Shown here in pieces: positions 1 through 64,000 of a stretch of DNA of 64,000 nucleotides (position 1 is its first letter; the number at the start of each line of letters is the position of its first letter). The notes under the pieces are model-generated. The model ran no database searches. It worked only from the letters and a program-made list of their open reading frames with translations, and was not told where the DNA came from. The DNA comes from Nephrocerus scutellatus. Taxonomy: Eukaryota > Arthropoda > Insecta > Diptera > Pipunculidae. Where the stretch lies: assembly GCA_947095585.1 (NCBI GenBank), contig OX352763.1:49680481-49744480 (forward strand), in the 5' to 3' direction. Position numbers and translations under genes: made by a program.

Positions 1-1176
1 AACCAAAATAAAATAAAATACCTAATTGTTTGCAAAATACAAAATAAACGTTTTATTTAGAATTAACTCTCCGCCCAAGTATCTCTTCCCTTAGGAAATA
101 AGGAAGCACGGTTACTACCTCCGGCGTTAAAACAATGGGAACAAAAAATATAAAACATCTCGAATAGCATAATTTATGACCGGCGGTCGTTCGCCTATGA
201 AAATAAATATGCAATCTAAGCATCATGGGCAAACGAGCGCCGGCCGCTTAGAACGTTAATTACCCTTTCCATGCATTGCGCTGATTAAGCGTCGCATGGA
301 AATGGTAATGAAATAATAAGGTCGTTCGCTTGTGGAAACAAATATGTCAACGCAGCAGCATAGGCGAACGAACCCAAAAACACTTGACGCAGTCGGTCAT
401 ATATTACATACCTACCTACATACACTATGCTGATAAAGCGATATTATGTAAAATATGAATATCGATGAGTAGGCATTCCAGAGTCGATGCATGGTCGAAA
501 ACCAATCAATTATTTGTGTATTAAAGAAGGGAAAATTCACTGAATAAAATCATCTTCACACCTAACGTTGAACAGTAATCATCGAGTTTTAATTTATTAA
601 AGCATCATACCAATTCGGTCCCTAGAGAGCTCCGGCTTTTGGGTTTACGTTGACACGGCAACACGCCTTACGAGTCAGATATCGAGCTTGGTATCTAAAT
701 CCTTCAAAAAATTAACAGCAAAGCTGTTCCAACAAATTAGGACAACTTTACAGTCCCATTGTTTTCGCTGATACTTAGCTATATTACCTTTCATTTGTTA
801 CAAATTAACCACTAAAGCTCCTTTAAATAACTTAGAAAAATGAATGTGAAAAAACTCTAAACTTTGGATGCTCTTTCTATCTAAAGGGGGCGTTTGCGGA
901 AAACAAGATGGCGATTTTCAAAATCTGCTTAATTTGGGTTTTCATGGGAGGTATGGGGGGCGTGTAAAAAATACCGTAAAACGCTGTACTGGAGATACGC
1001 CGAAAATTATTCCTAATACAAGAGTGGGCAATAAACTGATTTGTTTTTATATCATAGGCTATGGCAGTTTTTTTAACGATTTGCTTGAAATTTTGACAGG
1101 TCGTTAGTCCGAAATTCCGCGCCATGAAATAATCATGTTTTTGCTTGAGGAGCGTTTCGAAATATTGAAAACGTAT
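1..1176. other. Unassigned left flank, no gene seen
   Basis: I find no convincing coding region here. Two overlapping short ORFs near 870-1200 lie on opposite strands and resemble nothing I recognise. The stretch contains an imperfect inverted pair around 186-199 (GTCGTTCGCCTATG) and 359-373 (CATAGGCGAACGAAC), with a related direct copy near 320-333. This could be a foldback or MITE remnant. The sequence before 1177 is the target flank of the BEL element. Confidence 0.5.
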
Positions 1177-2009
1177 TGTTAACGCCAACCGGAATGTTGG
1201 CACTTGTAATAAATTAAAAACACAAAACTCAATGAATTATATTTTAACTTAAACTTTATTCTTCTCTATTTTCTTCGTAGTATAGCCGTGATGTGCAATC
1301 GGCTGTTGGAGCATCTCTCGATGGTAAAGTACCTAAAAAGCAAAATACGTTAATCTTGAAACGAGTATTAACAAACCACTGTATACTTATCTGTATGTTA
1401 AATGAATCAGTGGAAAAATAGGGCGATGGTCCGACAGCATATTGCCAGGCTGGTAACTATCGTAACTAGAATAAAATAACTATAATTATACAATTGTATT
1501 TATAAATAGATATTATTCAATAATTATATTTACTTGCCACATAAATCCGGGCAACCATGATGTTTACATCCAAACGTCATTTGCCGTCGATAATGTAGTT
1601 CGCGTTTGATAGAACTGCGCAAGGGTTTCCATCATGAATTATTGTAACGAAATTCAACCGTTGCGTAGTTCATGTCAAACGACCCTTTTGGAATGGAAAA
1701 GAACGTTACAGTTGGTATATTTTTATTAGTCTAAATCGTAATGTCATGCAAGCAAGTTGTGCTTCCAGTAAATAACTTCAATAAATATTGTATTATAATT
1801 ATAATTTATATCTTCGAATTAATTAATGAGAAACAACTTAAATTATAGTAAATATTGCTCACACAATAATAAAGTTGTTGGTTTGGTGTTATTATTTTTT
1901 GGTTTGGTGTGGTTCATACGTGCACCAAGTGGTTTTCTGTGCGACATTCATTCGCGAAATAGAGCGCTATCGTATCAAATACGGTTGCAACTGGGGACTC
2001 GCCATCTTG
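1177..2009 (+). repeat. BEL 5' LTR, left part
   Basis: This part aligns along its whole length with 21180-22737 once the 717-bp insertion in the latter is removed. It stops abruptly at the CTTG target site where element A begins. The LTR resumes at 16589. Confidence 0.88.
2006..2009. repeat. Target site duplication CTTG (left) of element A
   Basis: CTTG stands immediately before the TGTAACGAGG terminus of element A and recurs at 16589-16592 directly after its CTCACA terminus. The uninterrupted BEL 3' LTR has a single CTTG at the equivalent place. A 4-bp duplication is typical of Ty3/gypsy integrases. Confidence 0.85.
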
Positions 2010-3334
2010 TGTAACGAGGTGTTTTCCCAGCCGGGGTATTCTCAGCGTGACCAGGGTTCTTTGTTCAAAGGGTCGTTACAATAAAAGATTTTTATTTAAT
2101 TTAGGAACTCAGGATTTGGTGTTTATTGTTTCCTTAAAGAAGTTATAATAAATTTATGGTTATTTCAGTGACTTAGTTCTAATTCTTAAGTTATGATTCT
2201 TTAAAATCATTTATAATGGGTTAGTGGTTATTTCAATGGCTTAATTCTAATTTTCAAGTTGTGGTTGTGTTGGCTGTGCTGTCTTCGTAGCACAGTGACA
2301 AGGGTACTTCGCTGGTTTACTATGGCAAAAAGTCTAAGTCTAGTTTTTATAGTGGTCGGATCGGGTTAAACTGCTAAAACCGTGGGAAATCATGGCTTGC
2401 TATTTTCCTATGGTTGGTCCATGGTCCCGTTATGACCGTTATTGCTATGCGAAAATTTGGTATGGCCGGTTCTCCTGGTTGTTGTTGTTTACTATATTCC
2501 TATCGTTTTTGTCATATTGTTGTTGTTGTAATCGCTGTTTGTGATTTCAGCTGTTCAATTACGTGCACAAAATTCTTTGCTGTTGTCTATAATTTCTTGT
2601 GCGTCGGCAACGGAACATCTCGTGTTGTTGTTGTTGTAATCGCTCTTTGCGATTTCAGCTGTTCAATTGCATGCACAAAATTCTTTGTTTGTGTTGTGGT
2701 TGTATTAGTTTATATAATGTTGACGAGCCCTCTTCTTTTGTTGCGAACGGTGCGTAGTTCGTTAAACTGGTCAGCTGGTTCATTGACCCAGTCAGTCCTC
2801 TTGTGTTGCTACTTTACTGCATATTTCCTCTCTCTTCCCCCTTTTCTCTAATCAACGATTATGCTTTATGCGGTGTTGGTTGATCTCTTGTTGCTCCTAT
2901 TTCCCCACTCTTCTCGTAGTGCATTTGTCCAGTTTTCATTTTGCCGCAATGGGAGTGGCTACGCGGTGTGGAGAGTTTTTCTCTATTTAATGTTGCTGCT
3001 TGGCATCTTATCAGTGATAGTCTTGCATAATTGCCTGTCTTTTGCCAGATCAGTTTGGGATTCTTATCAAGAACCACTCTCCAGATGATGATTTCAGCGA
3101 CCACTTCGACCTGTTTCGTGTACTTTGCTACCATTGAGGTGCCGTCGGCATTTCACCCTTTTGGTTGTGTGATGCTGTCGATAAAACAATTTGTATAAAG
3201 GGATATACAGACATTTTTGGTGTGACAAGTAGGGAATTCTTTCTTTATTCTCACGTATAAATATATATAAAAATTCAAAAATAAAAAGATGTACATTTGA
3301 TGTGTGGGGCAATTTTCCCTCAAAATTGTTCCTC
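2010..3334 (-). repeat. Element A LTR copy 1 (3' LTR in element sense)
   Basis: On the + strand it starts TGTAACGAGGTG and ends near TTGTTCCTC. It nearly matches copy 2. Compared with copy 3 it lacks the 61-bp tandem repeats and carries an extra segment of about 118 bp near 3014-3131. Its inner edge differs from copy 3 in the last few bases (CCTCTTG rather than CCTCACA), and I see no clean polypurine tract, so this boundary is approximate. Confidence 0.82.
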
Positions 3335-3930
3335 TTGTGGTCACGTCGGATGACGCTAGTTCTTCCAGCTCGGGTTAGCAGGATGGTGAAGAGTGTACCA
3401 GCTTCGTCGTGTGAGAACTTCAGCCGCCGCCAGTTTTTCCTTTGTACCCTGCTTCGTGCGTCCTTGACCTTCTGTCGTACTTCTGGGGACCAGTGTTCCG
3501 CACTAACTTCATTGTTGGTTGTAGTGTCGTTGCTCGTGGAGGTGGGTTCGACTCTTTCCGGGGAGATTGTCTTGCAACGTTTCGGTGGGGGTTGTTTATT
3601 CGAATCACCTGGACGTTTGACTCTGGTTGTGCAGATAAATCTTTTCCTATTGTTGTCACTCTCGCCACTGTTGTCGCTGCTGCTATCACTGCTACTGTCG
3701 CTACTACTTTCACTGCTACTGTCGCTGTTGTTGCTGCTGCTAGAACGGCTATAAGTCTGACTAGGCCTGCGGTTGTGGCAGTGGTTGTCGTTGGGGTTGC
3801 TGTTCGGCGGTGGTTTACCTCCTCTTCGTTGCCAAAGACTAATTCGGGGAATTCGGTTCCTGGTGCCGCGTGTTTTTGTAACTCCTCGGCCAGTAATCTC
3901 CTTTTGCTTGTTGCGCTTACATCCTGTCTC
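3335..3930 (-). pseudogene. Element A ORF3 C-terminal tail, basic and Ser/Asp-rich
   Basis: After the Ulp1-like frame stops at 3917, another minus-strand frame is open and reads a long tail. It has a basic stretch, an Asn/Pro/His-rich stretch, then a run of Ser-Ser-Asp and Ser-Ser-Glu repeats around 3662-3745, followed by a Lys/Arg-rich region reaching the LTR near 3335. The acidic serine run resembles casein-kinase-2-type or SUMO-interacting acidic tracts, but that is only analogy. It is probably the C-terminus of ORF3 displaced by a frameshift. The overlapping Thr/Ala-rich frames of the same DNA are reading-frame shadows of the trinucleotide-like serine repeat. Confidence 0.5.
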
Positions 3931-4661
3931 CCACCGAGTAGAGGTTCGCCACGTCCATCACTTTCTCGGCCGCCTCCAGTAGGTACACCCCGCAGTCGGT
4001 GAGGTTCGGTTGTTGCAGAGTGTTTGCCCGTACGCTGTGGTAACACCCTTGAAAATCATTCCAGGTCCCTGGATGCCCTTTCGCCCGCTGTTCCTGTATG
4101 CAGTACGTTCGTACAATCGACATCGCCTGCTTGCGTTCGCCTCCGGCCAAGGATTCATAAAGGTGGATCTCTGCTTTTTCGGGGCGTCCGGGGTGGCTGA
4201 CCACGGCCAGGTACCAGTGGTGACTTTCGCATATTGGGAGTAATGCGAGCTCGGAATTCCCCTTTTCGATCCCAGCGTCGTACCTGGTTGTGCTGCTCCA
4301 TGGCTGTCTGCTCCTCGTCCCCTTCTTGAGTGAGTTTGGCGTCCAGCATCTGTGAGATCAGGAAGGGGCTACATACCTTTATTTTGTTGCGTTGGCCCTC
4401 TTCCAATCGACTTAGGAGCCACTGCATTCCTGTCTCGATAAGTACGTCGCTTAGGTACGTATTTTCCTGTAGGAAGCGGTAGTCGCAGACTCTGACTTCG
4501 TGGCCTCCAGGTCCTGTGGGGTATTTACAGAGAATTCGTAAATCTTCAGCTTCCTTCGGTTGATTCACCAGGCGCCACGCGTTTGGTGTGCGTGTAATGA
4601 TGAGTTTCCTCTGGTAGTCATCTTTAGGTGCTTCCTGAACGGATCTATTTTTAGTTGACAT
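3917..4661 (-). pseudogene. Element A ORF3: Ulp1/C48-like cysteine protease, frameshifted
   Basis: This ORF occupies the env position, 3' of pol. The first frame (168 codons from ATG 4661) contains the N-terminal substrate-face pattern of Ulp1 proteases (VCDYRFLQENTYLSDVLI, about residues 58-75, followed by WLL). A frameshift near 4250-4300 moves the reading into the next frame, which shows LLPICESHHWYLAVV (catalytic His codon 4217-4219), LYESL where Ulp1 enzymes usually have Y-D-S-L (Glu replaces Asp, codon 4154-4156), and QQPNLTDCGVYLLEA with Gln six residues before the nucleophile Cys (codon 3992-3994). That is the His-Asp/Glu-Gln-Cys layout of C48 SUMO/NEDD8 proteases. Expected action is cleavage of a ubiquitin-like fusion or a polyprotein; the substrate is unknown. 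The second body has the same frameshift. What is sure is the motif series. Function and original frame are inferred. Confidence 0.72.
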
Positions 4662-4945
4662 CGTTTTCGAATTTTTTTCTTTGTCGGCTGATCTGTCCTG
4701 ATTAAACTAATCTTGTTGACTATTTCGTCGTTTCGTTTGGAAAGAAACCTCGGTTTCTTCATTTAACGCCGTTAATCCTGATAGCGGTTTTTATTTCCTT
4801 GCTGGAGTACTTCTTGGTGTGATCGTCTAATAGAATATTGAGAGGTTCGGCTATTCTGTTCCGTTGCTTCTTGAGTTATTTGCTGTGCTTGTAGTTGTTG
4901 TTGTATTATAATTTCGTTATTTTCTTTGTTTCGTATTTGGTAGTT

Positions 4946-5928
4946 TCAATTTCGCTGGTTTAGTGCCGACAATTTATGATTTTTGAAAACTACTTGGTTT
5001 TCCCTGCCGATGAGTTTCCCAGCTGTTGATGTTTCCTCTTGGGGGTCACTTGGAAGATTTTGGTAGAATACCTTAAGCTCGCTCACGTGAGTGGTGCGCT
5101 CTTTCGATTGTCCGTGTAACCTTAACTTTGCGATGACAGGTGAGAAGAAATCAATTACCTGATAGGGTGCGTCGTATTTTGGCGCAAGCTTGCCAGCGAA
5201 TCCTTCCAGCGCGTTGGACAGGTGGTGTTGTTTAATCAATACCAGTTGTCCCACTTCCGGCTGCCATGGACGTCGTCGTAGGTTGTAGTGTCGTGCCTGA
5301 TCTCCTGCCGCACGTTCCATGTTTCGTCTGACTATCTCAAAAACTTCTGATAGTTGCTTTGCTCTCTCATTTTGTCACTGTGCCTGTTCCCGTTGTGACC
5401 TCATCGTATAAAGCGTGTGGAAGTCGTGGTTCTCTGCCCTGAGTGAGAAATATCGGACTATATCCTGTTGAATCCTGTTTGCTTGAGTTGATAGCCAGCA
5501 TGATTTCTGGAATCTTCTCGTCCCATGTGTGCTGTTGAGTTCCTGCAAGCTGTGCAATGATTGTCTTTACGGTGCGACTTTGATGTCGTACTCCCATACT
5601 CTGTAGAAACCGTCGAAATGCCTTGCTTGTGAATTGCGCCCCATTATCGGTGATGAGAGCTTTTGGTACGCCGTAACGTGCAAGAATACGCTCTCTAAAG
5701 GCCTTCTGGACTCCGTCCGTGGTTGCTCGTCTCATCGGAATTAACTCGACCCATTTCGAGAAGCGGTCGAAGAACACCAAGAGCATGGTGTTTCCGTGCT
5801 TTGATCTTGGCAGCGGTCCCACGAAGTAAGTCAGCGCATACTATTGCCCATGGTTCCTTCGCTATCTGTGTGAGCATCTTTCCTGCAGCCTGCTGTTGGT
5901 TTGGTTTGTATCGCTGGCAACTCTCTCA
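4946..5928 (-). pseudogene. Element A integrase, broken
   Basis: The reading starts just after an in-frame TGA (5926-5928) that replaces the first Cys of the integrase HHCC zinc finger, followed by ESCQRYKPNQ. Near 5825 a small insertion shifts the frame around the first catalytic Asp (ICADFVGPLP-like). The core (ORF 5822-5367) keeps the second Asp in ALITDNGAQFTSKAF. A deletion then joins RHQSRT to VKTIIAQLAG and removes the segment with the catalytic Glu. After another frameshift near 5367, the C-terminal part (5320-4946) has the LVLIKQHHLSN and GKLAPKYDAPYQV pattern of the gypsy GPY/F region. The product cannot be catalytic. The stretch 4662-4945, between this and ORF3, shows no gene. Confidence 0.8.
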
Positions 5929-7250
5929 GTATTTCACGTACCGATTTATGTCACGAAACATTCCTGGCCAGTAATATCGTCCGCATATTCGCGCCGTGGT
6001 CTTCCGGATCCCTAGATGTCCTGCTGACGGGTTGTCGTAGTTCTCTCTGAGAACTTGCTCACGAAGCGTGCTGGGAACGCAAAGTTTCCAGGGTGCTGTG
6101 TCTTCGTCTCCGGCTTGTTGTGCTATATGGCGATACAGTTGTCCTGATTCGATCGCATAGTCGGGATACTTCTTTGGCTCCTCCGTGACTTGACTTGTTC
6201 TTTTCTCCAGCCACCTACACTTGGGCACTGGTTTGTTGTATTCCGAATTAGCCATTAGCAAATCGTGTGGTTGTCGAATGTTTTGATATGCGACTGCGTG
6301 CGGTTCCATCTCCGGACCGATGACCCGATCGAGTGCTCGTTGGAATGTAGCCGGCGAAGAGTGCAACCCAATAGGCATCACACGCCATTGAAACAGGCCG
6401 CGCCCTGGAACCGTGAAAGCGGTGTACTTCCTGCTGTGCTTTTCCATGGGTATCTGCCAATACCCGTTTCTTAGATCTAGGCTACTTATGAACTTAGCTC
6501 CTCGTAGCCGTTCCAGGATGTGCTGAATTCGTGGCAGTGGATATGCGTCAGGTATAGATCGCGTGTTAAGCTCGCGGTAGTCCACGCAAGGTCTCCATTT
6601 TCCTGTTTTCTTCCTAACGAGGACTATTGGTGCACTGTGCGGGCTGTGCGAGGGTTCGATGCAGCCTTTTGCTAATAGTTCGTCTATTTCCGTATTTATT
6701 ATTTCTTGCATTGCGGGGTTGCGAAGAAAGTATCGTTGTTTGATTGGCTGGTCATCGTGCATCACGATCTTGTTCTCCGTGATGTTTGAAACTGCTGGTA
6801 GTTCGTCAAATCGATGGAACTCATCTTTGAGAAAAGCTGAGAGCCTTTCCTGCTCCGTTGGTGTTCCTGTCTGCACCGTAATGCCTCGTAGAGTTCCACA
6901 TTGTTGTTCCACTTTCTCCTGGAGCTGGAGTGTTTGACCACCACAGCTTAATTTGGCTTTTATCTTCGCCAAGAAGTCAAGTCCTAGGACGATATCATCC
7001 ACAGCTTCCGGGAGAATTAAAAATTCGAGTTTAGTGTGTTCGGTTCCCATTTGTACATCCAATTTTATCGCCTCTTGAATCAGTCGGGACGTGCCTTCAG
7101 CCATCCTAACCATTGTGTTGACAGATATACTATTTGACACACTCCTCCTGCCCTCTGCGTACTGCTTGCTCACGAAACTCTTGGTAGCACCAGTATCGAT
7201 CGTGGCCTTGACGATTTCTTTTCCTAGAGCGATGGTGGCGTAGATTCGAG
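5926..7250 (-). pseudogene. Element A protease and reverse transcriptase, internally deleted
   Basis: The frame overlaps the end of gag in the -1 phase. It opens with an aspartic protease (TIDTGATKSFV near 7185-7215). RT follows with the fingers motif KTGKWRPCVDYRELN, SSLDLRNGYWQIP and the VMPIGLHSSPATFQRALDRVIG thumb-side motif. The reading then jumps from AVAYQN to a segment typical of the integrase N-terminal linker, so the catalytic YxDD box, the RT thumb/connection and the whole RNase H are missing. It continues through HLGIRKTTARICGRYYWPGMF of the integrase zinc finger and ends at the TGA described under integrase. The reading is one ORF of 415 codons but cannot encode an active polymerase. 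Confidence 0.82.
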
Positions 7251-7255
7251 TTGTG

Positions 7256-8404
7256 TCAAAATGTAGAAAATTTAGTGGGTTCGAGGTGCATTCCTCTGGG
7301 GCTCCGCCGCACCTCTGCTTCGTCGGTCCCCCGGTCGTTTCCCGCTTGTTTTCGACAACATTCTGTCGTTCTTGTATTCCGGCGGCCGCAGTCCCAGCAG
7401 AACAAAATTTTTGGATTTCGACAATCGCGTCTTATGTGTCCGTCCTGACCACATCGCATGCAGGCTGTTTTTACGTTTATAAGGCCGTCGATGTCGCGTG
7501 CAATCATACAATTCTTTTCTACCTGTTTTGGTCGGTTGTTGGGTCTATTTAGCACCGGAGTTCCAGTTATTCCCTCAAAATCTTCTGCTAGTTCGATAAG
7601 ATCGTTTAACTTCTCGAAGTCCTTCCGTTTAATATAATATTGGTACTCCTCGCGGCAATTTCTGGAGATTCTTTCCACCTGTTGTACCGTTGAATATCCT
7701 GCGTGTCTCATTAGATTTTGCATTGCTATTACGAAGTCCTTAAAATTTTCGTGTCCTGCCTGACGTCGTTGGCGAATTTCGTCGTCCAAATGTTCCCAAT
7801 ACCTTGTGGGCAAAAAGAACTTCAGCAAGTCTTCCTTGAACAGCCTCCAATTCTGCCATCTCTGGTTGTTGCTTCGGAACCACATCAGTCCCCAGTCACG
7901 GAGCAATTCTGGCATGGTCCTTGGCAGCAAATCTTTGTCTATAGAATAGGCGTCGGCCAGTTCCTCAAGTCTTTCGATGAACGACAGCGGGTCTTTCCCT
8001 CCATCATACCGAACCGACACCTTTCTAACCTGCTCCATCACCATCACATATGATGTGCCAGATGTTGTCAGTGTTCCTCGGATCTGTGTTGATTCTACGA
8101 ACGCCGGAGTGTTGCTTATGACTGGAACTGTTAACCCGTTCCCTGATGTCTTCAGTTTCTCGCCGTCTGTCGTGTCGTACAGATTAAGTAGTGCCGGTGG
8201 TGTGGGTGATGGGCTACGTTTTTGTTTCGTTTCCAATTCTACGAGGCGGAGTTCGTCATCAGAAGTTACGTCTCGCCCCGTGATAAAAGTTGAAAACCGC
8301 TTCCTCAGTTCGTCCACTCCACCGTTTGTGTCCAGCCTAAACTCCGACAAGTACTTCTGTAGCTCCTCTTTCGTGAGGTTGTATACCCAACCTGGCCTCA
8401 CCAT
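7256..8404 (-). CDS. Element A Gag (capsid/nucleocapsid), body 1
   Basis: An intact ORF of 382 codons starting at an ATG 43 bases downstream of the primer binding site. The N-terminus looks SAP/helix-like (LTKEELQKYLSEF), the middle is a retrotransposon capsid-type region (DLLKFFLPTRYWEHLDDEI), and the C-terminus carries CMRCGQDGHIRRDC followed by a second Cys-rich motif, CWDCGRRNTRTTECC. These are nucleocapsid zinc knuckles that bind element RNA. Gag forms the cytoplasmic particle. Pol follows in the -1 frame, consistent with ribosomal frameshifting. Gag is the only apparently intact coding unit of this element. Confidence 0.85.
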   Translation of the reverse strand: MVRPGWVYNLTKEELQKYLSEFRLDTNGGVDELRKRFSTFITGRDVTSDDELRLVELETKQKRSPSPTPPALLNLYDTTDGEKLKTSGNGLTVPVISNTPAFVESTQIRGTLTTSGTSYVMVMEQVRKVSVRYDGGKDPLSFIERLEELADAYSIDKDLLPRTMPELLRDWGLMWFRSNNQRWQNWRLFKEDLLKFFLPTRYWEHLDDEIRQRRQAGHENFKDFVIAMQNLMRHAGYSTVQQVERISRNCREEYQYYIKRKDFEKLNDLIELAEDFEGITGTPVLNRPNNRPKQVEKNCMIARDIDGLINVKTACMRCGQDGHIRRDCRNPKILFCWDCGRRNTRTTECCRKQAGNDRGTDEAEVRRSPRGMHLEPTKFSTF

Positions 8405-8446
8405 TGTGCCTTGTTCGTTCTCTTTGCTTGCTACTTGTTTTCCAGA

Positions 8447-8464
8447 GTCCCTGCTCGGGCGCCA
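8447..8464 (-). other. Element A primer binding site, lysine-tRNA type
   Basis: On the minus strand it reads TGGCGCCCGAGCAGGGAC, two bases after the LTR end (ACA). It differs at one position from the primer site TGGCGCCCGAACAGGGAC known for tRNA-Lys3-primed retroelements. Confidence 0.82.
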
Positions 8465-8466
8465 AT

Positions 8467-9791
8467 TGTAACGAGGTGTTTTCCCAGCCGGGGTATCCTC
8501 AGCGTGACCAGGGTTCTTTGTTCAAAGGGTCGTTACAATAAAAGATTTTTATTTAATTTAAAAACTCAGGATTTGGTGTTTATTGTTTCCTTAAAGAAGT
8601 TATAATAAATTTATGGTTATTTCAGTGACTTAGTTCTAATTCTTAAGTTATGATTCTTTAAAATCATTTATAATGGGTTAGTGGTTATTTCAATGGCTTA
8701 ATTCTAATTTTCAAGTTGTGGTTGTGTTGGCTGTGCTGTCTTCGTAGCACAGTGACAAGGGTACTTCGCTGGTTTACTATGGCAAAAAGTCTAAGTCTAG
8801 TTTTTATAGTGGTCGGATCGGGTTAAACTGCTAAAACCGTGGGAAATCATGGCTTGCTATTTTCCTATGGTTGGTCCATGGTCCCGTTATGACCGTTATT
8901 GCTATGCGAAAATTTGGTATGGCCGGTTCTCCTGGTTGTTGTTGTTTACTATATTCCTATCGTTTTTGTCATATTGTTGTTGTTGTAATCGCTGTTTGTG
9001 ATTTCAGCTGTTCAATTACGTGCACAAAATTCTTTGCTGTTGTCTATAATTTCTTGTGCGTCGGCAACGGAACATCTCGTGTTGTTGTTGTTGTAATCGC
9101 TCTTTGCGATTTCAGCTGTTCAATTGCATGCACAAAATTCTTTGTTTGTGTTGTGGTTGTATTAGTTTATATAATGTTGACGAGCCCTCTTCTTTTGTTG
9201 CGAACGGTGCGTAGTTCGTTAAACTGGTCAGCTGGTTCATTGACCCAGTCAGTCCTCTTGTGTTGCTACTTTACTGCATATTTCCTCTCTCTTCCCCCTT
9301 TTCTCTAATCAACGATTATGCTTTATGCGGTGTTGGTTGATCTCTTGTTGCTCCTATTTCCCCACTCTTCTCGTAGTGCATTTGTCCAGTTTTCATTTTG
9401 CCGCAATGGGAGTGGCTACGCGGTGTGGAGAGTTTTTCTCTATTTAATGTTGCTGCTTGGCATCTTATCAGTGATAGTCTTGCATAATTGCCTGTCTTTT
9501 GCCAGATCAGTTTGGGATTCTTATCAAGAACCACTCTCCAGATGATGATTTCAGCGACCACTTCGACCTGTTTCGTGTACTTTGCTACCATTGAGGTGCC
9601 GTCGGCATTTCACCCTTTTGGTTGTGTGATGCTGTCGATAAAACAATTTGTATAAAGGGATATACAGACATTTTTGGTGTGACAAGTAGGGAATTCTTTC
9701 TTTATTCTCACGTATAAATATATATAAAAATTCAAAAATAAAAAGATGTACATTTGATGTGTGGGGCAATTTTCCCTCAAAATTGTTCCTC
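8467..9791 (-). repeat. Element A LTR copy 2 (middle, shared)
   Basis: It is nearly identical to copy 1 at a 6457-bp offset, with the same missing 61-bp repeats and the same extra 118-bp segment. It differs by a few substitutions at its left end (TATCCTCAGC as in copy 3, and AATTTAAAAACTC unique to it). A single LTR shared by two bodies is the expected product of unequal LTR-LTR recombination. Confidence 0.82.
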
Positions 9792-10387
9792 TTGTGGTCA
9801 CGTCGGATGACGCTAGTTCTTCCAGCTCGGGTTAGCAGGATGGTGAAGAGTGTACCAGCTTCGTCGTGTGAGAACTTCAGCCGCCGCCAGTTTTTCCTTT
9901 GTACCCTGCTTCGTGCGTCCTTGACCTTCTGTCGTACTTCTGGGGACCAGTGTTCCGCACTAACTTCATTGTTGGTTGTAGTGTCGTTGCTCGTGGAGGT
10001 GGGTTCGACTCTTTCCGGGGAGATTGTCTTGCAACGTTTCGGTGGGGGTTGTTTATTCGAATCACCTGGACGTTTGACTCTGGTTGTGCAGATAAATCTT
10101 TTCCTATTGTTGTCACTCTCGCCACTGTTGTCGCTGCTGCTATCACTGCTACTGTCGCTACTACTTTCACTGCTACTGTCGCTGTTGTTGCTGCTGCTAG
10201 AACGGCTATAAGTCTGACTAGGCCTGCGGTTGTGGCAGTGGTTGTCGTTGGGGTTGCTGTTCGGCGGTGGTTTACCTCCTCTTCGTTGCCAAAGACTAAT
10301 TCGGGGAATTCGGTTCCTGGTGCCGCGTGTTTTTGTAACTCCTCGGCCAGTAATCTCCTTTTGCTTGTTGCGCTTACATCCTGTCTC
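9792..10387 (-). pseudogene. Element A body 2, ORF3 acidic/basic tail
   Basis: This is the second copy of the displaced C-terminal tail, with the same Ser/Asp run around 10119-10202 and the same broken junction with the Ulp1-like frame. Confidence 0.5.
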
Positions 10388-11118
10388 CCACCGAGTAGAG
10401 GTTCGCCACGTCCATCACTTTCTCGGCCGCCTCCAGTAGGTACACCCCGCAGTCGGTGAGGTTCGGTTGTTGCAGAGTGTTTGCCCGTACGCTGTGGTAA
10501 CACCCTTGAAAATCATTCCAGGTCCCTGGATGCCCTTTCGCCCGCTGTTCCTGTATGCAGTACGTTCGTACAATCGACATCGCCTGCTTGCGTTCGCCTC
10601 CGGCCAAGGATTCATAAAGGTGGATCTCTGCTTTTTCGGGGCGTCCGGGGTGGCTGACCACGGCCAGGTACCAGTGGTGACTTTCGCATATTGGGAGTAA
10701 TGCGAGCTCGGAATTCCCCTTTTCGATCCCAGCGTCGTACCTGGTTGTGCTGCTCCATGGCTGTCTGCTCCTCGTCCCCTTCTTGAGTGAGTTTGGCGTC
10801 CAGCATCTGTGAGATCAGGAAGGGGCTACATACCTTTATTTTGTTGCGTTGGCCCTCTTCCAATCGACTTAGGAGCCACTGCATTCCTGTCTCGATAAGT
10901 ACGTCGCTTAGGTACGTATTTTCCTGTAGGAAGCGGTAGTCGCAGACTCTGACTTCGTGGCCTCCAGGTCCTGTGGGGTATTTACAGAGAATTCGTAAAT
11001 CTTCAGCTTCCTTCGGTTGATTCACCAGGCGCCACGCGTTTGGTGTGCGTGTAATGATGAGTTTACTCTGGTAGTCATCTTTAGGTGCTTCCTGAACGGA
11101 TCTATTTTTAGTTGACAT
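10374..11118 (-). pseudogene. Element A body 2, Ulp1/C48-like protease ORF3
   Basis: Copy of 3917-4661. It has the same N-terminal pattern, the same frameshift, HHWYLAVV (His codon 10674-10676), LYESL, and QQPNLTDCGVYL (Cys codon 10449-10451). One visible amino-acid difference is in the first frame (YQSKL where body 1 has YQRKL). The lesion is shared, so this copy does not independently preserve the reading frame. Confidence 0.72.
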
Positions 11119-11402
11119 CGTTTTCGAATTTTTTTCTTTGTCGGCTGATCTGTCCTGATTAAACTAATCTTGTTGACTATTTCGTCGTTTCGTTTGGAAA
11201 GAAACCTCGGTTTCTTCATTTAACGCCGTTAATCCTGATAGCGGTTTTTATTTCCTTGCTGGAGTACTTCTTGGTGTGATCGTCTAATAGAATATTGAGA
11301 GGTTCGGCTATTCTGTTCCGTTGCTTCTTGAGTTATTTGCTGTGCTTGTAGTTGTTGTTGTATTATAATTTCGTTATTTTCTTTGTTTCGTATTTGGTAG
11401 TT

Positions 11403-12385
11403 TCAATTTCGCTGGTTTAGTGCCGACAATTTATGATTTTTGAAAACTACTTGGTTTTCCCTGCCGATGAGTTTCCCAGCTGTTGATGTTTCCTCTTGGG
11501 GGTCACTTGGAAGATTTTGGTAGAATACCTTAAGCTCGCTCACGTGAGTGGTGCGCTCTTTCGATTGTCCGTGTAACCTTAACTTTGCGATGACAGGTGA
11601 GAAGAAATCAATTACCTGATAGGGTGCGTCGTATTTTGGCGCAAGCTTGCCAGCGAATCCTTCCAGCGCGTTGGACAGGTGGTGTTGTTTAATCAATACC
11701 AGTTGTCCCACTTCCGGCTGCCATGGACGTCGTCGTAGGTTGTAGTGTCGTGCCTGATCTCCTGCCGCACGTTCCATGTTTCGTCTGACTATCTCAAAAA
11801 CTTCTGATAGTTGCTTTGCTCTCTCATTTTGTCACTGTGCCTGTTCCCGTTGTGACCTCATCGTATAAAGCGTGTGGAAGTCGTGGTTCTCTGCCCTGAG
11901 TGAGAAATATCGGACTATATCCTGTTGAATCCTGTTTGCTTGAGTTGATAGCCAGCATGATTTCTGGAATCTTCTCGTCCCATGTGTGCTGTTGAGTTCC
12001 TGCAAGCTGTGCAATGATTGTCTTTACGGTGCGACTTTGATGTCGTACTCCCATACTCTGTAGAAACCGTCGAAATGCCTTGCTTGTGAATTGCGCCCCA
12101 TTATCGGTGATGAGAGCTTTTGGTACGCCGTAACGTGCAAGAATACGCTCTCTAAAGGCCTTCTGGACTCCGTCCGTGGTTGCTCGTCTCATCGGAGTTA
12201 ACTCGACCCATTTCGAGAAGCGGTCGAAGAACACCAAGAGCATGGTGTTTCCGTGCTTTGATCTTGGCAGCGGTCCCACGAAGTAAGTCAGCGCATACTA
12301 TTGCCCATGGTTCCTTCGCTATCTGTGTGAGCATCTTTCCTGCAGCCTGCTGTTGGTTTGGTTTGTATCGCTGGCAACTCTCTCA
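11403..12385 (-). pseudogene. Element A body 2, integrase, broken
   Basis: It carries the same TGA at the zinc-finger Cys, the same frameshift at the first Asp, the same loss of the Glu segment and the same frameshift near 11824 as body 1. A visible difference is VELTPM in place of VELIPM. Confidence 0.8.
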
Positions 12386-13707
12386 GTATTTCACGTACCG
12401 ATTTATGTCACGAAACATTCCTGGCCAGTAATATCGTCCGCATATTCGCGCCGTGGTCTTCCGGATCCCTAGATGTCCTGCTGACGGGTTGTCGTAGTTC
12501 TCTCTGAGAACTTGCTCACGAAGCGTGCTGGGAACGCAAAGTTTCCAGGGTGCTGTGTCTTCGTCTCCGGCTTGTTGTGCTATATGGCGATACAGTTGTC
12601 CTGATTCGATCGCATAGTCGGGATACTTCTTTGGCTCCTCCGTGACTTGACTTGTTCTTTTCTCCAGCCACCTACACTTGGGCACTGGTTTGTTGTATTC
12701 CGAATTAGCCATTAGCAAATCGTGTGGTTGTCGAATGTTTTGATATGCGACTGCGTGCGGTTCCATCTCCGGACCGATGACCCGATCGAGTGCTCGTTGG
12801 AATGTAGCCGGCGCAGAGTGCAACCCAATAGGCATCACACGCCATTGAAACAGGCCGCGCCCTGGAACCGTGAAAGCGGTGTACTTCCTGCTGTGCTTTT
12901 CCATGGGTATCTGCCAATACCCGTTTCTTAGATCTAGGCTACTTATGAACTTAGCTCCTCGTAGCCGTTCCAGGATGTGCTGAATTCGTGGCAGTGGATA
13001 TGCGTCAGGTATAGATCGCGTGTTAAGCTCGCGGTAGTCCACGCAAGGTCTCCATTTTCCTGTTTTCTTCCTAACGAGGACTATTGGTGCACTGTGCGGG
13101 CTGTGCGAGGGTTCGATGCAGCCTTTTGCTAATAGTTCGTCTATTTCCGTATTTATTATTTCTTGCATTGCGGGGTTGCGAAGAAAGTATCGTTGTTTGA
13201 TTGGCTGGTCATCGTGCATCACGATCTTGTTCTCCGTGATGTTTGAAACTGCTGGTAGTTCGTCAAATCGATGGAACTCATCTTTGAGAAAAGCTGAGAG
13301 CCTTTCCTGCTCCGTTGGTGTTGCTGTCTGCACCGTAATGCCTCGTAGAGTTCCACATTGTTGTTCCACTTTCTCCTGGAGCTGGAGTGTTTGACCACCA
13401 CAGCTTAATTTGGCTTTTATCTTCGCCAAGAAGTCAAGTCCTAGGACGATATCATCCACAGCTTCCGGGAGAATTAAAAATTCGAGTTTAGTGTGTTCGG
13501 TTCCCATTTGTACATCCAATTTTATCGCCTCTTGAATCAGTCGGGACGTGCCTTCAGCCATCCTAACCATTGTGTTGACAGATATACTATTTGACACACT
13601 CCTCCTGCCCTCTGCGTACTGCTTGCTCACGAAACTCTTGGTAGCACCAGTATCGATCGTGGCCTTGACGATTTCTTTTCCTAGAGTGATGGTGGCGTAG
13701 ATTCGAG
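12383..13707 (-). pseudogene. Element A body 2, protease and reverse transcriptase, internally deleted
   Basis: This has the same 415-codon structure as body 1, with the identical deletion of YxDD and RNase H. Differences include TVQTATP for TVQTGTP, and HSAPATF, the usual family sequence, for HSSPATF. Confidence 0.82.
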
Positions 13708-13712
13708 TTGTG

Positions 13713-14861
13713 TCAAAATGTAGAAAATTTAGTGGGTTCGAGGTGCATTCCTCTGGGGCTCCGCCGCACCTCTGCTTCGTCGGTCCCCCGGTCGTTTCCC
13801 GCTTGTTTTCGACAACATTCTGTCGTTCTTGTATTCCGGCGGCCGCAGTCCCAGCAGAACAAAATTTTTGGATTTCGACAATCGCGTCTTATGTGTCCGT
13901 CCTGACCACATCGCATGCAGGCTGTTTTTACGTTTATAAGGCCGTCGATGTCGCGTGCAATCATACAATTCTTTTCTACCTGTTTTGGTCGGTTGTTGGG
14001 TCTATTTAGCACCGGAGTTCCAGTTATTCCCTCAAAATCTTCTGCTAGTTCGATAAGATCGTTTAACTTCTCGAAGTCCTTCCGTTTAATATAATATTGG
14101 TACTCCTCGCGGCAATTTCTGAAGATTCTTTCCACCTGTTGTACCGTTGAATATCCTGCGTGTCTCATTAGATTTTGCATTGCTATTACGAAGTCCTTAA
14201 AATTTTCGTGTCCTGCCTGACGTCGTTGGCGAATTTCGTCGTCCAAATGTTCCCAATACCTTGTGGGCAAAAAGAACTTCAGCAAGTCTTCCTTGAACAG
14301 CCTCCAATTCTGCCATCTCTGGTTGTTGCTTCGGAACCACATCAGTCCCCAGTCACGGAGCAATTCTGGCATGGTCCTTGGCAGCAAATCTTTGTCTATA
14401 GAATAGGCGTCGGCCAGTTCCTCAAGTCTTTCGATGAACGACAGCGGGTCTTTCCCTCCATCATACCGAACCGACACCTTTCTAACCTGCTCCATCACCA
14501 TCACATATGATGTGCCAGATGTTGTCAGTGTTCCTCGGATCTGTGTTGATTCTACGAACGCCGGAGTGTTGCTTATGACTGGAACTGTTAACCCGTTCCC
14601 TGATGTCTTCAGTTTCTCGCCGTCTGTCGTGTCGTACAGATTAAGTAGTGCCGGTGGTGTGGGTGATGGGCTACGTTTTTGTTTCGTTTCCAATTCTACG
14701 AGGCGGAGTTCGTCATCAGAAGTTACGTCTCGCCCCGTGATAAAAGTTGAAAACCGCTTCCTCAGTTCGTCCACTCCACCGTTTGTGTCCAGCCTAAACT
14801 CCGACAAGTACTTCTGTAGCTCCTCTTTCGTGAGGTTGTATACCCAACCTGGCCTCACCAT
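13713..14861 (-). CDS. Element A Gag, body 2
   Basis: A 382-codon ORF equal to the body 1 gag except for scattered substitutions (for example ERIFRNC for ERISRNC). It has the same start context, 43 bases from its primer site, and the same zinc knuckles. It is next to LTR copy 3, the 5' LTR in element sense, so it would be the first gene of any transcript from the array. Confidence 0.85.
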   Translation of the reverse strand: MVRPGWVYNLTKEELQKYLSEFRLDTNGGVDELRKRFSTFITGRDVTSDDELRLVELETKQKRSPSPTPPALLNLYDTTDGEKLKTSGNGLTVPVISNTPAFVESTQIRGTLTTSGTSYVMVMEQVRKVSVRYDGGKDPLSFIERLEELADAYSIDKDLLPRTMPELLRDWGLMWFRSNNQRWQNWRLFKEDLLKFFLPTRYWEHLDDEIRQRRQAGHENFKDFVIAMQNLMRHAGYSTVQQVERIFRNCREEYQYYIKRKDFEKLNDLIELAEDFEGITGTPVLNRPNNRPKQVEKNCMIARDIDGLINVKTACMRCGQDGHIRRDCRNPKILFCWDCGRRNTRTTECCRKQAGNDRGTDEAEVRRSPRGMHLEPTKFSTF

Positions 14862-14903
14862 TGTGCCTTGTTCGTTCTCTTTGCTTGCTACTTGTTTTCC
14901 AGA

Positions 14904-14921
14904 GTCCCTGCTCGGGCGCCA
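14904..14921 (-). other. Element A body 2 primer binding site
   Basis: The same 18 bases as in body 1 (TGGCGCCCGAGCAGGGAC on the minus strand), two bases inside the LTR edge at 14924. Confidence 0.82.
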
Positions 14922-14923
14922 AT

Positions 14924-16588
14924 TGTAACGAGGTGTTTTCCCAGCCGGGGTATCCTCAGCGTGACCAGGGTTCTTTGTTCAAAGGGTCGTTACAATAAAA
15001 GATTTTTATTTAATTTAGGAACTCAGGATTTGGTGTTTATTGTTTCCTTAAAGAAGTTATAATAAATTTATGGTTATTTCAGTGACTTAGTTCTAATTCT
15101 TAAGTTATGATTCTTTAAAATCATTTATAATGGGTTAGTGGTTATTTCAATGGCTTAATTCTAATTTTCAAGTTGTGGTTCTATTGGCTGTGCTGTCTTT
15201 GTAGCACAGTGACAAGGGTACTTCGCTTGTTTACTATGGCAGAAAGTCTAAGTCTAGTTCTGAGCAATGGCAAGGATACTACGCTTGTGCACTGTAACAG
15301 AATGTCTATGTCCAGTGTTCCTGAGCAGTGACAAAGGTACTCCGCTTGTGCACTGTGACAGAATAGTCCCAGTCCCGTCTTCTGAGCAGTGAAGAAGATG
15401 CTTCGCTCGTGCACTGTAAAAGAGTGTCTATGTCCAGTGTTCCTGAGCAGTGACAAAGGTACTCCGCTTGTGCACTGTGACAGAATAGTCCCAGTCCAGT
15501 CTTCTGAGCAGTGACGAAGATGCTTCGCTCGTGCGCTGTAACAGAGTGTCTATGTTCAGTGTTCCTGAGCAGTGACAAAGGTACTCCGCTTGTGCACTGT
15601 GACAGAAAGTCTAGGTCTAGTTCTGAGCAAATGGCAAGGATACTTCGCTTGTCGATATGCTGCTGAACTGAAGTCAAAAAGGAAGAGACCATTTGCAGAA
15701 TTTCTGCCTCCTTTTATAGTGGTCGGATCGGGTTAAACTGCTATAACCGTGGGAAATCATGGCTTGCTATTTTCCTATGGTTGGTCCATGGTCCCGTTAT
15801 GACCGTTATTGCTATGCGAAAATTTGTTATGGCCGGTTCTCCTGGTTGTTGTTGTTTACTATATTCCTATCGTTTTTGTCATGTTGTTGTTGTTGTAATC
15901 GCTGTTTGTGATTTCAGCTTTTCAATTACGTGCATAAAATTCTTTGCTGTTGTCTATAATTTTTTGTGCGTCGGCAACGGAACAACTCGTGTTGTTGTTG
16001 TTGTAATCGCTGTTTGCGATTTTAGCTGTTCAATTGCATGCACAAAATTCTTTGTTTGTGTTGTAGTTGTATTAGTTTATATAATGTTGACGAGCCCTCT
16101 TCTTTTGTTGCGAACGGTGCGTAGTTCGTTGAACTGGTCAGCTGGTTCGTTGACCCAGTCAGTCCTCTTGTGTTGCTACTGTACTGCATATTTCCTCTCT
16201 CTTCCCCCTTTTCTCTAATCAACGATTATGCTTTATGCGGTGTTGGTTGATCTCTTGTTGCTCCTATTTCCCCACTCTTCTCGTAGTGCATTTGTCCAGT
16301 TTTCATTTCGCCGCAATGGGAGTGGCTACGCGGTGTGGAGAGTTTTTCTCTATTTAATGTTGCTGCTTGGCATCTTATCAGCCATTGAGGTGCCGTCGTC
16401 ATTTCACCCTTTTGGTTGTGTGATGCTGTCGATAAAACAATTTGTATAAAGGAATATACAGACATTTTTGGTGTGACAAGTAGGGAATTCTTTCTTTATT
16501 CTCACGTATAAATATATATAAAAATTCAAAAATAAAAAGATGTACATATGATGTGTGGGGCAATTTTCCCTCAAAATTGTTCCTCACA
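14924..16588 (-). repeat. Element A LTR copy 3 (5' LTR in element sense, 1665 bp)
   Basis: On the + strand it runs TGTAACGAGG...CCTCACA and is bounded by the CTTG duplication. It holds six 61-bp tandem units (15261-15623) that copies 1 and 2 lack, and lacks their extra 118 bp. It should carry the promoter of the array, but I cannot place a TATA box or start site with confidence. Confidence 0.85.
15261..15623. repeat. 61-bp VNTR in LTR copy 3, alternating two unit types
   Basis: Units start with TGAGCA at 15261, 15322, 15383, 15444, 15505 and 15566, with a shorter partial at 15624. Odd units contain a GTCTATGTCCAGTGTTCC type, even units an ATAGTCCCAGTCCAGTCTTC type. The array is therefore a 122-bp dimeric higher-order repeat. 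The minus-strand ORFs across it are repeat shadows. Confidence 0.85.
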
Positions 16589-16592
16589 CTTG
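16589..16592. repeat. Target site duplication CTTG (right) of element A
   Basis: It follows the CTCACA end of LTR copy 3 and is continuous with the resumed BEL LTR (TGCGCATCG). Confidence 0.85.
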
Positions 16593-16914
16593 TGCGCATC
16601 GTTAAGTTCTGTTGGCTTTACACCATTCACCGGATCAGTAGCGGCAAACACGCGATCGGAAAAAATAAGTGCGTGCACACATTACAGGCCACCCCATTAT
16701 CCAGTTGGGTGAATTTTACGAGCGCCTACAGGATCATCATAAAACATAGCGCCAGTATCAAATCGCAAAAACCACCACGCCATAACCTTAAACAGTAAAC
16801 CACAACTCATCGTCGAGTCATTACTGTGAGTGTACTGAAAAGTAGTTTGCTTCGAAAGCAATTTTAGCGTCACCCATTTGGACGCACCTGCTTACCTGGC
16901 TACAACAAATAATC
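16593..16914 (+). repeat. BEL 5' LTR, right part
   Basis: It matches 22738-23056 of the 3' LTR with few differences. Similarity ends around ACAACAAATAATC. The following bases show no primer site I recognise. Confidence 0.85.
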
Positions 16915-17405
16915 CTTCCTTCGAGCCGGATCTGGAGTAACGGAATCTATTATACGGTGCACTGTTAACCAAATCAACACGTGAAAGATTGTTTCTTCGG
17001 AAATCAACGGTGATTTATATACCAGTTGTATAGCTGTTCCTTCGAGAATTTTTACATCGTGGCAACGTTAAATTATTTAAAGCCACCTGAAATTTCATAT
17101 CAACCGATACGTGCGTGATTAGTAAGCAGTGGATCAAGTTCATAGGCTTCGAATTCGGTTGATCCCATCGATATTCAATATAATCAACCACACAGCATCG
17201 CCATAGTAATTACAAAGCAATATACGGTTTGTCCGTGACATTATTAAGTGTCGTGGTCAGTTGTTCCAGTCTTCAAAATTGCAGTACATTGGACGGAAGG
17301 TGACTTCATTAATGGGATTTTACTTAATCGCATCACATACAGCCTTTGAGGTCTAGATTTAAACTGAGTAGGTAACTTTAATTTATATTACTTGTCACAT
17401 ATCAA
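16915..17405 (+). other. BEL leader and eroded gag, no open frame
   Basis: A full-length BEL element would have its primer site and most of gag here. The roughly 490 bases contain only short frames, so most of gag has been deleted or eroded. Confidence 0.5.
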
Positions 17406-17727
17406 TTGTCACCTCAAATGCGTTTAAGATTCATCAAAGATAATCGTTTATGTTCAAATTGCCTTATAGAAAGACATAGCGTACGAGATTGTTCAAGTCC
17501 ACCTTGTCCTAAAGGTTTTTTCAAGCATCATGAACTTCTTCATTTCAGACGGTTCGATTTCAGAAGATCGGAAGTCCAACGGTATATCCAATCCTGACTC
17601 ATCGCACGTTAATAGTCAACCGATCATGAAACCTATATCAACCCCAAATACTAATCAGAACAAGGTTCCACTGAATGAAAATCGGATACCGCAAGTTTCT
17701 GCAGTACACTCTCGTCAGTTCCGCTGA
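17406..17727 (+). pseudogene. BEL gag C-terminus, zinc knuckle
   Basis: The frame from 17406 reads RFIKDNRLCSNCLIERHSVR and then DCSSPPC, the Cys-Cys-His-Cys nucleocapsid knuckle in the form usual for BEL/Pao gag. The reading then runs through a His-rich HHELLHF segment and breaks into two frames (17530-17727 continues in another). The upstream capsid region is lost. Confidence 0.7.
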
Positions 17728-18180
17728 ACCGACAAATGGGGGCGGTATAGTAATGATCGGTACTACGCTTGTACTTGCAGAGTCAGCCATTTGTCTTAAT
17801 TATGTCGAGCTTTGTTGGATAGCGGCTCGCACCTTAACTTCATTACGGTCAAGCATGTGCTCGTTTAAAGGCGAAACGATATCCAACATATAAAACTATT
17901 TCGGGAATCAATGGACGAGAATCGGAAATCCGTCATAAAACTTATCTAAACATTAAATCGCGAGTGCCGGTACCGGTGCCGCGTTAAAGTTTTACATTTT
18001 GCCTAAAATTACAAATAATTTACCTTCGATACAGTGTAACTTCAATCTAACGTCAATTCCGGTAGAGTTAAAATTGGCCGATCCATTTCGATTTCGATTT
18101 GCTACTGGGAGTCGAAATCTACCATCAATTATTCAAAGGAAAACATTTCAAAGTGATGACAGAATTGCCGCCCTTTTATG
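17728..18180 (+). pseudogene. BEL aspartic protease remnant
   Basis: Around 17803-17850 a frame reads CRALLDSGSHLNFIT, the LLDSGS active-site motif of BEL/Pao proteases (Asp codon 17818-17820). A stop soon follows, and the rest continues in other frames to about 18180. It is not functional. Confidence 0.65.
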
Positions 18181-18290
18181 ATACCGAATTGGGCTATATT
18201 GTGTGCGGAAAGGCAGATCGAAACCTCGAACGCTAAAAATCGAAAATCACATGCATTTCAGCTTGTAGCATCGAAAATCTGAACTCGCAG

Positions 18291-19453
18291 ATGCGTCAAT
18301 TTTGGGAAATCGAGACTGTTTCGCCCACGAGTTTATATTCCGAAGAAGAAAAGGCATGTGAAGAGCATTACGGTAAACACGTTAAGAGATTGCCTGGCGG
18401 TAGGTACTCTGTAGCATTACCTTTCAAACCCAACATTAATCAATTGGGAAGCTCCGATCGATTTGCCCAACGTCAATTTGTCTCATTAGAGAATCGAAAT
18501 AATATTCATAACTTATACAAAGAGTTCATGACAGAAGACATTTCATTGGGTCATATTGTCATGTCATCTAATATCAGTTCTTCGCCATCGTATTATTTGC
18601 CACACTATTTTGTGCTAAAGGAGAGCAGTACTAAGACCAAACTTCGAGTGTTCTTTAACGCTTCGTCAAAAAGTTCGACTCAGCTGTGATTAAATGATTG
18701 ATTAATGGTCCCATAGGTCCCACGATCCAGCAAACCCTGTTTGCCCTCATACTTCCTTTTAGAAAACACGGTTATGCTATTTTTGGTGACATTACCAAGA
18801 TGTATAGGCAGATTCGAGTGCATGACGAACACCAGGATTTTCAACGTATCTGGTGGCGTGACAATGCAAAGAAGCCAATTCAATCGTATAAACTATGTAT
18901 CGTCACCTATGGAACAGCTAGCGCTCATTTTTTTGGCAACACGCACGCTGAAGCAGCTGTCCACAGATGAACAAGTTAGATATTCTCATGCTTCGAACGT
19001 CTTAGCAAACGATTTCTACGTCGACGACGTCTTAACTGGCGCGTCAACCCTCAAAGATGCCATGCAACTAAAGGAAGATTTGATACGTTTTTTAAGCTTG
19101 GGAGGATTTGAACTTCGAAAATTCCAATCTAATCACACATCACTAACTTCCGAAGCAGATCTTAACTCAGCCACATCGTTAGTTCTCGGGTTAACATGGA
19201 ATACGTCATCGGACACCTTGGTAACCTGTTAAAAAAATTGTCCGAAAAGGCGTTCGGATGCGTGTTTTACGTTCGTGTGACGGATTCGTTTAATTGTCAT
19301 CAAGTCAGACTGCTTTGCGCAAAATCGAGAGTAGCACCGCCCAAAAAACAAAGCATTTCTCGTCTTGAGCTATGTGCAGCCTTGTTATTAGCCGAACTAG
19401 CGTCCAAACTTATAGAATTTTTAGACATCAACTTCGATGCAGTGTTCTTTTAG
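18291..19453 (+). pseudogene. BEL reverse transcriptase and RNase H, frameshifted
   Basis: The 18291 frame has RQFWEIETVSPTSLYSEEEK and YFVLKESSTKTKLRVFFNAS, the BEL RT N-terminal region. After a stop, the 18698 frame reads YAIFGDITKMYRQIRVH, the first catalytic Asp box. A frameshift moves to the 18741 frame with FYVDDVLTGA, the YVDD active site (19018-19030). RNase H begins near 19196, and SRLELCAALLLAELASKL is the tether/RNase H motif of BEL elements. Stops follow from 19453. Every catalytic box of RT is recognisable, but no frame spans them. Confidence 0.82.
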
Positions 19454-19600
19454 TCCGACTCCGAAATCACTTTGTTTCGAATAAAGTCAGAACCTAATAA
19501 ATTTACCACATTTGTCGCCAATCGAGTGGCAAAAATCCGAGAATGCAGTCCGTCAGCAATATGGCAGTATGTCAATATGTCACAAAATCCTGCAGATTAA

Positions 19601-21117
19601 GTGTCCAGAGGCATCATGCCATCAGAACTATTAGCAGCTTCGTTATGGTGGTCCGGTCCGGAATTTTTAACTAAACCGACGGCATACTGGCCCAAACCGT
19701 CAAATCATCAACTTGGTAAGGATTTGACAGACTTGGAGGTGCGACCAGCTATTAAGACTGCTCTCACACAAACCGAACCACACGATTATGAAATTTTCAC
19801 ACGATTCAGTACGTTGTCCCAATTGCTTCGGGTAGTATCGTATATGCTCCGCTTATTTAATGCATTGAAAAAGGGAGTCAATCCATCCGATCCAATCCGA
19901 ATTTACTGAGGAGATAAAATGTCTAGCCGCCAATAAACCGATCGGAATGAACAATTTGTTACGTTCATTATCACCGTTTTTAGATCGAGATGGCATATTA
20001 CGAGTGGGTGGTCGACTTCGAAATACAGCTCTGTCACATGACAATAAGCACCAAATCCTGCTGAAAAAATCCCATAAGTTAGCTAAACTGATTGTTCATC
20101 ACGAACATTGGAGTCTTCTTCATGTTGGGCCTCAAGCACTGTTGTATAACGTGAGATTACACTATTGGATCCTGGGAGGAAGAAATTTGTGTAGGAAAAT
20201 CGTGTATCAATGCATAAGGTGTTGCCACATACGTCCCCGCATTCATGATCAAATCATGGCAGACTTATCGGAAGATAGAGTCAATCAGACATCGCGACCT
20301 TTTCTTATCGTCGGAGTGGATTTTTGTGGTCCGTTTGCGACTAAACCCACCGTGCGTTCAAAAGTCATGATCCCATGTTACGTCTGTGTATTTGTGTGCT
20401 TCACCAAAAATCGAATTAGTTATGAATTTGTCTACGGATGCGTTTCTATCTTATCTTCGTCAATTTGTCGCTCGTAGAGGATTCTGTTCAAAAATATTTT
20501 CTGATAATGTCACAAACTTTTGTGGAGCACGATCTGAACTTCAAAACTTAAAGAGACTATTTTCATCACAAGATTTCATCGATGAAACAGGGCATTACTG
20601 CGCAGACCACAGCATCGAATGGTGTACTATTCCGCCAATATCGCCTCACTTCGGAGGCCTGTGGGAATCGGCTATCAAAAGTGCCAAATATTCCAAGAGA
20701 CGAGTGATAGGAAAATCTTCGTTGACCATCGAAGAATATTACACTTTAATAGATAGATTATCAAGATTTCAAATTATTCAGCAAAAATTACAAACTTTCT
20801 GGGCGCGATGGAAAACGGAATACCTCAGTGACCTTCAGCGTCGCTACAAGTGGCAGTCAGGTAAACAAAACATTCTAATTGGTTCGTTGGTACTTCTTCA
20901 CGATGAAAATTTACCACCTACACAGTGGAAACTCGGTCGGATAATGGCAGTTCATCCCGGTAAAGATGGTGTGATACGCGTCGTAACAGTCAAAACAGCA
21001 CAATCTACGTTGAAACGAGCCACAAATCGAATTAGCATCTTACCCGTCGACAATGAATCGCGACACTTAGACGTAGCTGACGGTTCTCGCCCAGTACAAT
21101 TGATTCCACAAACATAA
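19601..21117 (+). pseudogene. BEL integrase, frameshifted
   Basis: The 19947 frame has GILRVGGRLRN, then the HHCC zinc finger (HHEHWSLLHVG ... YQCIRCCHIRP), then VGVDFCGPF with the first catalytic Asp. A frameshift near 20400 leads to the 20386-21117 frame: FSDNVTNFCGA (second Asp, Val in place of the usual Gly), SPHFGGLWESAIK (catalytic Glu), and the C-terminal LIGSLVLLHDENLPPTQWKL domain of BEL integrases. The reading ends 62 bases before the 3' LTR. Confidence 0.82.
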
Positions 21118-21179
21118 AAGTAAATAATAATAGCACATTTAGCTCACTGTTGAATCTAGATAATTCAAGGCTGCGGGTA

Positions 21180-23056
21180 TGTTAACGCCAACCGGAATGT
21201 TGGCACTTGTAATAAATTAAAAACACAAAGTCAATGAATTATATTTTAACTTAAACTGTATTCTTCTCTATTTTCTTCGTAGTATAGCCGTGATGTGCAA
21301 TCGGCTGTTATAGCATCTCTCGATGGTAAAGTACCTAAAAAGCAAAATACATTAATCTTGAAATGAGTATTAACAAACCACTGTATACTTATCTGTATGT
21401 TATTTGAGGCAGTGGAATCATCGGGCGATGGTCCGACAGCATATTGCCAGGCTGGTAACTATTGTAACTAGAATTAAATAACTATAATTATACAATTGTA
21501 TTTATAAATAATAATTTAATTGTCGTAGTAGTCGGTCGTTTTTCGGAATTAAATTTTTAATTTTTTTATTATTTCTTTTTAAATCATATAAATTTAAAAG
21601 AAAAGAATCAAATTTCAAATCATCATGAAATGCCTGAATTGGAGGAGGTTGCGAGGAACCGCAGAGAATCATGAAGAGCTCAATTTGAGTCAAGATTTTT
21701 CGCTCATCCTTGATGTGGTGTTTGGCGTTGGAGATTATCGGATCGATAGTTGTGCGTGCCTTTTTCTTTTGTTAGGCCTGGTACTCCAAACGAATCCGGT
21801 ACAATTAACTGTCGAGTTGTGGGTATTCAAGAAAGAAGTCAGCTAGTTCCCGAAAGGCCGAATTATTCAATAGAGGCTTTAAGAATTTTGAAGGCTCACG
21901 TTTGTCATTTTTTTTTGTAATATTTTCTTGGTCAAGGTTTTTTGTAGTTTTCCTTGACCATGATCCATTCATTAAAGCATTTGGACTCGAGTCGCTTTAG
22001 TTTCGTGAACGTTTTTTTCCGTATTGCTTTTTTCAATAAATCAGGGAGAATTTCGAGAAAATAATATTGAAACCGGCTACAAACGTGAGAAATGTGATAT
22101 ATTGTAAATCATATTTCTCCGATTTAATTCTTAATTTTAATAAAGGGCTTAGCCCACCTTATTGCCGTGGCGCAAGTCATTCAGGGAGTATTCCCTTGAC
22201 AATAAGTCATACATGAAAAAAAAAGAAGATATTATTCAATAATTATATTTACTTGCCACATAAATCCGGGCAACCATGATGTTTATATCCAAACGTCATT
22301 TGCCGTCGATAATGTAGTTCACGTTTGACAGAACTGCGCAAGGGTTTCCATCATGAATTATTGTAACGAAATTCAACCGTTGCGTTGTTCATGTCAAACG
22401 ACTGTTTTGGAATGGAAAATAACGTTATTTTTGATTGGGTGTGTGGAAGGTATTTTTTTATTAGGCTAAATTGTAATGTCATGCAAGCAAGTTGTGCTTG
22501 CAGTAAATAACTTCAATAAATATTTTATTATAATTATAATTTATATCTTCGAATTAATTAATGAGAAAAAAATTAGTAAATATTGCTCACACTATAATCA
22601 AGTTGTTGATTTGGTGTTATTATTTTTTGGTTTGGTGTGGTTCATACGTGCACCAAGTGGTTTTCTGTGCGACATTCATTCGCGAAATAGAGCGCTATCG
22701 TATCAAATACGGTTGCAACTGGGAACTCGCCATCTTGTGCGCATCGTTAAGTTCTGTTGGCTGTACACCATTCACCGGATCAGTAGCGGCAAACACGCGA
22801 TCGAAAAAAATAAGTGCGTGCACACATTACAGGCCACCCCATTATCCACTTGGGTGAATTTTACGAGCGCCTACAGGATCATCATAAAACATAGCGTCAG
22901 TATCAAATCGCAAAAACCACCACGCCATAACCTTAAACAGTAAACCACTTATCGTCGTGTCATTACTGTGAGTGTACTGAAAAGTAGTTTGCTTCGAAAG
23001 CAATTTTAGCGTCACCCATTTGGCCGCACCTGATTACCTGACTACAACAAATAATC
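21180..23056 (+). repeat. BEL 3' LTR, with a 717-bp insertion
   Basis: It starts TGTTAACGCC and matches the 5' LTR along both of its halves. It contains the uninterrupted CTTG site that proves where element A entered the 5' copy. Upstream, AAGGCTGCGGGTA may be the polypurine tract. Confidence 0.85.
21511..22227 (+). mobile_element. 717-bp insertion with A-rich tail in BEL 3' LTR, possible LINE/SINE fragment
   Basis: It is absent from the 5' LTR, where TATAAATA is followed directly by GATATTATTC. It ends in ACATGAAAAAAAAAAGAA on the + strand, which suggests retroposition of a 5'-truncated non-LTR element. No coding domain was recognised and no clear target duplication was seen. Confidence 0.45.
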
Positions 23057-23582
23057 ATTAACAAATCTTCGAGCAGCCAGGTCAACCATTTTTCACGTAT
23101 TTTCAATATCTGTGTTGTGTAGGAACCGTCCGAATTTTTAGAAAAATGCCAAGCGGAGCCGCTGTAGTGAAATTGGTGAAGAAAGTTCATGAGAAAAGCT
23201 TGCTATTGGATAACAGAAACGATCCCCGAGATTTTTGTAATGGGGTGCCATTAAGGATAGATGTTATACGGATAATCCAGAGATAATTTCAGCACAAAAC
23301 TTGATTCGCAGGATGGCTTACTGTAATTCCAGCAGAGGGAGCCACATGAAAGAAATTGTTTATCATTCCTAAATCTCCAACCTTCACAATACCATAAAAT
23401 TTCCAAAATAAATTGATATATACTCATTTTATAGCTTTTTTAAAAACAAACTATTAAATTGCCCAGCATTTAAAACGACCAAGAATAAATATTTTTAATT
23501 TGTTAGATTTGGCATATTTGACCCATTTACACAAACAATAATAATAAAAAATCAACCCATAATTTATATAAATTCTCTAAAA
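23057..23582. other. Unassigned sequence with a 46-codon ORF
   Basis: A plus-strand ORF at 23146-23286 starts MPSGAAVVKLVKKVHEKSLL. Its spacing of hydrophobic and basic residues is faintly like the start of a MADF domain, but it is short and ends early. I see nothing else. Confidence 0.25.
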
Positions 23583-24390
23583 GGAGATACATATGTGTTT
23601 AAAATTTGAAGAAAGTTGGGCTAATTTTAAAAAAATTAACACGGGCACAACTGGGGTCTCAGGACCCGATCACTCCAACGAATTTACCAAAAGTTTTGTC
23701 TATCAGTGATACACATGTGTTCAAAATTTGAAGAAAATTGGAATTTTTAAAAAATTTATATGGGCCGATCAATCCCAAAAATTTACAAAAAATTGTGTCC
23801 ATCAGTGATATGTGTTTAAAATTTGAAGAAAATTGAGCTATTTTTTAAAAAATTTACATGGGCACTCCTCGGGCCTCAGGGCCCCTTCACTTTAAAAAAT
23901 GTTCAAACAATTTTGTCCATCAGTGGTACACATGTGTTTAAAATATGAAGAAAATAGGGCTAGTTTTTTACATCAAATTTTGTCCTTCGGAGATACGTAT
24001 GTGTGTAAAATTTGAAGAAAATCGGGTTAATTTTTTTAAAAAATTTGTGTGTGGCTTCAAGACCGCGGGGCCCGAGGTCTCCAAAATTTCTACAAAACGT
24101 GTTATCCATCGGAGATACACATCTATATATATAAAAATCTCGTGTCTGTATATAAAATTTGAAGAAAATCGGGTTAATTTTTTTAAAAACTTTGTATGGG
24201 GCCTCACGGGGTCTCCAAATTTTTTACAAAAAGTGTTGTCCATCGGAGATACTGATGTAAATAAAAAATGAAGAAAATCGAGTTTTTTAAAAAATTTGTA
24301 CTGGGCACCCCATGACCCCGTGGCCCGGGGTCTCCAGAATTTTTACAAAAAGTGCTATCCATCAGAGATACACATCTATATATATAAAAA
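23583..24390. repeat. Array of ~125-bp GC-boxed repeat (array 1)
   Basis: Diverged tandem units share GGAGATACACATGTGT, then AAAATTTGAAGAAAATCGGG, then a T/A-rich spacer, ATTTGTATGGG, and a GC box of the GGGGCCCGATCACT type, ending TTTACAAAAAGTGTTGTCC. About six units are present here, several truncated. The short ORFs on both strands are shadows of the repeat. The same family recurs in seven other places up to 35640. Confidence 0.75.
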
Positions 24391-24530
24391 TCTCGTGTCA
24401 CGGTGTTTGTCCTCCCACTGCTCCGAGACGGCTCGACCGATTTTTATGAAATTGTTTTTATATATTTGGTAGTAGGTATGAGAATAGGTCGTAAAGTATA
24501 TTTCATATCGCAAGGTGATTATGGTGTCCC
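24373..24530. mobile_element. Possible Helitron-like terminal segment
   Basis: TCTATATATATAAAAATCTC, followed by GTGTCACGGTGTTTGTCC and a GACGGCTCGACCGATTTTTA stretch, resembles the 5' ends of insect Helitrons, which begin with TC and an AT run. A shorter copy of the start lies at 24122. No Rep/helicase and no hairpin-CTRR 3' end was identified, so this is only a candidate. Confidence 0.3.
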
Positions 24531-24769
24531 TACCCAGAAAAATATTTGAGAACAGCTGGACTGATTTGGCTAATTTTTATTTTATAATGTTCGCCATATT
24601 CCGAATGAGGTTTTTGCGATAAAAAAATAGAAAAGTTACCTGAAAAATTGTAAAATTCGGGAACAACTGAAAGTGCTGTTTTCCATTTTTGTATGAGCTC
24701 GCGACCATAGCTCACGATTCGAACGATGGTTATTCGTAATTCTTTTTTTGTCCCTCCCAAAATAAACCC

Positions 24770-25075
24770 AAAAAACCCCTAAAAGATCACAAAAAAAACT
24801 CCTAAAAGTCCCACTAAAGACCTCAAAATAAACCCAAAAGACCCCCAAAATAAACCCAAAAGACCCTCAAAGGACCTCCAACAGACTCACAAAAGACCCC
24901 CAAAAGTCATCAAAAGACCCCAAAATACCGTCAATGGACCCTCAAAGAACCTCCAAAAGACCCTCAAAATAACCAAAAAGACCCTCAAAGGACCTCCGAA
25001 AGACCCACAAAAGACCCTTAAAAGACTTCCTATATACCCTCAAAAGTTCTCCAGAGGACTCTCAAAAGCCCATAC
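24770..25075. repeat. Degenerate short tandem repeat of the AAAGACCCTCAA type
   Basis: Imperfect repeats of roughly 11-13 bases are built from AAAAGACCC, CTCAAAGGACCTCC and AAAATAAACCC modules. The stretch is one-sidedly C/A-rich on the + strand and non-coding. Confidence 0.6.
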
Positions 25076-25439
25076 CGAATTTAATACAAATCGGTAGAGA
25101 AATGAAGTAGTTCCCAAAATTAAAAATGTAACACACTAATGTGACCAATACTGTGACTCAAAATCGCAAAACAAAATTATTTTTGATACCGTACTCATCC
25201 TAACCGCCGATAAAGTAGTTTCACTTACAAAAATGTCGTATATCATAAAGCATTGCAATGAACGAAATAGTGATGTTCATGCAAATAATCAAAACAAACA
25301 AGTGCTTTGATTCAATTCGAAATCGAAATGTAAATAAAACACATTGAGATTTATTGTGATATTAAATTTAATATAAGAAAATAGGTTTGACCAACGATCA
25401 CAAACAAATTTATTTAAAGTACAACAACGTCTGTGTTGG
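25076..25439. other. No gene seen
   Basis: AT-rich sequence without a recognisable element. The 105-codon minus-strand frame that crosses into array 2 is not gene-like. Confidence 0.4.
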
Positions 25440-25910
25440 GTCAGCGTATGTGTATGTATAATTTGAAGAAATCGGATTAATTTTTTAAAAAAATTTGTAT
25501 GGGCCCACACGACCCCGGGGTCACCACAATTTTTACAAAAAGAGATACAAGAGATAAAAGAGATAGGAGCCCCCGACCTTGGGGCCCGATCACTTACAAA
25601 TTTCAATAGGAAGTACTATCATCGGAGATACACATGTGTTGAAAATTTGAAGAAAATCGGGTTAATTTTAAAAAAATGTATATGGGTCTCAGGGCTCTCA
25701 GACCCTCAGGGCCCGGTCACTCCATCGGAAATACACATGTGCTTAAAATTTAAAAAAAAAAATTATGGGTACCCCTCGGGCCTCAGCGCCCGTTCACTCA
25801 AAAAATTTTAAAAAAAATTTTTTCTATCTGAAATACCGATGTGTTTAAAATTTGAAGAAAATCGGTTTTTTTTTAAAAAATATGTATGCGGCATCACGAC
25901 CCCGGGGCCT
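25440..25910. repeat. GC-boxed ~125-bp repeat (array 2)
   Basis: Four diverged units of the family described at 23583, with GACCCCGGGG, GGGGCCCGATCACT and GGGCCCGGTCACT boxes. One interval contains an AGAGATA run. Confidence 0.7.
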
Positions 25911-26809
25911 GGGTACGGTAAAAAAATGCTACGTATGTACACCTTTTTTCTGTTTCCCATTAAGCAAGCCAGACTACACTCAAATACTTTTGGCAACAGA
26001 CCACTGCAATTTCTCTTGATTATGTGTAGTTTTATTTTTATTTGAAATACACGTTGCGTTTCGTTTATCATTTAAACAAACGTACCTATTGTACTTGAAA
26101 GCTTATAATGGAAGACAGGCTGTAATTTAGCCATATCATCAGTTACTCGTGAATAAAAATTCACCCGAATATTTTTTATTCACCCGAGAAATTTTAGCTT
26201 ATCGGTAGATCCGCCAGAATTACGTTTCCCTTCGAAATCAGCTGTTGCAATTCGAAGTTCCATCTGCTCTTCAAAAATAAGCAAAGAAAAAAGAAAAAAA
26301 TTGATAATTTTAAAAAAATTAACGATGCACAGTGTTCAGTCAACAACTGTTGACCTTGATTCAATGCAATCAAAGTATTGCCACCAGCAACACACACACT
26401 CCGCTCCGTTGCGATGTAGTCTGATGGCATATTTGCTAATGCAAATAAACACAGCAACGACGAGCAGCAGCAACATTGTCAACTCTGTGAATACATCGCG
26501 GATACTTATCGCAGTTGCCGGCGTAGGAACTTTCATGGTGGTGTATAGCTGGATAGCAAAGGCATGGGCCTGGTATCAGCTACTCGACGCTATACACGTC
26601 TGGAAGTTGTGATGACGCAGCAGCTTGGCGTCACAGGCGATGGTGGTGATGGTGGCGAGGCGAACTTTCGTTTCCGACGATTCAGCCGTCGTAGCTCGGA
26701 GCAGCGCGGATACACTTGGTGTTAATTTGGAACTTAATAAAATCGTTAGCCTTTGTTAGTGTGTAATTGTATAAATAATAATAGAGTAAATTTTGTGCAA
26801 ATAAAACAA
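25911..26809. other. Unassigned unique sequence with a 95-codon ORF
   Basis: A plus-strand ORF from ATG 26324 to 26612 has a hydrophobic stretch ILIAVAGVGTFMVVYSWIA near its C-terminus and a Gln/His/Ser-rich N-terminus. It resembles no family I know. A GTCAACAACTGTTGAC palindrome lies near 26338-26353. The segment is bounded by repeat arrays on both sides and may itself be a mobile or LTR fragment. Confidence 0.25.
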
Positions 26810-27290
26810 AAAGTTTTGTCCATCGAAGGTACACATGTGTTTAAAATTGGAAGAAAATGGAGGTAATTTTTAAAAAATTTATATGGGCACCCCTCGGGCC
26901 TCAGGACCCGATCACTTTAAAAAATTTACAAACAACTTTGTCCATCAGTGATACACATGTGTTTAAAATTTGAAAAAAATCTGGCTAATTTTATACAAAA
27001 AAAGTTGTCCTTCGGAGATACATACGTGTATAAAATTTGCAGAAAATCGGGTTAATTTTTCTAAAAAAAATTGTATGGGGATTCACGACTCCGGGGCCCG
27101 GAGTCTCTAATTTTTTTAAATTTAAAGAATATTGGGGTAATTTTCAAAAAATTTATATGGGCCCTAAATTTTAATAGAAAGTGTTGTTTCCGGAAATACA
27201 CATATGTTCAATTAAATCGGGCTTTGGGACGTGAGTTAAAATTTAACACAAGATTCCACGACACACAAACAAACAGACAGGGCTCGTGAA
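26810..27290. repeat. GC-boxed ~125-bp repeat (array 3)
   Basis: Four units, ending with a CACACAAACAAACAGACAGG segment and TGAAGTTAATATAGA. A comparable tail (CCAGCCAGCCAC ... GAAGTTAA) closes arrays 5, 7 and 8, so it looks like the regular end of the array. 27291-27529 is AT-rich and holds nothing I recognise. Confidence 0.7.
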
Positions 27291-27529
27291 GTTAATATAG
27301 AGAAATTAAAAATAAATTATATAAATTGATATAAATATAATCCCCGGTTTTAGATCAATACCTTCCACCAATGTCACAGTATTTTTTATATATTGTTACG
27401 AAATAAAGTCTTTCGAGGATTTTGCAAATAAAACACAACACAAGTTTATTAATTTACAAATAATAACTTTAATTTACAAACAGTAAAAAAACAACCCATA
27501 AAAATTAAAATTTTTCATGAAAATTCTCT

Positions 27530-27830
27530 AAAAGGAGATACATATGTGTGCAAAGTTTGAACCGGGTAAATTTGAAAAAAAAAATAATAATATTAGAGCC
27601 CCTTTATTCAAAATGTTTACAAAAATGGTTGTCACCGGAGATACAAATGTGTAAAAATTTTTGTATGGGAGCCCCCGACTTTGGGGCCCGATCACTTCCG
27701 AATTTCAATAGGAATGGTTGACATTGGAGATACATACGTGTTCAAAATTTGAAGAAACTCGGGTCAATTTTGTAAAATATATTATGGAAGCCCCCTGAAC
27801 CCGGGGCCCGAGGGGCTCCAAATATATTTT
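27530..27830. repeat. GC-boxed ~125-bp repeat (array 4)
   Basis: Two to three units, opening CTCTAAAAGGAGATACATATGTGT as array 1 does and closing with CCCGGGGCCCGAGGGGC. Confidence 0.65.
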
Positions 27831-28429
27831 TATTTATTTTTTTACTTTTTTTTATTTATATATATATTAGCTGACCCGACAGACGTTGTCCTGTCCCACT
27901 TTCAATAAATTTGTTTGAGATCGTTTTGTGAACTTGTGAAAAGCTATTTGTTTTGCGATATCGCGTCACAGTATTAGTCACATCAGTATTAGCAGAAATA
28001 CCCGGCATTTCCCGGCTGTCCCATCCCACTGAAAATCATGGAATAGGTAGATAGATTGAAATGGAAGATAAAACTAAAGGGACGCCCCCTTTTTTGTGTT
28101 TTTTTTTGCTTGGGGAATTGACAGAAAAATTTTTGTTTATTAATATAAAAGCTGGTTTCAGAAAACTTCGTCGTCGTCAGCCCTGTCGAGTATGAGGGAA
28201 AAACCGAAAATAAACGCGTAAGTGTTTATATATATATATATATAATATAAATACTAATCTAATTTTGCCGTAAATTGTTACGTTAATCCAAAGAAAGAAA
28301 AAAACTTCTTACTATAAAAGGGAAAAGTATTAAATACTTACCTATTTTTTGTTTATTGGAAAAAAAAGATAGATAACTTGTGTCAATTTTTTTAATGATT
28401 TAGTGGGAAAATCCTTACTATAAAGACCA
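27831..28429 (+). other. Upstream part of gypsy relic B' (probable LTR remnant)
   Basis: It contains the splice-bounded cassette at 28162-28217 that B LTRs also carry, a (TA)n run near 28228-28246, and a fragment (about 28295-28425) similar to the LTR-like repeats of element C near 35640 and 40560. It is directly followed by gag homology, so it is probably the remains of a 5' LTR and leader. Its ends are not defined. Confidence 0.4.
28162..28217 (+). promoter_or_regulatory. Splice-bounded 56-nt cassette, copy in B' 5' region
   Basis: The cassette is preceded by GCTGGTTTCAG and followed by GTAAGTG. It starts AAAACTTCGTCGTCGTCAGC and contains an ATG. It is the same layout as in four other LTR copies. 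Confidence 0.5.
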
Positions 28430-29300
28430 CCTTCAACTTGATGGTTCACCCGAAGGATTAGTTGTTGACAACTTCATTTATCAAGTTTATTCGTTAACAC
28501 AGCAAAGTCTGGACGGAAATTTTGGTCTACTATGCAGAAACGCACATGTTTTGTTTAAAGGTTTTGGAAATTTCACAGATCTCAACCGTATTTTACATGG
28601 GATGGTTTGGTCGATCAGTTACGTCAACAATATAAAGTCGATCTGATTACGATATTCGCGAATCTCGTCGAGGCCGATTTGACGATTTTTATGATTCCAT
28701 TGCCAGACTTACTGAACGATTACGATAACCCATAGCTGAATCAGATTTGGTGGAAATCTTGATAAGAAATTTCCGGCCTGACGTGCTCATGAGATCTTAC
28801 ATCCGTTTACGCCCTGCGCAAAGCTGTCTAATGACGCGAACGATTTTTGAATAAAGTTTATCGTAATTTCCCACCTGTACGAACGACTTATCCTAGACGT
28901 CAAGTGGCTGAGTTTATCCCAACGACTGGAGAAAACGCTCACCTGTGGACAATTTCACCGGGTCCGAATTTTCCCGTTAGCTTAGACAATTGATATTGAG
29001 GGCCACAGTTTTGATGTGTGTCTTGAGCCACGTCGAACATTCTGTTATGGCTGTGGTGCAACGAATACATATAAGCCTAACTTTAGACATTGTATCCAAA
29101 AGGGAAATGTGCCGAGGGGTGTGAACAAAACCACCAGCTCACACAGACGTCATTAGTAAACCCTCTTAGTTTAGACGATGCTATTAAACAGAAACTTTTA
29201 TCACCCAAGATGTGCATTCTGATAAAAGAACAATCATCTTCGGACGAAGATTCGTTAAACGTAGCGACTAATAAAAATTTATATCAAATTAGACCTTATT
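28430..29300 (+). pseudogene. Gypsy relic B' gag and gag-pol junction
   Basis: It is homologous to gag of element B. LQLDGSPEGLVVDNFIYQV matches LQFDGSSEGLAVDNFLFQV of B. SLDGNFGLLCRNAHVLFKG follows, then a frameshifted middle, the zinc-knuckle region (GHSFDVCLEP, CYGCGATNTYKPN around 28995-29085), and the start of the pol frame (GKCAEGCEQNHQLTQTSLV). Many stops are present. Confidence 0.75.
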
Positions 29301-29439
29301 ATCTCCGTGTCAAGGAATATGAATATGTAACTGGACCTTATAGGACCATTTCCGAGATCGAAATCTGGACATATTGGATTACTGATTGTTCTAGACCATT
29401 TCACCAAGTTTCATTTTCTATTACCACTTAAAAAGTTCG

Positions 29440-30049
29440 TTGCGAAACCCAGCTGTTAGCAACGTATTTGATTGAGCACAACTTTACAGCACTTTAATCG
29501 CCACAAGCGAATGTGTCTGAGTGGGTTAATAGATCGCTTATTGCTGCTATTCGGACTTTTATCTGTAACGACCAGTCTGAATGGGATGTTAATCTCTGAC
29601 ACATAAGTTGCTCACTACGAAGCTCGGTGCATACCTACACGGGATTTTCACCTTATTTCTTGACTTTTGGTCAGAACATGATCGTACACGGGGAAAGCTA
29701 TAAACTGTTACGTAACTTGGAAATGCTGGAACCGCCGGATACCTTTATATATCAAGAGGACGGGCTAGTACAGGTGCGTGTCAAGGCCAAGCAGAATATG
29801 GAGAATGCCTATGACCTAAATGAACGCATTTACAACACTCGAACAAGACACATAGATTTTCGGGAGGGCCAAGAAATATATCGTCGTAACTTCGCTCAGA
29901 GCAATTGGCAGAAAGGGTTTCACGCCAAACTGGCGCCTACTTTTATGAAAGCTCGAATAAAGAAAAAGCTGGAAAAATGTTATTATGATCTGGAAGATGT
30001 GCGAGGCAAAGCTATAGGTACATTTCATGCTAAGGATATGAAACAGTGA
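29440..30049 (+). pseudogene. Gypsy relic B' integrase C-terminal half
   Basis: An open stretch (29627-30049) reads TGFSPYFLTFGQNMIVHGES and GQEIYRRNFAQSNWQKGF and ends GKAIGTFHAKDMKQ, nearly the same as element B integrase. The upstream part retains an eroded core in broken frames. Protease, RT and RNase H are entirely missing between 29300 and 29400, so this is a large internal deletion derivative. Confidence 0.78.
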
Positions 30050-30339
30050 AATTCGCTCTCGTTGTACTTGTCGCCTTTTTCAGTCCTCTCGCTGTTCTTG
30101 GTTCCAATGCAGAAATTTTTCCGCAAAAACATGCAATGGACAAATAATTAAGTAAATAAGTAAGTAAATTGAATTAAGCCTAAAACATGTATGTCTCGTT
30201 TCATTTCCTGGGTTCATTTGTGCGTGACCTAAGATTTCTCTCTCTCTCTCTCTCCACCACCAAAACCATGTCGACTGCGCAGCACACACCGCACACAGTC
30301 ATTAACAAGAACGACGGTATCTGATGCTACTGTAAGAAA

Positions 30340-31045
30340 TTAAAAAAATGTATAAGGGCCTTGCGGCCGAACCCGGGGCCCGATCACTACCAAATTTTAG
30401 AAAAAGTATTGTTTATTGGGTATACACATGTGTGTAAAATTTGAAAAAAATCGGGTAATTTTGATTTTAAATTTGTATGGGAGCCCCACGAACCCGGGGC
30501 CCGATCACTTCTAAATTTTAAAAGATAGTATTGTTACTGGAAATACACATGTGTACAAAATTTCAGGAATTTCAGGGGTTTTAGGAAGTGCGTTAAAAAT
30601 AGATAATTAAAAAAAAAATTTGTATGGGAGCCCCCCGACCCCGGGGCCCGATCGCTTCAAAAAATTTACAAAAAGTTTTGTCCATCGGAGATACACATGC
30701 GTATAAAATTTGAAGAAATCGGGAACTTTTTTCATAAAATTTGTATGGGTGCCCCCCTGACCCAGGGGCCCGATCTCTCCAAAATTTTTACAAAAAGTGT
30801 TTTCCAGCGGAGATACACATTTGTATAAAATTTTAAAAAAAACGGGTAAATTTTTTAAAATATTTGTATGGGAGCCCCCCGACCCCAAGGTCCGAGGGGC
30901 CTCAAATTTTAATAGAAAGTATTGTCACCGGAAATATACATTTCAATAAAATCGGGCTATGAGAAGTGGGTTAAAAATTTATCAGAAAATCTGACCAGCA
31001 AGCCACCCAGCCAGCCACGTACACGCGAAGTTAAGCGAGAAACGT
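30340..31045. repeat. GC-boxed ~125-bp repeat (array 5)
   Basis: About five units with clear CCCCCCGACCCCGGGGCCCG boxes, closing with CCAGCAAGCCACCCAGCCAG and GCGAAGTTAAG. It lies inside the LTR-like part of B'. 31046-32068 has no gene, and its short ORFs are not gene-like. Confidence 0.72.
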
Positions 31046-32068
31046 AAGATATGGTAGTGGGAAACCGAAAAAATGTTATATGGATTTTGCTCTTTAGTTG
31101 ATTACTAATACAAAAACATTTGGGATTTTTCTAAGCATGTATCTGTGTATGATCGGAACAGTAGGGCTTGTATGATTTTTTTTCTCATGTACCACGGGTA
31201 CTATTATTTCTTTGTGCGAATGCAAACGACTTGATATACAAGTGTTTTTTTATTTATTGTGCTTTGTTTTTTTATGTATAATCCTGCTGCAGTGTGAAAC
31301 CACGGAAAATGTCCGAATCCCATAAATGTGATGATTTAAAGAAAAAATATAAAATATTCTGAAAAGAAAAAAAAAATGGTGGCTTGAAGACGCTGATCTA
31401 GAAATTGACCACCATTTTGTAAGGTGTGCGACGGCGCTTAATAGAAGCGAGGTCTGCCCGCTCTGATCGTTCTATACCTCACTCAGACATGCTCTGCCTT
31501 AACTTATCAAAAAAATCCTATCTTTCATCTGTAAAGTTAGTGAATTACAAAAAAACCCAACTATAAAATTATTTAACATCAGCAATCAACAGAGGTGTCA
31601 GTCACCAACATCACACGCACACACACCTACCTATATATATATATGTAGGTAGACAACTTGCATAACTTTATGCTATGAATCCTGGAATTGTTGTAATACG
31701 CATAGTTGTGGCATTTATGTTGCACCACCCCCAAGTTTGTTACTCTTCTACATCTTTGCACATACATTCACTTACACCAAACGGATCACTGCGTCGATTT
31801 TAGAGAAATTTAGAATCAATACGGATAGTAACTTTTCTATTCAAAGAAGAAGAGAGAAGAAAGGAAGAGGGCCTTAACCTACTTCACCGAGCACCCGTCA
31901 TCATTGACAGAACGATTTATTTATTTGGTTTCTTCTCTTTTCGTTTGGACTCTAAATATTGTTTTTTTGTTTTGGTTCGTTGTAATGTAAGAATTTTGTT
32001 GTGCAGAAAATCATGGAATAGGTAGAGAGAGTGAAACGGTAGAATTGAAAGAAAAATTTTTGTTTCAG

Positions 32069-32124
32069 AAAACTTCGTCGTCGTCAGCGCTGCCGAGGAT
32101 GAGGGAAACACCGAAAATCAACGC
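32069..32124 (+). promoter_or_regulatory. Splice-bounded 56-nt cassette, duplication copy 1
   Basis: TTTTTGTTTCAG precedes it and GTAAGTG follows. It contains ATGAGGGAAACACCG. Confidence 0.5.
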
Positions 32125-32164
32125 GTAAGTGTTAAAATTAAAATTGTTCGTGTAAATTCTCTAT

Positions 32165-32433
32165 TTGATACACAAAGTGCAAAAGGAGCCTCCTTGATCA
32201 CTCCAAAATTTAAAAAAAAGTGTTTCCATCGGAGATACACATGTCTATAAAATTTAAAAAATTGGGGCTAATTTTTAAAAATTAATATGAAAGCCCCTCG
32301 GCCTTGGGGCCACTTCAAAATTTGTACAAAAGGCGTTGTCCATAGGATTAAACATGTGTGTATACAATTTAAAGAAAATCACATGTGTATAAAATTTGAA
32401 GAAAATCGGGTACTTTTTGTAAAATATTTCTAT
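32165..32433. repeat. GC-boxed ~125-bp repeat (array 6, shortened)
   Basis: It corresponds to array 8 in the second copy of the duplication but lacks about 200 bases present there. Confidence 0.65.
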
Positions 32434-33158
32434 TTGGCAGAAAGGGTTTCACGCCAAACTAGCGCCTACTTTTATGAAAGCTCGAATAAAAAAAAAGCTG
32501 GAAAATTGTTATTATGATCTGGAAGATGTGCGAGGCAAAGCTATAGGTACATTTCATGCTAAGGATATGAAACAATGAAATTCGCTCTCGTTGTACTTGT
32601 CGCCTTTTTCAGTCCTCTCGCTGTTCTTGGTTCCAATGCAGAAATTTTTCCGCAAAAACATGCAATGGACAAATAATTTTTGCAAACCGTTTGTTAGCAA
32701 GAATTCCAGTGCTGGAAATGTATAAGAGCATGGCCAATATGCGTTCTGACTGCGCGCTATTCCCTTTTCCCTTCGTCAGGCTTATGCCCAACCAAAGATG
32801 CGGTTTCAGCTGGAATACGTGATGCGATGCAAAACCTTCTCTATAGAAAGCCCAACTGTACGCATACAATTGCTGTAAACCAATCCCAAACGCGTCTGTG
32901 TTTGTGGGATGTGAATACAGTGTACAAATAAAAAATAACCCATAAAAATTTTTCATCTAAATTCTCTAATCTGAACTAATTTATGAAACCCCAAATGACA
33001 GAATATTGTGAAAACTTGTTCTATTTGTCAATTGATATCGACAACAAAAAACGACATCAATAAAAATACAATTCAGGAAATAAGTAAGTAAATTGAATTA
33101 AGCCTAAAACATGTATGTCTCGTTTCATTTCCTGGGTTCATTTGTGCGTGACCTAAGA

Positions 33159-33198
<40 letters not shown>

Positions 33199-33279
33199 CC
33201 ACCAAAACCATGTCGACTGCGCAGCACACACCGCACACAGTCATTAACAAGAACGACGGTATCTGATGCTACTGTAAGA

Positions 33280-33870
33280 AATTAAAAAAATGTATAAGGG
33301 CCTTGCGGCCGAACCCGGGGCCCGATCACTACCAAATTTTAGAAAAAGTATTGTTTATTGGGTATACACATGTGTGTAAAATTTGAAAAAAATCGGGTAA
33401 TTTTGATTTTAAATTTTCTATGGGAGCCCCACAAACCCGGGCCCGATCACTTCTAACTTTTAAAAGATAGTATTGTTACTGGAAATACACATGTGTACAA
33501 AATTTCAGGAAAATCGGGTTTTAGGAAGTGCGTTAAAAATAGATAATTAAAAAAAAAATTTGTATGGGAGCCCCCCGACCCCGGGGCCCGATCGCTTCAA
33601 AAAATTTACAAAAAGTTTTGTCCATCGGAGATACACATGCGTATAAAATTTGAAGAAATCGGGAACTTTTTTCATAAAATTTGTATGGGTGCCCCCCGAC
33701 CCCAAGGTCCGAGGGGCCTCAAATTTTAATAGAAAGTATTGTCACCGGAAATATACATTTCAATAAAATCGGGCTATGAGAAGTGGGTTAAAAATTTATC
33801 AGAAAATCTGACCAGCAAGCCACCCAGCCAGCCACGTACACGCGAAGTTAAGCGAGAAACGTAAGATATG
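33280..33870. repeat. GC-boxed ~125-bp repeat (array 7)
   Basis: It is the duplicate of array 5 with one unit fewer (a GCCCCCCTGACCCAGG unit is missing) and a few substitutions. Confidence 0.72.
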
Positions 33871-34884
33871 GTAGTGGGAAACCGAAAAAATGTTATATGG
33901 ATTTTGCTCTTTAGTTGATTACTAATACAAAAACATTTGGGATTTTTCTAAGCATGTATCTGTGTATGATCGGAACAGTAGGGCTTGTATGATTTTTTTT
34001 CTCATGTACCACGAGTACTATTATTTCTTTGTGCGAATGCAAACGACTTGATATACAAGGGTTTTTTTATTTATTGCGCTTTGTTTTTTTATGTATAATC
34101 CTGCTGCAGTGTGAAACCACGGAAAATGTCCGAATCCCATAAATGTGATGATTTAAAGAAAAAATTTAAAATTTTCTGAAAAGAAAAAAAATGGTGGCTT
34201 GAAGACGCTGATCTAGAAATTGACCACCATTTTGTAAGTTGTGCGACGGCGCTTAATAGAAGCGAGGTCTGCCCGCTCTGATCGTTCTATACCTCACTCA
34301 GACATGCTCTGCCTTAACTTATCAAAAAAAATCCTATCTTTCATCTGTAAAGTTAGTGAATTACAAAAAAACCCAACTATAAAATTATTTAACATCAGCA
34401 ATCAACAGAGGTGTCAGTCACCAACATCACACGCACACACACCTACCTATATATATATATGTAGGTAGACAACTTGCATAACTTTATGCTATGAATCCTG
34501 GAATTGTTGTAATACGCATAGTTGTGGCATTTATGTTGCACCACCCCCAAGTTTGTTACTCTTCTACATCTTTGCACATACATTCACTTACACCAAACGG
34601 ATCACTGCGTCGATTTTAGAGACATTTAGAATTAATACGGATAGTAACTTTTCTATTCAAAGAAGAAGAGAGAAGAAAGGAAGAGGGCCTTAATCTACTT
34701 CACCGAGCACCCGTCATCATTGACAGAACGATTTATTTATTTGGTTTCTTTTCTTTTCGTTTGGACTCTAAGTATTGTTTTTTTGTTTTGGTTCGTTGTA
34801 ATGTAAGAATTTTGTTGTGCAGAAAATCATGGAATAGGTAGAGAGAGTGAAACGGTAGAATTAAAAGAAAAATTTTTGTTTCAG

Positions 34885-34940
34885 AAAACTTCGTCGTCGT
34901 CAGCGCTGCCGAGGATGAGGGAAACACCGAAAATCAACGC
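34885..34940 (+). promoter_or_regulatory. Splice-bounded 56-nt cassette, duplication copy 2
   Basis: Its sequence and flanks equal the copy at 32069 (TTTCAG before, GTAAGTG after). Confidence 0.5.
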
Positions 34941-34984
34941 GTAAGTGTTAAAATTAAAATTGTTCGTGTAAATTCTCCATTTGA

Positions 34985-35640
34985 TACACAAAGTGCAAAA
35001 GGAGCCCCATTGATCACTCTTAAATTTAAAAAAAAGTGTTTCCATCGGAGATACACATGTCTATAAAATTTAAAAAATTGGGGCTAATTTTTAAAAATTA
35101 ATATGAAAGCCCCTCGGCCTTGGGGCCACTTCAAAATTTGTACAAAAAGCGTTGTCCATAGGATTAAACATGTGTGTATAAAATTTAAGGAAAATCGGGT
35201 AAATTTTTAAAATTTTTATTGGGGCCTTCCGTCACCGAGGCCCGATCACGCCAAAATGTTTACAGAAAGTGTTGTCCGCCGGAGACACACTCGCGTATAC
35301 AATTTTAAGATAATTTGCAACTTTTTTTAAAAAATTTGTATGGGTGCCCCCCCCCCCGGGGTCCAATCACTCCCAAATTTTTACAAAAAGTGTTTTCCAT
35401 TGGAGATACACATGTGTATAAAATTTGAAGAAAATCGGGTACTTTTTGTAAAATATTTGTATTTGGAGCCCCCCCCCCCCCGACCACGCGGCCCGAGGGA
35501 CCCCAAATTTGTGCAAAAACATGTGTGCAAAATTTCAATAAAATCGGGCTTTAGGAAGTGGGTTAAAAATTGATCACAAGATTTGGTGTGCCAGCTAGCC
35601 AGCCAGCCACTGGCAAGTGAAGTTAATATAGATAAATAAT
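34985..35640. repeat. GC-boxed ~125-bp repeat (array 8)
   Basis: About five units. Two contain long C runs in the GC box (near 35348 and 35469). It closes with CCAGCTAGCCAGCCAGCCAC and GAAGTTAATATAG. It marks the border to element C. Confidence 0.7.
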
Positions 35641-36050
35641 AAAAAGGGAAAAGTATTTAATACTTACCTATACAATTTTTTTGTTTATTGGAAAAGAAAG
35701 ATAACTTTGTTTGATATTTTTTTTCTTAATGATTTAATGGAAAAATCCTTACTATAAAGAGAAAAAAAGTATTAAGATATTTAATACTCACCTATATATG
35801 TATATATATTTTTTTTTGAACAAAAAAGATCAATCTTTTACCAATCAATAATTTATTTCCAATTGGAATGTCTAGTCGCGGCATTTTATATGCACGCAAC
35901 CAGGTCACTTCAACTATAGCATGGGAAATACGATCGCTGTGCTGTTGACGACCGACGATGACTGGAAAGACAAACGAAATAGTATACGGCAAGAATGTGT
36001 TCATCACTTTGCTTGCCTCATTACAACATGTGTCAGTGACACCACGAAAA
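35641..36050 (-). repeat. Element C left LTR remnant
   Basis: It contains AGTATTTAATACTTACC-type repeats and the ATTGGAATGTCTAGTCGCGG segment found in the right LTR. The edges are uncertain because it abuts array 8. Confidence 0.45.
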
Positions 36051-36640
36051 TTAAAGAGTGGCCCATGGCTTCATACAGTCGGCTGCTGTTGATTTTTTAT
36101 TCGGACCTTCATGCTGCCCCACCTTTCGGACGTCATACCTGTCTCTTCCTTTTACTTTCGTCACCTCATATGGCCCGAAGTACTTCACATGTAGCTTCAG
36201 CCAAACTGAGTCCTCATTATAGCGACCAGGTCGCCCACTCTGTGTGATCTGGATGCCTTTTCTGTCATAGGTCCTCCTATTCTCCTCTTGTACTTTTGCG
36301 ATCTGTTGTTTAGCGGCTTGCCTTACTTCGTATCACCGATTTTCGAAGTTGTCCCTCATCACATCCTCCAGTAGTGCTCGCAGTTCATGGCTACCCTATC
36401 TTCTCATTATTGTCCCAAACATGAGTTGGAACGGACTGCGCTGGGTGCTTCAGGATACGGCCGAGTTAATAACACTTTGAACCCTGCTCACATGCTTGTG
36501 CCACTTCCTGGGATCATCCACCGACAATTTTGTGTGGATCTCAATGATGATCCTGTTCATCCGCTCCACCTGACCGTTGCTTCCTTAAACGCAGTAGAGG
36601 TAAGGGTAGCCAGGACGCCTTCGACGCAGCTGCCTAGCCT
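36051..36640 (-). pseudogene. Element C integrase, C-terminal half
   Basis: The minus-strand reading shows GSNGQVERMNRI (36555-36590), which contains the catalytic Glu. HKHVSRVQSVINS follows, then a charged linker, a KYFGPYEVTKVKGRDRY segment, and the ending AADCMKPWATL with stop at 36051-36053. The zinc finger and both catalytic Asp boxes are missing between this and the RNase H ORF. Frame changes occur inside. Confidence 0.68.
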
Positions 36641-37841
36641 AGGGATGAAGTAGTCCTGTTTGCAAATAGCTTCCACCTTTCGTGCACCGACCCTGTTCGT
36701 GGATCCCTCTCAATATTTCTTTCTGCATGGACTTCGGGATTACCAGCAGATGTGCTCCACCTTCAAACTTGTAGAGGACGTCATTCCTTAACTCATAATC
36801 TTTGTAGTTTCCTGTTGCTGCAAGGATTTCCATCACCAGCTGGCAATACTCGTCTTTGCCTTGCGCTACTTTGAATTTAAGCAGGATGCTCTCCTCGATT
36901 CTCATCACTACTGAGTATCTACTCAGCGCATCGACATGCCGCATCGCCGCTCCCGCCCGGTGTACCACCTTCATGTTGTATTCTTGGAGCATGATGGCCC
37001 ACCTAGCCACCCTCGGACAGAGATCTTTCTTCGTCATTGTTGCTTGGAATACTTTGCAGTCAGTAGCCACAGTGAAGTAAATCCCCAATAAGTACAAACG
37101 CTGCTTCTGAAGACACTTTATGATGGCAAACACCTCTAATTCGTAGCTTTTATAATTTTTTTCGGATGCCGCCGTTTTAAAGCTTAGGTAAAAAATTGGA
37201 TGGAATTCGTTGTCCTCGTGTTTCTGCAGCAATACTCCCCCGTATCCGATCAAACTTGCGTCCGTATGAAGCTCGGTGTGCAATGCAGGATTGAACAATT
37301 GTAATACTGGTTCATAACACAGACATGACTTCATTGTGTTGATCGCAGTTTCCTGTTCTTCTCCAATGACAAATTTCGCTGACTTGCACAATATGTCTGA
37401 AAGCGACTTAGCGATTTGTGAGTACCCTAGGACGAACTTTCGAAAAAATCCCGTCAATCCAAGGAAAATCTGGATTTGTTTTACATTGCCTGGTATCGGG
37501 AACTTCTGCAAAGCGTTTAACTTCTCCATTTCCCACTTAATCACCAACCCGTAATCTGCTGCTACTTCTAACACGCCATCCAGCTTCTCCAACACCTCCT
37601 CCTCGTCTTTGCCATAGATTATGATGTCGTCTACGTACAGTAATAAGTATCCCTTCAGAACCAGGTGTCGGAATGTTTGGTCGATGATACGCTGGAACGT
37701 GGCTGTTGAATTGCACAGGCCAAAAGGGACTCTCCGAAATTCAAACTGGCCGTCTGGTGTTACGAACGCCGTATATTTCCTGCTGCTCTCTGCGACGTCT
37801 ACGTGAAAGAACCCGTTCCTGAGATCCAAAGTAATGAACAT
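36639..37841 (-). pseudogene. Element C reverse transcriptase (palm/thumb) and RNase H
   Basis: A 400-codon open frame begins inside RT at FITLDLRNGFFHV (first catalytic Asp). The active site is LLLYVDDIIIYG, followed by a thumb with FLGLTGFFRKFV. RNase H has all four acidic boxes: LHTDASLIGYGG, YELEVFAIIK, VATDCKVFQA and RHVDALSR. It ends in the integrase zinc-finger start (RGIHEQGRCTK). The catalytic residues look intact, but the RT fingers are missing upstream and the integrase core downstream. Confidence 0.8.
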
Positions 37842-38346
37842 CTTTGCATTACGATATTCATCTCAGTACACGACTTGGCTGGTCTTCTCGGTACGTATGA
37901 TTTTACTGTATCTTCGATGCGTGCTCTATAATTCTCGCTGACTACTCGCAATTCGTTGCCTTTTCGCTTGCATTCCGTTACTTCTATGTCGAATATGTTG
38001 TTCTCCTCCAATTCGTACGCTTTTAATTTTTCGTCTATGCTGGCATCTTTACTCGATACGATTTTCCCAGCTCTATCAAGATGTCCACGTTACTCAAAAA
38101 GTCCTCTCCCAATAATATCTTGTCGCGAAGCCACTGATCTGGTATCACCTGAAAACGGATCCAAGTTTTGCTCCTTGAATTTCTCTTTGAAATGCATTTC
38201 ACTTTGATGCATTAATGAGACGTCACTTCCATTGTCGATGAATGCGTGGTGTAGTTTTCCGCTGATGTTGATCTTGACAAGGCTATCATCGGACTTGATG
38301 CGATGCGCCTGGCTTATGTTCCTTGACAGTGAGGGTGTTTCTGCCT
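37842..38346 (-). pseudogene. Element C protease and RT N-terminal remnant
   Basis: The protease motif appears as AFIDNGSDVSLM (near 38205-38245), with Asn in place of the usual Thr of D-T-G-S. After a stop, another frame (38011-37842) has the pre-RT peptide ENYRARIEDTVKSYVP. The RT fingers, including the K..R..VDYR box, are deleted before 37841. Confidence 0.65.
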
Positions 38347-39225
38347 TCAACGGGCCATTCGGTGATATGTGTCCGAACTGGTTACACTTAAAGCAACGCA
38401 TACCTTTGGCTTTATCTGGGCAAGCTTGAGCCAGATGTGACAACGACCCGCAATTGTGACACCGCTTCGTTGTAGATATCCGCTTGGTGATGTACCTGGT
38501 CTGTTATTCATATTGTTTCTGCCGATGTCCATTTTCTGCTTCGGAACTTGACGATGCATCTTACTATATATCCCCAGCTTGGGTTTCAATTCCTCTATTG
38601 TTTCGGCTTCATATAAAATTGACTTGTTTCCTATAGTGTCCGGAATACCGTTGATTACATGCTCAATCAGGGAGGATTCATCCATCTCTCCTTGATTCCG
38701 GATCTGCACCATTACATACAGGTACTCCAGAAAACTTTCGGACGACCTCTTCTTTCTACCCTCCAGCTGTCGGTGTATTTCGACACTTGATGTTCTTCCA
38801 CCGAATTTTATCGCTAAGTGGGCCTTCAGCTTGGTCCAGTCAGTCACTCCTTCGGTGGCCTTAACTGCCAACCTCGCAGCTCCTTTCAGCGACCGACGCG
38901 CTTATAAATATTTTTGGATGTCGTTCCATTCACACGACGCCGCTACGGCTTCAAACTCCATGACCCACTTGGCGTATCCTCTTCCTTCTTCTCCCGAGAA
39001 TAGTTTCAAGGATTCCTCTACGTCACGGAATACAAAATTGTTCCGGTTGGTCATCGTACTCACTTGTGATTCGAATCCTACTTCTTGCGTATTCTCCTCG
39101 TCTATAGTCTCCAGATCGGCTTTTCTTGTAGCCGCCAATACGTCTTCAACTTTGATGACTCCTACACCAAATGAATCGTTAATTCGATTCACTGAATCGG
39201 CTTTTAAGTTATACCGGTACGACAA
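38347..39225 (-). pseudogene. Element C gag, frameshifted
   Basis: The N-terminal part (39225-38902) ends with a capsid-type KWVMEFEAVAASCEWNDIQK. The capsid continues in another frame (38871 on) with LKAHLAIKFGGRTSSVEIHR and ESFLEYLYVMVQIRNQGE. The nucleocapsid has two knuckles, CHNCGSLSHLAQAC and CFKCNQFGHIS, the second lacking its final Cys. The capsid family is the common retrotransposon gag type. Confidence 0.75.
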
Positions 39226-39299
39226 CTTTTTCCCCCTTAGGAATGTTTGCTGCTGCTTAACGGTGAGTTCCTGTAACTAATGAATTCACCTTGCCTTAC

Positions 39300-40070
39300 G
39301 ACTTTTCTTAATTGACTCCTCTATAGTCGCTTCACAACTCCTTATATTTCCTCTCTCCAAGATTCACCACTTGTCTTTCTTTTTTTTTTCTCACAACTTA
39401 TCATAACTTATATTGTTTATTTCTCTTCTTCACACCTTGTCTCTCTTACGTTTCTCTTTTTTCACAACTTATCATTTCCTTCTTTACCTTATAACTTGTC
39501 TCTCTTATTTTTCTTTTCTTATCATTTCTATCTTTGCCTTATTAGAATATTTAATATTTAAGAATATTTTTCTTCTTCACACCTTGTCCTTCTTGTATTT
39601 CTTTTTTTTCCCCTACTTATCATATCCTTCTTTGCCTTAAAACTTATATCTCTTATTTTCTTTTCTGCACAACTTATTATTTCCTTCTTTGCAACTTATC
39701 ACTCTTATTTTCATTTTATTCAACTTGTCCTTCTTGTATTTCTTTTTTTCACAACTTATCACTTCCTTTGCCTTAAAACTTGTCTCCCTTATTTTTATTT
39801 TCTTCACAACTTATCATTTCCTTCTTCGCAACTTATCATCCTTATTTTTATTTTTTTCACCTTGTCCTTCTTGTATTTCTGTTTTTTTTTTTCAAATTAT
39901 CATTTCCTTCTTTGCCTTAAAACTTGTCTCTCTTATTTTTCTTTTCTTCACAACTTATCATTATTTCCTTCTTTGCAACTTATCATTCTTATTTTCATTT
40001 AATTCAACATGTTGTACCGTAAAAAAAAACGAACAACGACTCGGTAAAAGTAATAAAAAATTCAAAAAAT
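39300..40070 (-). repeat. Purine-rich tandem repeats in element C leader
   Basis: On the + strand the stretch is made of imperfect CTTATTTTTATTTTCTTCAC, AACTTATCATTTCCTTCTTTG and CCTTAAAACTTGTCTC modules with a spacing of about 60-70 bases. On the element (minus) strand this is an A/G-rich leader between primer site and gag. ORFs across it are low-complexity artefacts. Confidence 0.7.
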
Positions 40071-40081
40071 TTTGGTATAAA

Positions 40082-40099
40082 TTCCCAGACGAGCCCCCA
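40082..40099 (-). other. Element C primer binding site, proline-tRNA type
   Basis: The minus strand reads TGGGGGCTCGTCTGGGAA directly after the LTR end (CCTACA). The canonical tRNA-Pro primer site is TGGGGGCTCGTCCGGGAT, two mismatches away. Confidence 0.75.
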
Positions 40100-40960
40100 T
40101 GTAGGAATTTATTTATTAACGTTTACTAAATCTATATAATTTACTTAACTAAACATGATTAAAATGGTGAACATGACTTTACTAAACAAAGTTATTCTAT
40201 ACGTAATATCAACTTGTCGGCGCCGCGGTTGCAGAAAAACTCTGCCTTTTTGTCTCATCCTAGCATAGTCATCGCCTTCCTTTCCATCCATCGCCATCGT
40301 CGACATCGTTGTTTACTAGAAGAAATTCCATATTCCTAGCGTATTCCTTCGTAGTTATCTTATTTCCCATTGGAATGTCTAGTCGCGGCAAGACAAACGA
40401 AATAGTATACAACATGTATCAGTGACACTAAGAAAAGTAAAGAGTACTTAGAATAAAAACTTATCCTACAATGCGACTGTTAGGCGTTTTATCTTATCTC
40501 TACAAATATATAATTTTTTTGTTATTTGAATAAAAGATCAATAACTTAATTGATTTTTCATATGATTTCATGGAAAAATCTTTGCTATAAAGAAAGTATT
40601 AAGGTATTTAATACATACCTATATATAAATTTGTTTTTATTGAAAAAAAAGATAGATAGCTTTGTTTATTTTTTTAAAGTCGTTACTATAACAAAAGGGG
40701 AAACATTTAATACCTACCTATGCTTTGTGACTTATGTTGTTATAATTAAAAAAAAATAAAAGAAGATACACTGAGAAACGGAAAATCGTTAATACTTACC
40801 TTTCTTTCTTATTTTAGTACTTACCTAATTTTTTTTTTGTAACGAATCAGTCTATTTGACTTTTTTTCATGATTTACATGATGATTTACAGAGAAAGGAT
40901 TTTCTTGCCTTAATAAAAGAAAAAAAATGTTAATACTTACCTGCATCCTTTTAAGAAAGA
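40100..40960 (-). repeat. Element C right LTR (5' in element sense), outer edge uncertain
   Basis: On the + strand it starts TGTAGGAATTT next to the primer site. It contains four diverged repeats of the AAAGTATTTAATACTTACCT type (about 40580, 40690, 40785, 40930). The right end could not be placed exactly. Confidence 0.55.
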
Positions 40961-42716
40961 ATGAATAATTTGGGTTAAATCTCTCATAACCTTATCATAA
41001 CCGTAGTTATTTGGGTAATACCCTTGTTAATTTATAATAATAAATTATGTGTCTTTTTTCTTTATTTTCTCGGCATATGGATTCTTTTGATCTCATCGTC
41101 ATATGGGAAGTCATGATTCACTGAATTAACCAATCTCTTATGGTCTTCTGTTATGGTAGAAGGTTCCCTTTTTGGGTCCTGCCACTGGAAGGAGACGACG
41201 ACACCTTGTAGTTGCCCCAGCGTAGCTCATCGGATGGGCGGTTCTTTTTACCCTCCAGTGACACCTTCCCATAAACAAAAAAAAGTTTGCGTCGTGCAAA
41301 AAAAAGAAAAGAAGTAAAAGAAGGAAAAGAATGGATGGTAGTGGAAGGTCTCCATGTCCAGGTGCCAGTGGGTCCTTGGTATAGCTTAATTCAAATCATA
41401 TTACAACTAACTTAAAATTAACGTTTTCAAAAAAGCTATCTTTTGATTTAAAAAAAAAACTTACAAACTAAACTAAAAACTAAAATGCCAATTTGACCCA
41501 GTCGCATCTGCACTTGGAGCCTCGCTTAAAAAAAAAAACAGTCGAGGGAAAGTCCAGTTACAGTCCGTCGTTAAGTAATCGTTAAAAGTAAAGTCCTTGT
41601 CACGTCAATCCTTTTCCAACCATTCCAACCACACACCTTGGTCGATTATTTCTACTCAGCCATGTTTTATTTCAAACAAGAAACCAAACAAAAAAACCAA
41701 TGAAAAAGTAACACCTGCTGGCAATAAAAGATTTCAGCTCTTTTTCATCAACGTTATAACATTTTATTTAAATAGGTCTCTTTAACGAATTGACTGTGTT
41801 AATTGAAGATGTAAATTTTACTTTACTTAAATTTCTTTAATAAATTTATGGATTCAAATTTAAAATTAAATTTTAGTTTAATAAGTATTCAAACGAAATT
41901 AGAAATACCAGAATTAAATATTCAAAATGCACTGCTTTTAGTAGCCGTAACAAATATTATGCTAGGCTGTTTTTTTTTTTGATAAAAGTAATACCATTAC
42001 ATGGATTTCCTCCTTGTTGAATGTGGGTCCCACCGGTAGAAGTCACTTCCAAACAAGTAAATTTCCTATTAATTAGTCTAAAGGAATAACCAAAGTTTAA
42101 AGGCCCAGCCGCTAAGCCTGATGCTAGCATAATTAAAATCGAATGAAATTATTCAAAATTGAATGTTATTAAAAAGAAATGTAATAAAAAAAAGGTGTAA
42201 TTTATTATAACTTTTTAATCGAATTAATAAGAAAAATTAAAATTGAAATTCTTTTCAAATTCAAAAAAGGAAATATGGCCAAATAATTCAAGTTAAAATT
42301 TGTTCTTCCAAAAAAAAAGGTAAAGGTCTTACAACCACTGCTTTCTGTACTTTACGAAACTACGAACAAATTGTGTAATCTAAGGAAGCATTCCGAAACA
42401 AGGGGAAGATAACTTTCCCATAAACTGCGATGATAACCAATTATTTCTTAAAAAAAACCTAACTGCTGGCTCAGGCTTCGCATATTTTTAGGCGTCCATC
42501 TTTTTTCTTTAAAGTCCGTTTCTTTTGGCATGTGATGTTGAATTCTTATATATTGTGGTATATTATCCTTGTATTATTAGTTGATAATTGTTCTCGTATC
42601 TCGTACCTTTTTGTACTTTTTCACAGTATTTATTTTAGTGAATTAATTATTCCGTTGCAGTAAAGGTAATAAGTTTCCGCCACTCTTTAAAAATTGATAA
42701 CGAAACTTTCGCACAA
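40961..42716. other. No gene seen
   Basis: AT-rich sequence with poly(A)/poly(T) runs and no ORF I can support. Its right end (TTTCGCACAATGGC) is the left target flank of element B and is continuous with 61863 onward (TGGCGTATCAGC) when B is removed. Confidence 0.5.
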
Positions 42717-42720
42717 TGGC
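42717..42720. repeat. Target site duplication TGGC (left) of element B
   Basis: TGGC precedes the TGTAGTGGCG terminus here and follows the ATTACA terminus at 61863-61866. A 4-bp duplication fits gypsy integration. Confidence 0.82.
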
Positions 42721-44041
42721 TGTAGTGGCGATAATTTTGCGCAGCACCCTATTTCTTGGGCCTGAGACAGAATCGCATGCCAACGATTGAGCACAAAAAT
42801 TGCGATGTATGGAAAGTTTTTGGTTGCATACCGTTTGTCACTAAAAATTCCAGTGCAGGAAATGTGCCGCAAAAACATGCGAGGTGCACATACCTTGGCG
42901 ACAAACCGGTTTGCAACCCAACATTCCATTGTCTAAATATGTGTCGGCATAATGTACAATCTCAATAGGGCATACACACACATACATAGGCTAGCATCAC
43001 TTAACCACGAAGCTGTTTACTGAGACATGAAGAACCGAAAAAGTCAGTCGAATTCACAACTCGCCTAGCTTGAGCTTGTGCGTGCTTTTTTACTCTAATT
43101 TGATTTGTCAAAAAAACGACTGTTTTTTTAACTGTTGAATTAAGGTTACCAAAAAGGTTTTACATAATTGCGTGTGTTTTTTTTTTAAACGGCGCGATAT
43201 TTCTTTAAAATCGTTTTAATACTTTGTTATACATATTCGCCGAACCTGCAAAAGGAACTGAAATCATTCAAGTGCCGTAGTTATTCTACATCTTTACAAA
43301 CAACACTTGGACGGTATCAAAGAAAGAGAAAAAATCTTAATGTCCTCCGTTCTGAATCATTGAAAAAATTGAATAAGTTCACTATTCATTGGATAAACAA
43401 ATTGAGTGCATATTTGTAATAGAGGGACAGAGCAGAAATCATTAGTCCCAGATACCGTTGTTAATATTCGTGACTGTGTGTAATGTAGTTGTGTGCGTGA
43501 AGACGCGAGAAAAGAAAATGGCCGACGCCTACTCCACGCTAGTCGACTCAAGTCTTACTGCTCCGAAAAAAATAAATCTATGTAAAAATCTACAAATCCA
43601 ACTAGCATTAGTGCGTTTACTAGATAAATTGAAGCCCGAGAGCGACTAAGTTCAATTTCGGCCTAATATTAATCGAACTGAACCTGAAAATTGGATACCA
43701 TCAGTTACGACATTTTAATCGTTCGTGTGAGACGCCAGCCCAGAAATGTGGCCGAAGCTTGACCCAGAGCATCTTCATCGAAGTCCTCCGAGGATCCTGC
43801 ACCGAGACGCTGAGTTGCATCATATTCGTTTTTTTAGTTATGGTTTCTTATTAACGACAGTGTCATAAGGAAAGAAAAAAAAAGGAATAAAAGGACCTTT
43901 CCTGGTTCGTTTGAAAACGTTAGGGTTTTGTGTAGTGCCTAAACGAGAGAGAGGCAGAGGGAAAGAGAAAGGATAGAAGACAGGATCTTTCCTTTCAATG
44001 GGCCAAATCCCATCATTTACATTAACCCCCGTTTGTTTCAG

Positions 44042-44093
44042 AAGCCGTCGTCGTCGTCAGCGCTGTCGAGGAGGATGGTGGTTGGATTCAGGG
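44042..44093 (+). promoter_or_regulatory. Splice-bounded 52-nt cassette in element B 5' LTR
   Basis: CCCCCGTTTGTTTCAG, a good polypyrimidine-AG acceptor, precedes it. GTAAGTA, a consensus donor, follows. Inside are a GTCGTCGTCGTCAGCGCTGT core and an ATG. It is probably a leader exon of the LTR transcript. Confidence 0.55.
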
Positions 44094-44458
44094 GTAAGTA
44101 GATTTTAGTACCTTTTGTTTGTCCATCTCTGGAATTTGTTCATAACTGTCCTTCAACAATTACCCCTTTCCTCTATCACTCAACCCGAACTCGTTCAAAA
44201 GTACCTTTAAAATAAAAACTACTTTCTAAAAACTAAGATGACAAAATATGATACTGTTTCATACTTTAGTATCATATATACCTTGTTTTTGCACATACCT
44301 TAATTACCTTTAAAATAAAAACTACTTTATAAAACTAAGATAACAAAATATGACACTGTTTCATACTTTAGTATCATATCTACCTTATTTTTTTTGCACA
44401 TACCTTAAGTACATTTAAAATAAAACCTACTATTAAAACTAAGATAACAAAATATGAC

Positions 44459-44472
44459 ACTGATGTTTCATA
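44459..44472. repeat. LINE target site duplication, left
   Basis: ACTGATGTTTCATA recurs exactly at 49409-49422. It lies in a VNTR unit of the LTR whose usual sequence is ACTGTTTCATA, so this unit was a variant or was altered at insertion. Confidence 0.75.
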
Positions 44473-44737
44473 TTAGATTAAGATATTTTTATTAAACATT
44501 AAAGTAATATACAATTTTGATTTACAACTAAACTTATAACTAATATTAATATGTGTCGGCTCAACAATAGGGGTCCGACGTATTTACATTGTCTTTTTTT
44601 GGTATTGTTTATTTTTAAACAATATTTTTTACTACTTAATCTACTACATGTTTATTTTTAAGGTAATTAAATTTTAAACAATAATTTTAAAATAAAATAA
44701 AAATGAAATATTAAGCGGCGTATAAACAGGGCGAACT

Positions 44738-47665
44738 TCAGCCTCTGTAATATTGGTTGCCCGCCTTCTCGTAGAAGGAGACGTCTTGATTGTTAAAGAT
44801 GTCATCGAATCTAGCATCAGTGAATCCTCTTATGTGTATGTACCGGTGAGTTGGCTCGATTTCCTCGATTCGCAGTCCTTGCATCTCAGGACTTGGATGT
44901 ATTTCCAATGCGTCGACGAATTTCCTCGCCATTCGGAACAAGTGGTCAGTTATTGGCAGCAGACCTGCTGCTTCGTATAGTTTTGTAGTCGACACAAACT
45001 TATAGCTGTTTGTCACCCTCCAGAGTCCTGTACAGATCCTTAGTACCTTCCTTTCAAATAGGGAGATCTTCTTCATCGTTGTTGGTGAGACGGTGAACCA
45101 TATGGGGTAGCCATAGGTTATCACTGGCCTGATGAGTTGCTTGTAGATAAGCAGCCTGGTGTTGTTGGACAGACCGTTTCGTCTTTTAAGTAGCGGGTGC
45201 ACCAAATGAAGAGCGTAGTTCGCTTTTTTCATTGTTTTGTCGATGTGAGAGTTAAACTTGAGCCTCTCAGTAAAGTTGATTCCCAGGTACTTAGTCTCTG
45301 ACTTGGTGTTTATAATTGTGTAATCCGGAAGGGTGATTTTTAAGGCTCTGCACCGGCTTGCGATTTTTCTTATCCTTGTTTCGGTTGCTGGTACTCGGAA
45401 GCAGATGAGTTCCGTTTTATTGGCGTTGATCTTTAGTCCCCACTTCAGGTAGTAGTCCCAAAGATTTCTGAGGTGTTCCTCCACTCTTTGGGCAGCTATC
45501 TCGGGAGAGCGGGAAACTGCATACGTTATGGAGTCATCCGCGAAGAGCATAGTCCTTGTTCCGGCTGTATTTGTAGGTTGATCCGCCGTGAAGATGCTAT
45601 ACAGGACTGGTCCAAGTCTGGAACCTTGAGGAACTCCGGCTTTGATCCTTTTGCTTGTCGATGGGCGGTCGTACACCTGTACAAAGAAGACCCTGTTAAA
45701 AAGAAAATTTTTAATTATTTTTACAATATAATTGGGGAAACCAAAACTAATAAGCTTGTACAGTAGCCCGTTTATCCAGACACTATCGAAAGCTTTTTCG
45801 ATGTCTAGCAAACAGGCCACTGTACTACTTTTGACGTTCAGTCCTTTAGTGACGTCACTGTGAAGCTTCAGCAGAGGGTGCAGCGTAGAGTGCTTCTCTC
45901 GGAAACCGTACTGAAAGGAAGGAATAAGATTTCTTTCCGTACAAAACGTATTGATCTTTTTACGGATCAATGATTCCAATACTTTACTGATACAACACAG
46001 TAGAGCTATTGGACGGTAACCAGTTACGCTGGAGCGGTCAGTTTTCTTGGGTACTGGTACTACCTTGGCGACCTTCCAGTTGTCCGGAAAGTAGCCATTG
46101 TTTAGGCAATTGTTGAAAATGATGGTTAACATCAAAATTGCCATACCCGGTAACTTTTTAAGCAAAAAGTTAGAAATCCCATCTGTGCCTGATGATTTTT
46201 TTGAGTTTCCACTCATAATCAAATCATTGACAACAGCTGTTCCGGTAAACATATCGACGTTTACGGGTGCGTTGGCGCGATTTTCTTCACTGAACTGCAC
46301 TATAGTATTTCCTGGAGAAGTGGTGTCTTCCACAAGACTTTCAACCTCTTCCAAGAAATCTGGAAGATGCGTTGGTGGTCGGTCCGTAAAGCTCCTTTCA
46401 AAATGGCAGGCAAAGGCTTCCGCTTTCTCAGTAGCGCTGGATACTGTTCGATCTTCAATGGTGATAATCTCTGGAATGGAAATACGCTTTCCAACCAGAG
46501 AGTTCAGCTTCCTAAAAGCATCAGGGCCTGGTTTGATGTCCTGGAGCCGTTTGGTCAGTTCATCTTCCTGAAACCTCCGCAAAGCTTGACGACACATGTT
46601 AACTGTACAACGCAGTTGCGAAAGTACAGACAGGTATTCGTCGTTGACTGTGTTAAGTGTCCTATTGAAGATTCTCTGAAGGCGTTTCCTAAGCCGTTGC
46701 TTGTGAGCATATATGGCCTGTATATGCTCAGGCAAGTGTTGGAAGCGATCCCTGCTAGTGCGAATTGTTTTCTGCCGATTAATGGCTGAATTCACTGTAA
46801 TCTCAAAATTTCTGATAGCATCATCAATTTCTGTATTCTCCAGATTTCTGCAAGCCGCTGGAATAGGAAGTTCAGCTTCAACTTCTGATCTAAACCGGTT
46901 CCAGTTTATTTTCTTAAAGTTGATGTGAAGTTCAGGTGTTTGGGTGACTTGCACAATTCGCTGGTTCAGCCTCACTCGAAGCTCTATGGCCATATGATCC
47001 GAGTCGCTATCATGCGCCAAGCAGGAATAATTTCTTAATTCTGGGAGAATATTTAAGAAATTTGTGGTTGCCAGAAAGAAATCCAGAGTTGACGGTGTCC
47101 GAGGGTACGTCTTCCGGGGCTGTGAAACTATAGCCATCGTGTGCTGATGCGGATTTGAGTCCATCCAGTCTGTAATGGCCCTTCCTTTGTGATTGCACAC
47201 TTCGTCCTGCCATCGAGTATGTCTAGCATTAAAATCACCTCCAACAACACAGTATGTGTGTCTAGAGGAGGTGTTGCAGACAGTTTGCAAATCCCGTTGG
47301 ATGTCTTCCCTCGTTGCGTTACAGTGATTGTACACCGATATCACCAGCAAGGTCTCCACTTCGTTGACTTTAATGCTGACAGCTGTTGCTTCCATGCTAC
47401 GTAGACCACTGATTTGCACCTTTTCGCCTGCCATAGTGTTCCTGATAAGGACCGCCGTCCCAGAGCGTCCACTGCCTTTGTCGACCCTGTGCATATTGTA
47501 TCCGTCTGGACTGAACGGATTTCTCCCAGTGAGATTTGTTTCCTGTAAAAGAAGAATGTCAGGTTTATTAGTTTTAATAAATAATGTTAGTGTGATACGC
47601 CTAGCTAACGAATAAATGGAATTCACATTATATGAGAATATACTTATCCTGCTTATTGTGAACAT
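44738..47665 (-). CDS. LINE ORF2: APE-type endonuclease and reverse transcriptase
   Basis: 975 codons, intact. The endonuclease (about residues 1-230) has N13, E42 in LLLQETNL, D144 and N146 in VVGGDFNARHTRW, and S222-D223-H224 in the DSDHMAIEL box, the full catalytic set. RT (about 480-760) has SSGTDGISNFLLKKL, GYRPIALL, ACLLDIEKAFDSVW (D621), GVPQGSRLGP (677-686) and LFADD (707-711), so both polymerase Asp positions are present. No RNase H follows; the C-terminus has a WFTVSPTTMKKISLFERKVL thumb/tail segment. The enzyme nicks target DNA and copies its own RNA in the nucleus. Its ATG lies inside the end of ORF1 (ATGTTCACAATAA, 13-base overlap), pointing to termination-reinitiation. Confidence 0.9.
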   Translation of the reverse strand: MFTISRISIFSYNVNSIYSLARRITLTLFIKTNKPDILLLQETNLTGRNPFSPDGYNMHRVDKGSGRSGTAVLIRNTMAGEKVQISGLRSMEATAVSIKVNEVETLLVISVYNHCNATREDIQRDLQTVCNTSSRHTYCVVGGDFNARHTRWQDEVCNHKGRAITDWMDSNPHQHTMAIVSQPRKTYPRTPSTLDFFLATTNFLNILPELRNYSCLAHDSDSDHMAIELRVRLNQRIVQVTQTPELHINFKKINWNRFRSEVEAELPIPAACRNLENTEIDDAIRNFEITVNSAINRQKTIRTSRDRFQHLPEHIQAIYAHKQRLRKRLQRIFNRTLNTVNDEYLSVLSQLRCTVNMCRQALRRFQEDELTKRLQDIKPGPDAFRKLNSLVGKRISIPEIITIEDRTVSSATEKAEAFACHFERSFTDRPPTHLPDFLEEVESLVEDTTSPGNTIVQFSEENRANAPVNVDMFTGTAVVNDLIMSGNSKKSSGTDGISNFLLKKLPGMAILMLTIIFNNCLNNGYFPDNWKVAKVVPVPKKTDRSSVTGYRPIALLCCISKVLESLIRKKINTFCTERNLIPSFQYGFREKHSTLHPLLKLHSDVTKGLNVKSSTVACLLDIEKAFDSVWINGLLYKLISFGFPNYIVKIIKNFLFNRVFFVQVYDRPSTSKRIKAGVPQGSRLGPVLYSIFTADQPTNTAGTRTMLFADDSITYAVSRSPEIAAQRVEEHLRNLWDYYLKWGLKINANKTELICFRVPATETRIRKIASRCRALKITLPDYTIINTKSETKYLGINFTERLKFNSHIDKTMKKANYALHLVHPLLKRRNGLSNNTRLLIYKQLIRPVITYGYPIWFTVSPTTMKKISLFERKVLRICTGLWRVTNSYKFVSTTKLYEAAGLLPITDHLFRMARKFVDALEIHPSPEMQGLRIEEIEPTHRYIHIRGFTDARFDDIFNNQDVSFYEKAGNQYYRG

Positions 47666-49185
47666 AATTCACAAATAAGTCGACCCAAAACGGTTGTTTT
47701 GGACCTGTCATCAAGACTGCTATAATTAGCAGGCACGACTTCTCTTGCCTTCTGTAAAATTGTAAAGAGGTCAGCTCCAAATAGCCTTTCCGTATCGTCG
47801 AAGATGTTGGCTTTTCCGGTAGATGGTACAGGTTTAACGGCTGGCTTTTTTATTGGTTTGCTGTTTGATGCTGCATGGCTGCTTGTTAGAGGCTTGCTGA
47901 TCGTTGCTGGCTTGCTGGAAGTCCCCATAGCAGCTATACTAGCAAAACTTACTCCCTTTACTATGGCTTTTGAAGCAGACATCTGGGCGAATTTATGTTG
48001 TTCCTTCTTCTTTTGTGCGGTTTTAAGCTTTTCAGCCATCTTTTCCTTATATTTTGGACATCCTTTATAGTTTGCCGGATGTCCATTTTTCTGGCAGTTT
48101 GTGCAGAAAACGTTGTCGTCTTTTATATTGTCTGCATTTCTTGGGCATTGGCCAGGCAAGTGCTCATCTTTGCACTTGACGCATCTGTATTTCATCCCGC
48201 AATTACTTGCGACATGTCCAAATTTTTGGCAGTTTCTGCATTGAGTAATGCCCGCCGATTTTAGTTTTTCCCAATGCACCAACTGGTTCAAAAGGAGGGT
48301 TTTTGAGCAAACTGCCGCCTTATCGCAGTTCTTCTCTAGCTCGACAATGAAATGATTAAATTTCTTGTCAGTCCTTTGAGATTTGAAGGGTTTCACCACT
48401 AGTACAGGGACACCCTCTGTCGTCAACGCTTCCTTGACATCTTCAGCATCAAAGGAGTGGTGAATACCTTTTAGGACCAACATTTCTTTCCTGTCCTCCT
48501 TTGCAGTATAAGTGTTAAATTCAGTCTTTCCCGACTGTAGGAAAGACCGAATTAGCTGATGGCCATCTCTGTTCATAGCCGTAACGACTGATTTGTTGCT
48601 GTTGATGTTGCGAATTCTGCAACTGATGTTGGCGCTCTTCGTGAACTTTGATAGTTCAGCGACGTTTAGTCTGAAGCAGACTATTGGCGGCATGGCAAAA
48701 GGTTTTGCTGTTGGTCCCGTAGTTTGGGATTTTTGGCTTGATGGAGCGACTGGTGGTGGTGCCTTCTTATTTGAGACCTTTTGGGACTCTTTTGGTAAAG
48801 CTGTTTTATCAACAGCAATTTTTTTATCAACAGCAGCCACTCCAGGAGAAGATGATGTTGGTGGCGATGATGGTCTGGAATTTCCAGACAACCTCCTTTT
48901 TTTTGCCTTTGCGGGCAAGGTTTCGGGAGAAGACCAAGCTTTGCGAATGTCTTTGTCGCTGGAGTTATCCTCTCCACCACTGCTGGATTCGGGCACTTCA
49001 GTATCCGATTCCTCGACAACGCTCATGGTTTCCTCCTCTGAAGTCGCTGAATCGCACAGCTGGTTCACTTCATCCAGCCTTCGGTACAACGACAAGAGGA
49101 AATCCCCACCATGGTTGGTTACTTGCTCCTTAATTAAGGATAAGACCTCGTTTACTTTTTCCTTCCTTTTTGCTTTTTTCCCCAT
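47653..49185 (-). CDS. LINE ORF1: Gag-like RNA-binding protein with three zinc knuckles
   Basis: 510 codons, intact. The N-terminus is basic, followed by an acidic/Ser-rich region (50-80) and a Pro/Lys/Ser-rich linker. At about 165-300 is an RRM-like fold followed by a PRE_C2HC-type segment (VVKPFKSQRTDKKFNHFIVE). Three CCHC knuckles follow: C316-C319-H324-C329, C335-C338-H342-C347 and C361-C364-H369-C376. This is the jockey-type ORF1 nucleic-acid chaperone that coats LINE RNA. It ends RLICELCSQ, overlapping the ORF2 start. The ATG at 49185 is the first one downstream of the 5' end. Confidence 0.88.
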   Translation of the reverse strand: MGKKAKRKEKVNEVLSLIKEQVTNHGGDFLLSLYRRLDEVNQLCDSATSEEETMSVVEESDTEVPESSSGGEDNSSDKDIRKAWSSPETLPAKAKKRRLSGNSRPSSPPTSSSPGVAAVDKKIAVDKTALPKESQKVSNKKAPPPVAPSSQKSQTTGPTAKPFAMPPIVCFRLNVAELSKFTKSANISCRIRNINSNKSVVTAMNRDGHQLIRSFLQSGKTEFNTYTAKEDRKEMLVLKGIHHSFDAEDVKEALTTEGVPVLVVKPFKSQRTDKKFNHFIVELEKNCDKAAVCSKTLLLNQLVHWEKLKSAGITQCRNCQKFGHVASNCGMKYRCVKCKDEHLPGQCPRNADNIKDDNVFCTNCQKNGHPANYKGCPKYKEKMAEKLKTAQKKKEQHKFAQMSASKAIVKGVSFASIAAMGTSSKPATISKPLTSSHAASNSKPIKKPAVKPVPSTGKANIFDDTERLFGADLFTILQKAREVVPANYSSLDDRSKTTVLGRLICELCSQ

Positions 49186-49408
49186 TTTATAGGGCTGATT
49201 AAAAGGAAAACCTTTTCTGAAAATAAATTCTAAAGAAAAATATTCCTGAAATTAAAAAATAATTTGTGAAATAATAAAAAATAAAAAAGTAGCAGGTAGC
49301 GAAATGCTCGCTTTTGGTTTTGGGTTTTTTTTAATCGGTAGCAGGTAGCTGGACGATATTATGCGTGATCTGCGTGTGCTCGTGTTGAGCGCTCGATGAT
49401 GACTGATG

Positions 49409-49422
49409 ACTGATGTTTCATA
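49409..49422. repeat. LINE target site duplication, right
   Basis: ACTGATGTTTCATA, immediately upstream of the LINE 5' end on the minus strand. A further copy at 50919-50932 was made by the 1510-bp duplication. Confidence 0.75.
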
Positions 49423-50470
49423 CTTTAGTATCAGATATACCTTTTTTTGCACATACCCTTATTACCTTTAAAATAAAAACTACTTTATAAAACTAAGATA
49501 ACAAAATATGACACTGTTTCATACTTTAGTATCAGATATACCTTTTTTTGCACATACCTTAATTACCTTTAAAATAAAAACTACTTTATAAAACTAAGAT
49601 AACAAAATATGACACTGTTTCATACTTTAGTATCAGAAATACCTTTTTTTGCAAATACCTTAATTACCTTTAAAATAAAAACTACTTTATAAAACTAAGA
49701 TAACAAAATATGACACTGTTTCATACTTTAGTATTATATCTACCTTATTTTTTTGCACATACCTTAAGTACATTTAAAATAAAACCTACTATTAAAACTA
49801 AGATAACAAAATATGACACTCTTTCATTCTTTAGTATCAGATATACCTTTTTTTGCACATACCTTAATTACCTTTAAAATAAAAACTACTTTATAAAACT
49901 AAGATAACAAAATATGACACTGTTTCATACTTTAGTATCAAATCTACCTTATTTTTTTTGCACATACCTTAAGTACATTTAAAATAAAACCTACTATTAA
50001 AACTAAGATAACAAAATATGACACTGTTTCATACTTTAGTATCATATCTACCTTATTTTTTTTGCACATACCTTAAGTACATTTAAAATAAAACCTACTA
50101 TTAAAACTAAGATAACAAAATATGACACTGTTTCATACTTTAGTATTATATCTACCTTATTTTTTTGCACATACCTTAAGTACATTTAAAACAAAACCTA
50201 CTATTAAAACTAAGATAACAAAATATGACACTCTTTCATACTTTAGTATCAGATATACCTTTTTTTGCACATACCTTAATTACCTTTAAAATAAAAACTA
50301 CTTTATAAAACTAAGATAACAAAATATGACACTGTTTCATACTTTAGTATCATATCTACCTTATTTTTTTTGCACATACCTTAAGTACATTTCAAATAAA
50401 ACCTACTATTAAAACTAAGATAACAAAATATGACACTGTTCTATACTTTAGTATCATACCTACTTTTTTT
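49423..50470. repeat. ~105-bp VNTR of element B LTR, block 1
   Basis: About ten units of ATACCTTTTTTTGCACATAC, then CTTAATTACCTTTAAAATAA, AACTACTTTATAAAACTAAG and ATAACAAAATATGACACTG. Two unit types alternate irregularly (TTTATAAAACT versus ACTATTAAAACT). Two further units lie left of the LINE (44255-44460). Confidence 0.82.
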
Positions 50471-50561
50471 TGTGCATATCAGAAATGCGATTAAAGCTAA
50501 AACATGCCTTAAATATATAAATAAAAAATACCCAAAAAATTGTTACTACTTTAATATTTTT

Positions 50562-50918
50562 ACACACAGCTGGTTCACTTCATCCAGCCTTCGGTACAAC
50601 GACAAGAGGAAATCCCCACCATGGTTGGTTACTTGCTCCTTAATTAAGGATAAGACCTCGTTTACTTTTTCCTTCCTTTTTGCTTTTTTCCCCATTTTAT
50701 AGGGCTGATTAAAAGGAAAACCTTTTCTGAAAATAAATTCTAAAGAAAAATATTCCTGAAATTAAAAAATAATTTGTGAAATAATAAAAAATAAAAAAGT
50801 AGCAGGTAGCGAAATGCTCGCTTTTGGTTTTGGGTTTTTTTTAATCGGTAGCAGGTAGCTGGACGATATTATGCGTGATCTGCGTGTGCTCGTGTTGAGC
50901 GCTCGATGATGACTGATG
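50562..50918 (-). pseudogene. Duplicated LINE 5' UTR and first 44 codons of ORF1
   Basis: It contains ATG 50695 and the first codons of ORF1, up to NQLC, where the duplication ends (50565). It includes the complete 223-base 5' UTR of the LINE (50696-50918). It lies upstream of the intact LINE in the same orientation. If the LINE promoter is in its 5' UTR, as in jockey elements, this is a second promoter. Confidence 0.75.
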
Positions 50919-52071
50919 ACTGATGTTTCATACTTTAGTATCAGATATACCTTTTTTTGCACATACCCTTATTACCTTTAAAATAAAAACTACTTTATAA
51001 AACTAAGATAACAAAATATGACACTGTTTCATACTTTAGTATCAGATATACCTTTTTTTTGCACATACCTTAATTACCTTTAAAATAAAAACTACTTTAT
51101 AAAACTAAGATAACAAAATATGACACTGTTTCATACTTTAGTATCAGAAATACCTTTTTTTGCAAATACCTTAATTACCTTTAAAATAAAAACTACTTTA
51201 TAAAACTAAGATAACAAAATATGACACTGTTTCATACTTTAGTATTATATCTACCTTATTTTTTTGCACATACCTTAAGTACATTTAAAATAAAACCTAC
51301 TATTAAAACTAAGATAACAAAATATGACACTCTTTCATTCTTTAGTATCAGATATACCTTTTTTTGCACATACCTTAATTACCTTTAAAATAAAAACTAC
51401 TTTATAAAACTAAGATAACAAAATATGACACTGTTTCATACTTTAGTATCAAATCTACCTTATTTTTTTTGCACATACCTTAAGTACATTTAAAATAAAA
51501 CCTACTATTAAAACTAAGATAACAAAATATGACACTGTTTCATACTTTAGTATCATATCTACCTTATTTTTTTTGCACATACCTTAAGTACATTTAAAAT
51601 AAAACCTACTATTAAAACTAAGATAACAAAATATGACACTGTTTCATACTTTAGTATTATATCTACCTTATTTTTTTGCACATACCTTAAGTACATTTAA
51701 AACAAAACCTACTATTAAAACTAAGATAACAAAATATGACACTCTTTCATACTTTAGTATCAGATATACCTTTTTTTGCACATACCTTAATTACCTTTAA
51801 AATAAAAACTACTTTATAAAACTAAGATAACAAAATATGACACTGTTTCATACTTTAGTATCATATCTACCTTATTTTTTTTGCACATACCTTAAGTACA
51901 TTTCAAATAAAACCTACTATTAAAACTAAGATAACAAAATATGACACTGTTCTATACTTTAGTATCATACCTACTTTTTTTTGTGCATATCAGAAATGCG
52001 ATTAAAGCTAAAACATGCCTTAAATATATAAATAAAAAATACCCAAAAAATTGTTACTACTTTAATATTTT
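50565..52071. repeat. Tandem duplication copy 2
   Basis: Same content as 49055-50561, including its own ten-unit VNTR block (50933-51980). It joins the unduplicated rest of the LTR at TTTTTATTATCATGC. Confidence 0.88.
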
Positions 52072-52325
52072 TATTATCATGCTATATACAATACCTTAAA
52101 ATTAGGATAAAAAAATAAAACAAAAGATTATTACTACTTTACCACTTTTAAAACATACCTTAAAACTAGGATGAAAAAAAAAGACAAAAAAAAACAAAAG
52201 ATTATTGCTACTTTATTACTTTTATTAGCATACTATATAAAACATACCTTAAAACTAGGATAACAAAATACTATGCCTATAGAAAATATATAGAAAATAA
52301 CGATACGCCTAAATAAATTCTAATG

Positions 52326-52331
52326 AATAAA
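52326..52331 (+). terminator. Poly(A) signal AATAAA in element B 5' LTR
   Basis: AATAAAGTGCCCTCTC occurs about 375 bases before the LTR end, and identically at 61483 in the 3' LTR. It is a candidate for the R/U5 region. The short ORFs on both strands between 52346 and 52624 are not gene-like. Confidence 0.4.
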
Positions 52332-52709
52332 GTGCCCTCTCTTGTTTATACTGAAAGAGGTGGTGTTTTCTTTTGATATGTAAGCAGAACCAACCAGATT
52401 TCATCGATGGGCCTCCGCGTTCCACTTGCCGGGTAGACGGCACCCAGGAGCAGGGTCCGATGACGGGCGGAGCATATTTTTCCTGTTCTCTCCCTCCCTC
52501 CTTTTCGTGCACGTATTTTTTTTATGGTGAAGAAAGCAAAGGATGGTGGTGCAAGAATCCACCCATTTCGGCAAGCTAAGCCTGAGCAATCAGCAAGACG
52601 TGCACCCCGCATCTCTCCATCCATTGCAGGACTTTAGCGATTTGACCATCCGATCGCAATAATAAGTCATAAACTTGTTGTTACACAAAAGTTCAATTCA
52701 TTACATAAA

Positions 52710-52727
52710 TGGCGCCCAACGTGGGGC
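52710..52727 (+). other. Element B primer binding site, tRNA-Lys1,2 type
   Basis: TGGCGCCCAACGTGGGGC lies four bases after the LTR end. It equals the primer site known for tRNA-Lys1,2-primed retroelements. Confidence 0.85.
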
Positions 52728-54266
52728 TCGAGAAGATCGGACTTGTCTCTGACTTCTTGGGTTCCACACACAATTTCCGTGGAAACCCGAAGATGGTTCA
52801 GGCTTTTGTCTGGATTCTTTTGGTTCCACATTCTTCCCCCCCCCCCCGCCTTTTTTCTCCAATTTCAAGTTATTCAAGTAAATAGTTTAATTAAAAGCAC
52901 TTCCCAAATGGCACTGACTTCTTTTGTACCTTCAGCGTGATGGATTGCGCAAGCTGATCCGGAAATGCAAGATAACTGGTGCTCGACTGCCGGTTTCTTG
53001 ACCGTTGATACTTGTGCAATCGAATTTTTTTTTCATTCTTTGGACAGTCTTCCATCTGCCCAGAAATGTTTCGCGCTGAAACTAATTTGTTCCTTCCTAA
53101 TTTTGCTTATCCAATTGAAAAGTTCGTGACCTTGTTCTTCTCGGAACTGCAGGAGTTTAGCAAGCGACTGACTTCCTGACCAGAAGTAAATCGGTTCTTC
53201 TTTAAATTTCCTTACTTTTAGCGTCTGTCTGACTTCCTAACCGTGAGCGGAGCAGTTCTTCTTGAATTTGTAGTAGGATTAGAAACAGGCTAACTTATTG
53301 ATAAGAGGATGACCAAAATTGGAATTCATTAAAACTTCAATCTCTACTATTTCTTTCGCCTGTTTGATAAATAGATTTCTAGTTCTCGATCTAGCGAGGG
53401 TTTTCATTGACCAGGGTAACCATCTTCAAGCTGGATTGCTAACCAGATAGTGACTCGATTCCCTTTGGAACTGCAGTAGTTTAGCTTAGGGCTAGCTGTT
53501 GACCAGAAGTGAATTAGTTCTTCCTGGAATTGTAGTAAGTTTTAGCGGGGTTGACCTGGCTAATCGGTTAAACACCCCATGGTTCGATAGTAGGAAACAA
53601 TTAAATTCATTTTTTTAAATTCTTTTCCCTATGAGAGGCACCCAGAGTGCACTCTCGCTCCCCTTCATCGGCGTGCTCCGGAGGTGTTACTTGGAATTGA
53701 GGAGGACCCCGAAGGAAATTTGAAAGTTATATATCTGGTACTTTGTCTTAGAGTTTAGCCCCTAATTGGTGCTTTTAAGATTGTATAGTTAAGATTTAGT
53801 AGGATTATTCAAAACCTATTAATTAGAAATAAGGTGTTAATATCGATTTATCTTAGAGATTTTAACAATTTCGTCTTGTTGTAGTAGTACTAAAGTTCAG
53901 TACCAGCTCTAGTCATAAATTTATGAGTGATTTTTTTTTTGAAAAAAAAGCGTACTGAAACTTTGTTCAGTTGCTGTTTTGCTGGATAGCCGGCTTTAAA
54001 CCGCTAAATTTTTTTTATTATTACTGATTCAAAAGCATACGACGTTTTTTTGTACCTCGATGCTTAGTAACAATTATCGAATCTTATGAATAATCTTTTA
54101 AAAGCATACGACGTTTATTCGTATATCTACACTTGAATAGCAATTGTCTCATTGAATTCTCAACCCAATCGAATAGTCATTCAAATACATACGACTATTC
54201 CTATTATCATTGTATCTTGCTAAATTTAATTTTTTTCCTGATTCGATCGATTTGTCCACTATCAGT
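52728..54266 (+). other. Element B long untranslated leader
   Basis: About 1.5 kb between primer site and gag ATG. It contains several loosely repeated segments of the CTGACTTCCTGACCAGAAGT type (53160-53560) and AGCATACGACGTTTATTCG repeats (54030-54200). No ORF. Such repeats may belong to packaging or RNA structure; that is a guess. Confidence 0.5.
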
Positions 54267-55790
54267 ATGGCTGTAAGGCGTAGCTTGGACGGTCCCAAGA
54301 ATACCAACTTGCCTGGTGAACTTCTCGTCTCTGAGTCTCGAATTTGTACGTTGTGTCAGATAGAGATCAATGGTAGCGCAGAAAGTGTGATCACCACATG
54401 CAATCACAAACGTTCAGGAGTCGTTAGTGATAACGAAATATCTAAAGACACGAGTTCATATAACACGCGTTTTAGATCTCAAAGGAAACCTCCTGTACGA
54501 CTTCAGAAAGGAGCACAAAAGGAGAAGCCAGTGGGAAACCTACTTTCAGATGAATGATCTGTGCAGAACCCCGAAGCCGTAATCAATTCTGACAACCGTT
54601 CTAGGCTCTCGCTTCCTGGTAAACCTAGTCAGAACCGCCGTGAGTTTAATCTCGTTATGACAATTCATCGCGTGGTAAGTGATTCGATTGGTCAGATCCA
54701 AGAGAACATGCTGCAACAAATGTCACAAAATCTTTCGCAGTTGATTGAGTCCAATGTGGAACGATGCTTTAGCAATTTAAGATTGCAGGAGACTGAACCG
54801 ATAGCTCCAGTAGCACCCGCAAATACGCCGAACGTACAGAATATACATTGGCCGTGTGATATGCCTTTTGAACAAAGAGAGCCGCATGCCTCAGATTCCC
54901 TTCCAATTCGCCATTCTCAACTAAACGTTACCACTGCGGTGAAAGTGGCTAACATTCTTTCGAGTTGGCGCCTTCAATTTGATGGTTCGTCCGAAGGATT
55001 AGCCGTTGATAATTTCCTTTTTCAAGTCCATTCGTTAACACGGCAAAGCCTGGACGGAAATTTTGCGTTACTTTGCAGAAATGCACATGTCTTGTTTAAA
55101 GGTAGAGCCAGCGAATGGTATTGGAGATTTCACCGATCCCAACAGTATTTCGCGTGGTATGACTTGGTCGATCGGTTGCGGCAACAGTACAAAAATAGTC
55201 GAACCGATTACGATATTCGCGAAGCTATTCGTTGTCGAAAGCAAAGAGATAAAGAGTGCTTTGATGATTTCTATGAGTCGATTGCCCGATTAACCGACCG
55301 GCTACGATCACCCATCGCTGAATCCGATTTGGTGGAAATCCTGATAAGAAATCTCCGACCGGACGTACGACACGAGATGCTCCATTTGGACCTGTCATCC
55401 GTTTCCGCGCTGCGCAAAGCTGTTCAAAGACGAGAGCGATTTTTGAATGAGGTATTTCGTCATTTTCCACCGGTAAGACCGACGTATCCGCGACGTCAAG
55501 TTGCTGAGTTGTTCCCGGATGGTGTAAAAGTCAATGATACCTTTACCACTCCTTCAAGTTCGAGGCCGACGTGGCCTGGTAGAGTAGAAAATTGTGCACT
55601 TTCCAAGGTAGTTTGTTGGAACTGCCATACCGAGGGTCATAGTTTTGACGTGTGCCTTGAGCCGCGCCAAATCTTCTGCTATGCTTGTGGTGCACCGAAT
55701 ACCTACAAACCGAACTGTAGGCATTGTACCCAACAGGGAAACGTGCCGAGGGGTGTGAACAAACCCACCAGTTCACACCCTCGTCATTAG
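54267..55790 (+). pseudogene. Element B Gag with one premature stop
   Basis: The first ATG is 54267 (MAVRRSLDGPKN). The frame is broken only by a TGA at 54555-54557 and then continues to 55790. The N-terminal part has CTLCQIEINGSAESVITTCNH, a half zinc-finger (RING-like) pattern. The middle is a capsid region (LQFDGSSEGLAVDNFLFQV, NAHVLFKGRASEWYWRFHRS). The end has two knuckles, CWNCHTEGHSFDVC and CYACGAPNTYKPNC. Pol overlaps by 67 bases in the -1 frame. B' carries the homologous gag. Confidence 0.8.
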
Positions 55791-57798
55791 TAAGCCCCCA
55801 CAAGTTGGACGAAGCTGGTAAGCAGGAACTTGTAACACCCAAGGTGCACCTTATGCGAAAAGAACAACCAGACCTGGACGACGATACATCGAAGGTGGAG
55901 ACCAAGCGAAATTTATATCCACTCAGACCGTATCACCTTCGCGTTAAGGAATATAATGTAGCACGAGAAAACAATTTTCACTGTGTCGATTCGATCGTAA
56001 AAACCAAACCTAGTAGATCCTCCAACAGGATGAAACAGTTTTGGAAAGGGGTCCGAAAAAGTCGTAAATTGCTGATAAGCACTATCTTTGTACAACCTAA
56101 CGATGTTCGACCATACGCTTCTGTAAAATTGCTGGGCAAGGAGATTTTGGGACTGTTGGACAGCGGTGCGTCCATTAGTTGTATCGGTGGATCTCTGGCC
56201 ACGGAAGTACTCGATAGCGACGTTAAATTGAAACGTTTCACGTCTCCCATCAAAACAGCTGATGGTATCTCTCAGAATGTTTTTGGTTACGTTGATGCCG
56301 ACTTTGAATTTCGTGGAACGATGCAGCGACTTCGATTGTATGTCGTTCCTTCACTTTCGCAAAACCTATACCTAGGTATAGATTTTTGGAAGTCATTTAA
56401 AATAGCCCCTGAGATCGTGTCGGAAATTACCGAAGCCAACGTAGTTAATGACGTTGGGAACAGCCACGATTTATCCAGCTTCCAAGCAGAAAGATTGACA
56501 GCCGCAAAGAAGTTATTCGCGTCATTTGAAGACGAAGGCCTTGGCAAGACTTCATTGGTGGAACATGTCATCGATACAGGCAATTCCAAAGCCAGCCATT
56601 GAGAAACTAATTTTTGGGGAACTAGACCGTATGCTAGCGCTAGGAATAATAGAGGAATCGCAAAGTTCCTGGTCATTCCTGCGGAGTTACACGGAAAGTT
56701 TTCGTCTACCTGGACGATTTGTTAGTCATTACTGAAGACTTCGACTCTCATGCAGAAATTCTTCGGAAGGTTGCGGGACACATCCGACGCGCTGGGTTAA
56801 CCTTGAATATATCGAAAAGCAAATTCTGCCTCCGAGAGGTCAAATATCTCGGACACATTATTGGGAACGGTGGATTGAGAACAGATCCTGATAAAGTGAA
56901 ACCGATCGGGGAATACCCAGTTCCATCTACGGTGCGCCAACTTCGCCGGTTCCTCGGAATGGCAGGGTGGTATAGAAAGTTCGTACCAAATTTTGCATCA
57001 ATTTGTACACCCCTAACAGATCTTCTAAAGAAGTCAAAAGGTTTACAGTGGAACAGTAACGCGCAGTTGTCTTTCGAAGAGTTGAAGGTTAAGTTAACTT
57101 CGTCACCAGTGTTGTACACTCCAAACTTTGAGAAACCCTTCACGATCCAATGCGACGCTAGTCAATCCGGAGTCGGAAGCGTGCTTGTTCAAACTATCGA
57201 GGATGGTTCGGAAGTGCCAATCGCTTACTGGTCGCAGAAGCTTAATAAGGCACAACGCAACTACAGCGTTACAGAACAAGAGTGTCTTGCTGCCGTGCTT
57301 AGCATGAAGCATTTCCGACCGTTTGTTGAAGGACTCGAGTTTACTGTCATAACAGACCATGCTTCGTTGCAATGGCTCATGCGTCAAACAGATCTTAGCG
57401 GAAGATTGGGTCGACGGGCTTTAAAGCTGCAAGGCTTCCAATTTGCAATTCGGCATCGGAAGGGCACTGAGAACAAAGTTCCAGACGCCTTATCCAGAGT
57501 TTTTGAAGATGAGGTAGCAGCCTTAGAGATTCTGCCACCAGAGATCGATCTGTCCTCCCCGGAATTCTCCTCGGTGGAATATGAACGATTGAAACAACAG
57601 GTTAACGAAAATCGCAATCGACTTCCTGACTTAAAGGTCATCAATCGATATCTATATAAACGCACCGAGTTCTATAGCGGAGACGAAGTACAAGAACAGT
57701 CTGCGTGGAAACTTTGGGTTCCCAAAGGTCTCACTTCTCAAGTGGTTCAACAAGCACACGATTCGGTAACGTTCTCGTATGGTGGAATCAACTCTTAA
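55724..57798 (+). pseudogene. Element B protease, RT and RNase H, with RT half deleted
   Basis: The -1 frame after gag has the protease motif LGLLDSGASISCIGG (near 56145-56190), then a pre-RT segment. After a frameshift near 56575, KPAIEKLIFGELDRMLALGI and EESQSSWS open the RT, but the fingers and first Asp box are deleted. The reading resumes at FVYLDDLLVITED, the YxDD site (56700-56740), with a frame change. RNase H is complete: IQCDASQSGVGS, TEQECLAAVLS, VITDHASLQWL, NKVPDALSR. The frame stops at 57798 after the linker KLWVPKGLTSQVVQQAH. Confidence 0.8.
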
Positions 57799-58388
57799 CC
57801 ACGTATGGCATTGAGCATGTATATACGGCACTTTATTCGCCACAGGCGAATGCCTCTGAGCGCGTTAACAGATCGATTATCGCTACTATTCGGGCTTCCA
57901 TCAGTAAAGACCAATCTGAATGGGACGTGAATCTCTGCCATATCAGCTGTTCCCTACGAAGCTCAGTGCATACCGCTACCGGATTCTCTCCATATTTCTT
58001 GACCTTCGGCCAGAATATGATAGTACACGGTGAGAGTTATAAACTGTTGCGTAACCTGAATATGCTGGATCCGCCGGATACCTTTGTATTTCATGAAGAT
58101 GGGTTAGGGCAAATTCGAGCGAAAGCCAAGCAAAATGTGCGGAACGCATACTTAGTAAATGAACGGGCTTACAATACTCGGGCAAGGCTAACAGATTTTC
58201 GAGTGGGCCAAGAAATATACCGTCGTAATTTTGTTCAAAGCAACTGGGAAAAGGGGTTTAACGCCAAATTAGCCCCCACTTTCGTTAAAGCACGTATCAG
58301 AGAAAAGCTGGGAAGCTGCTATTATGTTCTAGAAGATCTGCTAGGCAAAGCAATAGGTACATTTTATGCTAAAGACCTAAGACAGTGA
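57790..58388 (+). pseudogene. Element B integrase, C-terminal part
   Basis: Joined after a deletion that removed the HHCC finger and both catalytic Asp boxes. It retains TALYSPQANASERVNRSI (catalytic Glu), TGFSPYFLTFGQNMIVHGES and the C-terminal GQEIYRRNFVQSNWEKGF. It ends GKAIGTFYAKDLRQ at 58388, 70 bases before the 3' LTR. No env ORF follows. Confidence 0.78.
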
Positions 58389-59885
58389 TTCGTCCTGGTA
58401 GTAATGGTCGCCTTTTCAGCCTTCTCGTTGACTTAAGGAAGCACCTTAAAGCCTGTTTTGTAGTGGCGATATTTTTGCGCAGCACCCTATTTCTTGGGCC
58501 TGAGACAGAATCGCATGCCAACGATTGAGCATAAAAATTGCGATGTATGGAAAGTTTTTGGTTGCATACCGTTTGTCACTAAAAATTCCAGTGCAGGAAA
58601 TGTGCCGCAAAAACATGCGAGGTGCACATAGCTTGGCGACAAACCGGTTTGCAACCCAACATTCCATTGTCTAAATATGTGTCGGCATAATGTACGATCT
58701 CAATAGGGCATACACACACATACATAGGCTAGCATCACTCAACCACGAAGCTGTTGACTGAGACATGAAGAACCGAAAAAGTCAGTCGAATTCACAACTC
58801 GCCTAGGTCGGTCGCCTTTTGTCTTCAGACAAAAAAAAAAGTTTGCTCCACTGATTCGTAGCGTCGGGTCAGCACAGCTTGAGCTTGTGCGCGCTTTTTT
58901 ACTCTAATTTGATTTGTCTAGCTGGAAAGAAATTATCGTCAAAAAAACGACTGTTTTTTTAACTGTTGAATTCAGGTTACCAAAAAGGTTTTACCTAATT
59001 GCGTGTGTTTTTTTTTAAACGGCGCGATATTTCTTTAAAATCGTTTTAATACTTTGTTATACATATTCGCCGAACCTGCAAAAGGAACTGAAATCATTCA
59101 AGTGCCGTAGTTATTCTACATCTTCACAAACAACACTTGGACGGTATCAAAGAAAGAGAAAAAATCTTAATGTCCTCCGTTCTGAATCATTGAAAAAAAA
59201 AAGAAAATGTCTAAAAATGAGCAGCATTGTGAAATATTTTTTTCTTTGAATAAGTTCACTATTCATTGGATGAACAAATTGAGTGCATATTTGTAATAGA
59301 GGGACAGAGCAGAAATCCTTAGTCCCAAATACCGTTGTTAATATTCGTGACTGTGTGTAATGTAGTTGTGTGCGTGAAGACGCGAGAAAAGAAAATGGCC
59401 GACGCTCCGAAAAAAATAAATCTATGTAAAAATCTACAAATCCAACTAGCATTAGTGCGTTTACTAGATAAATTGAAGCCCGAGAGCGACTAAGTTCAAT
59501 TTCGGCCTAATATTAATCGAACTGAACCTGAAAATTGGATACCATCAGTTACGATATTTTAATCGTTCGTGTGAGACGCCAGCCCAGAAATGTGGCCGAA
59601 GCTTGACCCAGAGCATCTTCATCGAAGTCCGCCGAGGATCCTGCACCGAGACGCTGAGTTGCATCATATTCGTTTTTTTAGTTATGGTTTCTTATTAACG
59701 ACAGTGTCATAAGGAAAGAAAAAAAAAGAAATAAAAGGACCTTTCCTGGTTCGTTTGAAAACGTTAGGGTTTTGTGTAGTGCCTAAACGAGAGAGAGGCA
59801 GAGGGAAAGAGTAAGGATAGAAGACAGGATCTTTCCTTTCAATGGGCCAAATCCCATCATTTACATTAACCCCCGTTTGTTTCAG

Positions 59886-59937
59886 AAGCCGTCGTCGTCG
59901 TCAGCGCTGTCGAGGAGGATGGTGGTTGGATTCAGGG
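59886..59937 (+). promoter_or_regulatory. Splice-bounded 52-nt cassette in element B 3' LTR
   Basis: Same as 44042-44093, with TTTCAG before and GTAAGTG after. The exon interior is identical to the 5' copy. Confidence 0.55.
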
Positions 59938-60049
59938 GTAAGTGGATTTTAGTACCTTTTGTTTGTCCATCTCTGGAATTTGTTCATAATTGTCTTTCAA
60001 CAATTACCCCTTTCCTCTATCACTCAACCCGAACTCGTTCAAAAGTACC

Positions 60050-61135
60050 TTTAAAATAAAAACTACTTTTAAAAACTAAGATGACAAAATATGATACTGT
60101 TTCATACTTTAGTGTCATATATACCTTTTTTTGCACATACCTTAATTACCTTTAAAATAAAAACTACTTTATAAAACTAAGATAACAAAATATGACACTG
60201 TTTCATACCTTAGTATCAGATATACCTTCTTTTTTTGCACATACCTTAATTACCTTTAAAATAAAAACTACTTTATAAAATTAAGATAACAAAATATGAC
60301 ACTGTTTCATACTTTAGTATCATATCTACCTTATTTTTTTTGCACATACCTTAAGTACATTTAAAATAAAACCTACTATTAAAACTAAGATAACAAAATA
60401 TGACACTGTTTCATACTTTAGTATCAGATATACCTTTTTTTGCACATACCTTAAGTACATTTAAAATAAAACCTACTATTAAAACTAAGATAACAAAATA
60501 TGACACTGTTTCATGCTTTAGTATCAGATATACCTTTTTTTGCACATACCTTAATTACCTTTAAAATAAAAACTACTTTATAAAACTAAGATAACAAAAT
60601 ATGACACTGTTTCATACTTTAGAATCATATATACCTTTTTTTTGCACATACCTTAATTACCTTTAAAATAAAAACTACTTTATAAAACTAAGATAACAAA
60701 ATATGACACTGTTTCATGCGTTAGTATCAGATATACCTTTTTTTGCACATACCTTAATTACCTTTAAAATAAAAATAAAAATTATAAAACTAAGATAACA
60801 AAATATGACACTGTTTCATACTTTAGTATCATATCTACCTTATTTTTACCTTTAAAATAAAAACTACTTTATAAAACTAAGATAACAAAATATGACACTG
60901 TTTCATACTTTAGTATCATATCTACCTTATTTTTTTTTGCACATACCTTAAGTACATTTAAAATAAAACCTACTATTAAAACTAAGATAACAAAATATGA
61001 CCCTGTTTCATACTTTAGTATCATAGATCCTTTTTTTTGCACATACCTTAATTACATTTAAATTAAAACCTACTTTTAAAACTAAGATAACAAAATATGA
61101 CACTGTTCTATACTTTAGTATCATACCTACTTTTT
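60050..61135. repeat. ~105-bp VNTR of element B 3' LTR
   Basis: About ten units, some truncated (for example around 60770-60860), with the same two unit types as in the 5' LTR. Confidence 0.82.
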
Positions 61136-61482
61136 TTTGCGCATATCAGAAATGCGATTAAAACTAAAACATGCCTTAAATATATAAATTAAAAAAAACC
61201 CAAAAGATTGTTACTACTTTAATATTTTTATTATCATGCTATATACAATACCTTAAAACTAGGATAAAAAAATAAAACAAAAGATTATTACTACTTTACC
61301 ACTTTTAAAACATACCTTAAAACTAGGATGAAAAAAAAAGACAAAAAAACAAAAGATTATTGCTACTTTATTACTTTTATTAGCATACTATATAAAACAT
61401 ACCTTAAAACTAGGATAACAAAATACTATGCCTATTAAATATGTATATAGAAAATAACGATACGCCTAAATAAATTCTAATG

Positions 61483-61488
61483 AATAAA
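61483..61488 (+). terminator. Poly(A) signal AATAAA in element B 3' LTR
   Basis: Identical in context to 52326 (AATAAAGTGCCCTCTC). It is the candidate site for ending element B transcripts. Confidence 0.4.
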
Positions 61489-61862
61489 GTGCCCTCTCTT
61501 GTTTATACTGAAAGAGGTGGTGTTTTCTTCTGATATGTAAGCAGAACCAACCAGATTTTATCGATGGGCCTCCGCGTTCCACTTGCCGGGTAGACGGCAC
61601 CCAGGAGCAGGGTCCGATGACGGGCGGAGCAGATTTTTCCTGTTCTCTCCATCCCTCCTTTTCGTGTACGTATTTTTTTTATGGTGAAGAAAGCAAAGGA
61701 TGGTGGTGCAAGAATTCACCCATTTCGGCGAGCTAAGCCTGAGCAATCAGCAAGACGTACACCCCGCATCTCTCCATCCATTGCAGGACTTTAAGGATTT
61801 GACCATCCGATCGCAATAATAAGTCATAAACTTGTTGTTACACAAAAGTTCAATTCATTACA

Positions 61863-61866
61863 TGGC
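61863..61866. repeat. Target site duplication TGGC (right) of element B
   Basis: TGGC directly follows the ATTACA end and pairs with 42717-42720. Confidence 0.82.
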
Positions 61867-63229
61867 GTATCAGCACAACTTTACTGTCCTGCTAAATGTT
61901 ATGCGGGCTAACTTTATTGTTTTTGCACGGCTTTTCCTTTTTCTTTAAATTTATTCGTTGTTAAAAATATGACAAGGCCACACTTTGTAATAATTTGATT
62001 TAAAATCCCAATAAAAAAAAAGGTTTAAAAAATTGTCTTTTCAAGTTTCTTAGACTCAACTACAAATCGGACTTCTCACATCGATGGTTTACTTTCGAGT
62101 GATTCGACCACGACTCTTCCTTCTTTCTCGCCAAAATTTGCTAGTCATTCCAAGAATTTTCTAGAAAATACTTTTATAATTTTAGCGCAAAAACTTTCCT
62201 TTCTTCTTTTTCCTATTTTCTCTATTTTTCCTTTTCTAATAAAATCCAATTACTTCTCTCCGTCCCTTATTAAAAATGGTCATCGAATACTCTTATCGAA
62301 ATAATAATAAATTAGTATAAAGCTTTTCTGCATCCTGCAGCCCCATCTATAATTCATAGAATTACAACAAGCATTGTGAATTCAAAATTTATTAATTGTG
62401 TGGTCATTGTGATTACTGGTGTCGCAATCAGCTGATCAGATATATTTTCAAAGAAATTAACAATGTGAAAGTGTGTCACATTTTGTTCGGTTTCACGTTT
62501 TCTTTTCCTTGTCGTTTCGTTTTTTTAAAAGGAATTTTAATTTTTTGGTTTGTGTAATTTTAGTTTTTACTTCATTCGGTCGCGAGTGATTATTTCAAGA
62601 AAAATGTGTACTTGTTTTTATGTGCCGGGAAGACTGGGGGTCAATCCAACCCCCTTGTCTTTAGCAAATTGGATTTTACAATTTCGCTGCTTTCCAGCGG
62701 CAGCCGCAGAGTTTTTTTGCAATTTTTGTTGTTGTTTTTTTGTTGTTAAAACAACATACTATCCAGGTGAGTGCACATTTTTTGTTCCAGAGACGTGTAT
62801 TCTTCCTTTAAATGTAATATGTTTAATAAAAGGGGGGATCGCGTCTCGATTCAATTACTTATTTTAGATTAGGTACTGTTTGTTTTCTTTTTTGTATTTC
62901 AGGTGCAGACAGGTACAGACGGAGTAGTAGGTATGTGGGCATACGCAGCACTTCATTAGCTTGAGCAATAACAGACGTGCACTCCGCCCCAGCCGTTGGC
63001 AAACCAAGTACGAAGGGACAAAGTTAACACCCACACACACTTTATGACAACTGCACTGGTTAAATTTCAAATAACTAACTAATTCGCTGCAGCGAACGCC
63101 ACATTTTATACTCATTTAAAAATATTATAGACAGAAATATCGAAAAAAGACCAGAAAATTGTAGCCTTATTCCCTTATTTACAACTAACTATACTTATAT
63201 GTAATGAGTAATATTCTAAAAATAAACTA
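61867..63229. other. No gene seen; probable 3' LTR and flank of element D
   Basis: AT-rich, with pyrimidine-rich stretches (62180-62240) and short ORFs without family resemblance. Because D integrase ends at 63230 on the minus strand, its 3' LTR should lie here, but without its partner the edges cannot be set. Confidence 0.4.
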
Positions 63230-64000
63230 CTAAAACTGTAGTTTTGGAGATTTACCTTTCCTTCTTTTGGGATTGTAAAGCCAGACCAAATCTCCTTCCT
63301 GAAATCCTCCATAGTTCGCACGCAGGTTGCTGGCATCCACTATATTGCTCCTTACTGCAGCATGATCAGCAATCATCCTCTATCTTAGATCACTAACGTA
63401 GTTGTCCTTTGTTGTCGGCTCTACTGGTGGTGATCCAAATTTAATATAGCATGGTAGACGAAGTTCTTTGACAAACGCAACCATTGCGGGTGAGTTTTAA
63501 GTCGTGTTGTAGACAGCGCTACGATAACCCATCATAAATAACGGTATACAACGATCCCAATCATCTTGGTTGGCATTAACTTCTTTTCGCAGGTGCTCTT
63601 CCAGTATTCTGTTGAACCTTTCGAGCATTCCGTATGAATGTAACGAAATAGTCCTCGTTTTCTTGATGTTGAGTACTTGGCACAGCTCTTGAAAGACTAG
63701 CGATTCAAAATTCCGCCTTTGATCGGAATGTAATTCCAGTGGTACTCCAAATCTTCAGATCCAATTGTCCACGAATGCTATACCCACCGTGCTAGCTTCC
63801 TGGTTTGCGATGGGATATTTACATTTACTGAAGTAATCAATGCACACGAGTATATAGCGATTTCCATCGCTTGTTTCTGGGAATGGACCAGCTATGTCCA
63901 TTGCCACCCGTTCAAATGGGGCTCGAACATTGTACTGTTGCATTTTTCCTCTAGTTTTTGGTTGCGGTCCATTGCTTGCTGCGCACATGTCACACAATCA
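63230..64000 (-). pseudogene. Element D: Ty3/gypsy integrase, 3' part, runs off the window
   Basis: The minus strand reads CDMCAASNGPQPKTRGKM (zinc-finger Cys pair), VAMDIAGPFPETSDGNRY (first Asp), then a TGA after VDNWI. In the same frame ELHSDQRRNFES follows (second Asp; Arg where the family has Gly), then YGMLERFNRILEEHLRK (Glu). Another stop falls in YNTT*NSPAMV, and the C-terminus EGDLVWLYNPKRRKGKSP ends with TAG at 63230-63232. All three catalytic acids are visible, but the frame is broken. It is a different lineage from A, B and C. Confidence 0.78.

What the first reader, a model, noticed from the sequence alone, without database searches (positions are those of the whole stretch)
3917..4661. 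A Ulp1/C48-like SUMO-protease gene in the env position of a gypsy element
ORF3 of element A shows the ordered Ulp1 signature: an N-terminal LxD-type substrate face, CESHHWYLAVV with the catalytic His, LYESL at the acidic position, and a Gln six residues before the Cys in TDCGVYLLE. Ulp1-type proteases are known from host desumoylases and from several DNA transposons. I do not recall a described gypsy lineage with one in place of env, but I cannot rule it out. The element could have captured it to process Gag-Pol or to counter SUMO-dependent silencing; this is inference.
Basis: partly seen in the sequence, partly recalled or inferred. Interest (0 to 1): 0.85.

Follow-up and report, generated by a model that had tools for sequence, protein, structure and literature searches.

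The report
Gypsy retrotransposons carrying a SUMO-type protease
A jumping gene of the gypsy type in this (probably insect) genome carries, where virus-like cousins keep an envelope gene, a gene related to enzymes that strip the SUMO tag from host proteins, and many relatives in the same genome have kept it under natural selection.

Summary
Confirmed and extended. The window copy encodes a Peptidase_C48 domain (PF02902, E=3.5e-11) split over frames, between integrase and 3' LTR of a damaged gypsy element inserted as LTR-int-LTR-int-LTR (2010-16588, TSD CTTG). In its own genome the domain has 150 scored matches (cap; 525 candidates), 125 without a stop in the match. In 39 of 40 examined loci integrase lies just upstream on the same strand, none antisense. 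ORF3 of relatives (457-518 aa stop to stop in 11 loci) holds a complete C48 domain, Ser-rich linker and conserved C-terminal module. His, Asp, Gln and Cys are invariant in 12 aligned ORF3s. dN/dS is below 1 in 39 of 39 usable pairs, median 0.18. C48 and integrase distances correlate (r 0.85). In two loci C48 continues the pol frame. Best solved match: SENP7, 4.8e-27. Ten full-text searches listed no paper I recognised as describing this; coverage is incomplete. Catalytic activity and mechanism (nuclear deSUMOylation, perhaps against SUMO-dependent silencing) are inference. Other species were not testable.

The parts
2010..16588 (-). whole insertion, LTR-internal-LTR-internal-LTR, flanked by CTTG at 2006-2009 and 16589-16592
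   Evidence: self-comparison and empty-site copy at 22227-23056
2010..3334 (-). LTR A (3' LTR); its first bases and the expected purine tract before it are missing
8467..9791 (-). LTR B, shared by the two tandem units
14924..16588 (-). LTR C (5' LTR), with an extra tandem-repeat block 15260-15711 and a missing stretch relative to A and B
8447..8464 (-). primer-binding site TGGCGCCCGAGCAGGGAC (tRNA-Lys type, assignment recalled)
   Evidence: read
7256..8521 (-). gag frame, Retrotrans_gag; zinc knuckle and SAP only below their cut-offs
5926..7431 (-). pol frame: aspartic protease, truncated RT, integrase H2C2
5367..5840 (-). pol frame: integrase core (rve)
4946..5374 (-). pol frame: integrase C-terminus, SH3_Tf2-1
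4155..4706 (-). ORF3 frame a: N-terminal half of C48 (SENP7-like)
   Evidence: relatives
3917..4357 (-). ORF3 frame b: catalytic half of C48 (His, Glu in place of Asp, Gln, Cys)
3340..3957 (-). ORF3 downstream part: Ser-rich linker and C-terminal module, split over frames
10374..11163 (-). second tandem copy of the C48 frames a and b

Best explanation
The finding is a decayed copy of a gypsy (Ty3-type) retrotransposon clade whose third ORF, between integrase and 3' LTR, encodes a SENP-type (C48) cysteine protease in the place of an envelope gene. Shown by computation: domain identity, position, open relatives, conserved catalytic residues, purifying selection, and long co-inheritance with pol. 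Inferred: the enzyme is active and removes SUMO (or a SUMO-like tag) from proteins; it works in the nucleus (basic, Ser/Arg-rich linker, no clear membrane segment); by stripping SUMO from silencing or chromatin factors it favours the element's transcription or integration. Most likely target, as a guess: the SUMO-dependent step of Piwi/SFiNX silencing.
For: PF02902 on the window and on 8 of 8 ORF3 frames of relatives given (E 3e-15 to 3e-21); profile of 12 ORF3s finds SENP7 4.8e-27 and SENP1 about 4e-14; integrase upstream in sense in 39 of 40 loci, antisense 0, and in 5 of 6 further C48 groups; catalytic residues; dN/dS median 0.178, 39 of 39 pairs below 1; Mantel r 0.851 with integrase distance, 0 of 5000 permutations. 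SUMO pathway needed for Panoramix-mediated silencing and TE repression in fly ovary (PMC8733420, passages).
Against: No activity, expression or localisation data. The window copy itself is broken and has Glu for Asp. L044 has no integrase in about 2.6 kb upstream, L043 has lost the Cys, L063 has only an antisense integrase nearby. The substrate could be ubiquitin or another tag or the element's own proteins. The structure prediction of the isolated catalytic half was poor and its fold search gave no significant hit. Loci were picked by me, not at random, and no random-position control could be fetched.
Confidence: 0.55

Rival explanations
1. The C48 domain is a second maturation protease that cleaves the element's own Gag-Pol or ORF3, as related proteases of some DNA viruses do (recalled).
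For: In L026 and L027 C48 is in one open frame with pol, and in L030 and L020 with integrase; one GG pair is conserved in 7 of 7 pol frames near the end of the aspartic protease, one more in 5 of 7.
Against: Pol has its own aspartic protease; GG pairs are not conserved at the later RT, RNase H and integrase borders; in ten loci ORF3 is a separate ORF; best profile match is SENP7, a SUMO protease.
Confidence: 0.2
2. The enzyme acts on tags on the element's own Gag or integrase, or on repair factors at integration, rather than on silencing factors; a role in repair was proposed for the Ulp1/OTU domains of Ginger (PMC2836005, passages).
For: Constant linkage to integrase; fusion to pol in two loci would place it in the particle (inference).
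Against: No direct evidence in either direction; the Ser-rich linker and C-terminal module have no known partner.
Confidence: 0.2
3. Passenger: a host SENP fragment or another transposon's gene that landed in this one copy by chance.
For: The window copy itself is broken; the literature searches listed no description of such an ORF.
Against: Fixed position in 39 of 40 loci, dN/dS about 0.1 between subfamilies, correlated divergence with integrase, no inverted repeats in 3300-5000.
Confidence: 0.02

Closest known systems
SENP/Ulp SUMO proteases (Pfam PF02902), SENP7 in particular
   Same: C48 domain with His, Asp, Gln, Cys; FLNDV-type motif and HWYL context shared with SENP7
   Different: Encoded by a retrotransposon, Ser-rich linker and C-terminal module without Pfam match; acid-to-Cys spacing is compact in the frame-b alignment to SENP1 and SENP5, whereas SENP7 has a long insertion there
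Ginger1 and Mutator DNA transposons with Ulp1 domain (PMC2836005, passages)
   Same: Mobile element with a Ulp1 domain next to a gypsy-type integrase (Ginger1)
   Different: Cut-and-paste DNA transposons with terminal inverted repeats; the domain is C-terminal in the transposase; no gag, RT or LTRs
NeSL and Utopia non-LTR retrotransposons (PMC4640811, passages)
   Same: Retrotransposon with a Ulp1-like protease
   Different: Non-LTR, nematode families, N-terminal domain of the RT protein
CryptonF/CryptonS of oomycetes (PMC3212892, passages)
   Same: Mobile element with a C48 peptidase, in CryptonS on an additional protein
   Different: Tyrosine-recombinase DNA transposons
Bdelloid LTR retrotransposons with enzymatic ORF3 (PMC5408684, passages)
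   Same: Non-envelope enzyme ORF in the env position
   Different: GDSL esterase or DEDDy exonuclease; in that text the terms Ulp1 and SUMO do not occur

Membership tests
Peptidase_C48 (PF02902) | Match over the curated cut-off | tested here: met
   Window 43.8 bits versus 20.7; 8 of 8 ORF3 frames of relatives
Peptidase_C48 (PF02902) | Catalytic His, Asp, Cys and oxyanion Gln | tested here: met
   Relatives: His 40/40, Asp 40/40, Gln 37/37, Cys 36/37 of frames that reach it. The window copy has Glu for Asp
Peptidase_C48 (PF02902) | Complete domain in one reading frame | tested here: met
   Met in relatives (e.g. L021, profile 2-212 of 217); not met in the window copy, which is split over frames
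Peptidase_C48 (PF02902) | Proteolysis of SUMO or a similar tag | not testable with these tools
   Needs an assay
SENP6/7 (Ulp2) branch | Closest by sequence profile; branch-specific loops | tested here: inconclusive
   SENP7 scores best (97.9 bits against 55.4 for SENP1), but the long SENP7 insertion between acid and Cys is absent; no tree with host SENP6/7 was made
Ty3/gypsy LTR retrotransposons | LTRs, primer site, gag, then protease-RT-RNase H-integrase order | tested here: met
   (RNase H deleted in the window copy, inferred present in relatives from continuous matches to P0005)
Env-carrying gypsy (errantivirus type) | Envelope glycoprotein with membrane span after pol | tested here: not met
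   ORF3 is C48; peak hydropathy 0.37-1.35 in 12 ORF3s. ORFs of 80 aa or more occur downstream in 14 of 15 loci and were not identified
Ginger1 | Integrase-like transposase with terminal inverted repeats, without RT and LTRs | tested here: not met
   gag, RT and LTRs present
Osvaldo/Ulysses group | Pol phylogeny within that group | not tested
   Recalled resemblance only (LTR length, 4-bp TSD, tRNA-Lys primer site); no named reference Pol was available

The most novel reading that the evidence does not exclude
A large gypsy clade carries, in place of an envelope gene, an ancient element-encoded deSUMOylase used as a counter-defence against SUMO-dependent (piRNA/heterochromatin) silencing; in some lineages it is built into the Pol frame and so possibly packaged in the particle.
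Probability: 0.35. Interest if true: 0.9.

Novelty: new variant of a known kind. Interest (0 to 1): 0.74.

Why it matters
LTR retrotransposons are known to hold other genes in the env position (PMC5408684), and Ulp1 domains are known in DNA transposons and some non-LTR elements (PMC2836005, PMC3212892, PMC4640811). A selected, clade-wide SENP-type protease in gypsy elements would tie retrotransposons directly to the host SUMO system, which in the Drosophila ovary is needed for Panoramix-mediated silencing (PMC8733420, passages). Whether retrotransposons encode counter-defence against SUMO-dependent silencing would become testable with a single enzyme.

Tried and rejected
Homologue searches with the two window pieces in 5.8 billion proteins gave no hit. 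They had little power: only proteins of 0.55-1.75 times the query length are candidates (up to about 255 and 320 aa), and open ORF3s are about 460-520 aa. A search with the pol piece gave 958 hits, 120 listed, none of the listed with PF02902; those proteins end before ORF3, so this says little. Viral contigs: nothing. Genome contigs: 7 gypsy-like contigs in bacterial or archaeal records; I looked at the ORFs of one of the 7 (L001) and ran no C48 profile on any. Structure of frame b alone was poor (pLDDT 57.9) and Foldseek gave no hit at E<=0.001; SENP1 ranked seventh with E=0.58. NCBIfam: nothing relevant. Nested transposon: no inverted repeats found in 3300-5000. Polyprotein protease: weak GG test. 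The reverse question (clade members without C48) stayed open because the integrase search did not complete. In the window three other gypsy-like integrase sites (about 29, 58 and 63.5 kb) belong to other lineages (26-49% identity) and no C48 lies elsewhere in the window.

Limits of the counts. dN/dS used 25 of 40 loci with frames of 380 aa or more (long fused frames cut to their last 560 aa); 261 of 300 pairs fell outside dS 0.05-1.2; the pairs are not independent; some tail comparisons (with L017, L018, L020, L053) are misaligned, with dN 0.6-1.3. The Mantel test used 19 of 48 loci, those with both domains unbroken and long enough. L031 does not end at the common ORF3/LTR junction. LTRs of the relatives were not examined.

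Full report
1. What is there. On the minus strand at 2010-16588 lies one gypsy-type insertion arranged LTR-internal-LTR-internal-LTR. The two 6457-bp units differ at 9 positions. A paralogous stretch of the same window (22227-23056) runs across the site without the element, so the ends are clear: the insertion begins TG and ends CA on the plus strand and is flanked by CTTG on both sides. The outer LTRs differ at 23 of 1210 aligned bases, so the insertion looks older than its duplication. Behind the LTR is an 18-nt primer site of tRNA-Lys type (assignment recalled). Pfam recognises Gag, aspartic protease, a truncated RT, integrase zinc domain, integrase core and an SH3-like integrase C-terminus. 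The rest of RT and RNase H are missing and pol is split over several frames. Both units share this.

2. The finding. Frame 3917-4357 has a PF02902 match (43.8 bits, E=3.5e-11). Frame 4155-4706 has no C48 match in Pfam, but its best PDB match is SENP7, residues 7-115 (E=0.0057). The first frame matches SENP7 at 116-147 and 258-275. Two separate searches thus give adjacent halves of one domain.

3. Relatives in the same genome. The window lies in a 613-Mb assembly of 9 contigs. The catalytic half finds 150 scored matches (cap; 525 candidates), two of them the window's own units; by my count of the rows 125 of 150 have no stop in the match. Identities range from 39 to 100%. PF02902 itself gives 150 matches, all over the cut-off (cap; 487 candidates). 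By my count 24 of these rows show an identical 475-aa open frame without stops, which suggests recent amplification. The best PF02902 match (L056, 1 kb fetched) looks like a host SENP1-type gene (naming by eye).

4. It belongs to the element. I took 40 loci around C48 matches. In 39 of 40 an integrase of this clade lies upstream on the same strand, from 1166 nt before to 2 nt past the C48 start; antisense integrase hits: 0. The exception is L044. Of six more divergent C48 groups, five show the same order (57-64% integrase identity); L063 has an antisense integrase. In ten loci ORF3's first Met lies 67-321 nt after the integrase stop; in the six other unfused loci, several with broken frames, it lies 375-929 nt after. 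In L026 and L027 one frame of 1743 and 1774 aa covers the RT-to-integrase match and C48; in L030 and L020 integrase and C48 share a frame. In 14 of 15 loci ORF3 ends in (G/A)TG-stop at a TGTGA/TGTAA/TGTAG sequence like the start of the window's LTR C, so I infer that the stop codon lies in the first bases of the LTR; the relatives' LTRs were not examined.

5. The protein. ORF3 of relatives consists of a C48 domain (8 of 8 frames given to Pfam, E 3e-15 to 3e-21), a Ser-rich basic linker and a conserved C-terminal module of about 50 aa; within the 8 frames Pfam gave nothing else over its cut-off. Peak hydropathy over 19 residues is 0.37-1.35 in 12 ORF3s, below what is usual for a membrane span. 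His163, Asp184, Gln232 and Cys238 (numbering of the first row) are invariant in 12 sequences. In the 40 loci: His 40, Asp 40, Gln 37 of 37 and Cys 36 of 37 whose frame reaches it. Close relatives L016, L019, L037 and L038 have changes next to catalytic residues. The window copy alone has Glu. A profile of 12 ORF3s finds SENP7 (4.8e-27) before SENP1 (3.7e-14) and yeast Ulp1 (7.6e-6).

6. Selection and age. Among 25 loci with long frames, 39 of 300 pairs have C48 dS between 0.05 and 1.2; in all 39 dN/dS is below 1 (0.087-0.623, median 0.178). Between subfamilies it is 0.101 (L022/L024) and 0.087 (L034/L035). The C-terminal module gives a median of 0.148 in 33 pairs. Integrase gives a median of 0.089 in 19 pairs, so C48 is constrained, somewhat less than integrase. 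C48 and integrase distances correlate (Mantel r 0.851, 0 of 5000 permutations, 19 loci; r 0.888, 1 of 5000, 9 cluster representatives). The simplest reading is one old acquisition inherited with pol; in this set C48 distances reach 0.76 and integrase distances 0.41.

7. How it may work. Computed: C48 domain, catalytic residues, selection, linkage. Inferred: it removes SUMO, in the nucleus. Depletion of Aos1, Uba2 or Su(var)2-10 restored a Panoramix-silenced reporter in fly ovary (PMC8733420, passages), so an element-encoded SENP could oppose silencing. Alternatives are processing of the element's own proteins (fusion with pol, but pol has an aspartic protease and a GG pair is conserved at one position in 7 of 7 pol frames and at one more in 5 of 7), or deSUMOylation around integration and repair, as suggested for Ginger (PMC2836005, passages).

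8. Known or new. Ulp1/C48 domains are described in Ginger1 and Mutator (PMC2836005), oomycete Cryptons (PMC3212892) and NeSL/Utopia non-LTR elements (PMC4640811); enzyme ORF3s in the env position in bdelloid LTR elements (PMC5408684). Of each I saw passages. Two further papers searched for such terms, PMC6338049 and PMC5408442 (passages), had none on C48. Ten searches of the held library listed no paper that I recognised as describing a C48 ORF in gypsy elements; I went by listings and passages, and Repbase reports and most subscription journals are not held. Named sources among the listed pol relatives include Bactrocera, Rhagoletis, Eurosta, Glossina, Drosophila, ants and beetles, from which I infer an insect, probably a fly, as host; whether those species' elements carry C48 was not tested. 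I therefore call it a new variant of a known kind.

Noticed in passing
L026:484-5715 and L027 (475-5799 on the reversed strand): pol and C48 lie in one open frame of 1743 and 1774 aa, so in these copies C48 would be made as part of the Pol polyprotein.
   Followed up: partly
L022 and others, ORF3 C-terminus; window about 3340-3500: A conserved module of about 50 aa at the end of ORF3, ending REV or similar, has no Pfam match and is under purifying selection.
   Followed up: partly
window 21177-23056: A paralogous copy of both flanks of the insertion without the element, an empty-site record inside the same window.
   Followed up: yes
window 15260-15711: LTR C holds a tandem-repeat block of about 120-bp period that LTR A and B lack, although they belong to one insertion by TSD.
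   Followed up: no
window 49055-52706, 60043-61425, 44199-44462: Tandem arrays of about 100-bp units shared between three places of the window.
   Followed up: no
G000:C2:56345592-56464724: A cluster of PF02902 matches in unusually long open frames (1482, 1417 and 1267 aa); in L062, from this cluster, integrase lies upstream but the long frame extends beyond the fetched stretch, downstream of C48.
   Followed up: partly
L001 (JAHXHI010000345.1): A gypsy-like gag-pol in a contig filed as a bacterial symbiont of a marine worm, probably host DNA in the bin.
   Followed up: no
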